Below, one piece after another: positions 1 through 64,000 of a stretch of 64,000 bases of DNA. The stretch is from Macrocystis pyrifera (lineage: Eukaryota > Sar > Phaeophyceae > Laminariales > Laminariaceae), in the NCBI GenBank assembly GCA_031763025.1, contig JASSKH010000003.1, positions 12,534,734 to 12,598,733 on the forward strand. The letters run 5' to 3'. A program made the translations under genes and the position numbers. The notes below the pieces were generated by a model that was not told the DNA's origin, searched no databases, and saw only the letters and a program-made list of their open reading frames with translations. Each line of letters begins with the position of its first letter. Position 1 is the stretch's first letter.

Positions 1-59
1 TTCTGATCACTTCCACCTATTATTTGTACGTACTTACCACGCACTTCCATTAAACTTCC

Positions 60-1225
60 AATGGCTACAGCTTACTTATTTATATGTCTTCCATTTAACT
101 TCCATTTCAATGGAAACTCCCACGCACTTCCGCAGACTCTTCCATCCACTCCTATATTCAAGCTTACCTTTCACCTAATCCCACTTACTTACATCCGCTT
201 CCAATTATCAAACTCCCAAAGTTACATGTAATCCCTACTTACACGGAAATTCATATCAGCGTTCGCCGAAGCTTCCATACAATCTCATACCAGGTATGCA
301 AGAATAAGTTCAGCATACTTTCACGTACTTTCACGTGCTTTCTTCCACTTCCAATAAACTCCCAAGAAATGTATTTGCCTTGTGTTACCATGGAAAACTC
401 ACATCTACGTCTGCAGACGCTTCTATCCACTCCCCGGGGCCCATATGCATGTGGGACTTTGGCCTAATTACTTCCTTTTGGAAGTGAAAATGGAAGTTTG
501 GAAGTCCAAATGGAACTATTGGAAGTCGGGTATGAGCCTACCACGCGAATTCCATTCTACATTCAACTTCCAAAACCTCCATTTCGACTTCCAAACGGGT
601 TGGTTTTTCTTCCCCAAAGGGAAGTTTTTGACTTCCCAATGGAAGTTTCTTCCAAACGGACCTCCAAATGGAAGTTTTTTACTTCCAAATGGAAGTGTTA
701 GACTTCCATGAAATTTATCGACTTCCAAATGGAAGTTTTCGACTTCCAAAGGGAAGAGTCTAACTTCCAATAACTTCCAAATGGAAGTTGTGAAAGTCCA
801 AAAGGAAGTTTAGGAAGTCAAAATGGAAGCTTCGCTAGCAATTCGAAACCTTCCTTTTCGACTTCCAAAACTTCCATTTGGACTTCCACAACTTCCATTT
901 GGAAGTTCCACAACTTCCATTTAGAAGTTCTACAACTTCTATTTGGAAGTTATATACTTCCATATGGAAGCTTCCACCCGACTTCCATTTTGACTTCCAC
1001 AACTTCCATTTTGACTTCCACAACTTCCGTTTTCATTTCCATAACTTCCATTTGGAATGAAAATTTTGGAAGTTTTTTTTCTTTCAAATGGAAGTTTTGG
1101 AAGTCGAGTGGAAGCTTCCACCCATTTACCAAATAATGAGGTGGACCCTATATTTCATGGAAGTTTTGGAAGTCGAGTAGAAGCTTTCACCCATTTACCA
1201 AATAATGAGGTGGACCCTGTATTCC
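60..1225. repeat. CTTCCA/TGGAAG palindromic minisatellite
   Basis: A long, imperfect array is built from CTTCCA and its complement TGGAAG, often joined as a small dyad such as ACTTCCATTTGGAAGT. Spacing is irregular, about 15-25 bases. The right end carries two copies of a roughly 70-base unit containing AATAATGAGGTGGACCCT (about 1085-1155 and 1156-1222). Open frames across it simply translate the repeat on both strands and are not genes. Confidence 0.85.
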
Positions 1226-1302
1226 ATACCAACCAGTAGTACCTAGTACAGTCAAACTATCAATATATTACAAGAAAGATTAATACTTAATAACACTATT
1301 AT

Positions 1303-1640
1303 TATATTGGTATTATTGCCGTTGTAGCCCACAGCTCCGAACTGCGCACCACCAAGCAAGTCCTTCTGCGAGTCCTTGACTTTTCCAGCGCCGATAACGT
1401 ACTGACCACACCGCGCCCTCTCGTGCGCCAAAGCAAGGAGCGAGCTGCCGTTTACGAATGGCTGTCTCGACGCTCGTCTCGCACAATGCGTCTTCTATAG
1501 AAGCTTTGGCGTACGAGAGGGCGCGGTGTGGTCCGTACGTTTATCGGCGCTGGAAAAACCAAGGACTCGCAGAAGGACTTGCTTGGTGGTGCGCAGTTCG
1601 GAGCTGTGGGCTACAACGGCAATAATACCAATATAATGAT
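1303..1640. repeat. Inverted repeat (hairpin) with LINE-derived arms
   Basis: Arms of about 130 bases at roughly 1303-1434 and 1504-1640 are near-perfect reverse complements, enclosing a loop of about 70 bases. The right arm resembles the LINE 3' coding region around 12255-12355 (shared GCGTACNAGAGGG and GACTCGCA blocks). The hairpin therefore looks like an inverted duplication of LINE sequence. Both arms share the flank TATTGGTATTATTGCCG. Confidence 0.8.
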
Positions 1641-1960
1641 ACTTTGACCGTACTAGGTACTACTGGTATGAAATATAAGAAGGACGTCTTTCATTTGCAC
1701 TGTGCTCATCTAATAAGGAGCCCATATGTTCGGAGTTTGGCGATGTACGTACTGCAGTATATGTGTGTGTGTTCCGCGCTGAGAGTCCACGTCTCAGACC
1801 CGTACCGCAGGGTCTCGACCATCTCGACCTGCAGCATGTTACGTGGACTTTCACGCAGACTGAGCGGTGCGGTTGTGAAATATTATCATCGCAGAGCTCT
1901 GGACCTACCCGTTTGAGACATGCCCACATAATACTGCTGTAGTGCTGAGCCGGATCCATC
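1455..1960 (-). mobile_element. LINE 3' fragment, second copy
   Basis: Bases 1455-1625 and 1768-1960 match the 3' coding part of the minus-strand LINE at 12.21-12.55 kb, in the same order and orientation. About 140 unrelated bases (1626-1767) separate the two blocks. The second block shares GTGTTCCGC, CAGGGTCTC and CCGTTTGAG with the LINE. It is a truncated, diverged copy with no usable reading frame. Confidence 0.65.
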
Positions 1961-3300
1961 TTCTAGAATTGATCTCAGCATTCATTCATGAGGGTTGGAG
2001 GTTGGAGTTCAGGTTGTTGCAGTTTCTCTCGGGTTCAGGGCGGGGATCGCACCGAGCTCATACACGATGTTGTTGTGGTACTTTTTTTTCACGTGTCTCC
2101 AACGTATGTATGTATGTATGCATGATATACCGTCCCGTGGTGGCGCACACGCTCTGGCGATGTTGGTCGCGGGGGGGGGGGCTATACCGGTCATGGTGCA
2201 GTGGTCCATGCTTGTTGATGCTTAGTCGATGCTCGGTCCATGGGTGTATGGGTATCACACGACCTGGTGCATGATTTTACAAAAAAAAAAACTACAAAAT
2301 ATACGTCAGCATGCGCAGCATGCGCATGAAGGACGCGACTGAACGGGGGACTGTCAGCAGGTCAGCCAGAAACAGGTAAATCTTCATTTTTTAACACTAC
2401 TTATTTGGCCAATAAAGCGGCGATGATCGCGCCTGGTTTTCACTTGCCTCCAACGAGGTCCAAAACCCACACAACAGGTCGAAGGTCATGCGCCCACATG
2501 TACATCCATCTGCAGCAGTAGTACTGGTACATACAGCAGAAGGGGGGGGGCTAAATAACATCAAGCAGCACTACCACCACCACCACCACCACCAGCAAGC
2601 AGCAGTCGGTGCGGCGCGGCTGCCTATCTCTCCGCAGCAAGCAGAACAAGCGAAGACGCTGCTGCTGCTGAACCTTGAACCCTTCGAGGGTCTCTCAGAA
2701 AGACTTTTTCAGCGGCATATCGTCTGCTACTATAAATATTAAGATGGTGAATGGCGTCGGAGTCTTGGCAACCATGGCGGCGGTGTTGCTGAGCGTAAGC
2801 CCCTTCCAGGACGTCTGCGGTGAGAGCAAAGCACAAGCGAGGTCTGCAATCTGTAATATACATGGTATACGATACAAAGCGAGAGGAGGCTCAACAGCTA
2901 CTCCTACCGATCCGCAGCAACAACAACAGCTGCAGTGCACCTGCAGCAGTACCTTTCGTTTCCGCGGTGACAGACCTTTTGTTACGACACTCGTGCACCT
3001 GCATAGCAATTCTTGTACGTACGTACTGGCTGTAGTTGCCAAGTGTCCTGATACCTGGTACCGATACCTGGTGTGATCCAGTCAGCATGTACCAGTCATG
3101 GTGCAGTCGTCCCTCTTATAGTGCGAGTTAAATAGTGCCGGTTGCACGTTACCTGGTATTGATTGGTGCCCGTGGAATCGCTTTGCACAGATGGGAATCA
3201 CCAATCGTATATATGTTGTGTGTTCTTCCGTTCTTCCCACCAGTAACCGTCAACATCCAGCACAACAACCAGTTATTTAAGTAGAGTTGCACCCCGTCTG
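1961..3300. other. No gene recognised; microsatellites
   Basis: I see no convincing exon here. The stretch contains a G-run at about 2170, short A-runs at about 2280, a (CAC)n/(CCA)n triplet run at about 2570-2594, and CAG-rich triplets at 2590-2960. Open frames shorter than 135 codons exist on both strands but show no recognisable motif. Confidence 0.5.
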
Positions 3301-3551
3301 ACTGAGAACGGGGTACCCGGTAGCGGGTACCCGGAACCGTCAGAACCGGAACCGTCCCGGTCCAACTCACGGAATCGCGGGTATTTGTACGCCGGGTACC
3401 CGTCAATTGTTCTGTACCGGTATACGTTGATTTATACTTACACTGCAGCAGCTGTGCCGCTAGACTCTCGCAACTCGCCCCTGCAGACTACAGACCGAGA
3501 ACAGATAATTACCCGACCTGCCGTCGCACAACAGGCTACACACAAACAAAC

Positions 3552-3590
3552 GATACCCCATACCCCATACCCCATACCCCATACCCTTGA
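3552..3590 (+). repeat. 7-base tandem repeat ATACCCC
   Basis: Five consecutive copies of ATACCCC. It resembles a telomere-like heptamer, but it is a short interstitial run in otherwise unremarkable DNA. Confidence 0.85.
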
Positions 3591-3945
3591 CAGCGTAAGC
3601 GGCCCTACTTTACCATGAACCAGGAGATAGACCAATCACAAGGAGTCCCAACCTTTCGATGTTGCTGTTCGCAGAGGGACCGATGTGATTGCGGATTGCG
3701 GGATTGCAGCAGTGAAGATCGAACACCATAGTTTCCCCGCGGGGTTGATACTGAATGTTTTATAATTGGACGGATATCGGTCCGGGTTCTTACATTTTGG
3801 GGTTTTTTACAGCGAAGTCTGTTTTGATCTTCATCATGTGCTATTTTTGTCGCAGTAGTACGGGCGAAGGTTTCGTTAGCATGTCTTACTTTCTTCCTTG
3901 TTACTGCGTGTGTGGGTATTTGTCGCATGATTTGTTTGATGCAAC

Positions 3946-4225
3946 CAACAATATCCGAAGGATCTTCCTCATGATCTGACTAGCGAAACAATGGTACCGT
4001 AGAATGAAAATTACATTCCATGATAGCTTTGATTTCAACTCCCCACTCCCCACTTCTCTACTCGATGCCACAAAGAATTTGATGCAATCAATAATATTCG
4101 AAGGATCTTCCTGGTGACTTGACGAGCGAAACGAGGAGAAAAGGGTAGAATTACCTTCCATGATACTCGTAGCTTTTATTTCAACTCCCCACTCCCCACC
4201 TCTGTATTCGATCCCACAGAGAATA
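3946..4225. repeat. Tandem duplication of about 145 bases
   Basis: Two adjacent units share GAAGGATCTTCCT, GCGAAAC, TTCCATGATA and CAACTCCCCACTCCCCAC in the same order. The first unit starts near 3946 and the second near 4100. No coding sequence is apparent. Confidence 0.75.
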
Positions 4226-4311
4226 CCCCTACCTACTTTCCTTCTGCCTTCTTCCTTTGCCACGATTCATCGATAGAGGCGAAATGAAGTCATGCCTTCC
4301 CCCCTTCCGAC

Positions 4312-4575
4312 TTACCACGCCGCCGCTCAAAAGCTAAAAGGGGAGCAAATAGCATGATAACCCGGGTACCCGGGTAAGCGGGTAAGCGGGTACCCGTGTT
4401 CGACCTACCACGCCGCCGCTCAAACGCAAAAGGGGGAGCAAGTAGTGTATGGTAACCCGGGTACTCGAGTACCCGGATGCCCGGGTACCCGTGTCCGCCT
4501 TACCCGCCGCCGCTCAAACGCTAAAAGGAGAGCAAATAATGTACGGTAACCCGGGTAACCGATTCCGGTTCCGGC
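4312..4575. repeat. Three tandem units rich in ACCCGGGTACCCGG
   Basis: Three units of roughly 95 bases each contain CCGCCGCTCAAA, then AGGNGAGCAAATA-like sequence, then GGTAACCCGGGTA. KpnI-like GGTACC and CCCGGG dyads dominate. Similar GGGTACCCG blocks recur at 3310-3420 and about 5325-5350. Confidence 0.75.
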
Positions 4576-4644
4576 TCAACCCCCCCTCACCCGGTCGGGT
4601 ACCCGGTTCCAAATTTTGAGGGGGTTGAACAACCTTACGTACGA

Positions 4645-4760
4645 CTGCAGCTATTCAATCCTAGAGAGACGCAAGTTCTGTCGCCACGAAACTACGCCAC
4701 AGAGATACTACATAGTTATGCAGTAAGCATAGCAGACAATGCAGTGTGCCATGTGGTGGT
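4645..4760. repeat. Dispersed repeat, copy also at 10.92 kb
   Basis: This block matches 10918-11030 in the same orientation: ATTCAATCCT, CAAGTTCTGT, CTACGCCACAGAGATACTAC and ATGCAGTAAGCA occur in the same order in both. No frame is conserved between the two, so it is a non-coding dispersed repeat of unknown family. Confidence 0.7.
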
Positions 4761-6340
4761 GTGCGGCGTAGTGCCGGGTGCCGCTATTGTGCCCGTATTT
4801 TGCTGGCGCATACCGACACTCCTGTCTGTAATCTACTCAGTCAACGCCGACTGAGCGTAGTAGTCTAGATACCGGCAAGTTTATTGTACCAACAAATGGC
4901 GGTACGTGAATTCGATTCTCGGCCATCATGAACTTTTCCACCCATTCGTTGGTGGATAAAGGAAAAAAGAAAGTAGTGGCGGATTCCTCTAGTCCAACCA
5001 GTAGCGCGTGGCCAGGGGTTCGCCCCGAAGATCAATACCAAGCACGACTCGAACTCACAAAGTACATGTTTTGTCAGGCAGAAGGAGCGAGCTACGACCT
5101 ACTGTTGATGCTCTAGTCTAATCAGCTGAGTAGAATATTAATAGAGTAGAGTAGTACCAGTAGGTAATCCTTCTAACCAGGAGCAGTTGATAGCGATATA
5201 TTGTGGAAGAACAATCAATCGGAGTTCGGCGAACGGGCGGGTACTCATGACGTAATTACTCGCAGGCTCCGAATACCCGCGGGTATTGAGGTTGGACTCT
5301 ACGCGTTGAACGGGTAGGGTCCGACCGGATATGCCCGCCGGGTACCCGGGTATAACATATTAAAGAGGCCAATTTCTAGACCCAAGCCCCAGCCTGCCAC
5401 ATGTTGTGGTAACGAGAGGTGACAGGTACCAGTATGAAATGTCATGCGTGCAGGGGCTCCGCATGGCGATGCCGGCACCCATCCTTCGGATAGGAAATAT
5501 ATATATCTCACTCAGCGTAATTTATTGCCTGGTAGGTATGTTCATATCGATGATGACGGCGCTCGCTGTTCTTTCGATATCTGATGCGCACAGAATCAAG
5601 TCAATGACATGTTCGATATATAAAGGTCAAACCACTGAGAGCTACTCAGAAACATTATTTATTTGTAAAACAGGCATGCCTAGTGTTGCAGGAGGATGGC
5701 AATGCTGAGTCATCGTTGATGTTCAGTTATCAAAAGCTCACCCTTAGTGTCAGTCCTCAGAAAACCCTTACCTGGTATCGCGTTGCCTCCTAATATATAG
5801 CCCCAGAATGGGATGCCCAGAGAGGCTTCTAGTGCTGAAGAATGCACATGTGGCATCGATTGAAAGCCTATCTTCGATGGCATATTTTGCACAGACGACA
5901 TTTTCGATTCGCGCAGTAGTTCTTGAGATAAACACATCAAAGTGAGCGTTTTGGGCTTATTTTGGGACTATTTACTATGGGCCTCCGTGATATAGTCGTT
6001 TCTGGTGTTCCCTTGGTCAATTCGTCCAAGGCTCAGGGTCATTTACAGTAGTAGGGTGTATTGGCCATCGCTGTTCGATGGCAGACGTTCGAATGTTGAG
6101 TGGAACTCATATCAAAGAATATTCCGCCACAGCCACTTCCTGACCCCCCGGTGTCTTGCGAGGGCACCCCTTGGTGATGCCCTACCCATATATGCACTAC
6201 CTTGGCCATCGTGCGCTTGCCAGCCGGTTGTAAAAACTGTACCGGAACTTCATTCCAACGCTTCGAACTCCTCCGATGTTCCTGTTCGACCCTGGGTAAC
6301 TGATCTTTCGTTTATTCGGCACTTATTTCGTAAAAATTAA
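4761..6340. other. No gene recognised
   Basis: Only short unmatched frames occur, the longest being 111 codons near 6005-6340 on the plus strand, with no recognisable domain. Composition is mixed and no large repeat is visible. GGGTACCCG-type dyads recur near 5230-5350. Confidence 0.4.
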
Positions 6341-6349
6341 GCAGGGCTT

Positions 6350-7240
6350 TTGGCGGGTCGGGTCAAATCTCGCGGGTCGGGTCGGGTCGGGTCGGGTCAG
6401 CTGACCCGACCCGACCCGCGAGATTTTGAAAGCCTCTTGACCAGACCCGACCCGACCCGCGAGATTTAAAAAGTTGTTGACCCGACCCGACCCGACCCGT
6501 GAGATTTTTAAAAATATCCTGACCCGACTCGACCCGACCCGCGAGATTTCAAAACCTCCTGACCCGACCCGACCCGACCCGTCACCTTCGGATTGACCTG
6601 TGAGACACGGGTTTCATGCGGGTCGGGTCACCTTGACCCGCGAGACTATCTTGACCCGCAGGTCCGACCTGCGGATCCGGCCCGTGGGTCCACACTTCAA
6701 AAACAATTTTATATTGATTTTTGTGCCCACAAGCAATATGTGGCCTGGCTGCAGTGGGAATAAATGGATGCGGGCATGCGTATATGGATTTGGCAGCGTT
6801 TTAATGTTTGAATAAGATACCAAAGGAGTATTAGTGAGTGTTTGTACGAGAAAATCCTTGGAGTAAGAGAGCGGGAAGTGTTTTGAGTGTCGGATCCGCG
6901 GGCCGAATGCGCGTGTCCGACCCGCGGGTCAGCAGAAAAGAACTCGCGGGTCACGCTGGCCCGAACCGCGAGTGACCCGTTTCTCGCGGGCTATGATCTG
7001 ACCCGTCCCGTGATTTTTTCATCACCTCTTGACCCGATCCGACCCGACCCGTGAGATTTGAGAAACTCTTGACCCGACCCGACCCGACCCGTGAGATTTG
7101 AAAACCTCTTGACCCGACCTGACCCGACCCGTGAGATTTTGAACACTTCCTGACCCGACCCGACCCGACCCGACCCGACCCGTGACATTTTGAACACCTC
7201 GTGACCCGACCCGCGGGTCGGGTCATGACCCGCGAAAAGC
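6350..7240. repeat. GACCC/GGGTC minisatellite with a strand switch
   Basis: Blocks of (GACCC)n alternate with spacers of the form GTGAGATTTGAAAACCTCTT, giving a unit of about 45-60 bases repeated more than ten times. The left edge begins as GGGTCGGGTC and flips to GACCCGACCC at about 6402 through a GTCAGCTGAC dyad. The middle (about 6700-6900) is interrupted by unique sequence. The Gly-Ser-Arg-Val frames it encodes are repeat translations, not proteins. Confidence 0.9.
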
Positions 7241-8855
7241 CTGGCACTCGATAAAAAAAACAAAATGTGAAAACGGAGGTATCGGGATCTCTACGTCTAT
7301 TTTTTTTAGTTTGACCAATAGAAGTCACGTATACTCTTTAGTTCTTCTGCTCTTCGCTGTTTTATTTCGTTGTTTTATGTCGTTTTTTTTTCCGCGTTAG
7401 AGCCCATCTTAACGGGGAACGCTAAATTTCGTTATTTTGCAATAAATTTTAAAATGCAATGAATTTTAATTTGATTTCGAAATAAAACGTGTTTGTATCG
7501 GGAAACGACGTATTCATTGTCAAACGAAAACGAATTCGGGATGACCTGGAATAACGCACCGCGTCACACAACGCCCAGCCGACAAACAGCGACGAGCGTA
7601 GACGAGAGTGAAGGTTTGCGTTGTCGCGTGCGCGCTGCCGCCAGCTTTTTTTTCTTTTTGGTGGCACAAGATAGGAAGCTATCACTCTTGGGGTGTTTTT
7701 GGTGGGCGGAGGGAGCCCTCAAGCGCCACGTGCGGAACAGCAACGGTGATGCAGCTATCGAGGTCTCGAGCGTATCCTCTGTTTTTTTGCTCGTTTGCTC
7801 GAAAATTTGGATTTGCGGCCGCTATGATATCTTTTGAGGCGCCACCGCCGGGGTACGATGCGCTATGGTCGGTGGGCGTGGGCGCGGCTATTGCTCCGGT
7901 CATCTGTCGTTGAGGTTCGTGTTTTATCGCCTCGATCGTGGTCACCGAAGCGGCCAACAATCACCCCAGACTCCAGCGGGGGTGTTGACCCACCATGAAC
8001 ATGCTACATCAAGGCTAATCAACTGTGAGTTCGACTGATTAAGTAGTTGATACTCAAATTTGCAAGCTGCGTAATATGCCTCGTCTATGTTCCATTTTTA
8101 CCGAATTTTACAAGTGTTACAATAAACTGAACGCGCGTATTCTATATGTGGTTCCTTGTCAAATACATAGGCCAGTGGCTCCCCTGGATGCTGCCCGGGT
8201 CAACAGGACAATTTAAACTAATCATTCTGCGCGCTGATCCTATATAACCCGAACAAGGGAGAATGATATAACGTTGCAACCTGTCGAAACCTTTTCATTT
8301 CACAAAATATTTATATGTTGATTGAGTGTTGTTGAGTTTTAGTATGGTATGGTTCTAATTGAAATTAGAAAAATCGCACGAAAAAAGTCCCGCAAGACTT
8401 TTCACTCAAATTGAAATTTTCTAATTTGCCTTGAGAATGCCTGCTTGGTGATGCACTCAGCAGCCAATCAGATGCAAATTCAACTAGAAAAAAAAGCAAA
8501 TTGAAAAAAAAAAAGTTCTCGATAAGATGGGGCCTTGGGACCGGCCCTAACGGCCTAAATACTAAATACTACCAGACTGATGAGCAGTACTACATACCAG
8601 TACAGCGGTCTACTCTACAATCAAGTGCCAGACTGTCCCCTGAACCACGTGTCTTGATACAGGTACGATCTACTGAGACGTTTCCGGTACTACTGCTGTA
8701 GCACGTCACGTGATCCCTTACGCGTAGTATATATATGCCTATCTTCTCGTAGCGGTAGGTATTGCATTCCCTCATAGCTACGCGATACCATCACAGTAGC
8801 GGCCGAAGTAGTGTCACTATTTTTTGGCAGTATTCTTCAACACGCAAACACACAA
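7241..8855. other. No gene recognised
   Basis: AT-richer DNA with T-runs near 7300, 7385 and 7650 and A-runs near 8500. The longest frames are just over 110 codons and match nothing I know. No splice-supported exon chain was found. Confidence 0.4.
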
Positions 8856-8859
8856 AACG

Positions 8860-9560
8860 TAGTAACGGACCCCGAAATCCTGCACACCTCGGATAACGTA
8901 ACACTTATCTACGTTATGGGGCCTAACACAGGAACGTGGTACAACGTACTAACATATTGTTAGCACTGGAGGAGCGATCACGGTAACACGGCAACAGAGT
9001 GTTAACTGGAAACCGATGAACGTGCACGTGCCTTAACGTTATGTCGCTGCTCGGTCTCGTCCAGCTCTGGTACAGTAACATTATGCTATGCCGTGATCAG
9101 TCCTTGAACTATTAATAAGACTGACTGTAACACAATGTTAGGCTATGACCAAACACGTGCTACGTACGTTATCCCTCTAACATGCCCATATCGATATCCA
9201 CATATTTACATATTTACTAACACGATAACATGGTGTTACTGCTGTCGACGCAGCGTTAGACATAACACACTAACATAGTGTTACCCTTAGGAGGAGTGTT
9301 TGACATAACACCCTCACATAACGATACCATGTTCGCCAGCACTGCTGACACGTAATATTGTGTTACAGATAACACACTCACGTAACATAACGCAATGGCC
9401 AGCACTACTAACACTACGTTATCTGGACCCCCCATCTGATTGTCTTAGGCTCGGAGAACGTAACACTTAACGTACGTTAGATACGTTACAGTCTTTGCCG
9501 GCCCATACGTAACATTTTTATGTTAGGATATTAGCCTAAAATGCGGAAGTCTCTACATTA
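8860..9560. repeat. TAAC/GTTA motif cluster
   Basis: Dozens of copies of TAACA, TAACG, GTTAC and TGTTA lie in both orientations, many as small dyads such as CTAACATATTGTTAG, over about 700 bases. This resembles the subterminal motif clusters of some DNA transposons, to which the transposase of such elements binds. A second cluster lies at about 15890-16085. No target-site duplication could be identified. Confidence 0.6.
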
Positions 9561-9585
9561 TGCTAAGGTGTTACCGTCTGTAAAT

Positions 9586-10775
9586 GTATGGGGAGACAGT
9601 GATTGAGTATCACTCCGTGAGCGATATCCCAGCTCTACAACAGCACGACAAAGCAGAGAGGCTAGGAACAATAGAGCTTATGTCGAACGCAGCGAACGCT
9701 GCGGCGGGCACCCCGCTCGCTTTTCGTTAGGTACGGAACTGGTTGAAATGCAAAAAGAAAGGAGGACCTGAGCCGTAAAAATCCGGACCTATCCCATGTA
9801 ATGCTGTAGAGTACAACAGAACATCGGCCCGCGCCAGAAGGAGCCGGTCGCCGGCGTCGGACGTCGGAGCCAAATGGGAACACGAAGAACGCGGCGCCTC
9901 ATGAGACCCCCGTGGAGTCGATATTTGCTTTGTGGCTTCTGAACGTGTATTGTGACCACGAACGAGGTTTTACTGCGATAACAAATATCTCTGCTGCTGG
10001 ACGAACGGAAAGGGTTGTTTACTGCTGTATGAGTACGTACAGTATTAATAGTCAGTTTTTACGTCCTGGTTTCTTTTGTATTAGAGAGGGCGAGCGACTG
10101 AACATCTTTCACGCAAGATATCACGTCCACCCGACCGTTAGGCTTCTCTCAAAGTAAGTGAATGGATCTTCCCCAAATTTGAAAGTCGAGGAACAAATGG
10201 GATGGAGGGGCGAAGACCAAGCGAAACGTAGAGAACATGCCGACTGCTGTGGCAGACGTTATGCGCGATTCATTACGCGAAAGTGTATGACAACTGCGGC
10301 GGGTGGCGGGCTGCGGTATCTGGGAAAATATAGTGTGGGAGATCACCTACAAAAAAGCTCCGCATTTGTCGACCCTCGAGCACGGCATGAACGTCTGTTA
10401 GTTCCGGAAGAACCGCATGGCGACACGCCACAACACTGCGTGCCGACTACCAGGTACACGCGTCCCGGGTGCATCACACCGCAATCGCATACTTCAGCCC
10501 CGTATCACCGTCGGAGGGGTATGGAAAATCGTACTCGACGTTCCCACGGAACAACCAACGGTAGCAGAACCCCTAATCAACTAGGTTACAAGTTTGGAGA
10601 TAATAAGGAAGACAAGGAGCCCGCAAGAAGGATACGAATCAAACGAGCGACGACATTGAGATAAGAAAAGGGTCAATAAGTATGGGTGTGATCTCACGCC
10701 GCAGCAGAGAGAGGCCTCATTGATCCCAAACTATATACGAGTTAACCTACGACGTGATTTCACAACAGTAATCTG
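9586..10775. mobile_element. Unclassified element, long copy
   Basis: The left block (9586-9666) matches 15575-15654, and the right block (about 10703-10775) matches 15833-15902, in the same order and orientation. In this copy the blocks are about 1.04 kb apart; in the other they are about 0.18 kb apart. So one copy has an insertion or the other an internal deletion. A 168-codon open frame (10158-10664, plus) lies in the extra sequence and has no recognisable domain. The TAAC cluster abuts this copy on the left. Confidence 0.45.
10158..10664 (+). CDS. Unrecognised open frame, 168 codons
   Basis: I do not recognise this protein. It is basic (many Arg/Lys), hydrophilic, without a membrane segment or signal peptide, and contains scattered Cys/His but no clear zinc-finger spacing. 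It lies within the extra segment of the long copy of an unclassified element. It could be a chance frame: codon use is not obviously biased and there is no promoter or splice evidence. A domain function is not claimed. Confidence 0.15.
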   Translation: MNGSSPNLKVEEQMGWRGEDQAKRREHADCCGRRYARFITRKCMTTAAGGGLRYLGKYSVGDHLQKSSAFVDPRARHERLLVPEEPHGDTPQHCVPTTRYTRPGCITPQSHTSAPYHRRRGMENRTRRSHGTTNGSRTPNQLGYKFGDNKEDKEPARRIRIKRATTLR

Positions 10776-10830
10776 GAACAGAAAAGAGGGGACGCCAGCA
10801 GGGTGGATCCCTTTTCGGGAAAGTCTCATT

Positions 10831-10863
10831 GTTGTATGTTGTTGTTGTTGTTGTTGTTGTTGT
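10831..10863 (+). repeat. (GTT)n microsatellite
   Basis: An uninterrupted run of about nine GTT triplets follows an imperfect GTTGTATGTT start. It is non-coding. Confidence 0.9.
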
Positions 10864-10917
10864 TTTCTTCACATTAAACCGTTTTCTCTACCCGTCGACA
10901 TCCAGCACTGGTCCGTG

Positions 10918-11030
10918 CCGATTCTTCAATCCTCAAGAGATACAAGTTCTGTGGTTACAAAGCTACGCCACAGAGATACTACGTTGCCACGTATGCAGTA
11001 AGCACAGTGGGCAATGCAATGCCGTATCAT
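10918..11030. repeat. Dispersed repeat, partner of 4.65 kb
   Basis: Second copy of the block described at 4645-4760, in the same orientation, at roughly three-quarters identity by eye. Confidence 0.7.
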
Positions 11031-11699
11031 ATACTGGATACGACAGGCACGACAAACACATTCCATGAAATAGAGAAACGAAACGAAACAAAGAAAAAAA
11101 AAAAGAAGACAAATCCAAAGAGAAAAAGAAACAAGAAAAAAAATACGTACAACAAACAAACCGTCGTGCCCCCCCCGCAGGGGATGTGGCAGACACTTGA
11201 AAAGAACGAGCTGGAAAAAAAAGGAAAAAGAAGAAAAACACCACTACTCGTCGTAAACAGAGTAAGACTAAGAACCAAGGGAAAATAAAATGGCAAACCA
11301 AAACACAAAGCATCCTCCAGGTAGCGGCAGCAGTTTATGGTACGAGTAGCACAGCCAGGTTCTTCCTGCTAGTCCGCCTGGTACCTTGCTACCCTGTCTG
11401 CCGCCTCCGTCCAGCGTTTGTCAACTATGCCCGGTCCCTCGGCGTCAGACAATACGAAACAAGCAAAGCAGGCTCGTCATCCACCCACGCCACACGACTC
11501 CTTCAATAAGGCTGATCAATCGAAGAAAGGAAGAGAAAGAAATGATATGAAAATCACAGAGGATTAGTCCAAGGAAAAAAAAAACAAAAATAACTAAATA
11601 ATAGAAATTACCAAAAAAACAAGAGGGAGACAAAGGAAGACCACGTTCGAACCATTTGCACCAGTTGGTGACACGAGTAGTATAGGCATGTTCTACTTC
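11031..11699. other. A-rich spacer, no gene recognised
   Basis: Purine-rich, with repeated short A-runs (11080-11155, 11210-11260, 11570-11625). Phe-rich frames on the minus strand are translations of these A-runs. This block lies just downstream of the 3' end of the minus-strand LINE, so part of it could be LINE 3' untranslated sequence. Confidence 0.4.
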
Positions 11700-12236
11700 C
11701 TAGTCTGCTCGGTACCTTGCTACCATGTCTGCCATCTCCTTCCTACTTTCGTCCACTGCAGTTTCCCTTCTGCTCCTGTCCCCCCCCCTCTCCGTATTCC
11801 CTTGGTCGGGTTTTCTGCCACTCCTCCTGCTGCCCTCCCTCCCCCCACTCCCTTGGACACCACCCACGGCGGATGCGCGGCGCTGCCTACTCAGCACAGC
11901 CTCAGCCTCGTGCCACCTCACCATGAACCGTTCGACTGCTTCGAGGATCCCCCGGTACCACTTACCCGCCTTTTTTGTAGCAGTGGACCACGGCGCGGTC
12001 TCAACTCCAAACACGAAGGGGCCAAGTTCCGTTGACCCTTCGGTGGCTCGAAACTCCCTAAGGTCCTCGACTATGCATCTATGCCAAGTCTTAAACTGTC
12101 CGCCAGTCTCGGGTTCTCCCCACCAGCCATCGTCCCGAACATTACCCGACTGGGTAATCGATCCTTGGTTTGCCGTGCCACCCCCCCCGCGAAGAAGACC
12201 CGCCGTGTGCGAATGGTCGTTTTGATGCTCTCGCAA
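11700..12236 (-). pseudogene. LINE extreme C-terminus
   Basis: Contains GQFKTWHRCIVEDLREF and KAGKWYRGILEAVERFMV, which fit the tryptophan-rich C-terminal tail that follows the post-RT domain in these LINEs (GRPxxxWxxxLxxDL type). The distal half is Arg/Gly-rich and may be read past the original end. Confidence 0.55.
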
Positions 12237-12316
12237 CGTGTCATCTTGAGGGCCTTCGCGTACAAGAGGGTGGTATGGTCAGTACAAAGTCGGCCCTGAG
12301 AGCCAATGACTCGCAA
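12071..12316 (-). pseudogene. LINE C-terminal domain fragment
   Basis: Contains HHQVLLRVIG-like sequence, then TRRVFFAGGVARQ and RLPSRVMFG, matching the conserved post-RT region (RRxxFxGHVxRM-type) of RTE/Jockey-like LINEs. It is offset in frame from its neighbours. Confidence 0.65.
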
Positions 12317-12414
12317 CAGGACTTGGTGGTGAGCCGTTCGAAGCTTGGCAAAGTGTTCCGCTCTGAGGGTTCACGTCACACACCCGTACAGCAGGGTCTC
12401 AATCACCTCGGCCT

Positions 12415-12651
12415 TCAGCATTCGGACTTCCAGCCTAAGGGGGGCGGTCGTCCTATCATACACTTCCAGGCCGAACCGTTTGAGGCATGCTCGCATGAGA
12501 CGGATCCGTCGGTCGATTTCGAGCCAGAGACATTTTCGTGGATAATGCCGCCTAGGTACAAGAACTGGGCCGTCTGCTTGTACCTCTGGCCTGCTGCTTC
12601 GGTGACGAGCGGTGGCGCGAGGGTTTTCTGGTCTGGTGTTTGTAGAAGCAT
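12415..12651 (-). pseudogene. LINE RT thumb / post-RT fragment
   Basis: Carries the sequence expected directly after the palm of such RTs: KTMLLQTPD and [11 protein letters not shown], the latter matching the conserved YLGxxI motif. It is out of frame with the RT body by a small indel near 12655. Confidence 0.75.
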
Positions 12652-13691
12652 TGTCTTTGTCTTCTTTTCGACACCGTGAGGCCTGCTGCTTCGAAGACAG
12701 TCACTACGACTGTCATCATTTTCGCGAGCCCTTCAGCCGACTTCGAGACAATTCCTGCGTCATCGACGTACAACATGCCCCATACTGCCCTTCGCACGCA
12801 CGCCAACGGCTCCTGCTCCTCCATTCCAACTACTCCAGCATCACTGAGTTGGACCAAATCCCTTACGATGGCTTCTTCATGGCTAAAGCGTACTAGTACG
12901 ACGTGCAACGCAGCAGCGAAAAATACGTTGAACAGTAACGGTGACAGCACACAGCCTTGCCGCAGCTCCTGCGTGACATCAAACCATTCCGAGTGCTCGC
13001 CGTCATCCGTACGCACGCGAGCCCGCATGCCATCGTGGAAATTATGGATAATTCTCAGCATCTTGGTTGGTACGCCAAAGCGTGTGAGTACCTCCCATAA
13101 CAGCTCTCGGTCGACAGAGTCGTACGCTTTCTGCAGATCGATAAAGGACAAGTACAGGGGGATTTTCCTCTGTCGTCTAAGCTCTTGCAACCGACGCACG
13201 ACGAACAACATATCAATCGTTGATCGTGCAGGGCGGAAGCCGCACTGTTCCTCCGGGAGTAGTTCCTCGGTCTCACAGTAGTTGCTGAGGCGGGACGCGA
13301 CGATTTTCAACAAAACTTCGCCTGCGTGGGCAACAAGCGAATTCCCTCTGTAGTTGTTGCAATCCGTTCGGTCCTTCTTTTTGTGAAGGACCTTGATGAT
13401 CGCATATTTCCATTGCTGGGGGACTTCTCCTGTTACCCAAACATTGACAAGGATGTTGTGAAAGCACTGAGCGAATGCGGGGTGGTCGATTTTCAGGAGT
13501 TCGGCCGGGAGACCATCTGGCCCGACAGCTTTCCAATTTGACATCCCCTTAAGTGCTTCCGTCATCTCGTCCATGGATGGTGTATCTCCGAGCAACAGTT
13601 TGAGCGGTCGTGGTAGCAAGAGGTCGATGATCATGGGATCGAGTTTAAGCGATTTGGTGTTCAAGGGTTTGTGCCCCCCCCCCCCCCCCAT
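12552..13691 (-). pseudogene. LINE reverse transcriptase
   Basis: A 379-codon frame with non-LTR RT motifs in order: [49 protein letters not shown] (palm Asp), [17 protein letters not shown], and the active site YVDD at 12759-12770. The sequence YVDDAGIVS is followed by GLTVS, as expected at the end of the palm. The last 40 or so residues are out of frame; the true continuation is in the 12651-12415 frame. The initial Gly run comes from a poly-C tract and is not a start. Confidence 0.92.
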
Positions 13692-14998
13692 CGTTCACGA
13701 ATTCGCACCTTATCCCGCAACAGCGTGCCATCATCGTCCCTAATGATTTGTTCGCTCCTCGCTTTAGTCCCTTCCAAGCCTACCGTTCTCTTAAGGTGCT
13801 TGTAAAATCCTCTCTGGTCGTTGTTCGCTAGGAGTCGTTCGGTTTCGGCGAGGTACTTTTCGAAGTACGCATGCAGTTCTGCGGCAATCACCTTCTGCAG
13901 GTTCGCACACGCAGATCTCAGTGTCGTCCACGCGGTTCTATCCCGGGGGTGGGCACGCAAGGACTGTCGTGCATCCTCCCTCGCTGTCCATGCTAATATG
14001 AATGTGGCCAAGGTTTCGGCAGACTCACACCATCCATGTCTGCGGTGGCAACGTGGAGGGGGTGGTACCTCTTTTTCGATCGCATTAATAATAGCCGCAG
14101 TGAAAAACTCAACCGTGCCAGACATATCACGGGGCTGGATAAGCTGGTTGAGAGTGAAGATGACCCTCGCGACTATTCGTTCACGACACTTTTCATCGGG
14201 CATAGAAAGCTGCCTGTCGAACTCTTGGCGTTTTGTCGGTCTACGTATTAGTCTGTTGGGCGTAAAGTGACCACTGAGTCGGACTTTGATATACGAGATG
14301 TTGTGGTCTGAGTCAGCCTTAGCTGGGGCAGAAGGCTGTGAGACGACTTTAACATCTTGTACTCTAGGTCGATGGGCTTGACGGGTTAGGATGTAGTCGA
14401 TCCGCTTACGGCCATTCGGGCTGGTGCCGTTGTGTGTATGCGCAATCCCACCCTTGCATGTGCTAAAAAACGTGTTGGTGAGAGCTAACTTGCAATTGGT
14501 GGCGAACGACAGGAGTAGTTTGTCATTATCGTTACGAACATCACGTCCATATGCTCCAAGCACTCTACTTTCACCATCGCCGCACCCTTCCATCCTCTGT
14601 CCAGTTCGCGCGTTGGCATCCATCAGTACAAACAGACACTCTTTCGTCGGGATCTTTTCCACCAAGTCCTCCAGCTTCTGCCAGAAAATACGTTTCAGTT
14701 CGACGTCCTTGGTACAATCAGTTGGAGCATACGCAACGACGAAATTAACTGCCTCGCATTTGCTAGCCAGCATAGATGTAAACCGCTCGTCAATGAACTG
14801 ATGAGTGTACACAGAGTTACTGCACAACGATTCCTTTACAGCTAGACCTACTCCGTACAGCCCTTGCCTGGCGGCTGTTTTTTTCCTGACCTGAACAGAA
14901 AACGCGATACCCTGCCGCACGGAACGTCCTCCGAGTTTCCTGCAGGCTAATGAAGTCGCAGCCGAGTTGCTGTCCCTTCGCCAGTACACGCTCGTCAT
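13661..14998 (-). pseudogene. LINE APE endonuclease body and linker
   Basis: A 445-codon open frame. Visible family motifs are VVAYAPTD, LMDANARTG (catalytic Asp/Asn), RKRIDYILT (the RIDYI strand) and DSDHNISY (catalytic Asp-His pair), in the correct order. They mark a nearly complete nicking endonuclease that would cut target DNA to prime reverse transcription. After about residue 250 the frame enters the linker before the RT (Arg/Leu-rich, with RGFYKHLKRTVGLEG). The frame ends in a Gly run translated from a homopolymer, where it should join the RT frame. Confidence 0.85.
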
Positions 14999-15059
14999 GA
15001 CCGCACCCGTTCTTCCCCTTTACAGCCAGGGTGCGCACATTGTAGGTCGCTACCGCCAC
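14817..15059 (-). pseudogene. LINE endonuclease, N-terminal part
   Basis: Starts with ATYNVRTLAVKGK, the typical first strand and WNVRTL-like motif of APE endonucleases. It continues to ISLQETRR, whose Glu is the metal-binding residue of the family. The frame then loses homology near the join with the next piece, consistent with a small indel. It is the N-terminal 45 or so residues of the endonuclease that continues at 14998-13661. Confidence 0.75.
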
Positions 15060-15559
15060 CAGGGCCTCCTTCTGTCTCTCAGGAGCCTCGCGTGCTGCTT
15101 TCTTTTCCAGCCCACGTGAGGCTCGTCCCCGCCTCCATTTTTTCTTCTTTCGTTTCTGTTTCTTCTATATGGCGAAAGTGGCTCTCCGTTTCGTAGCCCA
15201 GTACGCACCTTGGTTTCCGTTGGCTGGGTACAGTCGTCCCAGCCAACGCCGACACTCCCATCCTTCCTGTCGTGCATGCATACCCACGCTGTGACCAGCC
15301 TCTCCACTCCCCCGACTGCCCACGTAGCGCTCTCTGCTGTGGTGATGTACCCGTCCCGCCTGAGAGATGAACTCCTCGGCGTAGGGGGTGAGAAGAAAAA
15401 CATCACACACCACCCCACACGGTCCTTAAAGCGACTAGGCCACCAACCGGACCGCGCAAGGTTCCCTGTCTACCCAGCCCGAAGCTCGATGTTCGTGTGA
15501 CTGTCGCTAGACTGTTGCAGGTCCTGGCGGACTTTCTCGGCCCACCCCAAGGACGGGGC

Positions 15560-15905
15560 AGGCCGAAGAGGCATTGCATGGGGAGACTGATTGAGTATCA
15601 CTCTGTGGGCGATATCGCAGCTCTACAACAGTACGACAAAGTAGAAAGAGCCTGGGAAAAAACAGACCATCCCGCCCACCCCTCGTTGGTAGCGAGGTGT
15701 ACCGTCGACAACGACATCAGTTTTGTTAGTGTTTATTTTACCGGGGTACCTACTCTCTGCGACGAGGTACCGCGTTGATTGCCAGACAATCAAGGCGGGA
15801 GTAGTAACCCTGGGTGAGGGTCTCCCGCTGGTCGCAGCAGGAGGCCTCATTGATCCCAAAATGTACGAATTAACCTACGACGCGATGTTACAACAGTAAC
15901 ATTCC
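15560..15905. mobile_element. Unclassified element, short copy
   Basis: Bases 15575-15654 and 15833-15902 match the two blocks of the long copy at 9586-10775 in order and orientation, with only about 180 bases between them. The copy directly abuts the second TAAC/GTTA cluster on its right. The decayed LINE lies between the two copies. Confidence 0.45.
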
Positions 15906-16085
15906 GTTACCGTGTCACCATAAAAATCAATCCGGGTCTAACATTATGTTACTGAGTTACCGTTGGGGCCGAAATCGTTCTAACGTAATGTTACTGCTGT
16001 ACGTTACTCTTTGGATCTTCCCGAGATCTAACATGTGTTACCTGTGTTTGTGGTAAAGCGGCGTGTGGGAGTAACATAACGTAGC
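15890..16085. repeat. Second TAAC/GTTA motif cluster
   Basis: Repeated GTAACA, GTTAC, TAACATTATGTTAC and TAACATGTGTTAC motifs, some palindromic, over about 200 bases. The motif is the same as at 8860-9560, and it is placed on the opposite side of a related element copy. Confidence 0.6.
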
Positions 16086-16414
16086 CGTATCCAATTTCGC
16101 CGACATCCCAGTAGGGGATCCCTCCAAAAAATCCCCGGTGGGGGAGTAGCATGGCATCCCCGGTAAAAAACGCCTCCATATTTTGAAACCCCAAAGCAAA
16201 GGATATCTAGGAAGAATCCCCGCAAAAACGCCTTTCTTCTGGAAACTCCGCCAGTACGTTATTGTTAAGTGTAATGAAGTGTAAGGCAGTATGGACCTAG
16301 GGACCGACTACTGCTAGCAGGCTGATGCCTTTGGCTCTGTTCTGGTCACTCACACGAGGTGCTTGACGATGTTATAAGCTCTTGTACTAGTTGATGTTTG
16401 CCTCGCCCGATGTC

Positions 16415-17302
16415 TTCTGAACGAAGGGGCGAGGCGCTCATCAGAAAAGCAAGCGACAACGCCTGCCAGGTATGATGAGGGGACGATTGCTACAAACCAT
16501 AACGCCGCAACAGGGGAGAGGGGATACCATAACACTAGCCCACCCTGAAGGACCGTATAGTATGCAGACTCATAGAAAACTCAGGTAACAACAAAACAAT
16601 CCAGAGAATTCGGAGAATGGATCGACGATGCGGCAATTCACAACCCACTCCCACACCTCCAACTTGCAAGGCGGTAGCCGATTACACGTGGACATTGCGA
16701 ATCAGACAACAAGTCAGAAAGTACGGATACGCGGAAGCAGGCAAAACAAGCTAGAACTACCCGGAAGCTAAATCGAGGACTTAAACTCGAGGAAGCGGTG
16801 TGGCTCGCGTAGCCAGGAGCGGCATAAGCTAACCTGAGAGCGAGACACAAACACAAAGAACAAAAAAATGACCGTTACACTACCCACTGCGAAGGAACGG
16901 GGTGCTTCGAGAATTAAAACGAACGGGGGGGTAACGCAACAGAAACAAGTGCTGGCGCGAAGGGGCTCACTCGAATAGTGAGAGCAGTGTCGGAATAGGA
17001 AATCACGCATTGGGAGAACCCAAGACAGTCAAGACCCGATCCCATAACAGAGGGCAGAAAGGACGCGTGCGAGATCTCGCCGACACTGAGCGCGCTATGT
17101 AGAACACAAAACATACGCTGAGCAGACATCGTTACGGCCTGTTGTTAAGGTCTGAGTCCGTTGGGTTATCGGTAAAAGATTAACCCATCGCCTACTACAC
17201 AATCTAGAACTGATAACACTCTGCAAGATGAACGAAGGGGCGAAGCGCTCATCAGAAAAGCAGGCGACAACGCCTGCTAGGTATGATGAGGGCACGATTA
17301 CA
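16415..17302. repeat. Direct repeat pair about 0.8 kb apart
   Basis: The block at 16419-16494 (GAACGAAGGGGCGAGGCGCT, then GCGACAACGCCTGC and GGTATGATGAGGG) is repeated at 17229-17303 at high identity in the same orientation. The enclosed 0.73 kb has no recognisable frame. Such a layout would fit a small non-autonomous element with terminal direct repeats, or a duplication; neither is proven. Confidence 0.7.
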
Positions 17303-17575
17303 CACAGTCGACGAGGTCACGTCTGCCATGCCGGTTTGACCTGGAAGGAAGTTTAGTTGTACTTCGGGCGATCCTGCGAAGATCACCATTGAGGTGGGAG
17401 GGCCCATGCGCGCGGCGATGGCCATTGCGTCTAGTTGTTCCCTTTCATTGTTGACACGTGATCCGTGAAAGCTCGCGGGTAGTCGTTTGCCTACAGCTTG
17501 TTCAGGGGGAGCGTTGTGAATGGCATTCTCGGTAGTCAAACGTTTTTTGGGTAGTTGTTTCTCGATATAAGACAA
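17300..17575 (-). pseudogene. Helitron Rep/helicase-like domain fragment
   Basis: A minus-strand frame reads RLPASFHGSRV, then LDAMAIAARMGPPTSMVIF, then LPGQTGMADV. This fits the conserved block of the Helitron helicase-like (Rep) domain: LPSSFxGS, then a DAMAIxxxxGxPxxFxT segment, then LxPGQxAxDRPD. The conserved downstream DRPD is degraded and the frame breaks soon after. No PIF1 helicase part is visible nearby. It is a rolling-circle transposon remnant of about 90 residues. Its 3' side merges into one of the direct repeats at 17229-17303. Confidence 0.55.
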
Positions 17576-17869
17576 CTGGAGTTTATCTGTCCTGACTTAT
17601 TGATCGACGGAGGACAACAGATGGAACACCAGCTCTATCAGCAAGCGTTGTCAGAAATAACAAAAGTCCTTTACAGGCTTTCCTGTCGTCGATATAGTAC
17701 GATATTTACGTCCGTCCATGAAATGGCCTGGTGACCACCCAGCGTCCCCGAAAAAGTATAGCAAAGAAAGGGTATTGCAGGGGGAGATAACTATGTGCAT
17801 GCAGTACAGGTAGAGGCAGCGCCACCCTACTACCAACGCAGGCGAGGTTGTCTGTATTGTTTGAGCAAA

Positions 17870-18440
17870 CTCATGGTAAACAGAGAGGTTAAATAATCAC
17901 GCGGTGCCCTGGGTTGGGGCATGACTACTATACTGTTTCTATGCACCACTGCCAGTACCACTACACTTCTATACAGCACTACTGCTACAAAAGTAGCATT
18001 AATAAATAGTGCATTCCAACATGCACGCGGTACCATGGGTTAAGTACTATTCAGTCACTATACACCCAAAGTCACTGCTACTATACTGAGACTATATAGC
18101 ACTACTACAGATTTTAGATGTAGTTAGGTAGAAGCGGCATGAATAATTAGTACACAAAAAGTGCACGCGCTACCATGGGTTGACTACTACTTCGTATACT
18201 GTTAATATACACCAATGCCACTACTACGCAGTAGTACAGGTGGTACGCAGTAGTAGAGGTAGAAGCATAAAGTATTTACTACGACCACTATTAATACTAC
18301 TCCTAGGACCTAATGCTGCTGCTGGAGCATATCGAAACGCTCATATAATACAGACAACGCCATGGTGGTAAGCAGACGAAATAATCACGCGGCACCATTG
18401 ATTGGTTGGCGCATGACTACGATACTGCTGTTACTATACA
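17870..18440. repeat. Diverged tandem units of about 145 bases
   Basis: Three to four units share AATAAT, CACGCGGTACCATGGGTT, GACTACTA and a CACTACTAC-rich tail. They start near 17893, 18002, 18140 and 18380. They are non-coding. Confidence 0.65.
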
Positions 18441-18659
18441 ATATAGGCCCGCCAACAAGAAAGTGCCCAATAAGAACACAATGTTCACTTTTTGGAGAAC
18501 GCTAAAAAATGATAAGAAAATCGGCTCAGTGGTGAACTCTACGTAAAAAAATCGTACCAGGTATATAATAGCGTATGCTCAAGGGTGTTCGAAGATGGCC
18601 CCCCAAATTAAGAGTCTTAAGCTTGTCCAGATTAGGTGTCTATTGTTGACGGACCCATA

Positions 18660-18915
18660 CTGTACACCACTGCCACAACAACTACACGAGCACTACTATT
18701 AATACTATTGTATGAGCGTTTGGTCATGGTCGAGCAGTGGTGCTTACAATAGTATTAGTTTTTTTTAGTGGTCGTATAGTATTTCACATACATGCTGCCT
18801 TTACCTGTACTACTTCAGCGTAGTACTCGCAGTGGTAATGGCTACACAAGCACTACTACTGATATTGTAGGAGTGTTTGGTCGTGGTCGAGCAGTATTAG
18901 CTTTTTCAGTGGTTC
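18660..18915. repeat. Direct duplication around GTTTGGTCATGGTCGAGCAG
   Basis: Two copies (about 18672-18765 and 18837-18912) share ACACNAGCACTACTA, GAGNGTTTGGTC and TGGTCGAGCAG. They are separated by TTAGTTTTTTTTAGTGG-like sequence. Non-coding. Confidence 0.6.
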
Positions 18916-18949
18916 GAATGCAAATATTTCCACCGATATTTGCATAGAC

Positions 18950-19785
18950 GAAGAAGCTTTAGCTTTTAAACGAAGCGCGAATTCTGCCGAGGAAATTATT
19001 GGGTGTTGAAGCAGCACACAGCTGACTGCCTGTCGTGCCTGTCGTACATAGGTGGCCCAATTCTGCCGAGAAGATAATTTGCTTTTCAAAGTGAGCACAG
19101 CAGTAGTCAGTTGCCTGTCGTTCGTCGCGTACTACGACGTTCTTCGTGGTGTACGTCAAAGGGCTAGCTGAAACCTAAATATATAACTCTCGACAGACGA
19201 CTACTACTGACTACTGCCGCTGAGGTTGATGAAAAAACAAAGCACCACCCGTCAAAGGCCTTATGCAACATACAAGAAGGCGGCTTGAAAAAGTGTTCGA
19301 CGGTGTGGCGGACTATTAAAAAATATTGAAAAAGCAGAATTAATGAAACTTGCGGTTTGAAAGAGTACACAGCTGCCTGTCGCGCATGTCGTACATAGTA
19401 GGTGGTCCATTCTGCCGAGAAAATAATTTGACACAGCTACAGCTGTAGTTACCTGTCGTTCGTACGTAGGTAATAGACAGACCGAGAGGGAGGCAGTTTT
19501 GTTGTCACGTACCCGCTCGGTGTGGTGTCTGGTCACGCACGTGCAAGGTGTAAGCACGGTGTAAGGTGTGTGGTGTACTTCAAAGGGCTAGGTGAAATAT
19601 AAATGATTCTCGACAGTCATGTTCTGCTGCTGCTGCTGCTGCTGCTTGCTGCTGCCGAGGTTGATCGGGAAAAAAAACACCACCCGTCAAAGAGCTTGGT
19701 GCAACATACGTACATAACGGCGGCTTGAAAAAGTGTTCAAGGGTAGCGGGCTGTTAACTATAAATTAAAAACACATAATTATTTT
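18950..19785. repeat. Tandem duplication of about 420 bases
   Basis: Two long units share, in order: ATTCTGCCGAG, CAGCTGNCTGCC, TCGTACATAG, CCTGTCGTTCGT, CAAAGGGCTAG, ATTCTCGACAG, CACCACCCGTCAAAG and GGCGGCTTGAAAAAGTGTTC. The first spans about 18950-19340 and the second about 19370-19785. The second contains a (CTG)n run at 19623-19650. Non-coding. Confidence 0.75.
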
Positions 19786-19789
19786 TTGG

Positions 19790-20890
19790 GGGATTTTCCA
19801 TGTCACCTACTCGGCTCGGCGAGGCGGAAAGCAATCCCTTGTTTTTTCGAGCCAACTCAGCGACGTTCAATGCCCCGAGCACCGCCGCGATGCTCGGCCG
19901 GGATCCAGACATGCGTCAGAATGTTCCCACGGCCCCCTTGCTTGCCCCGCAGCCAAAAGTGCGAGAAAGAACCCTCGGCCGCCAGAGAGCAGCATGCCTA
20001 AAAAGACATAATGGATATTATCCATATACATATAAGGGTCGTTTAGGTCTGCAAAATATAGTTCAGGCGGTGCTTATTTTCGCGACCAAGCTGAAGTTCA
20101 CAGAGAGAGCCACGCAGTCTGAGCACCAACATTGTCGAGCTGGCGAACGAGGGCCGCGGTGAACACCGGGCTTCACGCGAGGCGGGCGACGGGGCTCATT
20201 GTGGCAAAGAGGGTGGAAAGCTTTACCCGGACTGAATCGGTGGCGAGGTGGCCGCGAGAAAGGCGGGCGACGTACGAGGCTGAGACTGCTGTTCGATTTT
20301 TTCTTTTTGACCGGTGCAAGGTGTTCCAATCAGGCAGAAAATAATTACATGAGAGGAAACGGGGATTTTTGTTTCTTTCTGAAATTCCGGTTTCATTGTC
20401 ATTGTTTTTGCGATGCTGCTGTGCCGTGGTGTGATTTCTCTTTGGTACGTCATATTAGAAGAAGGAAAAAAGTACTGCTGTACCTGGGGTATGTACGTAC
20501 GTACGGCATGCGGCGTTCGGATTGTTCTCCTGGATGGAGCATGGAGCTCTTGGTATTTTCAAGTCGCCTGTATGCACCTAATTGTTTGGACCGTCTGTTC
20601 CGTTCCACTCTTCCTCGTGAGTGAGCGTAGCGGGCGGAGCCGCCCGCGACGCGAAGCGCTGGTATATCTATACATACGCTCGTAGCGCGATCGAAGTATC
20701 ACACGCAGCTTGCAAAGATGAGTTTCGAGGAAAAATTCGATCTCATAGCCTCTTGAGAAAAAAAATCCCAAATATACGTACCTGATACAGCCGTACAGCA
20801 GCAAACTTTGTATGCGTAGTATGCACGGTATGATTAGTTTCCTCCTCTTCTCTACTACTACTGCTGCGCTGCGCTGTACATCTTCCGTCT
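19790..20890. other. No confirmed gene; mixed open frames
   Basis: Overlapping frames of 70-141 codons occur on both strands (for example 19800-20162 plus and 20559-20894 minus). None shows a recognisable domain. This could be 5' sequence of the SWEET locus but nothing proves it. Confidence 0.35.
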
Positions 20891-20897
20891 TCACCAG

Positions 20898-21027
20898 ATA
20901 TCCACCAGGCCCAGTGCGTCACCGAACGGAGCATCTTACCGTACTGCATGATGATGGTCGACGGAGCCAGCTGGTACGGATTATTTTTATGTGACTACGT
21001 TGTCACACTATTAATACGTATATACGG
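20898..21027 (+). CDS. Weak candidate upstream SWEET exon (TM2)
   Basis: Between an acceptor-like CACCAG and a donor GTATGT, the frame reads ERSILPYCMMMVDGASWYG followed by a hydrophobic stretch. The LP-(about 11)-WYG spacing resembles transmembrane helix 2 of SWEET transporters, and the exon ends with two bases (GG) that complete the first codon of the exon at 23982. Against it: about 15 extra residues follow WYG, the open stretch is short, and no TM1 exon was found upstream. It is reported as a hypothesis for the missing part of the SWEET gene. Confidence 0.22.
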
Positions 21028-21182
21028 GTATGTTCTTCTCTGTATTGGCGGCACATTGGCACGTTGGGTCTGACGAGCAACGCCAACGGGGTATAATGTT
21101 TGTGGTACTTCTGTTTCTGTGGGGTTTGTTTTGGTATTATATGCATAGAATCGCCTGGGCTAATCCCACCCTCGATCTAAAC

Positions 21183-21602
21183 CCCTCCCCTCCTTTTTTT
21201 CCCTGGGCAGCAGTGGTGAGGCACGTGCTGCTGCTGAGTTCCGGTTTTGTGTGCTCGATGGATGGCCGACGCTCATAAAAATAGTGACAAGCGTATGCAG
21301 TCAGTAGGGGCACGTCAATTTGCTGTCGAGGCAATCCAGGCGTAAAGTCTTGAAGTGAAGGAATAGCAACTCAATCAGGAATCTCCATCACAATCCCCTC
21401 CCTCCTTTTTTTCCCTGGGCAGTGGCGGGATTCTTGCTGCTGCCGTGTTCTGCTCTCGTGTGCGGTGCGCGACGGATGGCCGAAGCTCGTAAAAATAATG
21501 GCGAACGTATACAGACAGGCAGTGGGGGCACTTTAATTTGCTGCCGAGGTGGTCCAGGCGCAAAGTCTCAAGCAACTCAGTCAGGAATCTCCATCACAGT
21601 GC
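21183..21602. repeat. Tandem duplication of about 210 bases
   Basis: Two adjacent units each contain CCCCTCCCTCC, TTTTTTTCCCTGGGCAG, GATGGCCGA, CTCNTAAAAATA, AATTTGCTG, AGGCG(C/T)AAAGTCT and CAGGAATCTCCATCACA. They lie at 21183-21394 and 21395-21602. If the candidate upstream exon is real, this lies in the first SWEET intron. Confidence 0.8.
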
Positions 21603-22960
21603 GGGAGGAATCCATGAGTGTTTTACAGCACAGCCAGTAGCACGACCTCCGTGTCTCGAGAAGGCCAGTCCCCCGTGGGCGCGCGGGATGCTCGCGCGAT
21701 TTTGGCTAGTTTCGGTTGTCGTCGACATTGGGTAGCGAATTCAAAAAAACAAAGTTGATACTAAGATGTCTTTCCAAAATGGACAAATGTAGAGTTCGAT
21801 CGGTGGGGTTTTAATATGGGTATGTAATGGTCCTTACATTTTCGTCCATGAGGGTACGTACACAAACACAACTGCTTAGAAAATGGGTGTCTCGTGCCGC
21901 TCGTGCTTCGATCGAGAATCCATGACCAGGCTACGCCCAGACACGAACGCGGCCACTACCCTGCTTCTGGCCTTCGCTCTACACGACGTTGCCCGGCGAA
22001 CCCCGCGGCGGCCTGGCTCTCGCCCTCGCCGTGTGTTGTTGTGGTGACTATTCCTCTGCTTCTTGCCGCTGTGGCTCGCTTTGATTTTGAGCTTTTGGCC
22101 GTAGGTTTACAGTAGCTTTGAGTTTGATATTTTTTCAGCCAGATGGACCGTTTGCCATAAAACGGTATACCGCGGACATACGAAGAACTGTTTACCGAAA
22201 AACTCTTCATCGATGCGCATTTGTTGGGGGATCGTGAATCCCAGCTACGAACTCGTATCATCGTATCCTGGTACCGGTACACCTTGCTTTGTACTCGTAG
22301 TCGTGGTCTCCCTCTGACCACTTTTGCTGGCATCGATGCGCATTTGTTGGGGGATGCGTTTCCGCCGCCTCAACAGCAACAAGCAACAAGTCCAGCAGCA
22401 CCAGTATGAATTATCAAGAACCGGTACGACTTTTCGGCAGTGGAGTGGGTGATAGCTTCTACCAATTATAATCGCAGAAATATGATTCGTTTGAGGTGCC
22501 TATAATCATGACCATCATCGTGTGTGATATTATAACCATCTCCAAAAATCAAGGTTACGATGATTCCTTTTTTGTTTCTGTGATTTTTCTTCCTGTTGTC
22601 TTGGAATAATAGTCACTCTAGTCTTTGATCATGTGGAACACAAACTTTGCAGACGTGGAGTGCAATTCTCGCCGACCTTACCGAGCAGCACCACGAGACT
22701 TCTCGGGCAGCGGCGGGTGTCATGTGTGAGGCCACCGCCGCGAGCGCGTGGCCGTGGCTGCAAGAGGCTGCATGTTTCAACGACGGTCAACTAACTACTA
22801 TAAAAAAGTACCTGCTCGAAAAAAAGTGCGGTCAAGAAAAGATAGAGTTCGTTTCAGTGGAAACAGAAACTAAACCTTAAAGAGATACCAGGTGTAAAAG
22901 AGGGCAATGCTATTCACTCCCGTCATCATTATCAACTCCGATTGCCTACGTACACCGTGT
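21603..22960. other. No gene recognised; short direct repeat
   Basis: A 25-base block containing ATCGATGCGCATTTGTTGGG occurs at about 22208 and again at about 22331. A 77-codon plus-strand frame at 22647-22880 follows a TTTGCAG acceptor-like site, but it has no recognisable motif and ends in a stop without a donor. Confidence 0.4.
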
Positions 22961-23275
22961 CGCACAGGATGGTGTGTTTGGGGGGCGGGGGTGATAAACG
23001 CGCCGCGGTGAAGCGACCTAGCTCGCACCTCGCGCCTTTTTCGGTCGTGCAAAACGTTTTTTTTTTACGATGTAAGCGAAGCCCTGGCAGGAAGAACCAT
23101 TGACGAGGAAGGCGATTCCCGCACAGGATGGTGCGGGTTTGGGGGGCGGGAGGTGATAAGCGCGCCGCGGTGAGGAGACCTATCTCGTACTTCGCGCTTT
23201 TTTAGGCGGCGCAAAGCGCTTTTTTTACGATGCAAGTGACGCCCTGGCAGGAAGAATCATTGACGAAGAAGGTGA
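22961..23275. repeat. Tandem duplication of about 157 bases
   Basis: Two adjacent units (about 22961-23117 and 23118-23275) share CGCACAGGATGGTG, TTTGGGGGGCGG, CGCGCCGCGGTGA, CCTGGCAGGAAGAA and CATTGACGA. About 80-85% identical by eye. Non-coding. Confidence 0.85.
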
Positions 23276-23689
23276 TACCTTTGACGACGCGCTTCTGACT
23301 AGCCTTTGCACTCAACGCGCAGCATCATTAGTACCTGATTGATATTGCTGCTGTTTTGCTCCGGATATGCCAAGTAGTATGTGCCACTCATACATCATAA
23401 ATGCGGCGCAGATATCGAGAGAGACGGCGGGTGGCCTTGCGGTGCACGCCGTCGGCTGCCGATGCCTTTCCAGGCCGCGGGTGGTTCTCACTCGCTCAAG
23501 GGCACTACATCCATGCTGTGACACGTTTGGTGACGGCAGCGCACAGGCCTCAGTTCGAGTTCGCAATTGTTTGGAGTCTGCTGGGGTTACCAGGAGCGTG
23601 CATATCAATCAAGCGGTGGTTCGGTCGCCTCCGCGCCTACCCCGCGTGATGCATGACGCTTGGAACATGAAATATGCTCTCGGGGGTGG

Positions 23690-23825
23690 GGAGGTACGCA
23701 TGTCATGCATGGCCGTAGTCGTATGACCATAGAACCTCGCATCCTCATAGTGCCGGGATGGAGCACGTCGGGCTTCACCGACCAGGAAATCATTGCATGC
23801 AACAAGCGCGAAGCGCCCGGGGGTT
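23690..23825 (-). repeat. Dispersed repeat A, partial copy
   Basis: Minus-orientation copy of repeat family A: it contains the complement of the conserved CATACGACTACGGCCATGCA block next to GAGGTACGCATG, then GGAGCACGTCGGGCTTCACC and CAAGCGCGAAGCGCC. The 5' half is missing. Confidence 0.75.
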
Positions 23826-23981
23826 AAACCAGCGCTCTCTTCTTTTCATGTCGCAGTACACAAGGCTGTGTCGTCATAATAGCTGATCCTCGCCCGCTTA
23901 CCCCGCCCCCGCCCCGCTTCGCCACCTCCCTCTTCGCTCTCCTTACCCCCCTGCCCCCCCACTCCACTTTGGCAACGACAG

Positions 23982-24161
23982 GGTGTTGTTATCAGCGATG
24001 ATCGACGAGGAGTTTCACTCCATGGGCGCGGTCAACGGTTTCGGATTCCTGGCGGGCTGCGCGTACTCGTTCGTGTACCTCCGCAACTCTCGTCACGACA
24101 AGGGCGGGCACGTGCACCGCGAAGCGTGGCGTATTTTCCTCGGGACCCTCGCGGTCATCGG
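23982..24161 (+). CDS. SWEET exon: helices 3-4
   Basis: The acceptor ACGACAG precedes 23982 and the donor GTGAGT starts at 24162. It encodes a segment from VLLSAMIDEEF through NGFGFLAGCAYSFVYLRNS to the start of helix 4 (FLGTLAVIG). Asn in NGFG corresponds to the sugar-pocket Asn of the first triple-helix bundle. The exon starts with one base and ends with two bases of split codons. Confidence 0.82.
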
Positions 24162-27100
24162 GTGAGTTTCTTTTTGTAGCCGGCGTAGCCTGTCCCCGCC
24201 CCCCCCGGCCTTTCTCCGCGTTCGCGATATTTTTCGTTCTCGTTTTTTCTTGCTTGCGGGTTGGTCGATTGGTTTCAACGTAATCGAAACCCCTACGAAT
24301 GTATCGCTTCGTGCCCCCCCCCCCCCCCCGAGCAGCGTATCACACCATTGGGCGTGTAATATATGTTTCAGAGAATCCAGCGCGGTGTGACAAAACGTAG
24401 ACGTTGAATTGTGGACGTGGCAGCGAAAGAAGTCCGTACACGTTGGGAAGATCGCTGTCTGCCACACCGTGGGATGGGGTGGGTCTGGCCAAGTTTCGTG
24501 GGCACACGCTCGGGTATTCACTAGTAACGTATACTGATGAACGATTCCAGCGTGTCTCGAGGGAAACCGCGAGTCGTGCGCGTGCTGCATTTTTTTTTTC
24601 GAAGGTGTGCACACGGCAGCCCCCTTTTCCCCTTTCCGTCACTTGCCGCCAGCAGTACTATGTAGTCGTAATACTGTAGTACTAGGTAGTATTTAACAGT
24701 AACAGTGCTAGCAGTAGATATCTGTGTAGTAGCAGCAGTAGTCGTAGAGCTCTGTTGTTAGTGATGTGGTTGAAGGTTGAAGCAGTAGTTGCGAGGGTTG
24801 CAGTACAATATTAGTAGTATTAATAGTAGTGGTAGTGGTAGTAGTTGTAGTAGTAGTAGCAGTAGTAATCATGCTTGTAGTAGTAGTCGTAGTGGTGATA
24901 GTGGTACCTCGTAGTGGCCGTGACAGTGGCAGTGGTAGTAGCAGTAGCAGTGGCAGTAGCAGTGGTGGTAGCAGTAGCAGTAGTAGTAGACGTAGTAGTC
25001 GTAGTCAACAGTAGCAGCAGTGGCATAGCGTCGGTGGTAGCGGGCAATGCCGGCCCTTGCGTTTCTGTAACGAGGCGATACAGCAAGTAAGTACACCTCG
25101 CCCCGCTCCACCCCACGTGTCCCCAGTCCGTTGTTGTTCGCACGAAGTTTCATAGCGGTTTGATAAGCGCACTCAATCCCCGTGCCCACGCCAATGCGAC
25201 CGGACATGTTCTTCGTATTCGCTGCGGCAGACTGATGGCGTCGTCGGGCTTTGCCCTGGACAACATGTGGTCCCGCCAATCGGCGGTGGAACACATCGTC
25301 CCCATCGTCTACGTCTTCGACGTGATGCTGTACGCATCGCCTCTGGTGTTATTTTGGAAGGTGGGGTGGTTTACTCTATATTTCTGGTAGCTCTTATGGT
25401 GATCGCTGGCGGCGTTGTTTCGTGCCACGTGTCGATATTCTCGGTCGGTCGTGTCCGAGTGAACTCCCCTTTCCCTCCCTCGAACCATCCATTCATCCAC
25501 CCATCTCCGAAAGACTGTTCAACCAACGGTTGCTTACGACGTCGAGGTGTATTTCGTCAATTTCCCCTCCCGCCCCCCGCTGTGTATTGTATTACATATT
25601 CAAGAAGCTTCCGCCGCCGGTCGCCGGCTTGAGTCATACCCGAAGCAAAACATTATTTATATACTTTAAAAACAACAGTTGTGAGATTATGTGGTAGTGT
25701 TGTGGCGAAAGATGCAGATTAGACGTAATTCCAAGAGTTGGAAGCACTCTACACATTGCCCACTCAGGATCAGAATAACGGCTTTATGGTACTGATATTT
25801 GTGTACGATCTTCGGTCACTTATCCGACACAACTATGACTGCTGCACAGCTGCTGCATGTTGTTGCAGCCCCTCAAATCTATATGACTGCTACACGCTGC
25901 TTGTGCAGGCGTTGTTCAGCGAGTGGCTGTACCTATCGAGATGCTCTTGCCTTATCGCGAAGTTTCCTCTTTGGCGACGCCATCACGAGGGCTGTATCGC
26001 GAGTAGATGCCCGCCGTATTCGGATACCGTAAATGCATCATATTCAACTCGTTGCGAGTATAAGCGAGACGTACAGGAATAAAGGGTGATCCTTAGTTAG
26101 AGTCGTAGATTCGTCCATACATTGATGAATTAGTGGTTGGCGTGTTGGAGTCGTTCAGGGATTGCCGTCAACTACGAGCTCTCTTCCTTGACCGTTACGT
26201 CTTGTAGAACTCGGACGAGCGCGTATGACGTATCACGCAGCTCATGAAGTGTAACAACCGCTCAATCGGTCATACTTCACAGATGACGTACTAGAAATAT
26301 TTTTACACAGGTGCTCCCAGTACATGATTTCCGTACTTTTCGTACTTGAAGTATTGCAGTACTGGCGTCCGAGTATTACGAGTATTGAAAGTATTAGCAG
26401 TATTACTGAAGAGCTGAACACTACGTGTGCTAAGAGTATGAGCAGTATGCGCAGTATGGCCCGACGAAATGCTTGCAGTTACCGAGAATGAGAGCGACCG
26501 TTGTTGTCCTACGTGTTACTTTTTATAAAATTGTACAAATACTTCAACTGCGAGCACGACCGGTTTAAGGATTGAGTGGTTGAAACTCAACTTTGCAAGT
26601 TGCCGTTGCATACCGTTGTTGTTGTTCTCACAATAACGTTTGAAGCAAGGAGTACGTGGTCACACAAAGGTGCTGGAGCCCTAGGAAGATAAAAACCCAT
26701 AAAATATCAAATTCGGCTGAGAAGCACGAGCTTCCCACCTAACAAATACACGAGACGAAGAAGGCGCACACATGGAATGAAATCAATGTGCCAACTGAAC
26801 CAAAATCGCTACGGATATCCACTAAACTACAGCATAGGGTTCCCTCCGTTCCCACAACTAACCACCTCGTGGCTCCTGACTACCACGGTTGCTGTCTGGA
26901 GTGCTGCCTGCGCCGTACGAAACGCCCGGTAGTCGTGAGCGTGGAGAGAAACACGCCTGCTGTCTGGGGTGCTGTCAGCGTGACGACTCGTGGAAATGCA
27001 GTGAAAAAAAAAAACAGTCAAACCCCAAACCACCATACAAATATCAACGATCTCCATGTCTTCCCGGCCTCTATGACAAAGGTGCAGCACAGCTATGATA

Positions 27101-30100
27101 CCACGTCCCTGATCCCTGATAATTGCGGGGGTCACTCCCCATTAAGGGTATACAACTCGCCAACACTACAAAGACCGGTGACGCAACTAATAGGTACACA
27201 CTACTGCCTCGTAAAAAAAACAGGAAGGAATGATGACTGCTGCTCTCGTGATGGCCTGCGCGCCGGTCGAGGGTCTCCGTGTGCCGTCCTGCTGCCTTTC
27301 TTCGTGGTCACCACATCGCCTTAGCTCAATCGGCCATCTCCTTCCCACGTGCTCTCGTTGCCGGTCCCATCCACTCGGTTCCCCTTCTCACCCGTCCCTA
27401 AAACAAAATGCTCCTCTCACTGGCGGTTCTGATCTGAAGGAAAAGAATTCTCGCGCAGAGAGAGTTCAATCCGTCTCTTCTGCTCGTCGATGCTCTGTCT
27501 CCCTCCTCCTTCGTCGTCGAGTCCAACCTCCTGCCGGCGCAGTTAGACTGTGCCGTAATTTGGCCTGCGGTGGCGCCTGCCTCCGCGCACGGACATCCCG
27601 ATTGAACGTTGCTGCTCTGCTGCTGCAGCCAAAAAAAGACGCCCGAGTTATAGGCGTCCGTGCGTGACGTACCACGTACGACCCAACTTTACTGCCATGC
27701 TTAAGCCTCGCGGCCACACGCAGCACCGTACGATCTTTGATCACATATCCGACAAACATATTAGTACTGCTGTACTTTATTGGGCCGCCGCCGTGGACGC
27801 CCGTGCGTTGCCGTCCTCGTACTGCTACGAGTACGACTACTACTGTAATCATATGTTTACGTACCCGATACGCTCTATTGTATGTACGTACGAATACTCG
27901 TACTGAATGCATATCACGACGAGGGCGAACGGAGATATGGCTACAGAGCTGTGAGCACCGCAAAAGCTTCCGCGGCGCATCAGCTGCACTCATCCATGCC
28001 GTCAGCAGAGGCCTCCTGGGAGGCCTCAGTGTCAAAGAACATGCCAGAGGTCGTACCAGAGCCAGCAGTGCTCTCCGATGCTTTGTTATGTTGCGGGGCT
28101 GCTGCCACTTTGTTTTCGGATACAAAACGCCCTCTATGACCCCCGGTTGGAACACACACTATACCTATCTGTGGAAACGAAATATCTGTTACGGACGTAG
28201 GCCGTCGATCCTTGCAATGCTCAGGAAACCCATGTAGCTACCCAGAAGGACACAAGGCGGCATGTATCTTCCCTCGTCATCCCCTGTAGATTGATCAGTG
28301 ATCTCTATCGCGAGTATTCGTTGTATTTATCTTCGCTTGTCGCTCAAACAAAACAGATTTCATGTCATGCGTCATGGGAGAACAACGAGGTGGCATTTCT
28401 GGCGCGGCTTTAATTCTTGTAGTAGAATGGACGCGAACACGCCCCTCCCCGGCTGCGCGCCTGTAGGAACGCCTCCCCTCCCGGGAGATCTGAGGTCCGA
28501 GAACACCCTGCAGAACTAATCACTCAAAATAGATTGTCAGGTCGTGAGCACGACTCACAGACGGCTGACAGGGGAGTATTTTGGGGCGTAACCCCACGTC
28601 GAGGCCGCGCACGGGACACGTGCGGGCGGATCGGGGGGATCGGCGGCGCCATCCGGGGAACACGAGACCGGTACGCACCCCGGCGAAGAAACCGCGCGAA
28701 AAGACGGTCGGCGGCGGGAGAGATCCGCGAATGAGTGTCCTAAAAACACTATTGATACGTTAGGTATATTTATATACTGTAGGTTGGGTTGACGTCGGTT
28801 GACGACGACGCTGTAAAACACACCTCTCCCTCAGTGAGCTAGACAACCAGCATACCGTTTTTGTGTGTTGTTTCTTTGGCGGTCACCACGGCTGGCAGTC
28901 GAGATAGATCATTAGTGCGGGGTGGAGAGCCTTACCTCCACACGAAGAGAATAGTCGTGTCACGTAGTATGTGTATGGTAAGGCACCCACGAGACGGATA
29001 CATGATACACCCATTGCTGCCTGTGGAAGTGGTCACACCAGAAAGCGAATACATCCGTTCGAAGCTGTCATCAATTTCAAGTCCGCCTCACAGGCGGCTC
29101 TTCATAGGATGCAGCTTACCCTTCTTGTGACTTGCCCAACACCTCACGGCGCTTCGCACTTCGTGCAAGTAATGTCTGTTTGGTCGGTGAAAACTCGAAG
29201 CCCCCTTCGCTTCCCCCTGGGGGTAACTGGACTGTCATGCACGCTGATGGCATTCCTCTTAGAGCGATGGCGAGGCATCCTTTACGTGAGCCTTGCAACG
29301 CCATCTTCTCCGTCCGGGCTGCTGCTCGTGCCTCTCTCAACATGGCACTGGTACCTCGTGAAGCGTTCGTGTGCTATTGATTCCGATGTATACTGTGGTG
29401 GGTGTGTTCTCTCTGCCTGCCTCACGCGCCTTCAAAGCCCCGCGCAAGAACGTCACAGGAAGCAACCAGTGAGCGTTGTCGCTTGCTCGCCTGTTTCTGC
29501 TGTCCTCCCCCAAGTGGTACGTATCACCGTAGCTAAGCTGAAACCTTCCTCGCGGTGTACCTCGCCGAGCGTTGGCCGTACCCTCAAGAGCTCAATGTTT
29601 CTTCCTCGAAGGCCGCCCATTAGATGGTGGTGGGGCGTCGGACGGCGGAGAGAGAGGGCGGTGACTCATTTCCCTCCCAATCCAATTTTAGGCAAAAACT
29701 CGCCACCACAACACCGATTGTACGCGATCACAATTATCTGCGGTTCTCGAACAGCCGTTCCTTGTTTTTGGTTTGTTTTTGCGCGCATGTTACCCCCTCC
29801 TCCACCCCTCCCTCCCCTGGCGGCGCTCGATGCAAGCATCCGTCCATCCACCCACCAACCTAGTCGAACCCAACCCAACTCAACTCAATCCAGCCCAACC
29901 CAACCCCCACCCAAGCCCCGAGTGCCCTCGTACTCTCTCACGCCCCGGTCGTGCGTTTCCCAATCTCGCCAAGGTCCTTCGCACCGGATCGACGTCGGGC
30001 ATGTACCTGCCCCTGTCGCTGTCCATCACCGCCACGGCTCTCCTGCGGGCGGCCTACGCTAGTCAAATCGAGGACTGGTTCTTCGCGGTACCGCAGTGTA

Positions 30101-31284
30101 TCGGCTTCCTGGCGGGGGTCGCGCAGCTATCACTCTTTATGAAGTCAGTGCCTGAGCGAGCCGGTTCGGTTCGGTTCGGTTCGGTTCGGGTTCGGTTCGG
30201 TTCGGTTCGGTTCGGTTCGGTTCGGTTCGGATCGGTTGGGTTTGGTTAGGTTCGGTTTGGTTTTTGGTTCGGTTCGGTTCGGTTCGGTTCGGTTCGGTTC
30301 GGTTCGGTTCGGTTCGGTTCGGTTCGGTTCGGTTCGGTTCGGATCGGTTGGGTTTGGTTAGGTTCGGTTTGGTTCGGTTCGGTTCGGTTCGGCTCGGTTC
30401 GGTTCGGTTCGGTTCGGTTCGGTTCGGTTCGGTTCGGTTGGCCTGTCTAATTTTTTGTGACTGTCCTCGCTCGCAACCACGCCCCTCCCTCTCATTCGAC
30501 GCTGCCATCCATATGCGAGAAAATTCGCCTCAAAAACGATTCTTAGTACAATTCAGCTCACCCTTCATGCGACTCACCTAACACCTCGCTGCGCTCCGCA
30601 CCTGGTGGAGCAATGTCTGCCTAGTCGGTGAAAGCCCGACGTGCTCCGTCTCGGCGTTTTAGGGATGCGAGGGTCTATGGTCATACGACTACGGCCATAC
30701 ATGACGTGGGTAGAAAGTGGGTTCTGCTCCTTTTTTTGTTTTTGCCCAGCGTTTTTCCGTCGCGTGCGCGATGGTGGCTTTGCCGAACCGACAGCTTACG
30801 ACCTCCGTTTTCTGATAATTTTTGGGGCTAAAGCGTTACGTTTCAAAACCTTACTTTACAATACGGGGGGAGTCCAGTCTCATGCCGTTTCTTCCCCAAG
30901 CAACTGCTGTGCGCGCTGCTTCGGTGGAGTCTCGCGCGCGCGATGACGGACTACCCAAAAGTTTTGCACTTTTTTTATGGCGGCCTGATGAATGGCGTCA
31001 TTTCTCGAGAGGTATTTCTACGTGCAAGTGGTAAAATATACGGGGGTACGGCAGACAGCAACAATAACAGTCGCATCACCTCGCTGCCCCGTCCCACCCC
31101 ATCCCACCCAACCCAACCCCGCTCCCGCCGTTCCAGCCCCTTCCGAGCCTCCAAATTCCGATTATCCATTTAATCTCCAGTGGTCCTTTATTTTCTCCCT
31201 CTCAGGTTCGGCGTCGCCAATAACAACGAGCCAAACGAATCGGACCCGCTGATAGCGGGGACGGCGTCGTCGTGGCTGTCGTGA
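23982..31284 (+). CDS. SWEET (MtN3/saliva) sugar transporter, 3' exons
   Basis: Four exons are supported: 23982-24161, 25231-25360, 29974-30143 and 31206-31284 (stop TGA at 31282-31284). All junctions are GT/AG and the phases agree (2, 0, 2). SWEETs are seven-helix, bidirectional sugar uniporters of the plasma or vacuolar membrane. Visible family features are NGFGFLAGCAYSFVYL (helix 3), VYVFDVMLYASPL (helix 5, equal to the YASPL/YxxPL motif), VLRTGSTSGMYLPLSLS (helix 5-6 loop and helix 6), and VPQCIGFLAGVAQLSLF (helix 7, equal to PNxxGxxxGxxQL). The tail is short and acidic. Helices 1-2 are not securely found. The third intron (25361-29973) is 4.6 kb of repeats and the fourth contains a pentamer array. 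A generic PQ-loop protein is the alternative; the SWEET match is better. Confidence 0.82.
24300..25030. repeat. Intronic C-run and GTA/GCA triplet array
   Basis: Inside the SWEET intron 24162-25230: a C-run at about 24315-24330, then an imperfect (GTA)n/(GCA)n/(GTG)n triplet array at about 24810-25020. Val-rich and Ser-rich frames here are repeat translations. Confidence 0.8.
25231..25360 (+). CDS. SWEET exon: helices 4-5
   Basis: The acceptor GCGGCAG ends at 25230 and the donor GTGGGG starts at 25361. One base completes the Gly split from the previous exon. The exon then reads LMASSGFALDNMW and VPIVYVFDVMLYASPLVLFWK. The YASPL motif is the hallmark of SWEET helix 5. It ends in phase 0. Confidence 0.85.
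25361..28770. other. Large SWEET intron, left part
   Basis: No exon is recognised. The longest frames (229 codons minus at 27466-28155, 178 codons plus at 26788-27324) are basic, low-complexity and without motifs, and I consider them chance. A pair of T/C-rich tracts and scattered GTACT repeats (26290-26460) are the only visible structure. Confidence 0.5.
28774..29180 (+). repeat. Dispersed repeat A, diverged 5' copy
   Basis: Starts at GGGTTGACGTCGGTTGACGA and continues through CTGTAAAACA, GTGAGCTAGACAACCAG, TACCGTTTTT, GGCGGTC, AAGGCACCCA and CACCTCACGGCGCTTCGCAC. It aligns with the copy at 58.0-58.5 kb but lacks the 3' CATACGACTACGG end. It is the oldest-looking long copy and sits within the SWEET intron. 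Confidence 0.75.
29974..30143 (+). CDS. SWEET exon: helices 6-7
   Basis: The acceptor CGCCAAG ends at 29973 and the donor GTCAGT starts at 30144. It encodes VLRTGSTSGMYLPLSLS, ALLRAAYASQIEDWFF and VPQCIGFLAGVAQLSLFM, matching the second MtN3 repeat from the RTxS loop to the conserved QL of helix 7. It ends with two bases of a Lys codon completed at 31206. Confidence 0.88.
30150..30440 (+). repeat. (GGTTC)n pentamer array in SWEET intron
   Basis: About 50 copies of GGTTC (equivalently TTCGG), interrupted by two matching variant segments with GGATCGGTTGGGTTTGGTTAG (about 30230 and 30342). That shows a higher-order unit of about 110 bases. It starts six bases after the donor at 30144. The Arg-Thr-Glu-Pro-Asn and Phe-Gly-Ser-Val-Arg frames are translations of it. 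Confidence 0.95.
30495..30708 (+). repeat. Dispersed repeat A, 3' half copy
   Basis: Contains TTCGACGCTGCCATCCATATG, TCACCCTTCATGCGACTC, ACACCTCG, GTCGGTGAAAGCCCGAC, GTGCTCCGTC and GATGCGAGGGTCTATGGTC followed by CATACGACTACGGCCAT. The poly-C end is absent. It lies inside the last SWEET intron. Confidence 0.85.
31206..31284 (+). CDS. SWEET terminal exon
   Basis: The acceptor CTCTCAG ends at 31205. The first base completes Lys, then the frame reads FGVANNNEPNESDPLIAG and ends in WLS and TGA at 31282-31284. The hydrophilic, slightly acidic C-tail is typical of the family in position and length. A polypyrimidine tract (TTTTCTCCCTCTC) precedes the acceptor. Confidence 0.8.
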
Positions 31285-33170
31285 TGGTAATGGCAATGAC
31301 GATGATGATAATGATGACGATGGTGATGGATGATGGTGATAATGGTGACCATATCGATGATGTTGAGGATGATGAAGACCATGACCATAACGCTGATGAT
31401 GACAAAAGAGGGTGGGATTCTTTTTTTTTCTTCACACCTGCTTTCCGCAGGGCGGATATTTTTTCGGCGAGTATTTTTTCTGGTATGGGTTGCCGTTGTT
31501 GTTGGTTAGGGTTCGGACGAGGGGGGGGCGCAAGCGGGGTGATACGACGGTGATAACGTGCTCAAGAAGAGTACGTAAGCTGTCATGTGTCGTGCTGCGA
31601 TTCATTGTGACACTATCAACTAGCGTCGAAAACTTTTCCGTTAGCGGTTGCTTCGCCTCTTGCACTCTGCGGAGATGTAAGTTATTTGATAATGTACACG
31701 GAGCATCCAATATGTTGGGCTAACATTCGGCGTATACCCTCGAGAGAGATGTCCCTCTGCGCGCGTGCGTGTACGCGTGAACGTGTATTTTTTCTTGAGT
31801 TGTTGTTCATGGTGGCCCCGCGCTCGCTTCGACAGGTCTTCTGTTGTACCACGCGCTTTGTGTTTCCGTTTTTTCTTATTTTTATTGTTAGCCCTGCCAT
31901 GCGTCTGCTCGACGGCTTGTACCCGAGGCTGGAGTAGGGGAGCAATAAGCGGGCGTCACACCTAAAGTCTGCAACACAATGTGCAGCCTATATGTTGTAT
32001 TTGCAGGTATATAGCATCACGTCGGAGTGTGGCCTTCTGCTGTATCGGCAGTCCACGCAGTGACACCGCGTGCGACGACGTACATACCTGGTACTGTAGT
32101 ATACCATTCGCGTGCTGTGTTTAGCACGTCTGGGTCGATAGTATTACTACTGTCGATACGTATCGTACGGTTGGTAGAAGACAGTCGGCACAGGGCAGTT
32201 TGATGTACTCGTTGGTGAACCACAGTTTAGCGCGTCGTTATAGATTCTAGAATACTGAAAGTTGAAAGGGTGCACGCCTGGCTTCAATGTACAATACGCG
32301 GCATTGGCAAGTCTGGTAGAAGGTATTCTGTAGTATGTGATTGCATACGTCCATGACACTGATCAGTTAAATAGTCCAGGTACTTGTAGCATCTGATGTA
32401 CTCCAATTTTTTCAGGGTATTAATAGCCTACCTAAGTTTTGCAGGAAGGTTCTAGGATTGCCGCAAAAGGTATCTTGAGCGCCATGGACTTCAACTCTCT
32501 CCAAATATCAGATGGCCGGTCTCAGGCCTGGGCCAGCAATTAAGGTCACGCTGGCACCTGAGCGTCTCCTGGTCGCCGGGTTTCCGGCGAATCTAATCTC
32601 TATGTTTTTCTGGAGCAGAAAAAACATCGCTATCTTAACACGCTGCGTTTAGACTTCGGCTGGTTCGTGCTTACCGGAGAGTGACGGTGACTTGAAAGAG
32701 GTTCATCGCAGCAGCTTGTGTTTCGCTCGAGATTGACCTCCCGCCCGTTCTCAACAGAGGCCTACACCTCGACTTAGAGGTGCTTCAGTGATTGAAATTG
32801 GTCGAAATTTGGGGTGCACGAAATGAGACGAACAACAACCCCCAACTGAACGTTTGCACTTCACTTGCGGATAGCTACACCTCACAGGAAACTACAGCCC
32901 GCGAAATTGAGGGATGCTCCTGATGGGCACCGAGAAACGACTCACGAGGTGGTTTCGCGTATTCGAAGTTGCGAGGGAGTAGCAAAAAAACTCGCCAAAA
33001 CGCCAAAATATTTTAGTGCAAAAGCCGGCGTCCCCGGTGGCTTGGTAAGTGCTCCGCGTGCCTATCAAGATCAATTTCGTGGGTTCGAGTCTCACCGAGT
33101 GCATACTCGTAGATACTCTTTCTTGCGTAAAAAAAATGATTAGCGGAAAGCGCGAGAGCGTGAGCTAGCT
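31285..33170. other. SWEET 3' region and gene-free spacer
   Basis: A GAT/ATG-rich triplet stretch (about 31280-31400) follows the SWEET stop and could be 3' UTR. No clear polyadenylation signal was identified. The rest has only short unmatched frames. Confidence 0.45.
33026..33104 (+). tRNA. tRNA-like sequence (pseudo-tRNA or SINE head)
   Basis: A GTGGG-TTCGAGT-CTCAC T-arm (one G-U pair) with a good B-box lies at about 33079-33095, preceded at a suitable distance by an A-box-like TGGCTTGGTAAG. The acceptor stem does not pair and the anticodon arm is imperfect. It is therefore not a functional tRNA; it may be a pseudogene or the promoter of a SINE. Confidence 0.3.
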
Positions 33171-33172
33171 AC

Positions 33173-33332
33173 TGTACATTCGATGAAAATCGACGAGCAG
33201 TGGGAATGCTGAACCCTATGCGCGACAAAAAACAAAGGCACGTGCCGGGGGGAAGAAGGGACGACACCTGTGACCACGGCTTGTCCAGAAGATCGTTGAG
33301 GGTAAAACTTCCTACGAAGTTAGGCTGGTGTG
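33173..33332 (+). repeat. Direct repeat, partner at 48.61 kb
   Basis: About 160 bases (TACATT, GATGAAAATCGACGAGCAG, GGGAATGCTGAACCC, ACCACGGCTTGTCCAGAAG) recur at 48613-48772 in the same orientation at about 90% identity. It lies 5' of the Ty3/gypsy element. The pair may be terminal-repeat fragments of the element or another dispersed repeat. Confidence 0.75.
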
Positions 33333-33650
33333 ATGTGGAGAGAGGGCAAGGGACACTTTCCCTTCATACGGGTCTACAAGGTCGTATCTCTATACTTCCT
33401 TCCATCACGGGGCACGAGCGGGGCCACCTTAGCCCGTATAAACTCAATATTAAACAAAAAAGCCAACTGAGACAACAGTGCACTCACACGAGCGGAGTGC
33501 GCACAGGGCCACACTCAGACGCCACGCCCGGTCACTCTAGCCTTTGCTCTCACATGGACGACAGCTCCCCTAAGCTCCCACCCCCCCCTACACCTCGCTC
33601 GCTACGCCACATGGCATGATCTCTTACTGTAGGGCTCACACCTGTTCCCC

Positions 33651-33651
<1 letters not shown>

Positions 33652-33694
<43 letters not shown>

Positions 33695-33712
33695 ACCCCC
33701 CCCCCCCCCCCC
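33652..33712. repeat. Poly-C tract
   Basis: 43 consecutive C, one A, then 17 more C. It lies just upstream of the first coding-like frame of the Ty3/gypsy element. Confidence 0.98.
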
Positions 33713-33749
33713 TTCGCTCCCTTGTCGCCGGCTTCTGCCAACAGAAACC

Positions 33750-36204
33750 ATGGTAAACGTCAAGGATGAGGAGGACGGCGTCGACTTCGGGGCCGACTCC
33801 TCCAAAGACGAAGCCGACCACCACTCGCCCGACGACGATATTTCCGCATCTCCTACAGACAACACTACCGACACCTACGCCCACCCGGACGTCTCACCCG
33901 ACACCCACGACCACCCAAACGTCTCGCCCGACATCCACGACCACCCGGGCGTCCCGGTCGACACCGTGACAGCCCACCACCCCGTCGCTGCACCTCCAAC
34001 CTCGGAGGCCGACACCACGACAGCCCACCACCCCGTCGCCGCACCTTCAACCTCGGAAGATGAGCTGACCGGGCCAGAGTTAAAAGAGTGGCTCACGACA
34101 CGCGCCAAGAAACGCTTGAGACGTGAGGCGCGACTATCTAGGTTGTTGAAAGAACAAAACGCCCGGGAAAGTGCGGCCATAGCGAAAGCAGAATTCGTCG
34201 TGGCATCTCTCCGGGTTCAGCACGCCCGGACCCTTGCCTCTCAAGCCCCCCCCCCCCCACTCCCACCCGCACAATTACGGCCGCTGCTCTCCCTGTCTCG
34301 ACTGCCTCTGCTGGCGCTTCATCCCCCGCCCCCACCACCTCGACCCTCGCCACCCCCGCGTCACTTCCACCAACTCCAGCACCACTGAGCTTTGTGTTGG
34401 AGTTTCACAGACATTGTGCTATTTAACACGTCGATTCGCCAATTGATATCGTCGCAAGACGTCCCCGAGGCCAGTCGGGCAGCTATCTCATCGGCTACAT
34501 CGGCCATCAAAGGCTTCTACCGCTCGAGTACCACCACCCTCCAGCAAGCCCTCGAGGCTCTCCCTGATGTGACCAACGAAACCGTCAGAATCAAGTTACT
34601 CAGGTTGGTGGCAATCTTAAGGACTTTTCATTCCTCGATTCACCACACATGCCTTCCGTCGCTGAGTACAACGCCTCTCGAGGCCAACGCCAACTGCCGA
34701 CGACGGGTTGTTCGGCCGGCCGCCTGCCGGTCAACCGCTGGCGCCCGGACGACGACCATGATCGTGACAGCAACAACAACAGCAGCAACTCCAATATCCC
34801 GACCCGCCGTACGTCCTCATCCAGCTCCACCACCCGCCCCCGGTCTGGCAACAGCGGAACCTCCTCCCGGCCCGAACAACGCCCACGGAAGCACAGTGAC
34901 GGCGACTATTTCTCCTCGTCAACTGACGAGGACTACATCTCGGGGGACAACAGGTGGGCGATCGCCTTCGGGAGAAGGACAATGCTAGCCCATCTGCCTT
35001 TCGCTTCCTCTTGCGTCTGCTGAGCACGCACTTCGACCACCGCGACCAAGGCCGTGCATTTGAGAAGCTTCAGGCGTTCGGAGTACCAACGTGCTCGGAG
35101 TATTCAATTTATTAGCCGGCTTTGAGGGAGTTGACGTCGGTGGTGCAAGGTTCTGAAAAGGTTTTTAAGCGTAGCGACGCCATGGTGTTAGAGGTAGTGC
35201 GTACCAGTGTTAGTAGAGAGTTTCCAGCCTTGACTCCGGCATTGTACCCGGGTGAATTGAAGACTGCGGTAGAGCCTTTCCCTTCGGTCTCGGCCATGTG
35301 GCGGGCTCATGAAGTATACGCCACGAACAATACATCTGCCACGTATGGCGAAACATATTTTTCTTTTATCTCTTCTGGAGGCCACACGACGTTTTCGTCG
35401 TCCCCGCCGTCATCGGCGCCTGCTCAGCAGACGCGTTTGCGCAACCATCCCAACCAGAATCAACAAGGCTCCCAACTCAACCCCTATGTCATGAACGGCT
35501 CTACGTCCCCAGACACTGGCCCTTTCACTCTGGGTTACAACCACTGGCCTCTCGAACACTTCGATGAAGTGTACATGGTGTCTATCACGTTTTCAACCAC
35601 CGACCCCCCTCTCCGGAGTGCTCTCCTTGACGCTACTGCTAGAGCGACTACTCTTGGCACATGGCGCGGCGTATGCCTCAACTGCGGCGGACAGGATCAC
35701 AGCGTCAAAACGTGCCAAAGCCCCTTAATAAACAAGTCAGGTGTTCTCAATCCCCGGCTCGGCCAGCTCAACGATGGAGGCTACGCTTTTCAACAGTGGC
35801 AACAACGTATGCTCTCATACCGTCCGGGACAACACGAACGCAATGTAGACCGGAACTCGAACTCTTACTTCAAACATTCCAACTCGAGGGGACACACCTC
35901 TGCCGGCAATTCCAATAACAAACGCCGGTCCAACTCCAATTCTAAGAACGAGCGCTCCCACGGCAACTCCAACCGTACTGCAGGCTCTCAGTGGACTAAT
36001 TACTCTCACAGCAACCAACAATCTCGGGAAAGTTCGCCACAACAACTCACTCCCCCCTCCCCTCAAGGACCTCCTTCATCTGCCCTCACCGTTACCGGTC
36101 CCACAACCCAGACCTCCACTCCCCCAGCTAACATGCGCCTCGGCCTTTCACAACACGGAGGTAGTCCAAACTCCGGGCAACCGGGCACCTTCCGTACTAA
36201 CTGA
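33750..36204 (+). pseudogene. Gag-like region with CCHC zinc knuckle
   Basis: The first part is acidic and rich in His-Pro-Asp repeats (imperfect 11-13 residue units, DTHDHPNVSP-like). The middle is a probable capsid region containing DQGRAFEKLQAFGVPT, which recurs in the fragment at 45.4 kb. Near 35.68 kb lies CLNCGGQDHSVKTC, a CX2CX4HX4C nucleocapsid zinc knuckle, followed by an Asn/Ser-rich tail. It is part of a fossil element; no single intact protein is claimed. Confidence 0.8.
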
Positions 36205-37110
36205 CCAGCCGATGGTGAAGAACTGCTCGCGACTTCAGCGGCACTACACGCGACCGCACCGGGTACCTCTATAGATTCTGGGACAGCGTTTTTTGCTGGA
36301 GCCGCTGGCTCTACTTACCCTCCCGATCCCCCCCCCTTCTTCTTCCCCTTCTAACCTATCTTCAATATCAACCACTCGATCTAGCGTTGACTCCCCTGTT
36401 CAAGCGGTTGGTTTGAGGTGTGGGCAGGAGGAGGTGAGCACACCGAGCACTCCCTCACCGCTCCCCTCGGTGTCCCCAGTCGATGTGCGACGCCGCGCCT
36501 TCCCAACATTGCCGAAATTCTGCGAACCTTGCCAATCTTGTGGGCGACAAGACAACAACGGCCAACAGCGGTATCCACTTCCTCCCCGGCTCTATTTCCC
36601 CCCCAGGGCCATCGACACTGATTCGTCTGCGTCCTCTGACCAACGATGTCATCGGCGCACGTCATCCAGCGTCCGCCGACCCCGAACAGCCCATACTTCG
36701 ACCTCCGTTGGTTCCACAGGTTCTCCCGGACTCGTAGCTGCCTGCCCCGTACTGACCACACCACTGTCCCTGGGCCCAAGGGACAGCTTCCCCGCGGACT
36801 CATCCGCGGAAGACTCGACCACGTCATCAAGATTATGCCAGGAGCCACCTGTACCGATACCCACACCCCGGTCACGAACTACTACAGGTACCACACGTTC
36901 TTCCGAGTTTCTCCCTCCTCCGCATACGTTAAATGCCGCTAGCAGGGACTCCAAGGGTGCTTCGTCACGAGCGTCACGCCGACACGTACATTCTCCCGGG
37001 GCCTCGACACGATCGACCTCATCCCGCACGTTTTCGGGGACCAAAGCCATCTTACCCATGCCTTCCCCGACAACGTCCCCCACCACGCCCCCCCCCCCCC
37101 CCCCCCCCCG

Positions 37111-37575
37111 ACCCTGAGTCCCTCTCAAATTTTATTTTTGTGGGACCAATCCTCGGTCTTCTCTCAGCGGCACCCTTCGACGTTCTCCGTCAACAACGAG
37201 CAATACAACTGTGCGGAACAGTACATGATGTCGGAGAAGGCCAAGCTTTTCGGCGACACAGCAGCTCGCCGGAAGATCATGTCCTCTCCGACTCCCGCAC
37301 CACAAAAACACCTCGGCCGCTCCGTCTCCAATTTTAGTCAAGAGCTTTGGGTACAGCATCGGTACGACATCGTTTTCAAGGGCAACCTCGCCAAGTTCTC
37401 GGCTCCCCCCTTACTACAACAACTCGTAGACACCGGAAACAAGTTCCTCGCCGAAGCAAGCCCTCACGATCTCGTCTGGGGCATCGGCTTCCGGTCTGAC
37501 GATACGCAAGCCTTACAACCTCCACACTAGTCGGGACTCAACCTGTTGGGCGACATCCTCAAGAAGATCCGCCAC
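37111..37575 (+). CDS. NADAR (YbiA-like) domain within the retroelement
   Basis: The frame shows family hallmarks in order: VFSQRHPSTFSVNN, YNCAEQYMMSEKAKLFGD (the conserved Glu and Lys of the active site region), HRYDIVFKGNLAKFS, TGNKFLAEASPHDLVWGIGF (the WGIG box), then a C-terminal GLNLLGDILKKIR-like segment. NADAR proteins are small N-glycosidases: E. coli YbiA cleaves early riboflavin intermediates, and NADARs paired with DarT toxins remove ADP-ribose from guanine in DNA. Here the domain sits between Gag and protease of a Ty3/gypsy fossil. Its role there is unknown; removal of ADP-ribose from nucleic acid is an inference. Confidence 0.85.
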
Positions 37576-37739
37576 CAGCTTGACCCCCCCCCCCACTCCC
37601 GCCCCCCCTCCGCGCCTCTTGCGTCTCATCCTCCGAAAAGGGGATTCACGAGATCAGTGCAACCGTTCCAGCTCCTACCGCGCCCTCGACACTGGACCAC
37701 CTGCTGCCCCCCTTCCTCCCTGAAGCAACTCCTCCGCAC

Positions 37740-38540
37740 ACATTGGTCTCTGCCATTTCGTCCGGAGCTGTCCTTCCCCCTGCACTTCCCTCCCTCATTG
37801 CCGAACATGGATCGGGCCTCTCGAGCGGTATAGTTACCGTCGACGACGCCTCCTTCACGACCAGGATCAAAGTACACAGTGGACCCTCCTCATCCAACCG
37901 CTACGGCCTAGTAGTTCTCCTGGACACCGGTTCCCCCCAGACCTTCATCTCCGCTGAAGCTTGGGCCTGCATGAAGCACAGCAACGCCGCGTCGGACATC
38001 TGTGAACGACACGTTTGTCCTCGTTCCTGGGTTGGTTTTGGTATATCCGCTCCGCTCCTCACTTCGATTTCCGTCCGACTCAGCGTCCAGTTCTTGCACG
38101 ACAGCACTCCCTCCGCCGAACTCGCCACATAGGCGTGCATCGTGCCACATGGGACTATGCAACACCCCGTTCTACTGGGACGCGACAGCTGGATGCGATT
38201 CGAACAACGCACGTACACCACCCTGCCCCGCCTCCCCTCGCGACCGCTCGTTGGCGAGCTCTCCCTAACCACTCCTTTCAAGGATGACCTCTCCACCTTC
38301 ATTCACGACAACCGCCCTTCCCCCGACACCCTACACCTCGAGTTCGCCGGCGCTCACGCGGTCTCACTTTCGGCTACGCCGTCTCTCGTCCCTGTTAATC
38401 TGGTGCGTCCCTCCGGCATTCCGGCGCCCACCAGCCACTACCTCGTTGACATGCTTCTCCGCGACGGCCTTTCCTCCGAAACCAAAATCTTCTCTTGCCA
38501 ACGGCTACCAAAATATCCCGCTCTCGGGATTCACTGATAT
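37740..38540 (+). pseudogene. Aspartic protease region of the retroelement
   Basis: The motif VVLLDTGSPQTFISAEAW (about 37.91-37.97 kb) is the DTG active-site loop of retropepsin-like proteases, preceded by a beta-strand-like TVDDASFTTRIKV. Farther on, hydrophobic strands resemble the second half of the fold. It lies downstream of NADAR and upstream of RT, the expected Ty3/gypsy order. Confidence 0.7.
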
Positions 38541-38729
38541 TGAACCAGGCGACCTTCTGGGGACTTCCTCTTCTCCCCTCATACAAATTCCGGTTTCAGC
38601 ACTGCAAGGTCTCCCCACGACGTCACCTCCAGCCCCAGCTGTTACCGACGTCCACGTCCTGCACGACAATATCCCGTGCACGACGACGGTATACTTCCTG
38701 CGGTTCCCCATTCAACCAATCAGCACACA

Positions 38730-39300
38730 GCACACAGCGGAGCACCTGAAGGGACTCACGAGTACTCGGTCATTTCAGCCCCTGGTACCCCTTGGGACTC
38801 GCGAGTACTCAGTCATTTCAGCTCCTCGTACCCTTGGGGGACTCGCGAGGCCTGAGTCATTTCGGCGGCTCGTACCCTTGGGACTTGTGAGCTCTCAAGT
38901 CATTTCAGCACGTCGTACTCTTGGGAGTGAGTACTTCAAAATGACTAAAGTACTCGCGAGTCCATGACCGAGTCCCAATGGCTGGTACTGTACTCTGACG
39001 ACCTTCGCAGTTTTGTTTTGAAGGGAGATAACATGATAACACGAAAAAAGGAAAACGTTTGCGAGTTTTTCGTTTGACCCTTGCGCTCGGTACTGCTGTA
39101 GAGTACTCCGTCTTTTCAGCCTCTGATTGGTACCCTTGGAGGCGAGTGCTCAGTGATTTTAGCTCCCCTCGCTCTTGAGACTGGCGAGGACTCTGTCGTT
39201 TCAGCTCCTGCTACCCTGGGGACTCGTTTAAGCTTGTGCCCCTTCCGACTCGCAAGTACTCAGCCGATTCAGCTCCTCTGGCCCGTGGGACTCGCGACCG
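38730..39300. repeat. Minisatellite inside the retroelement
   Basis: Units of about 45-50 bases, GGGACTCGCGAGTACTCAGT followed by CATTTCAGCTCCTCGTACCC-like sequence, are repeated about six times at 38745-38960. They recur in weaker form at 39095-39300 around 130 bases of unrelated sequence. It separates the protease from the RT region and has no role in any known retroelement polyprotein. Confidence 0.8.
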
Positions 39301-39309
39301 TCTGACTGC

Positions 39310-40860
39310 AGACCAACGGACAAGCTTCCTCCGCCTCTGAGACCGGCTTCCGCTACTCCTTCGCGAAGTCTCCTTCGACCTCCGCGGTTCTGGCTGGTCC
39401 CCTTCGGTCATCACAGCACTGGGGGAAGTTCTTTGCGAGTTCCCCGATGTTTTCTCCACGTCCAAAACCGACTTCGGCTCGTGCTCCCTTTTTCTGTTCA
39501 AGATTTCCATCCCCTCGGAGAGCGCACCCGTCTTTTCCCGTCCTTTCCGCATCAACCCTATCCTCGCCAAGCAGGCCGATGTTGTCCTCGGCCAATATCT
39601 GGCTGCCGGCATAATCCAGCACTCCACTTCTCTATACGCCAGCCCTATGGTCGCCATTCCCAAGAAAGACGGCAAGGTTTGAATAACCGTTAACTACAAA
39701 AATCTCAACGCCATCAGCTCCCTGGGCCAACTGCCCATCCCTCGCGTTGACGAGGTCCTCGACTCCCTCGGAAAAGGTCGCATCTTCTCCCTGTTTGATC
39801 TCGTGTCTTCGTTCCACCAAATCACCATCGATAAGGATACCATACCCTTGACTGCCTTCTGCACGCCCACTCGACTCTTCGAGTGACTCGTCATGCCTCA
39901 AGGAAACAGCACCGTGCCTGGTTGGTTCGTCGGGGTCATCAACGAGGTCATCAAAGACCTTGACCGCGTAGCGGCCTACCTCGACGACATGATAATTTTC
40001 GACCCCGACCCCGCGGCCCACGTCACCAATGTCCGCTCCCATTTCGGACGCCTCCGAAAACACAACCACAAACTCTCCCCTTCCAAAGCTAAGCTTGGCG
40101 TTACCAACGCCGACTATTTGGGACACACCATTTCCTCCTCCGGTGATAGCCCTAACGCCGACAAGGTTGCCGCCCTTACCCAGATGCCCTCGCCTACGAA
40201 CACCAAGCAAGTGCGCTCAGGAATTTGGACACTACCGTAAATTCCTGAAGAACTTCTCCACTCGGCTCCGACCCATTAACGCCCTTTTCAAGCAAGGCGT
40301 TAAATTCGTTTTCACCTCGGAAATGGAAACTATCGTTCGCCAGATCCTCCACAAACTCGCTACCCCTCCGATCTTGGTATAATCGGACTGGGATGCCGTC
40401 GCCGACCACTCCCGCCCTTTCCGCCTCTACTGCGACGCCAGCAACGACGGTTTTGGCGCGATTCTCGAACAAGAACAACCCGACGGTTCCGTCCGTCCCA
40501 TCGTCTTTATCAGCCGCACCACTCTCGACAACGAACGATCCTGGACCCCCCTCGATCTTGAAGCTGGTAGCATCGTTTGGGTCGTCAAACGCCTCCACCG
40601 CCGCCTCTGGTCCACCAAGTTCCGCATCTACTCTGACCATAAGACACTCGAGAGTATCACTAAAGTAGGCGAACACAACGCTCGCGTCCAACGCTGGCTG
40701 GAGTTCCTCTCCGCCTACTCCTACACCCTGAAGTACCGAACAGGCTCCGCTAATGGCAACGCCGACTTCCTCTCTCGACTCCCACAACAAGCGACCGATC
40801 TCGACCGCACCGGACCCAACCGCCTCACTACTCCCGACACCATCGGCATCTACCTTATCC
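39310..40860 (+). pseudogene. Reverse transcriptase and RNase H region
   Basis: RT motifs include PMVAIPKKDGK, LFDLVSSFHQI, MPQGN and the active-site YLDDMIIF (about 39.98 kb), then KAKLGVTNADYLGHTIS, typical of Ty3/gypsy. RNase H follows with FRLYCDASNDGFGAIL, a Glu-containing helix and YSDHKTLESI, then RWLEFLSAYSYTLKYR and NADFLSRL. Part of a fossil element. Confidence 0.9.
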
Positions 40861-41059
40861 AAGCCTGTAGTTTTACTCCGATTGACCCCTTCACCCAGAG
40901 CATCGGTTTGGGTGGGCTCGTCCCATCCTCAACCGCTCCCTGCGAATCCCACCACTCCCTTGCACCGACAACAATTTTGGCGACTTCCGCCGCCACGGAC
41001 CACGTATGGACAACTCGGACTCGGTTCGTACGCCCAACCCTATTGTGGCCTCTGCCATC

Positions 41060-41400
41060 GTCCAAGATGCCGCCGCTGGATCGTCTCGCAGCCTTCCCGC
41101 CGGCCCCCGCTTTGCTCAAGATCCCACCGCTGGATCGCCTCGCAGCTTTCCTCCCGGTCCCCGCTTTGCTCAAGATACCGCCGCTGGATCGCCTCGCAGC
41201 CTTCTCGCCGGCCCCAGCTTCGCTCAAGATAACAGCGCTAGATCGCCTCGCAGCCTCCCCCCGCCGCCGCCCGCTTTGCTCAAGATAATATCGTTGGATC
41301 GCCTCGCCGCCTTCCCGCCAGTCCCCGCTTTGCTCAAGATACCGCCGCTGGATCGTCTCGCAACCTTCTTGCCAGCCCCCGTTCTGCCCAAGACCCTACC
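41060..41400 (+). repeat. 63-base coding-phase repeat between RNase H and integrase
   Basis: Five to six units of about 63 bases, matching a 21-residue unit PPLDRLAAFPPAPALLKI-like in one frame. The period is a multiple of three, so expansion kept the frame when it arose. Confidence 0.85.
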
Positions 41401-42199
41401 GTCGACTCGCTTCGCAGCGCCTTCGTCAGTCACCTCTCTATTCTCGACCCCATCGCCGAATCGCCTTCCAGTCCCGAGAAAGCCGCCGTGACCGCTGGCG
41501 CTCCTGCTAGTGTGGCTTCCAGGCCACCCTTCGTCTCTCCATCGCCCACCTTGGGCGTCTCACTTTCGGCCACTCCTCGTTCTTTGTCGGGCCTAATTTC
41601 TTCTCGGACCCGTCGCCGCTCCGCCGCTGCCGCTGGAACCCCCCTCCCTTCTACGGACTACGGATTTGGCCGTCGACCGTCGTCTACAGCAGCCTCAAGA
41701 CCGTCACCATCCCATCGCCGTCCGCCTGCCGTCGCGCCCAGATCACTGTTTCGGCGATCGAATGCAGCTCGCCGCAGCGCCGCTCAAGACTCGCTCTCAC
41801 CAGCGGCCCCAGTCAGCGCTCTCCACCAATGTGTTCTGCCTGCACCACAGTCCGGCACCCCAGGGCCTTCTCTCCCAACCTCCCCGACTCAACCGCCCCC
41901 ACTACCTGAACCAATTTTCCGGTCTGCTGACGACCCAAACCTTAGTTCCTGCGTTGAGCGTTACACCTACACTGATTGGGCGCACAAACAATGCACTGAA
42001 CCTCTTTGCTCAGCCACCCTGCGATATCTTTCCCTGGACTCACCTTCACCACCACCGGGCGACCTCTTGGACTACATCCCTTCGACCCGTCACCCTCTCT
42101 TCTCGGAGGTCCTCGCCCTCGCCGCGAAATGCCAGCTTCATACAACCGCCGACGACACGGTCCTTCTCGTTCACCCACCACACATGGACTCCCGGGGCC

Positions 42200-43920
42200 A
42201 AACTCGCACTACTACACCGCAGCCCCTCACATCGCCACCTCGCATTTACGTTCCAATGTTGATGCGACCGTGGGTCCTACACACATGCCACTCCACCACC
42301 TCTTGCCACCTGGGTGTTGCCCAGACACTCAGCATGTTTATGTGCTTCTACTGGTGGATTGGCATGGACATTTCCACCCGCTGGTAGCTCCGCCGCTGCC
42401 TCAAGTGTCAGGCGCGAAAGTCTTCGCCCCAAACAATCGTTGGTCCACCCTCTTCCTACCGCTCCCCAATGGACCCGGTACTCTCGTCAGCGTCGACTAT
42501 TTCGGGGCCTTACCCATCACGCCTCGGGGAAACGCCTACATCCTCCTTTTCACCGACCGTTTCAGCCGCCGCGCCGACATGTACGCCACCACTGAGACTG
42601 AGTTCACCGCATCCGGCACGGACGACATCCTCGTTGATCGCTACATCCCTCTCTGAAGATGCCCCGTCACTCTCCTTTCCGACAACGGTCTTCAATTCTG
42701 CGCCAAACTCTCCCGCGCCCTCTATGAGCGCCTCGGCATCGACAAAATCTCCACGAGTTCCTATCACCATTGCACCAACGGCGGCGTCGAACGCGTCAAC
42801 CACACCATGACCTTGAAGCTCGCCATGGTCGGAAACGAACTACTACACGACTGGGACTTGCATCTCCTCCACTTCGAAAGCGCCGACAACAACTCCGTCA
42901 GTGCCGCCGCAGGCTAGCCCCCAATGAAGTACACATTGGCCGACTGCTTCGCCTCCTCCTCACCGTGTTTGACTCTCCCAGCATTGGCGGACATCAAAGC
43001 CTCAACCGGGACCAGCTCGCTTACATCGACCTCGCCACTTCTCGCCAGCAACGCGCCTACCGCGCCGTCCGGGAACTCCGCGCTGTCTACGTCTCGCGCC
43101 TCGACAGCCGCAACGCCCCCCATTATGGACGCCCTCCGTCTTTCCCCTATGTTCTCTGTCGACGGTTGGGCATGGATCTAAGTAACCGCTGCCACTATTC
43201 GCCAAGGCGCCAAGAAAGGCACCGAACCGCCGTTCTCAAGACCAAACTCTCCTTCAACTGGATAGGCCCGTTCAAGATCCTTGCCGTGGGTCCAGCACCA
43301 GCCTCAGCCGTTCCGGATGGACGGCCCCTTCACGACCAGCTCCTGTACTTCGACCTTCCCCCGGACATGCCGGGACGTGACTTCGAACACCGCGTGTCCG
43401 TTCTCCGCTGCAAGCCCTGCTGGAACCCCGACGACATCGACGATCTCCCCAAACACCTACCGGCCGACCTGACCAAGTACGTTCTCAACTCCTTCTCCAC
43501 CAAGTCCCCACCCTTCCACGTCACCTTCGACGACATTTCTCCACCGACCGAACGCCTCGAGGTTGACCAGATCTCGAGACACCAACTCGTTCGTGGCCGG
43601 GGAGGCGTTCTCGCCGTGATGTACGAAACACGCTGCGCCGGACTCCTTGGGCCTTCTTGGAAGCACGAACGAGACCTACAACTCCACCGATCCCACATCC
43701 TCCGCTGTTGGTCGGGCACCCCTTCACGGGGCCGCCAGACCAAACGTTTATACCGCCAGGTGTGCATCGGGGCCGCTCACCGCGAATTATCGCGGTCCCG
43801 GGCTGATCAAGATTACACTCCTCCCATTCCTCTACACCACATCACAGAGCGCGACCTAACGATCCTGGTACCTTCAGCGTCATCAGGCCGGAGGACTAGC
43901 ACGCGGTGTACTACTTAATG
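42200..43920 (+). pseudogene. Integrase and chromodomain-like tail
   Basis: HLGVAQTLSMFMCFYWW corresponds to the HHCC zinc-binding region of integrase. VDYFGALPITPRGNAYILLF is the first catalytic-core strand. Later KTKLSFNWIGPFKIL matches the GPF/Y module of the C-terminal domain. It is followed by ERLEVDQISRHQLVRG and HERDLQLHRSHILRCW, which resemble a chromodomain. Part of a fossil element. Confidence 0.8.
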
Positions 43921-44640
43921 CTGATGCACCCCCCCACACCACTCGTCCGCTCGACCAGTTAACCGTAGCTGATGGTCGACGGAAACGTTAGATTGTGGTG
44001 TACGAGTTTCGGGACCGGTACATTCTGTGCGTCCGCGGTATTTGACTCGCGTTCGCTTTGTGTGTTGATTCCATCTAGCATCCCACGTTTCGTTTGTTTA
44101 GTTTGGACGCAATTCGCAACAAAAAGTGTTATTGTACCTCCAGGGTCTATCTTTCTGTTGTTATTCCTTTTTGCCTTTCCTTCGGGGCGGTCTTTCGATC
44201 TTTAATTTTTTTATTATTTGTGTTTCCTTCGGTCCTTCTTTCTTTCCTTACTTCTTTCTTCTTTTTCTTCGTTTTTGTTTTTAAAAACACATCGGGATCT
44301 TGTTGTGTCCTTCTCGCTCTAACTTCATGTAGATTTCGCTCTATATCAAGTCAATTGCCGGCTTTTTTATTAGTTTTCAAGTTCGTGCTTACCTTGCTCG
44401 GTCTCTCTCGCTTTTCTCATATGCTTACACCGCGCATAGCCACGACTCGTTACATCGGGCGCACAGTTGCCGGCCGCCCATTCATGTTTCTAGTTTCGTA
44501 TTGTACCACGACGAACATCCCGTTGTGTCTTTACTCTTTCGTTTTCTTCGCGTTCTCCTTCTCTAGCACGAATGCTACCCCTACCAGAGGCGTCTTAGCC
44601 TCATTTACGAGGTGTGGGTTGGTCTATGATCTCGTTGAGC
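43921..44640. other. Pyrimidine-rich spacer after the retroelement
   Basis: T/C-rich sequence (TTCTTTCCTT-type runs at 44210-44290) with a Phe-rich 199-codon frame that is a translation of it. It could be 3' sequence of the element or its degenerate terminal repeat, but no match to the 5' side was seen. Confidence 0.35.
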
Positions 44641-46010
44641 TGTCGTTTGTCTTGAACAGCAGTATCTTCGACCCCCTTCTTTCGATTTTGTGATGTCTAA
44701 GTAGCCATCTCTATATCGTCGTGGGATCTGCATCTAGGACTAGTCAGGATGGGCTAACGTGATAGAGTACCTTGATTTGTAGTAAATAGACCAACCATCA
44801 GTAGGGGCCGTTAGATATTAAACTTCCAGTTGGATCTTACTCCTTTTACCGTCTGGATTAAGATATTCGTATTTGTAGTACCGGTACGCAGGCTAGTATT
44901 CCTTCGTACACGTACCCCGTTTACCGTCTGGAATAAGATATTTGTTTTTGTTAAAAAGATACGCAGGCTATTACGGGGGACCATAGTAAATAGGACCAAA
45001 TATTGTTAGTAAATATAGGTAAATATATAGGTTGTTATGTATACCATAGGTCCTATGAACTATGGACCCCCTTAATAGTATCTAAGTAGCCGAGGAGACG
45101 GAGACGTACGTACGTGGTGTATCCATACGTCAGGTTTAAGGGGTGTGTTGTACTATTGAAGTTGAGGGTGATGCATGCACCCTTGCCAGTAGATTATAGC
45201 CGGTTGAAGTCAGATGATACTTCTGGCTTCGAAAACAATCTGCCTCACCCCCCCTTCCCTCTCGCTTGTCTCACTTGCCCCTTCGAGCAAACCTCACATC
45301 AATAATATAAGAGAACATCACGAACTGGGTCTGAGTTTGGCCAAGCACAGACACCTGTGTCACACTTCTTCTGTGGATCGTCACCTCTTGGCACCCTTGC
45401 CCTCTCTCCACATTGTGATCGACCACGGCGACCAAGGCCGTGCATTCGAGAAGCTTCAGGCGTTCGGAGTACCAACGGGCACGATGTATTCTATTTATTC
45501 TCGGGCTTTGAGGGAGTTGACGAGCCAGAAGTATCATCTGACTTTAACCGGCTATAATCTATGGCAAGGGTACATGCGTCACCCTCAACTTCAATAGTAC
45601 AACACCCCGTAAAACCTGACATATGGATATACCACGCGCGTACATCTCTGTCTCCTCGACTACTTAGATACTAGCATGCGTATCGTTTAGCAAATAAATA
45701 CAAATATCTTATTCCAGACGGTAAACGAGGTACGTACGTGTACGAAGGAATACTAGCCTGCGTACCGGTACTACAAGCACGTAATTTCTTATTCCAGACG
45801 GTAGAAGGAGTAAGATCCAACTGCAAGAATAATATCTAACGGCCCCTACTGAAGGTTGGTCTATTTACTAGCCAAGGTACTCTATCACATTAGCCCGCCC
45901 TGAATAATCCTAGATGCAGATCCCACGACGACATAGAGATGGCTACTTAGACATCAGAAAATCGAAAGAGGGGGAAGATACTGCTATTCAAAACAAACGA
46001 CTACAAACCA
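44640..46010. mobile_element. Foldback element with a Gag-related loop
   Basis: A left arm (about 44640-45235) and a right arm (about 45525-46010) are reverse complements at roughly 85-90% identity, with extra sequence in the left arm near 44990-45070. Each arm holds two copies of TTATTCCAGACGGTA (one left copy has GGATTAAG). The loop of about 290 bases encodes HGDQGRAFEKLQAFGVPT, related to the Gag region at 35.03-35.12 kb. It is a fossil: a long-inverted-repeat structure that has captured or derives from a virus-like element. Confidence 0.8.
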
Positions 46011-46555
46011 AGATACTATCACACTGGAAAGCAAAAGTGATGATTAAACAATGAAAAAAAAGTTCACGCAAGGGAGCATAGCACAATGGCTACATCACCG
46101 ATGAAGAAATGGCCTTCACTAGAAGATTGCTGTTCTCTAGGCGGACGATGTATCTCTTAGGGAATCGTCATCGAAGATGCCGCGGGAGGAAAAACCACGT
46201 TTCCATGTGATGGGTGGTAAGTTATTGGGCCCAAAAAAGTGCTAAAAAGGGCTACGACTGCTCAGGATTCTCGTATATTTGCATCAACCATTCTGCAACC
46301 ACGAAATACAGACCTTGGTTGCAAATTCTTCACTCTAATTCCAAGTCGTACTCTCAGTTTGTAAAACTGAGTCTTAGCTGCGGTAATTGCAAATCTGTCT
46401 GTCTGTCTGTCCGCATGGATTATATTTTCAAACACTTTCCAATGGTCGATATAAGGTCGTTACAAATGATATTCGTACGACGTATTTGACCCTTACGGAC
46501 CTTATATACTGGAACATATCATACCACCAGGCAAATTTAGCCATATAATACATCC
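46011..46555. other. No gene recognised
   Basis: AT-richer unique sequence. A 91-codon plus-strand frame (46214-46489) is serine-rich and has no motif. Confidence 0.35.
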
Positions 46556-46790
46556 ACGACATCGTACCATCATACCATACCACATACCGTGTTTTTTCCT
46601 ATATACCATACCACAAACATACCATATCACATACCGTGTTTTTTCCCATATAGTATATCAAACCGTACCATCATAGCATACCACCAACATATACCATATA
46701 ACATACCGTGTTTTTTCCATGTAGTATATCAAACGGTAGTACCATCATACCATACACCAACATACGATATCACATCAAGTACACAAGAAG
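46555..46790. repeat. CATACCGTGTTTTTTCC tandem repeat
   Basis: Three units of about 70 bases contain ATACCATA, ACATACCGTGTTTTTTCC and, in the later units, ATATAGTATATCAAAC. Adjacent CATACCA motifs are themselves repetitive. Confidence 0.8.
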
Positions 46791-47560
46791 AGCATACATT
46801 GAAGGCGCAAGGTGATGAGGTGATAAGTGAGGTGAAGGTACAAGGTGGTTAGGTCATATATGAGGAGGTGAAGGTGCAAAGGGGGAGCGATGGCACCAGG
46901 GAGCAGTAGCATAGCCGCAACGGCAACAACAGCCCCAGCAACCGCGTCTGCAACAGCAGCAGCAGGACCACAAGATCATATGTTGAAGGTGCACGGTGAT
47001 AAATGAGGTGAAGGTGCAAGGTGATGGGGTGATATATGAGGAGGTGAAGTGCAAAGGCAGAGCGATGGCACCAGAGCAGCCACGTCTGCAACAGCAGCAG
47101 CGGGACCAAGTGGGTCCGCTCAGTGCTAGCGACGATCGCCCCGAAGAACAACAGAAGCAACAAGTGCACAAGAGCATGCCATCGCTCGTTAGATATCTTA
47201 CTGCTGTACCTAAACGCTTGTTGGAGATGTCTTACATGACGAGAGATGGCAAAGCGTCAAGTACACAAGAGCATACGCCTTCAGGGCGACAGAACAGGAA
47301 CGAGAATAGATACTGCTGTACCAAAACGCATATTGGGGATCTCTTACATGACGGGCGATGGCAGAGCGTCAAGTGTACAAGAGCATATTATGCCTTCAGG
47401 GCGACAGAGCAGGAACGATTATAGATACCATACTGCTGTTCCAATACGACAAGTACACAAGAGCATGCGAGCGCGCGACGAGCAACACCACAAATACACA
47501 ACTAGAGCATTCCTTGAGGGCGACAGAGCATGAGGAGCTAAACAAATTAATAGCTTTACA
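46790..47560. repeat. Compound repeats (GAGGTGAAGGTGCAA and ACACAAGAGCAT)
   Basis: Two diverged units of about 150-170 bases (46800-46985 and 46985-47110) share GAAGGTGCAAGGTGATGNGGTGATA and AGCGATGGCACCAG. A second motif, CAAGTACACAAGAGCAT...GGGCGACAGANCA, recurs at about 47160, 47260, 47370, 47450 and 47500. Non-coding. Confidence 0.7.
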
Positions 47561-48450
47561 GTCGATTACTTGCTATTTCGATTTCCTTTCGTCTCCCCGA
47601 GTCCGGAAAATATATAATTATTATCTTTCAAACTTTTAAATCTCACTATTAATACTACTACGCAAATCGGGGTCGAGTCAAGCAAATACTTCATTCCATC
47701 ATGTTCATCCCTCCTACTGACGTGACGTATTGTACCAGGTATGGTGGTGGTATACGAGTATAATATACGACTGTTGTGGTAAGAAGAATGCACGAATGTT
47801 TGTAATATAGAAGGTTTGGCGAACTTCGTCGTATGTTGCGGTACTCTTGTAAATAACCCCGCTGTTGAACCTATATGTCAATGTGTCGTTTGTGTAAACA
47901 ACCGACATGTTTTTCATTGGCCAACAAGAGCGTCGTCAGCTCTCTGACCCCTTGTTGGGGATCTCTTATTATACTCCCGCCGCCGTGCTATCGTACTGTT
48001 GTACTGGCATACCACTCTGTCCCGTCATATATTATCCGTTCGTATTTAACAATGAGGCGCGCGAGCGCCAAGCGCGAGCCTTTTTGTCTTGGTTTTCCCG
48101 GGAAAAAAGCAGACGTTCAGTCTGAGCCAAACCCCGCCTGCTAATGTGCCGTCTGTGCCGGTCCCGACTGGTTTTTCTCGACACTCGCACTAACTCCTTA
48201 TTCACGAATAAGAGACAAGCAAACTGAGAACAGCGCTCGAATGCATTTCATCGAGGGCAATAACAATATATACATATATATATATAGGTTGCCGAAACGC
48301 CTACGCGCGGGTACTTGACGACGCATTCCTGAGGGTGCTAGCGTCCCCTTAATACATTCGCATTGCATATATCATCTGCGGTGTCAGTTTCTTCGAACTT
48401 CTTTGTTCTTCTTCAGTAGGGACCAATAGCCATCACGCAGCTTGCGAAGC
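47561..48450. other. No gene recognised
   Basis: Unique-looking DNA with a short TA run near 48270-48285. No frame exceeds 90 codons and none carries a motif. Confidence 0.35.
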
Positions 48451-48451
48451 A

Positions 48452-48598
48452 CGAGGGGCTCCGGCCTAGACTCTCGTTCCTCTTGTTGGTCTGTTGTACA
48501 AGGCGTTCGATCCACGTCGTCGTTATGGGGTTCCGGCCTTGACTCGTGCTCCTCTTGTTGGTCAGTTGTACAAGGCGCTCGATCCACATCGACGAGCC
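48452..48598. repeat. Tandem duplication of 72 bases
   Basis: Two units share GGNTCCGGCCT, CTCCTCTTGTTGGTC and GTTGTACAAGGCG(T/C)TCGATCCAC. Period about 72 bases, a multiple of three. Open in both directions, but not evidently a gene. Confidence 0.85.
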
Positions 48599-48612
48599 TT
48601 GGGCGGTGGGGC

Positions 48613-48772
48613 TACATTGGATGAAAATCGACGAGCAGTGGGAATGCTGAACCCTATGCGCGATAAAAACTAAAGGCACGTACCGGGGGGGAGAAGGGGC
48701 GACACTTGTGACCACGGCTTGTCCAGAAGATCGCTGAGGGTAAAACCTAAACCTCTTACGAGTTTAGGCTGA
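48613..48772 (+). repeat. Direct repeat, partner at 33.17 kb
   Basis: Second copy of the 160-base block at 33173-33332. An (AC)n run (48784-48800) follows. Confidence 0.75.
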
Positions 48773-50170
48773 TGATTGAAAAAAACACACACACACACAC
48801 TTGAATGAAATATTTCGACTCCTACCTGTTTGTGGTTCGCTTTTCGAAGTTGAATTGAATACCTATCCTCCTGCTTGTGGCCCGCTTACACCTCCACTCG
48901 AATTCCATGCGACCTGTTTGATTTCAATGACCAGAAGCAGCAAGCCGCTCCTCGACCTTTCGTGCAGAAACAAAACTCTTGGGAAATCAGTTCGCGATTC
49001 GGATCCTATCACGCCGCCGCTACGTCACATATATATGTCATGCCTGTGTGTTACATATTTTCTACCGTGGCCGCTTGCTCGCTAGCACGAGTACGTACAC
49101 CGACAGCATTTCGCTTTGCTTCGTAGCCAGCTCTGGCACTCGCTTGTTCTCAACCTCTGCGTGATTCACGATAAGATTGCACAAATTACCGTGCTTATCG
49201 TGGTAGACGCTCATCCGCGATACACCATTGCAAAGCATCCACAACGAGAGTTCACGCAGGCTGTCACTCCCTCCTAAGAGCTTGGGCGTGTCAGCTATAT
49301 GTATATGGATTTCCGTCGCTCACGGCCTGGCGTCAATCGTCAGGGGTCAGTTGAGGGGGGAAACATGAACATCTAAATGCTGAGCTTCTCAAAGAGGGGG
49401 GGCGGCTTTCGTTTGGTTCACGAAAGAGTTATTTTTTCGCGCAAGTTCTAGTTGATGTAACGACTACTACAGTACCACAGGGTACTATGTCATGTTTTAT
49501 TCGGACGGACGGACGGAGAAGAAAACGTTTAATGTTTTTGGAGACCCCGTGTTGGTCGTGTTCAGAGTTCATTGCGGCCCACACGACGCCGACCAAGGCC
49601 GTCTGTGCAGAAGGCAGCAGCAATCGCTGCTGTCTGTGAAGCGCTCGGACGCGCCGCCTGGTACAAAATGTGGCTGCCGTTTCCGCGAGTCTCGCCGACT
49701 CCTCCTGTGCCTCCTCATATCCAATTGTTACCGTTTTCGCGACCATTCCGCCAATAAAAGGTGAGACAAGGACGACGTGCTTGAGTCGTGCGCGTGCCTG
49801 GGCTAAAAGGGGGCTCATTTTAGTCTAATATATATAGCAAGTCTACCAACAGGACAAATAGCCCGCCAATGGTGCAATCGATAGGCTTGTTATTAATATG
49901 GTACCTGGTAAGTATCAATCGTATACCTGGTGTATGTTGCTGCGTGTGGTAGCATGTTACTGCTGTATCAACCTCTATCAACCGTGTTAACAAGCGCTCG
50001 AGTCTGAACGAAGCACGCGTATACAGCTCCACCGCTGCGAGTACTACTACTATAGCACCACCATACGCATATGATAGAGGCACTGGCTACTCAGTCCGAT
50101 TACGTGGAACTCCAGCCGGGGGTCAACACCGCCGTACCCGACCCCCCGGCGAACACGGTCAACCAAACAA
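48773..50170. other. No confirmed gene
   Basis: A donor-like GTGAGACAAGG at about 49760 follows a locally GC-rich segment (49570-49757) that is open in several frames on both strands. None is recognisable as a protein family. The 129-codon minus-strand frame at 49429-49818 is alanine-rich with no motif. Confidence 0.3.
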
Positions 50171-50175
50171 AACCA

Positions 50176-50268
50176 AGCAAGTAAAACTCATCAAGTAAAA
50201 CTCAGCAAGTAAAACTCAGCAAGTAAAACTCAGCAAGTAAAACTCAGCAAGTAAAACCCAAAAAGACG
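50176..50268 (+). repeat. 14-base tandem repeat AAGTAAAACTCAGC
   Basis: About six consecutive units, AAGTAAAACTC(A)(G/T)C, ending in a variant AAGTAAAACCC. Confidence 0.95.
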
Positions 50269-51265
50269 GCAACAAGGGTCGCCGAAAGTATGCACATTGT
50301 ATGTCATCCAAAAGTATTATACCAAAACCTTTCCCAAGTCACCGTCGTCGTCCCAAAGACGCACACAGGGGCTGCCGTAAGTATTCACATGTGTACGCCA
50401 CCCAGGGTGTGTTACCACCTCCCAAGCCACCACCGTTGTCCTAACGACACCCCCCGCCACCCCAAAGGCTACAGCATCTACCAATGACGGGCAATCGACA
50501 CCAGCAAACATAAACAAACATCCGCATTTGTTTCAGACCCCTACTATGGTACACCGACGAGCGACCAACGCTCGCCACTGCGCCCTGTCCCCTCTACAAC
50601 CCCCCCCCCCCCCCCCCCCCCCTCCCCCCCACCGGCCCCAAGCCAAGACCCCCTGGCTTCGCGAGCCGCTGTACCACAAAGCCAAGCGCCCACAAAACAT
50701 TTGATAGCGTCACTTTTTGCTCCGTGTTGTTTCCCCCATTTAAGAACAGCCGAGGTGAAGGCCTACAGTTCGTTCCTTTCGACCGATCGATGTGGAAGCT
50801 CGTTCTTAAAAAAATGTATAAATCTCGCGCGTTTCGCATCTAAAAGTTGATTTGGGGCACTACGAAACATCTATGTACCAGGTACGTACCATACAATAGT
50901 TGCCAAGAGTCTCGCCGATGCAAACAGGCAGGAACAAAGAGCCGGCAGACTCTGCCAGCAACGCCACGCAGGCCATACGCAAACCGAATACCTGTTATTA
51001 GAACTGTATAGTCTTGTCTCCCTCCAACTCCCCCGTCCCCCCTTCATCGTTCGGCATAATTATGATTTGGCATTTTCATTTTAAGATCGACTCGCGTATG
51101 AGCCAATGAGTTTCGTTCACCTGCCTGTCACATCCGCCACAACACAAATACACTAAAAAGACGCCCCGAGGCACGAATACACACGAGCAGCTATTCATGG
51201 CCAGCTATCGACGGACGCAACGGTTCATAGGCAAAAGCGTAGCACACGCAATCATTACCCCACGC
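50269..51265. other. No gene recognised; C-run at 50.6 kb
   Basis: Contains a C-rich run at about 50600-50632. Frames are short and without motifs. Confidence 0.4.
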
Positions 51266-51267
51266 CC

Positions 51268-51362
51268 CCTCATACGACTACGGCCATGCATGATATCAAG
51301 CACCCCCCCCCCCCCCGTCCTCCTCCTCCTCCTCCTCCTCCTCCTCCTCCTCCTCCTCCTGC
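51268..51362 (+). repeat. Repeat A 3' end with C-run and (CCT)n
   Basis: The last 30 or so bases of repeat family A (CATACGACTACGGCCATGCA, TGATATCAAGCA) run directly into a C-run (about 51302-51316) and then a (CCT)n microsatellite. Confidence 0.85.
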
Positions 51363-52860
51363 TCCCGCGCTTCTCAACGCTTAAAACACGATCGCGTGAC
51401 GACCTCGATCCTTAGATCAACGGCGGGTCTGCGGCAGCACCTGCGTTTCGGCCATGGCTACTACTGTGGTCGTAAGTGGTTCGTTTTCGTCACTCTTGCT
51501 GTAAATATCGAGTCCACTGACAGCCACGCCTGTCTCGCAAGACACTCGCTCTCCATGCTACCAACTCACGCCATTCAACGACCTGCTCCACCGTAAGCCT
51601 TAAACGGGGCAGGACGTGATATGGGCCCACATACAACTGACTTCAACATTAAAAAAACACAAGCTACAGCACTGATGACACTCGCAGCTTCACTTACGTT
51701 GCAAGGAGTATAATGAGGCATGGTAATTACTATACCGCATGGCATTCATTGCGTGGCGGCCGTACTTCGTCGCATCGCATCGCATGTCATCAAGGCACAG
51801 CGGCATGGCGCGGCATCGCACCACATTGTATGTCATAACATGGAATGGCATGGCAACATGGCATGCCATGTCCTGTCACGCAATCATATCGCATCACATC
51901 GTATCGTATCGCATTGCACGGTACACCCCCGCACCGCACCGTATCACAACCGAACCGCAACGCATCACACACTGCCAACTCCCTCTTCCACTATTTCTCC
52001 GCGCGGATCAAACGAAATACTACAACCTAGCCTCTGCCCCACGCCACGTCCCGCCACGCACGATAAAACCGAAACTTAAAACAGCAAGGCGAAAGCTAGA
52101 GCATCGAGACCAACACGCCACTCAGAGCCTCGGCGCAGCTTTGACGAACCCGTGTAATGAGTCGCGATAACTTTTCAACACAGGGCAAGGATGCAAGGAA
52201 GGAAGGAAATAAGGAAGGACGGAAGGAAGGAGTTCGCATCTGACCCCCCCCTCCCCGTCCTCTCCATCCACCAATTACACACACATATACCCGCATTTAA
52301 TGGTGACAACCAACCACAGCATCTTCGTCACCCGCGTGGCGAAAGCTAGGTCAAGCTTTCGCTGGTTCACGCACACACCCGCACACACCCCTACTTTACT
52401 ACCAGTACCTCACGCGATCATGACAAGGCCCGCCTCAAGACGAGACATCCGCCTCGAGGACGCTTTTAGCTCGTCTTGACGTTACGGACGCATCGCATCG
52501 CGTCAAAAGCTGTCTCCCGCCGCTAACCCGGAATGTCATCTTACTTCTGCTCCAGGGACACGGCGATGCCCCCCGCTGCTTGATGAAACGAGTCCCCAAC
52601 AAAAATCGGCACACTCTTTTACCCCCCCCCTTCCCCCCCCCATCGAATCCCCCTCTATCTTGTCGCCCTGCATTGTTTTTTTTTTTGTCGCGGAATCTCC
52701 GCAACAATACTTTAACGAACAAAAAAGCGAATCGCTTCACTACGTATTGTGTTTCTGCTGTTTGACTTGTCCAACCGTCAGAAACAAATGTCCGGGGATC
52801 GTTTTTCACAAACACTCAACCCAGAAAATGAACTTGAGAGGATAAAAACAGCGCAAAGGT
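51363..52860. other. No gene; GCATC-type and GGAA-type simple repeats
   Basis: Imperfect CATCG/CATGG pentamers at 51760-51965, and GGAAGGAA at 52190-52235. No coding exon recognised. Confidence 0.45.
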
Positions 52861-52900
52861 GAAGAAAAAAAAAAATACTCGGTGTTACGGTACCCCTTGC

Positions 52901-52932
<32 letters not shown>

Positions 52933-52967
52933 ATCCGCCCGACTACGGCCATGCATGATATTGGCAT

Positions 52968-53006
<39 letters not shown>

Positions 53007-53095
53007 TGTCCCAGCATTGTTGGAATGCGAGGGTCTATGGTCATACGACTACGCCCATGAATGATATCGAGTACACCCCCTCCATCCCCGCCCCC
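52901..53095 (+). repeat. Two short repeat-A ends in poly-C
   Basis: C-runs at 52901-52932 and 52969-53006 flank a 36-base piece of repeat A (GACTACGGCCATGCATGATA). After the second run comes another piece (GAATGCGAGGGTCTATGGTC, then CATACGACTACG) ending in GAGTACACCCCC at about 53070-53083. These are nested 3' ends of family A. Confidence 0.85.
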
Positions 53096-53296
53096 CGCCG
53101 TCCATCCCCCCATCCTCCTCAGATAGACAATGATTCCGAGCGCCGTTCGACCGCGGAACAGAACACTCTGCTCCACCTGCGCCACAGTAACTGAGGACGT
53201 AGCTCACAAGCACAAGGCCCCGAAGTCTAAGCCTCCAGTCCGCTACATAGCGCACCCGCTGTCTCCGCAATTGGCCACAACGGAAAACGCTTAAAC

Positions 53297-53560
53297 TAAT
53301 TCGACGCTGCCATCCACATGCACGAAAGCCTGCCTTACAAGCGGTTCTTCGTAGGGGATGGAGCCCACCCACCCACCCACCCTTCATGCAACTCGCCCAG
53401 CACCCCAAGGCGCTTCGCGCTTGGTGCAAGTAATGTCTTGTCTGGTCGGTGAAAACACGACATGCTCTGTCCCGGCTTTGTATGGATGTGAATATCTATG
53501 GTCATACGACTACAGACATGAGTACACGCACCCTCCTACTTCAAGCACTACCGCCACCAC
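53297..53560 (+). repeat. Dispersed repeat A, 3' half copy
   Basis: Begins near TTCGACGCTGCCATCCACATG and runs through CTGCCTTACAAGCGGTTCTT, CACCCTTCATGCAACTCGCC, GGCGCTTCGCGCTTGGTGCA and GTCGGTGAAAACACGAC to CATACGACTACAGACATGAGTACACGCACC. A Thr/Pro triplet run follows. Confidence 0.88.
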
Positions 53561-53653
53561 CACCACCACCACCGTCGACGTCGCCGCCACCAACACCATG
53601 CGAACTTCGGTACTGCTGCTGTGTGTGTGTGTAGTTGAAAAGGGGTGTCGGAA

Positions 53654-53727
<74 letters not shown>

Positions 53728-53795
53728 ACTCATTTGTTACTTGCCTTGGTGATCAGACCGTTGACCACGCATCCCTGTCGAGACGGGGGCGGGGG
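53654..53795 (-). repeat. Poly-G tract (73 G) with repeat B end
   Basis: 73 uninterrupted G (53654-53726) are followed directly by TACTCATTTGTTACTTGCCTTGG and ACCACGCATCCCTGTCGAGAC. This is the minus-orientation 3' end of repeat family B, so on the minus strand the unit ends in GAGTA followed by poly-C. Confidence 0.9.
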
Positions 53796-54584
53796 TAGCA
53801 GCAGTACGGGTGTGCTAAGAGTGAAGCAAAGCGAACAAGACTTACAGTAAGAACATTTCCAGACGAGTTACGAAAGAGTTATACGCCAGATGAAGCTGAG
53901 GAGAGAACATAAGAGCAAAATAAGTAAAAATAAAAAAAAACTAAAGAGATAAAGGATGGCTAAGAAGGGCAAATTAAACGCTACGAAAAGCAAAGTCTAA
54001 AACACCCTCAAGTAATGCAATATAAATAGAAAAGCTAAGAAGGGCAAATAACTGCCCAGAAAAGAGAAACGAGCTCGCCTCTCGACTACCCTCTGGACTA
54101 CCCTCTAGACTACCCGTGCATTGCTCGTACTGACGCTTGGAACAAGGCATCATAAACACATACCTCCCCCCGTCACTAACCCCCTTCCCCCCCGCCGCAG
54201 TCGCAAAAACCCAAAGATGGAATACCAACCCGGCAACCGCGTCTTTTCCGATGGTCCTCCAATTAAGGCGATACAATTTACTCGGCAGAAAAACACACAC
54301 GAAAAGAGAGACGAGGACCACGATGAGCGTGGAACAAAAAACGGAAACCCGAATAACAAAGAAAAACGCGCGAACCACACACACAAAAATTCGCATCCGA
54401 ACCGACGACAAAACATTAAAAAATAACCAAAAGGGCCTGACTTGACACACTCGAGAGCGGGCCGAGGAATAGACCGTGAAAAGGATGGCAGCACAAACCA
54501 TCGCGGTCGTCAAGGGAAGGCAGGCAGGCAGGCAAGTGGGCGACGCCTTCGGGCGAGTGGCCATATCTATAGCAGAAACCGAAC

Positions 54585-54945
54585 CGAAACCAAAACAGAA
54601 GCAGAGACCGTTATTGAAACCGAATGCGAAGCCGACGTACAAAATCTGACGCGGAAATCCGACCCCGAAATTCGAAAACGAATTCCGATTCTGAAACCAA
54701 ATCGCAAACCGAACACAAAATCCGATATCCGAGGCAGGAATCTGACCCCGAAATACTTCCGAAACCGAAACCAAAACCGAAAACCGAACGCGAAGCCGAT
54801 ATACAAAATCCGAAGCCGACACAAGAAATACGAACCCGGAATTCGAAAACGAAATCCAAATCCGAAACCGATATCCGATATCCGAGACCCGAAATAAAGT
54901 CCGAGAACCGACATCTGAAACCGAAACGGAAAACGCAACTTCGAA
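54585..54945. repeat. CCGAAAC/CCGATATCCGA array
   Basis: Imperfect repeats of CCGAAACC, CGAAATTCGAAAACG and CCGATATCCGAG over about 350 bases. It is the cause of long open frames on both strands (for example 168 codons minus). Those frames have only repeat-derived Phe-Arg-Ile composition. Confidence 0.85.
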
Positions 54946-55352
54946 TACACGACGGCGACAGCGAAACCGCCTCCTCCGCGTACAAACCGACGCGCGGCCG
55001 TCCTTATCGGGGGGGGGGGGGAGGGGTATTCTGAACCGCTTGCTGCGCGGCGAGGTCCTCCTCCTCGCCACAATAGTTTTGCGCAACCGAGATATATTAT
55101 GTTGTGTGTGAAGTGTGTGTATTCGTTATGCTGTTTGGTACCACTGCCGTAAATTGTACCATTGTCCCTTCGTCTTCTGTTTTATTTCACTGTCCCTGGA
55201 GGAAAGGGTAGACCACTGAGAAGCCAAGAATCATGGAAGCCACCTGCAGCGCGGTAGAAGGGACGGTGGGAGAGGGGGACGGGGTTGGCGAAGGAAAGGT
55301 CAATTAATGTGCGAGAGTAAACACCTAGGTTGTCGCTCGTGTTGAGAGTTGG

Positions 55353-55760
55353 GGGGAGGGGGGGGTACTCATTATCACGCATGACCGTAGTCGTATGTCC
55401 CCACAATGCTGGGACGGAGCACGTCGGGTTTTCACCGACCAGGCAGACGTTGCTTGCACTAAGCGCGAAGCACCGTGAGGTATCCGGCGAGTCGCATGCA
55501 GGGCGAGCTGCACCCTACGAAGAACTGCTTGTTCGGCGGATTTGCATATGGATGACAGCTTCAACCAGTTGATCGAATTTCCGGTGTGGTAACCTCCAGA
55601 GACAGCAATGGGAGTAATACTTCACTGTCTCTTGGTTGCCTTACCGTAAACACCACGTGATACGACCATTCCCCTTGTGCGGAGTAAAGGTTTTTGACCC
55701 TGCACAAATGATCTAACTCGACGACCAGCTGTGGGCGACCGCCAAAAAAAAAACGGTACG
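55353..55760 (-). repeat. Dispersed repeat A, near-complete copy
   Basis: Minus-orientation: starts at GGGGGGGTACTCATTATCACG, with the complement of CATACGACTACGGTCATGC. It runs through GGGACGGAGCACGTCGGGTT, CAAGCGCGAAGCACCGTGAG, TTTGCATATGGATGACAGCT and CTGTGGGCGACCGCC to a short A-run and CGGTAC. It lacks the outermost 5' CTAGACATCCAG part. A copy of repeat B abuts it at 55757. Confidence 0.9.
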
Positions 55761-55819
55761 GGGGGTACTCATGTGTTGGTTGCCTTAAGTCATTTGACCA
55801 TTAACCACGCGTCCGTTTC

Positions 55820-55865
<46 letters not shown>

Positions 55866-55960
55866 CGTACTTATTTATTACTCGCCTTAAGTCATTTTAA
55901 AATTGACGACGCATCCGTTTCGAGACGGAGCACCGTTCCTACTCCTAATAGAGAGACCTC
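55757..55960 (-). repeat. Two repeat-B copies with a 44-G tract
   Basis: Two minus-orientation copies: GGGGGTACTCATGTGTTGG to GTCCGTTTCGAGG (55757-55825) and CGTACTTATTTATTACTCGCC to GAGCACCGTTCC and CCTAATAGAGA (55866-55958). They are separated by 44 G (55822-55865). Both show the B signature GCCTTAAGTCATTT and CGCGTCCGTTTCGAG or CGCATCCGTTTCGAG. Confidence 0.9.
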
Positions 55961-55989
55961 CAACAGCTGAGCGAGGACAGTTGAGCGAG

Positions 55990-56565
55990 GGGAGTGAGGT
56001 AGGGTTTGAGCGGAGCATTTATCCTGCATCACCCATCGTGTCCATCCACCATTTCCATTATCAACCAATTGTCGTCAACCATTTAGGCTCCATCATCACC
56101 CATCCACCATTCATGATCGAACCATTGATTATTTTACCACAAACCATACATCATCCATCAACCCACCACCGTCAGCCATCCACGCTCAACCATTAACGGT
56201 ACATGATCAACTTCAACACCATTCACCATCACCAATCATCCACCAGCCACCAATCATACATCCCACCCAACATCCACGCGTCCGCGGGAGGGGGGGAGTC
56301 CGGCGCCGTTCTCGCGAGAGAGCCCATGCCCCGCGCGGGGCATACTCGTACTGAAAACCGAACAAGATTTGAAGAACTACAACGCGACGTCATCACCATT
56401 ACCATCAATTCTACGTGTGCGCATCAAAAAATAAAATAGCCAAGATCAACCATGCAGCATGCATTATCATCGATCACCTATCTTCAATCATCATCCAGCA
56501 TCCATCATCAATCATCATCGTCATCATCAATCATCGCCCACGCCCGAATAATCATTAACTGACTC
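55990..56565. repeat. CATCA/CCATC-rich simple sequence
   Basis: Imperfect CATC, CCATT and CAACCA runs on the plus strand, interrupted at 56275-56440 by unique sequence. It lies just beyond the last recognised SPX-MFS exon, where the missing terminal exon of that gene might be expected. Confidence 0.7.
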
Positions 56566-56619
56566 CCCGATAAAAAAAGAGGCAGAAAAAAAAATAGCGC
56601 AACCCATTTTGCTTCTCAC

Positions 56620-56758
56620 CAAGAACAGCGAGGGGACAAAAAGAAGGAAGTCCAACCAAGACATCGTCATCACGCCCAGCACCGTGATGAACGCGTCCCC
56701 GACGAACCTCCCGAACGTTCCCGCCTCCGTCGCCAGAAACCCGGAGTTCCATGTGCCT
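56620..56758 (-). CDS. SPX-MFS exon: penultimate helices
   Basis: The acceptor CATAG and donor GTGAGAAG. It encodes GTWNSGFLATEAGTFGRFVG, then DAFITVLG and LLFVPSLFL. GTxNxGxLxTEAGTxxRxxxD is the signature near the C-terminus of SPX-MFS proteins. Reading through the donor gives about 30 unrelated residues before a stop, so splicing to a further exon is more likely. Confidence 0.92.
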
Positions 56759-59700
56759 CTATGTATTTTAGTTGGGGGCGGGGGGGGGGGGGGGGGGATG
56801 GGAGGGGGATTATATTTTTGTCCGAAGGGGGAGGGGCAGGGGGAAGGGGGGTTGATATGCAAGCCGCGACGATAGCCATACGTAGCCGGCGGGCAGTGGC
56901 CATGAGCACGATCACAAAGCGAAATAGGCACCACTACCATGTGCTGGTACCGAGCAAGCGCGATGATTGCCCACTTAAGAAAAGGCAGGTAAAACAGGAG
57001 AAACAGATACACGCCACAGGCACACGCGCATACAAATTCCCATACAAACGCGCACATACACGAGCACACAAACACGCACGCGAAGGCGCAGACAAAAAGC
57101 GCCCACAAACACGCAAACAAACGTGCACACAAACGCGAACACACGCGCGAACACAAACGAGCGAGCAGACGCGTACACACACGCCCACACGCACGCCCAC
57201 ACAAAGGCCCACACAAAGGAGCACAGAAACGCCCATGAGCACGGGCATACAAAATCACGCAAAAACACGCAAAAACGTGCGAGTAAACACGCGCGCATGT
57301 ACACATGCACACAACGCACACGTCCCAAAATACGCGTCTCGTCACTTAGATGGCATTCGGAACTTCCGACATAGACGATGGACTGAAGACGAAAGGAGGG
57401 CTATGAGCAGCTTCAACGCGGGATAAGAAGTACCCAAGACTGGCGCTACGGCGCGGTGAAAAACATCAGCGTCAGAAAACACAAACAAAAACACACAAAT
57501 AGATGAAAAAAAAAACAACCTGTGCACGCTTCCTTCGAGAATACTGGGGAGGGGGTGGGGGACGGGGAGAGGAGAATCTGTTGGGTACTGTAGCCCCCCT
57601 TACTGTAGCCTCGTTCATCGTTCGCGTCGCGCTCTCAAAACGTTGTCGAGTCGATGCCAGCGGAAACAACAAAAAGACTACAACAGCAACAACAAAACAG
57701 ATCACAGTGCTGACCAGCACCGAGCACCGAACCATGAAACCTCGACCTCTCTTGCCAGGCGCACTGCTGTACACCCACGCGTCCGTCGTACACAGCCTTA
57801 ACAAAACATAAAACATGGAGAAACAAAAACGCCCTCCTTGGGCACGTGTGTTCAAGACAAACAATACAAAAAAAGGCGCCGCGAGCGCGGGGGCGGGGGA
57901 GGTGCTGCCGTATTTCGATTACAGCAAATCGATCGCACCCCCGCCGCTCTTTCCTCCCCATACCCCCCCCCCCTATTTATATATATACATATTATATATG
58001 GGTTGGGTTGGCGTCGGTTGGCAACGATACTGTAAAACATGCCGCTCACTACGTGAGCTAGACATCCAGGGTACCGTTTTTTTTTTTTTTTTTTTTGGCG
58101 GTCGCCCACAGCTGGTCGTCGAGTTAGACCATTTGTGCGAGGTAAAGAACCTTTACTCTGCACAAGGTAATTGATCGTATCACGTAGTGTTCAAGGTAAG
58201 GCACCCAAGAGGCAGTTGCATAGTACTCCCACTGCTCTCTGGAAGTGGCTACACCGGAAATTAAACTAACTCATTAAAGCCGTCATCCATATGCAAGTCT
58301 GCCTCACAAGCGGTTCTTAGTAGGATGCTGCTCACCCTTCATGCGACTCGCCGGACACCTCACGGCGCTTCGCGCTTGGTGCAAGCAAAGTGTGCCTGGT
58401 CGGTGAAAACCCGACATGCTCCGTCCCGGCACTGTACGGATGCGAGGGTCTATAGCCATACGACTACGGCCATGCATGAGATCGAGTACATCTCTCCTAT
58501 CGAGTACACCCCCCCCCCCCCCCGTCTCCCCATCCCTTCCTCAATTTCTCATACCCCCTTCCTAGGTGTGTCTATTGGGAGTAGGAACGCAGCTCCGTCT
58601 CGAAAGGGATGCGTGGTCAATGGTCAAATGACCAAGGCAAGCAAGAAACGAGTACGCCCCCCCTCTCTTCCCCTCTCTCTCCCATCTTTTCCCCCCCTCC
58701 AACAGCCAAATGACTAGGCAAGCAAGAAATGAGTACCCTCCGCCCCCCTCCACACATGAGTTCACCCCCCCCTCCTCCACACATAAGTACACCTCCCCAT
58801 CCCCCCCAATCCCTCCCCCCCCCCCCCCCTCCCCATCCTTCCACCCTCCACCCTCCGTCCACCCCCTCTTTCACTCACCGCGCCAGCTCAATCGGGATTA
58901 TCTTGGAAGTCACGGACATGATCACTCCCTCGTGCGCCTGGAGGGCGACGAACACCAGGCTGACCCCGAGGATGTACTGCGTTTCCGTGTACTCGAATGG
59001 AGTCCAGGAGAAGTCTACCATGATGATGCAGCCCAGCCCGGCAAGCACCGCGAGCAACTGGAGCAACACCCTTCAATCGCAGCCCGGCAGGGGGAGGGGA
59101 GGGGAGTTGGGGGGAGGGGAAGGGAAGAAGGGATTGAGGAAGGGCAGGGAAACGTCGACGGGAGGTGCGGGGGCGTAGAGGAAGAGAGGGGGGGGTGGGA
59201 AGGGGGAAGGGTGAGATCAAGGTAAGGGGGGGGGTGTGAAGGGGGTTTCAGAGGGCAAGAAGGCTTGAGAGGGAATAAAAAGAGGGGAAGGAGGACAACA
59301 GCCAATTCGCAAAAAAAACACACGTTTGACTAGTGTACCACAATACCCCGTACGCACTGTGTACGAATAGGTTGTTATACCCGTAAGGGAGATCCGCGGA
59401 GTACGAGCATCTACGCGCGGAATACTTCACGACTACGGGAAGAGGTCCCCCGGCGTCAGTCCCATGTCGCATTTCGTAATCGTCGTTCTTATGCTTCCCT
59501 CTTTTTGGGCACACGAGAAATTCCCGTGGTATCTGGCTCGCTCGCTACTCAAGAGCAAAAACATAACAACTTTGCATCAACCAACCGGAAAAAAAAGACA
59601 CACACAAAACACAAAACACACAACGATCAACCAACAGAAAAAAAGACAAGCACAAAAACACAAAACGCACAACGATAGACTACTTCCCATCTCTGCCTAC

Positions 59701-62700
59701 ACATTGCCTCTTCTCGTTCTCACGCTACAAAAACAGAAACATCGCAACGCAAGCAAAAAACATGCACCACCTTCGTCCACGAGCAACAAAGTTTCGTCTC
59801 CTTCCAATTCACAACCAAGTACGCACTCGAGAGGTACAGGGACGCACCCCCGCCTCCTCTCCTCTCCCTACCCCTCCCCCCCTCAAAACCTCTCCCTGTC
59901 CCAATTTCCCTTCCTTCCTCTATCCCAAACCTCACCCCCCCCCCCCTTCCGATCGACTATACCCCCCGCCGCTCCGAATCCCCCTCCCCCCATCTCCACC
60001 AAACCAACCCCCAATCCTACCCCTTCCCGCACGCTCACACAGAGTAGGTACCATTCTTCGACCTCCCCCCCCCGCCCGTTATCACCCATCCCCTCCCGGC
60101 ATTGTGGGGATGCGAGGGTCTACGGTCGCACGACTACGGACATGCATGACAAATGAGTACCCCCCCTGCCCTTCCCCCACCTGTCCTCGTACACCATGCT
60201 GAGGCGGCCGATCGTGGCGTTGACCGGCAGAACGACTAGTCCGAGCACTGCCATGAGCAGCCCGACCTCTCGCACCGACCAGTCGAACATGTACTGGGTC
60301 AGCACCGGGGCGGACGAAACGGCCGCCTTTTTCCGCCAAACAAGAAAACAGGGGGGGGGGGGGGGGGAGATGAGGGAAAAAAACGAGAGGAAAAACGGAC
60401 AAACAAGAGGAAAACACGGGGGAAAGCATAAAAACGGTGTGAAAAAAAATTCACACACGGGGTGAGGGGGGTGTATTCATTATCATGCATGGCCGTAGTC
60501 GTACGACCATAGACCCTCGCATCCCTACAATGTCGGGACGGAGCATGTCGGGTTTTCACCGACCAGGCAGACATTGCTTGCACCAAGCGCGAAGCGCCGT
60601 GAGGTGTCCGGCGAGTCGCATGAAGGGCGAGCAGCATCCTACTAAGAACCGCTTGTGAGGTGGACTTGCATATGGATGACAGCTTCCATGAGTTAGTTTA
60701 ATTTCCGGTGTGGCCACTTCCAGAGACAGCAATGGGAGTACTATGAAACTGCCTCTTGGGTGCCTTATCTTGAACACTACGTGATACGATCAATTCCCTT
60801 GTGCGGAGTATAGGTTCTTTACTTCGCACAAAAGATCTAACTAGATGACCAGCTGTGGGCGACCGCCAAAAAAAAAAAAAAAAAAAAACGGTACCCTGGA
60901 TGTCTAGCTCACGTAGCGCCGTGGCGCCCGCGCAAAGCCTTAACGTTGAGATCTACGAAGGAATCTCCGAAAATCCCTGCCCTGTCAGTGTTTTGGGCCA
61001 TGGTCTCTCGACAGAGTGTATGCATTCGCGTGATTTCTTTCCGGCACGTCCTCTCCGACCTCCGACCCATGGGGAGGGGCGGGGGGGGGGGGGGGGTACT
61101 CATCATCATGTATGGCCGTAGTCGTATGTATGACCATACGACCCTCGCATCCGGGACGGAGCACGTCGGGCTTTCACCGAGCAGGTAAACACTGCCAGCA
61201 CCAAGCGCGAAGCGCCGTGAGGTGTAGGGCGAGTCGCATGAAGGGTGAGCTGCATCCTGCTACAGTAACAACCGCTTTAGAGGCGGATTTTCTTGCATAT
61301 GGATGATAGCATCAATGAATGGGAGGGGGGGGGGGGGGTCCCTCCGCGTTGCTATGAACCCTTTGCGTGTCGTGGCAGAGGTTGGGTAGCAACGAATTCG
61401 GGCCAGCATCACGGGGACGGTCGGGGTCACCTCGCCGCCGGTGCACCAAATCAGAGGCTCCTACGTCCGTCCAAACCCTTCCACGACATCCGGCAGATAA
61501 ATATATATATCACCACCTTACTGTAGACCATCTGCAGTAGCTTCTATATCTTGTGTATATATCTCGTGTATATATGTCGTGCCGGATCCTCTATATACAG
61601 TAGCTAAAGTCTAGCCACCCCTGGAAACGTTTGGTACTCTTCTCGAGAAATCATGCAGATCGTAAGGCTTCCACCCGGCACCATGAACTACTTAAGGACC
61701 GCATACAAGATAGATCTTCCTCGAAAGATTTACACCGTCAAGTCGGGATCCGTGGATGATGTCCCAACGTTTCGTGTGCAAACCTTCTTCCGCACACCAA
61801 CCGACACTTTTACGTTTGATAGCTTTGAGGACCCAGGCCATAGACAGCGGCAAAAGCAAAATACCCGAACAAAATATTAAAATTCGGGATTTTCTCTCTT
61901 CAAACCTTCTGAATAAACAACGATGGGAGTGCGCTTTTTACAACAACAAAAAATCTGAAGAAAAAAAATAAGTTTGATAAATATACCTATGATACCCCCC
62001 TACGGTAGACGTTCATCTGACACCTTTAGCGCGCAACTCACGCGTGTACAGCAGAACCGTTGTGCTACGAAAACACTATTCTACGCTGCCGCCGATCGTT
62101 CAATGTAAGTTTGACTGGGTGACGACAACTGCCGCGATAAATGGTGGTCCTCAACCCCCCAAAAAAAACGTTGTGTTTCTTGGGATTCCAATAGCCACCC
62201 TACCCGAGGCTGCGTTTTACTTCGCCCATACTCGCTACTACGTACCGGGTGTGAACCAGGCGTGCTGTATGCTGTGTATTTCCTGTGCCTCTTCCCCTGT
62301 TCTCGCTGGGTAGCTCGTAGACTTGGACGAAGTGATCGACTTATTCGTTCATGTCTCTTGAGCGATTTCGGACACAATTTTTTGTCCTAAATCTGGACTC
62401 TTCCACCTGATTCGGTTGCGACTGTACTGGCTGACTACACGTATATATTTCATACGCCGTGCAACTTAACAACTCCCTGCAACACTCACACATACAACAC
62501 ACCTCAGTGATGAGCTTGTTGACGAAGTAACCGTAGAGGCAGAACGCTAGCGGAGGCGTGATGGCGCTAAACGCCCCGTACCTCCCCCCTCCTTCCCCCG
62601 TCGAGTCGTCCTCGTCTTCGTCGCCGTCCTTGTCCCGCCCGTCGGCCGCCGCCCCCGCCGCAACCGCGGCGGCCGCGGCCGCTACCGCTGCCCCGCCCGG

Positions 62701-63729
62701 TAAGAGTTGGGCCGTCTCGTTCTCCTGGGCAATCGATTTGCCACCGTTTCGCGCCGCCGTTGTCTCACCACCGCCCCGTTCTTGCCAATTCCGAATGTCG
62801 CCGATGATGCTGCTACTGCTGCTGCTGCTGCTGCTTCTGCTGCCGTTGTGTCTGTTTTTATCGTTGTCGTCGCTGATGTTGTTGTCGAACCGTAACTGCC
62901 CATTCCACCGCCGTCGCCGCCATTCACCTCCGCGATGTTCACCTCGGCGGGGGCCTTAACGCTGACGGCGCTGTACGTGTAGTCGGCAACGGCCGCCCGC
63001 TTGGAGGAGAGGCGGTCGTGTGTCGGCGTGTTCTTGGCGCTCTCTTCGTCCGACCCGACGTCGGAGCTGCTGCTCATGTAGTGCGGCGGCTCCTGCCGAG
63101 AAGAGAGGACGGAGGGAGGGGAGGGGAGCGGGGTCAGAATAAAAAAAACGATGGGTAGGAGGGTGTCGTCTTTCTTCGTTATCTTCCTGCTCCTCCTCCT
63201 CCTATCTATTGTTGATTGATTGTTGGTATTTCTGACTTTTCTTTGTTGCTGTTCCTTCAAGAAAAAAAAAGAAAAGAATTTCGCTCATATTTCTGGTTAT
63301 ATTATTTCCCTCAATTCAACTCGAGTCAATGCGGGAAAGAAATCATTGTTGTTATTGGTTTGCTAATGACCACCACGAGAACCGCAGTGGAGAGGGGGGA
63401 GGTGAACCTGCTATGTGAGCCCGAATCTGAGCTACGACTACGAATAGGAGGGAGATAGAAAAAAAGAAGGGCGAAGTATGATAGATGGGAAGAGCGAAAA
63501 AAAAAAAATCACGTCGTGTATACCAGGTATGTAATATACCTGGAACTCGAAGTGTATGATGAGGCCCATCACTATCCAAAAGATGAACATGATCCACCCG
63601 GGGTTCGTCAGCCCGTTGAAGGCGATGCCGGCGATCTCGAACTCCACCCCGTTCATCACGGCGGAGAAGAACGGCCCGAACGCCATGCCCAAGGCCCCCA
63701 CGGCCACGAAGGCCGCAGAGTATGCGGTC
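56620..63729 (-). CDS. SPX-MFS (PHT5/VPT-like) transporter, C-terminal exons
   Basis: Five exons on the minus strand: 63729-63540, 63092-62503, 60326-60181, 59070-58879 and 56758-56620, all GT/AG with agreeing phases. The protein aligns along its length with the transporter part of plant and yeast-like SPX-MFS proteins, which move inorganic phosphate across the vacuolar membrane. Landmarks are FVAVGALGMAFGPFFSAV, LTNPGWIMFIFWI, TPPLAFCLYGYFV, FDWSVREVGLLMAVLGLVVLPVN, QAHEGVIMSVTSKIIP, and RGTWNSGFLATEAGTFGRFVGDAFITVLG. An acidic, Ser/Ala-rich cytosolic loop separates the two transporter halves. The SPX domain and first helices lie to the right of the window. The final short exon (about 15-20 residues) was not found. 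Introns hold many copies of repeats A and B. Confidence 0.9.
56760..57430. repeat. Intronic G-run and CACA/ACACG simple sequence
   Basis: Inside the 2.1-kb intron 56759-58878: a G-rich run (56775-56797) and a long CACACG/CAAACACGC imperfect array (56995-57330). Cys/Val-rich minus-strand and Thr/His-rich plus-strand frames are translations of it. Confidence 0.85.
57999..58522 (+). repeat. Dispersed repeat A, most complete copy
   Basis: Defines the full unit of about 500 bases: GGGTTGGCGTCGGTTGGCAA at the 5' end, CTGTAAAACATGCCGCTCA, GTGAGCTAGACATCCAGGGT, ACCG plus a T-run, GGCGGTCGCCCACAGCTGG, AAGGCACCCAAGAGGCAG, GGAAGTGGCTACACCGGAAA, TCATCCATATGCAAGTC and CACCTCACGGCGCTTCGCGC. It continues with GTCGGTGAAAACCCGACATG, GATGCGAGGGTCTATAGCC and CATACGACTACGGCCATGCA, then GAGTACA and a C-run. 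There is no open frame and no inverted termini. It is inside the SPX-MFS intron, in antisense to the gene. Confidence 0.9.
58562..58760 (+). repeat. Dispersed repeat B, two copies
   Basis: The first copy (58562-58665) is GTGTCTATTGGGAGTAGGAA, CTCCGTCTCGAAAGGGATGC, GTGGTCAATGGTCAAATGAC and CAAGGCAAGCAAGAAACGAG, then TACGCCCCCCC. The second, shorter copy (about 58700-58745) is AATGACTAGGCAAGCAAGAA, ATGAGTACCC, then C-rich sequence. Further GAGTTCACCCCCC and AAGTACACC motifs follow in the C-rich region to 58860. Confidence 0.88.
58879..59070 (-). CDS. SPX-MFS exon: helices 9-10 region
   Basis: The acceptor TTGAAG and donor GTGAGTG. It encodes VLLQLLAVLAGLGCIIMVDF, then TETQYILGVSLVFVALQ and HEGVIMSVTSKIIPIELA. 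The EGVxxSxxSRxxxxxLxRG block of the family is shared with the next exon. Phase joins are consistent on both sides. Confidence 0.92.
59080..60180. other. SPX-MFS intron with G-rich and C-rich blocks
   Basis: Intron 59071-60180 holds a GGGGA-rich block (59085-59240), an ACAAAACACA-type block (59595-59680), a long C-rich block (59840-60090) and a 3' end of repeat A (about 60106-60163, ending GAGTACCCCCCC). Confidence 0.8.
60181..60326 (-). CDS. SPX-MFS exon: start of C-terminal half
   Basis: The acceptor AAAAAG and donor GTGGGGG. It encodes AAVSSAPVLTQYMFDWS, then VGLLMAVLGLVVLPVN and IGRLSMVYED. The W(S/T)xxxVxxxLAxLGLxVLPVN block is strongly conserved in SPX-MFS transporters. Begins in phase 0, ends with two bases of an Arg codon. 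Confidence 0.92.
60465..60920 (-). repeat. Dispersed repeat A, complete minus copy
   Basis: Reads in complement from GGGGGGTGTATTCATTATCATG through the CATGCATGGCCGTAGTCGTA block, GGGACGGAGCATGTCGGGTT, CAAGCGCGAAGCGCCGTGAG and CCAGCTGTGGGCGACCGCC to an A-run and CGGTACCCTGGATGTCTAGC. About 90% identical by eye to the 58.0 kb copy. In SPX-MFS intron 60327-62502. Confidence 0.92.
61079..61310 (-). repeat. Dispersed repeat A, 3' half, minus copy
   Basis: A G-run (61080-61096), then TACTCATCATCATG, the CGTAGTCGTATG block, GGGACGGAGCACGTCGGGCT, CAAGCGCGAAGCGCCGTGAG and TTGCATATGGATGATAGC. It ends near 61310, followed by another G-run (61324-61338). Confidence 0.9.
61340..62502. other. Rest of SPX-MFS intron, no exon recognised
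   Basis: Contains TATATATC repeats (61500-61600). A 75-codon plus-strand frame at 61653-61880 has no motif and probably is chance. Confidence 0.45.
62503..63092 (-). CDS. SPX-MFS exon: central loop and next helix
   Basis: The acceptor CTCGGCAG precedes EPPHYMSSSSDVGSDEES, and the donor GTGTGTTG follows FCLYGYFVNKLITE. The start is in one frame and the conserved end in another (total 590 bases, not a multiple of three). Both frames stay open over the middle. One resolution is a 47-base GT...AG segment (about 62920-62966) acting as a tiny intron; removing it leaves 543 bases, exactly 181 codons. Others are an indel in the AGC run near 62810-62840 or an assembly error. The loop is rich in Asp/Glu, Ser and Ala, as in other family members. 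Confidence 0.8.
63540..63729 (-). CDS. SPX-MFS exon: helices in N-terminal half
   Basis: The acceptor is GATGACAG and the donor GTATATT. It encodes TAYSAAFVAVGALGMAFGPFF through FEIAGIAFNGLTNPGW to IVMGLIIHFEFQ. The LGMAxGP and LPGWVM-type motifs are diagnostic for SPX-MFS proteins. It starts with the last base of a split codon and ends in phase 0. Confidence 0.92.
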
Positions 63730-63927
63730 CTGTCATCATCCCGATCCACCAACACCATAATCATCACCATCACCACATAACATAACAATGAAAACAAGCA
63801 GCATCAACACCAGCAGCAGAGAAAAACGAGTTAGCAGGAGCAGCACCGGTATCGTCACAAAAGCATGAAAAAAAACAGCAGCATCAACATCATCAGCAGA
63901 AGAATAAAAACAAGTAGCGGGAGCAGC

Positions 63928-63964
<37 letters not shown>

Positions 63965-64000
63965 GGAAGCGGCGGCGGCACCAAGGAATCGTCGAGGGGG
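63730..64000. other. SPX-MFS intron at the window edge
   Basis: On the minus strand this precedes the acceptor at 63730. It contains GCAGCA triplet runs (63935-63965) and CAGCAGAA repeats. Alanine-rich frames are repeat translations. The preceding exons are outside the window. Confidence 0.6.

Follow-up and report, generated by a model that had tools for sequence, protein, structure and literature searches.

What is a NADAR domain doing at the beginning of the polyprotein of a retrotransposon? The question is raised by a 64,000-nucleotide stretch of the genome of the brown alga Macrocystis pyrifera (hereafter the window), in which a first-pass annotation made from the letters alone had called such a domain from three motifs. 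All three lie in frame 1 (NCAEQYMM at 37207-37230, GNLAKFS at 37381-37401, and VWGIGF at 37474-37491), and a Pfam scan confirmed the call: PF08719 (NADAR) matched 37144-37506 with E = 2e-35 and 122.9 bits (cut-off 35.1), spanning positions 8-138 of the 163 in the profile, which is most of the domain and places it in the NADAR superfamily. In the PDB, the NADAR structure 8bau, a separate chain of 189 amino acids, matched the domain at 1e-17. The NADAR-coding stretch (37111-37575) comprises 155 codons with a stop near its end. The YbiA family is defined by a catalytic Glu in the last strand, which is Asp in the BC4488 type and His in the phage type (PMC11543638, PMC11125620); the window has Glu at this position (the E125 equivalent) and thus belongs to the YbiA family. 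The domain lies between a Gag zinc knuckle and a protease motif, as the annotation had placed it, within the following series of features.

35674-35715, plus strand: Gag-type zinc knuckle CX2CX4HX4C, read directly as a motif; its ORF has no Pfam match
37144-37506, plus strand: NADAR domain of the YbiA type, N-terminal part of Pol (PF08719, PDB 8bau, and residue mapping)
37528-37530, plus strand: in-frame stop within the NADAR, ahead of its last helix (from the reading frame)
37534-37578, plus strand: C-terminal helix of the NADAR in the same frame past the stop, GLNLLGDILKKIRHQ; by eye it is similar to the end of the domain in P0001 and in P0099
37917-37934, plus strand: aspartic protease motif LLDTGS, about 114 codons past the NADAR end and in another frame
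38751-38925, plus strand: 43-nt tandem repeats between protease and reverse transcriptase (repeat scan)
39656-40132, plus strand: reverse transcriptase, interrupted in frame by stops at 39680 and 39884 (PF00078, E = 2.2e-21 when stops are read as X)
40404-40718, plus strand: RNase H (PF17917, E = 8.5e-31)
42250-42369, plus strand: integrase zinc-binding domain (PF17921, E = 3.5e-05; 24.3 bits, just under the cut-off of 25.5)
42468-42599, plus strand: remnant of the integrase core (rve, E = 0.0051, well below the cut-off)
42917-43858, plus strand: C-terminal part of Pol, with the stretch that is chromo-like in the relatives (identity to P0010)

The order protease, reverse transcriptase (RT), RNase H, and integrase is that of a Ty3/gypsy Pol, with the protease represented by its motif alone. 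The RNase H ORF is 68% identical to the Ectocarpus protein P0001 over 162 residues, and the C-terminal part of Pol (42917-43858) is identical to P0010 at 185 of 314 aligned positions (59%). The integrase scores weakly in the window; in relatives it is recognized clearly (PF17921 in P0010, E = 4.9e-14). The zinc knuckle and the NADAR share a frame, with stops between them. Because of several stops (37528, 38130, 39680, and 39884) and frame changes, the element is a dead copy, and the word "fossil" in the first-pass annotation was apt. A run of 22 C bases (37089-37110) adjoins the NADAR domain, so homopolymer errors may account for part of the frame changes nearby. No LTR pair flanking the element was recognized in self-comparisons of the window, which we read as the lost ends of an old copy. 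A direct repeat (33175-33330 and 48613-48774; 162 aligned bp, 88% identity, 15.4 kb apart) flanks the element and is a candidate LTR at most. Tandem repeats of 54 nt (18 codons) occupy 41063-41393, within Pol between RNase H and integrase.

Several other repeats lie in the window. An inverted repeat at 44642-46001 has arms at 44642-44973 and 45669-46001 (87% identical) and at 45076-45228 and 45523-45673 (91%). Between the arms lies 45419-45522, which is 90% identical to 35033-35136 on the gag side of the element; the whole may be a foldback element with a fragment of the retroelement inside. A LINE-like remnant on the minus strand (12555-15019) matched RVT_1 with E = 7e-29 and, weakly, an endonuclease (E = 0.00016, below the cut-off). 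Dispersed repeat pieces of up to ~445 bp, roughly 72-93% identical and in both orientations, were found at 23682-23817, 28770-29198, 30491-30704, 53246-53520, 55351-55753, 58049-58490, 60472-60916, and 61082-61318. The Rfam and tRNA scans gave no matches.

A search with the RT part yielded 88 proteins, comprising 80 close relatives (P0010-P0089) and eight distant ones (P0090-P0097). With a profile built in this analysis, the NADAR was detected at E < 1e-3 in 25 of the close relatives (weakly in one, P0032, at 5e-4) and in none of the distant ones. Most of the 55 NADAR-negative close relatives start shortly before the RT. When only the close relatives with an RT match starting at residue 450 or later are considered, 15 of 18 have the NADAR. 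As to the three exceptions, P0023 and P0031 also miss the canonical protease motif, and P0037 has the motif preceded by 193 residues, the first part of which looks out of frame. The protease motif LD[ST]GS was found in 15 close relatives, 12 of which have the NADAR, and in these 12 the distance from the NADAR end to the motif is 114-120 residues (~114 codons in the window). The sequences of P0021 and P0080 begin 67 and 65 residues, respectively, before the motif. P0010, the nearest relative by RT (80% identity), has 242 residues ahead of the RT, too few to reach the NADAR site. That related elements share the domain at the same place, on which the first-pass annotation had staked its reading, is thus borne out.

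All close RT relatives with a species name, and P0001, are from Ectocarpus sp. CCAP 1310/34, most rows being without a species; the best of the named proteins in the RT search, P0016, has 65% RT identity to the window. In the RT tree (86 rows including the window; rows matching the query at fewer than ~150 positions were excluded), a 42-row group (SH-aLRT 99) takes in the window together with the labelled Ectocarpus rows, a 35-row group (SH-aLRT 100) contains P0034, and P0046 falls outside both. NADAR-bearing rows are present in both major groups of close relatives, and for this reason the domain is probably ancestral to the element lineage. The cluster P0034 (1616 amino acids, with NADAR) represents 415 member sequences, which suggests a recently spread family. 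Because its 35-row group holds no Ectocarpus-named row, at least one more host besides Ectocarpus probably carries the lineage. The window element is very probably a dead copy of a Ty3/gypsy lineage in which Pol begins with a YbiA-type NADAR. In Ectocarpus, a conserved YbiA-family NADAR at the N terminus of Pol has been described for one of four Gypsy lineages (Dinatale et al. 2025, Genome Biol, PMC12477816). The locus had been put forward as a candidate for an undescribed system; since that paper already reports the architecture, this claim falls, and the window holds a dead copy of an already published kind.

The C-terminal end of Pol deserves a separate description. The Pfam chromodomain profile had no match in the window or in five relatives, and a profile of the C-terminal region of four relatives matched chromodomains weakly (E = 0.15-0.37); the corresponding region is present in the window. 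The Pol C termini of P0010, P0016, P0019, P0036, and P0046 contain two short conserved modules, the first of which lies at ~43.55-43.68 kb in the window. The best PDB matches of the module profiles were chromodomains (best E = 0.15) and the Tudor domains of PHF19 (best E = 0.015), followed in the latter search by weaker non-Tudor matches; the signals are weak but consistent. Among the Ectocarpus Gypsy lineages, chromodomains were reported in three and a Tudor domain in the fourth (PMC12477816). A tandem of chromodomain and Tudor domain at the Pol C terminus would be new, if real.

The conservation of the domain was compared in six hand-picked proteins having both NADAR and RT. Mean pairwise identity was 54.7% for the NADAR, close to the 59.4% of the RT, and 49.4% for the protease region, and the linkers of the same proteins gave 27.5% (NADAR-protease) and 44.4% (protease-RT; 10 of 15 pairs). 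Residues were mapped to 8bau, which we take to be the Phytophthora nicotianae NADAR because the residue numbers in PMC11543638 fit at an offset of two; the roles of the ADP-ribose-site residues follow section 12 of that paper. The window retains nine of the 11 ADP-ribose-site residues, including Glu43, Lys50, and the YbiA-type Glu125. Tyr84 is replaced by Phe and Asp86 by Gln, at positions that are also variable in 101 other database NADARs. Among element NADARs with a residue at the respective position, Glu43 is kept in 18 of 19, Lys50 in 25 of 26, and Glu125 in 23 of 25; in a few of them a catalytic residue has been lost. The 26 element NADARs counted comprise 20 of the Ectocarpus type and six of the window type, and the element status of P0200, P0098, P0099, P0100, P0102, and P0111 was assigned by kinship, not by an attached RT. 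NADARs under 70% profile coverage were left out of the trees and residue counts (194 of 214 kept), and the counts cover 186 of the 194, eight fusion proteins being set aside. At the protein level, the identities and residue counts are evidence that the element NADAR is constrained. For the window-type relative P0099, AlphaFold gives a confident, mainly helical model (pLDDT 86.0, pTM 0.79).

All eight fusion proteins (P0002-P0009) join the NADAR to PF03747; seven have PF10021, and two have PF01661. We take these families to be ADP-ribosylglycohydrolase, PARG-like, and macro domains, respectively. By their predicted domains the proteins are multi-eraser fusions, and one of them, P0006, represents 194 sequences.

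ADP-ribosylation of guanine in DNA is undone by NADARs (PMC11543638). On guanosine RNA, every NADAR representative assayed took off the ADP-ribose, and none of the macrodomain and ARH enzymes tested did so (PMC11833690). A counter-defence role has been proposed for NADARs in RNA-virus polyproteins (PMC9503650). Here, we propose a possible mechanism for the element. The NADAR would be made as the opening portion of Pol, and the protease would then release it or leave it attached. In this way an active NADAR N-glycosidase would be packaged with the element RNA and would remove ADP-ribose from guanine bases of the element RNA or cDNA. The marks may come from host or symbiont ADP-ribosyltransferases, and, if left in place, they would block reverse transcription. 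That the element NADAR erases guanine ADP-ribosylation of nucleic acids is offered tentatively. The three far-reaching relatives without the NADAR, the few element NADARs short of a catalytic residue, and the other roles put forward in two papers (PMC12477816, PMC9503650) count against it. As a joint explanation of the locus, a dead NADAR-Gypsy copy together with a packaged guanine ADP-ribose eraser appears to us the best one and moderately probable.

The NADAR may instead serve the RNA metabolism of the element or act on soluble ADP-ribose by-products, not on guanine ADP-ribosylation. An RNA-processing role is the suggestion of the authors who reported the domain (PMC12477816), the window NADAR is YbiA-type by its Glu and not of the DarT1-linked type, and NADARs outside DarT1 operons can act in vitro without shielding cells from DarT1 (PMC11125620). 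However, the clearance of guanosine RNA by every representative tested (PMC11833690) speaks against this alternative, as does the fact that we saw no assay favouring another substrate for an element NADAR, and we consider it rather unlikely. It is unlikely, too, that the targets are proteins of the host or the element (Gag, integrase, or chromatin proteins), from which the domain would clear ADP-ribose and so help evade a PARP-like host restriction. The polyprotein NADARs of animal RNA viruses were proposed to act on host macromolecular ADP-ribose adducts (PMC9503650), but the literature passages considered here name no protein substrate of NADARs; the chromatin-reader-like C termini of the element relatives would fit this alternative weakly. 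A third alternative, in which the NADAR is non-catalytic and either binds ADP-ribose or NAD or serves Pol structurally, could draw on the few element copies in which a catalytic residue is missing, but nearly all element NADARs that reach the catalytic positions keep the residues, across two well-separated RT groups, and this reading is quite improbable.

Where the domain came from was addressed by searches and trees. The search with the short NADAR gave 170 proteins, and the best 120 of the 170 were examined. The best nine (P0098-P0106; 65-91% identical) are short pieces, as are some later rows, and all seven of the nine whose sequences were inspected look like further element copies. The remaining named rows, among the matches listed, are bacterial, except for P0132 of the limpet Patella caerulea. 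P0104, at 88% identity, carries the label of a Paracoccaceae MAG, and we infer that it is algal DNA in a bacterial bin. In a tree of 71 hand-picked rows out of the 194 and in a smaller tree, respectively, the Ectocarpus-type NADARs form a clade with supports of 98/82 and 96/96, and the six window-type rows form one with 100/100 and 100/99; other NADARs stand unresolved between the two clades in both trees. The nearest non-element kin in the NADAR trees are bacterial-type NADARs, and for this reason the capture suggested in the first-pass annotation is plausible. In search of donors, genomes were scanned with an alignment headed by P0118, a standalone NADAR of bacterial type that lies near the element NADARs, and 433 relatives were found. 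Among the best 80 of the 433 (79 loci), the top matches are from Planctomycetota and Myxococcota, and the named bacteria nearest P0118 are Ca. Uabimicrobium, Planctomycetaceae, and Myxococcota such as Nannocystis. Fifty of the 79 loci entered a quick tree and 16 entered the smaller tree. In the former, P0196/P0198 and the fusion proteins are the neighbours of the window type (84), and Myxococcota and Planctomycetota those of the Ectocarpus type (89), neither placement being strongly supported.

Two sources were considered and set aside. A named bacterial donor was not adopted, the nearness of the Ectocarpus-type NADARs to Planctomycetota and Myxococcota having weak support in the trees. A viral source of the whole NADAR-RT arrangement was rejected, as none of 60 IMG/VR NADAR loci matched the element RT or integrase by tblastn. 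In 16 IMG/VR loci found with the Pol alignment, the match is confined to the NADAR region, RT in the flanks being outside the scope of that comparison.

The window-type NADAR could be a second, independent capture or a replacement at the same site. The two types form separate groups with other NADARs between them, a quick tree of the 194 rows requires three label changes and keeps the types apart without strong support, the 50-locus quick tree places them beside different kin, and the RT tree nests the window with the Ectocarpus elements. However, one joint element clade was not rejected in two AU tests (p-AU 0.609 and 0.513), the likelihood being equal or slightly higher when it was held, the RT-like order of the NADARs was not rejected in the smaller tree (p-AU 0.187), and both types occupy the same Pol position. 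A second capture seems to us quite improbable, and a single capture would be the simpler reading of these sequences. A one-off insertion of a host gene into the window copy, for which one might cite the 55 of 80 close RT relatives showing no NADAR, is hardly credible and was rejected, since most of these begin too near the RT, the domain recurs in 15 of the 18 far-reaching relatives, and its distance from the protease is fixed.

A bolder proposition would be that a lineage of LTR retrotransposons bears and packages a guanine ADP-ribose eraser of its own, on which it depends, for its RNA or cDNA, as a counter-defence against a host or symbiont defence that ADP-ribosylates nucleic acids in algae, and that bacterial NADARs were captured more than once at the same Pol site; we regard it as doubtful. 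If the NADAR is an active eraser required for transposition, ADP-ribosylation of nucleic acids would be an algal defence against retroelements. To our knowledge, such a defence has never been shown in algae.

The locus can be compared with several known systems. The P. nicotianae NADAR (taken as 8bau), from an oomycete, is identical to the window at nine of 11 ADP-ribose-site residues, but it is a separate chain and not part of a retroelement Pol. The DarT1-NADAR and YarT-YbiA systems (PMC11543638, PMC11125620) share the domain family and the catalytic scaffold with the window, which has the YbiA-type Glu, but they are standalone bacterial antitoxins beside an ADP-ribosyltransferase; the check for a transferase in the window consisted of Pfam scans of the element ORFs and some other ORFs. 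In nidoviruses, hepe-like viruses, and picornaviruses, the NADAR is in a polyprotein beside the replicative polymerase, as in the window, but this is an RNA-dependent RNA polymerase, and the likeness is drawn from the description (PMC9503650). The Tx1 LINEs of Crassostrea gigas are also retrotransposons with a YbiA-family NADAR, located in ORF1; they are non-LTR elements, their NADAR is divergent according to the authors, and they too were compared by description (PMC12477816). The closest system is the Gypsy-12_Ec32 lineage of Ectocarpus, which has a YbiA-family NADAR at the Pol N terminus and the Ty3/gypsy order (PMC12477816). The window likewise has the NADAR at the N terminus of Pol ahead of the protease, and its RT groups with those of NADAR-bearing Ectocarpus elements in the 42-row set, the sequence of Gypsy-12_Ec32 itself being outside the comparison. 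It differs from that lineage in being broken and in having an RT 65% identical to that of Ectocarpus P0016. Being dead, the window copy contributes one more member of the lineage. Relative to the parts of PMC12477816 considered here, the present analysis adds this copy, the fixed spacing between NADAR and protease, the residue-level counts, and the occurrence of the NADAR in both RT groups.
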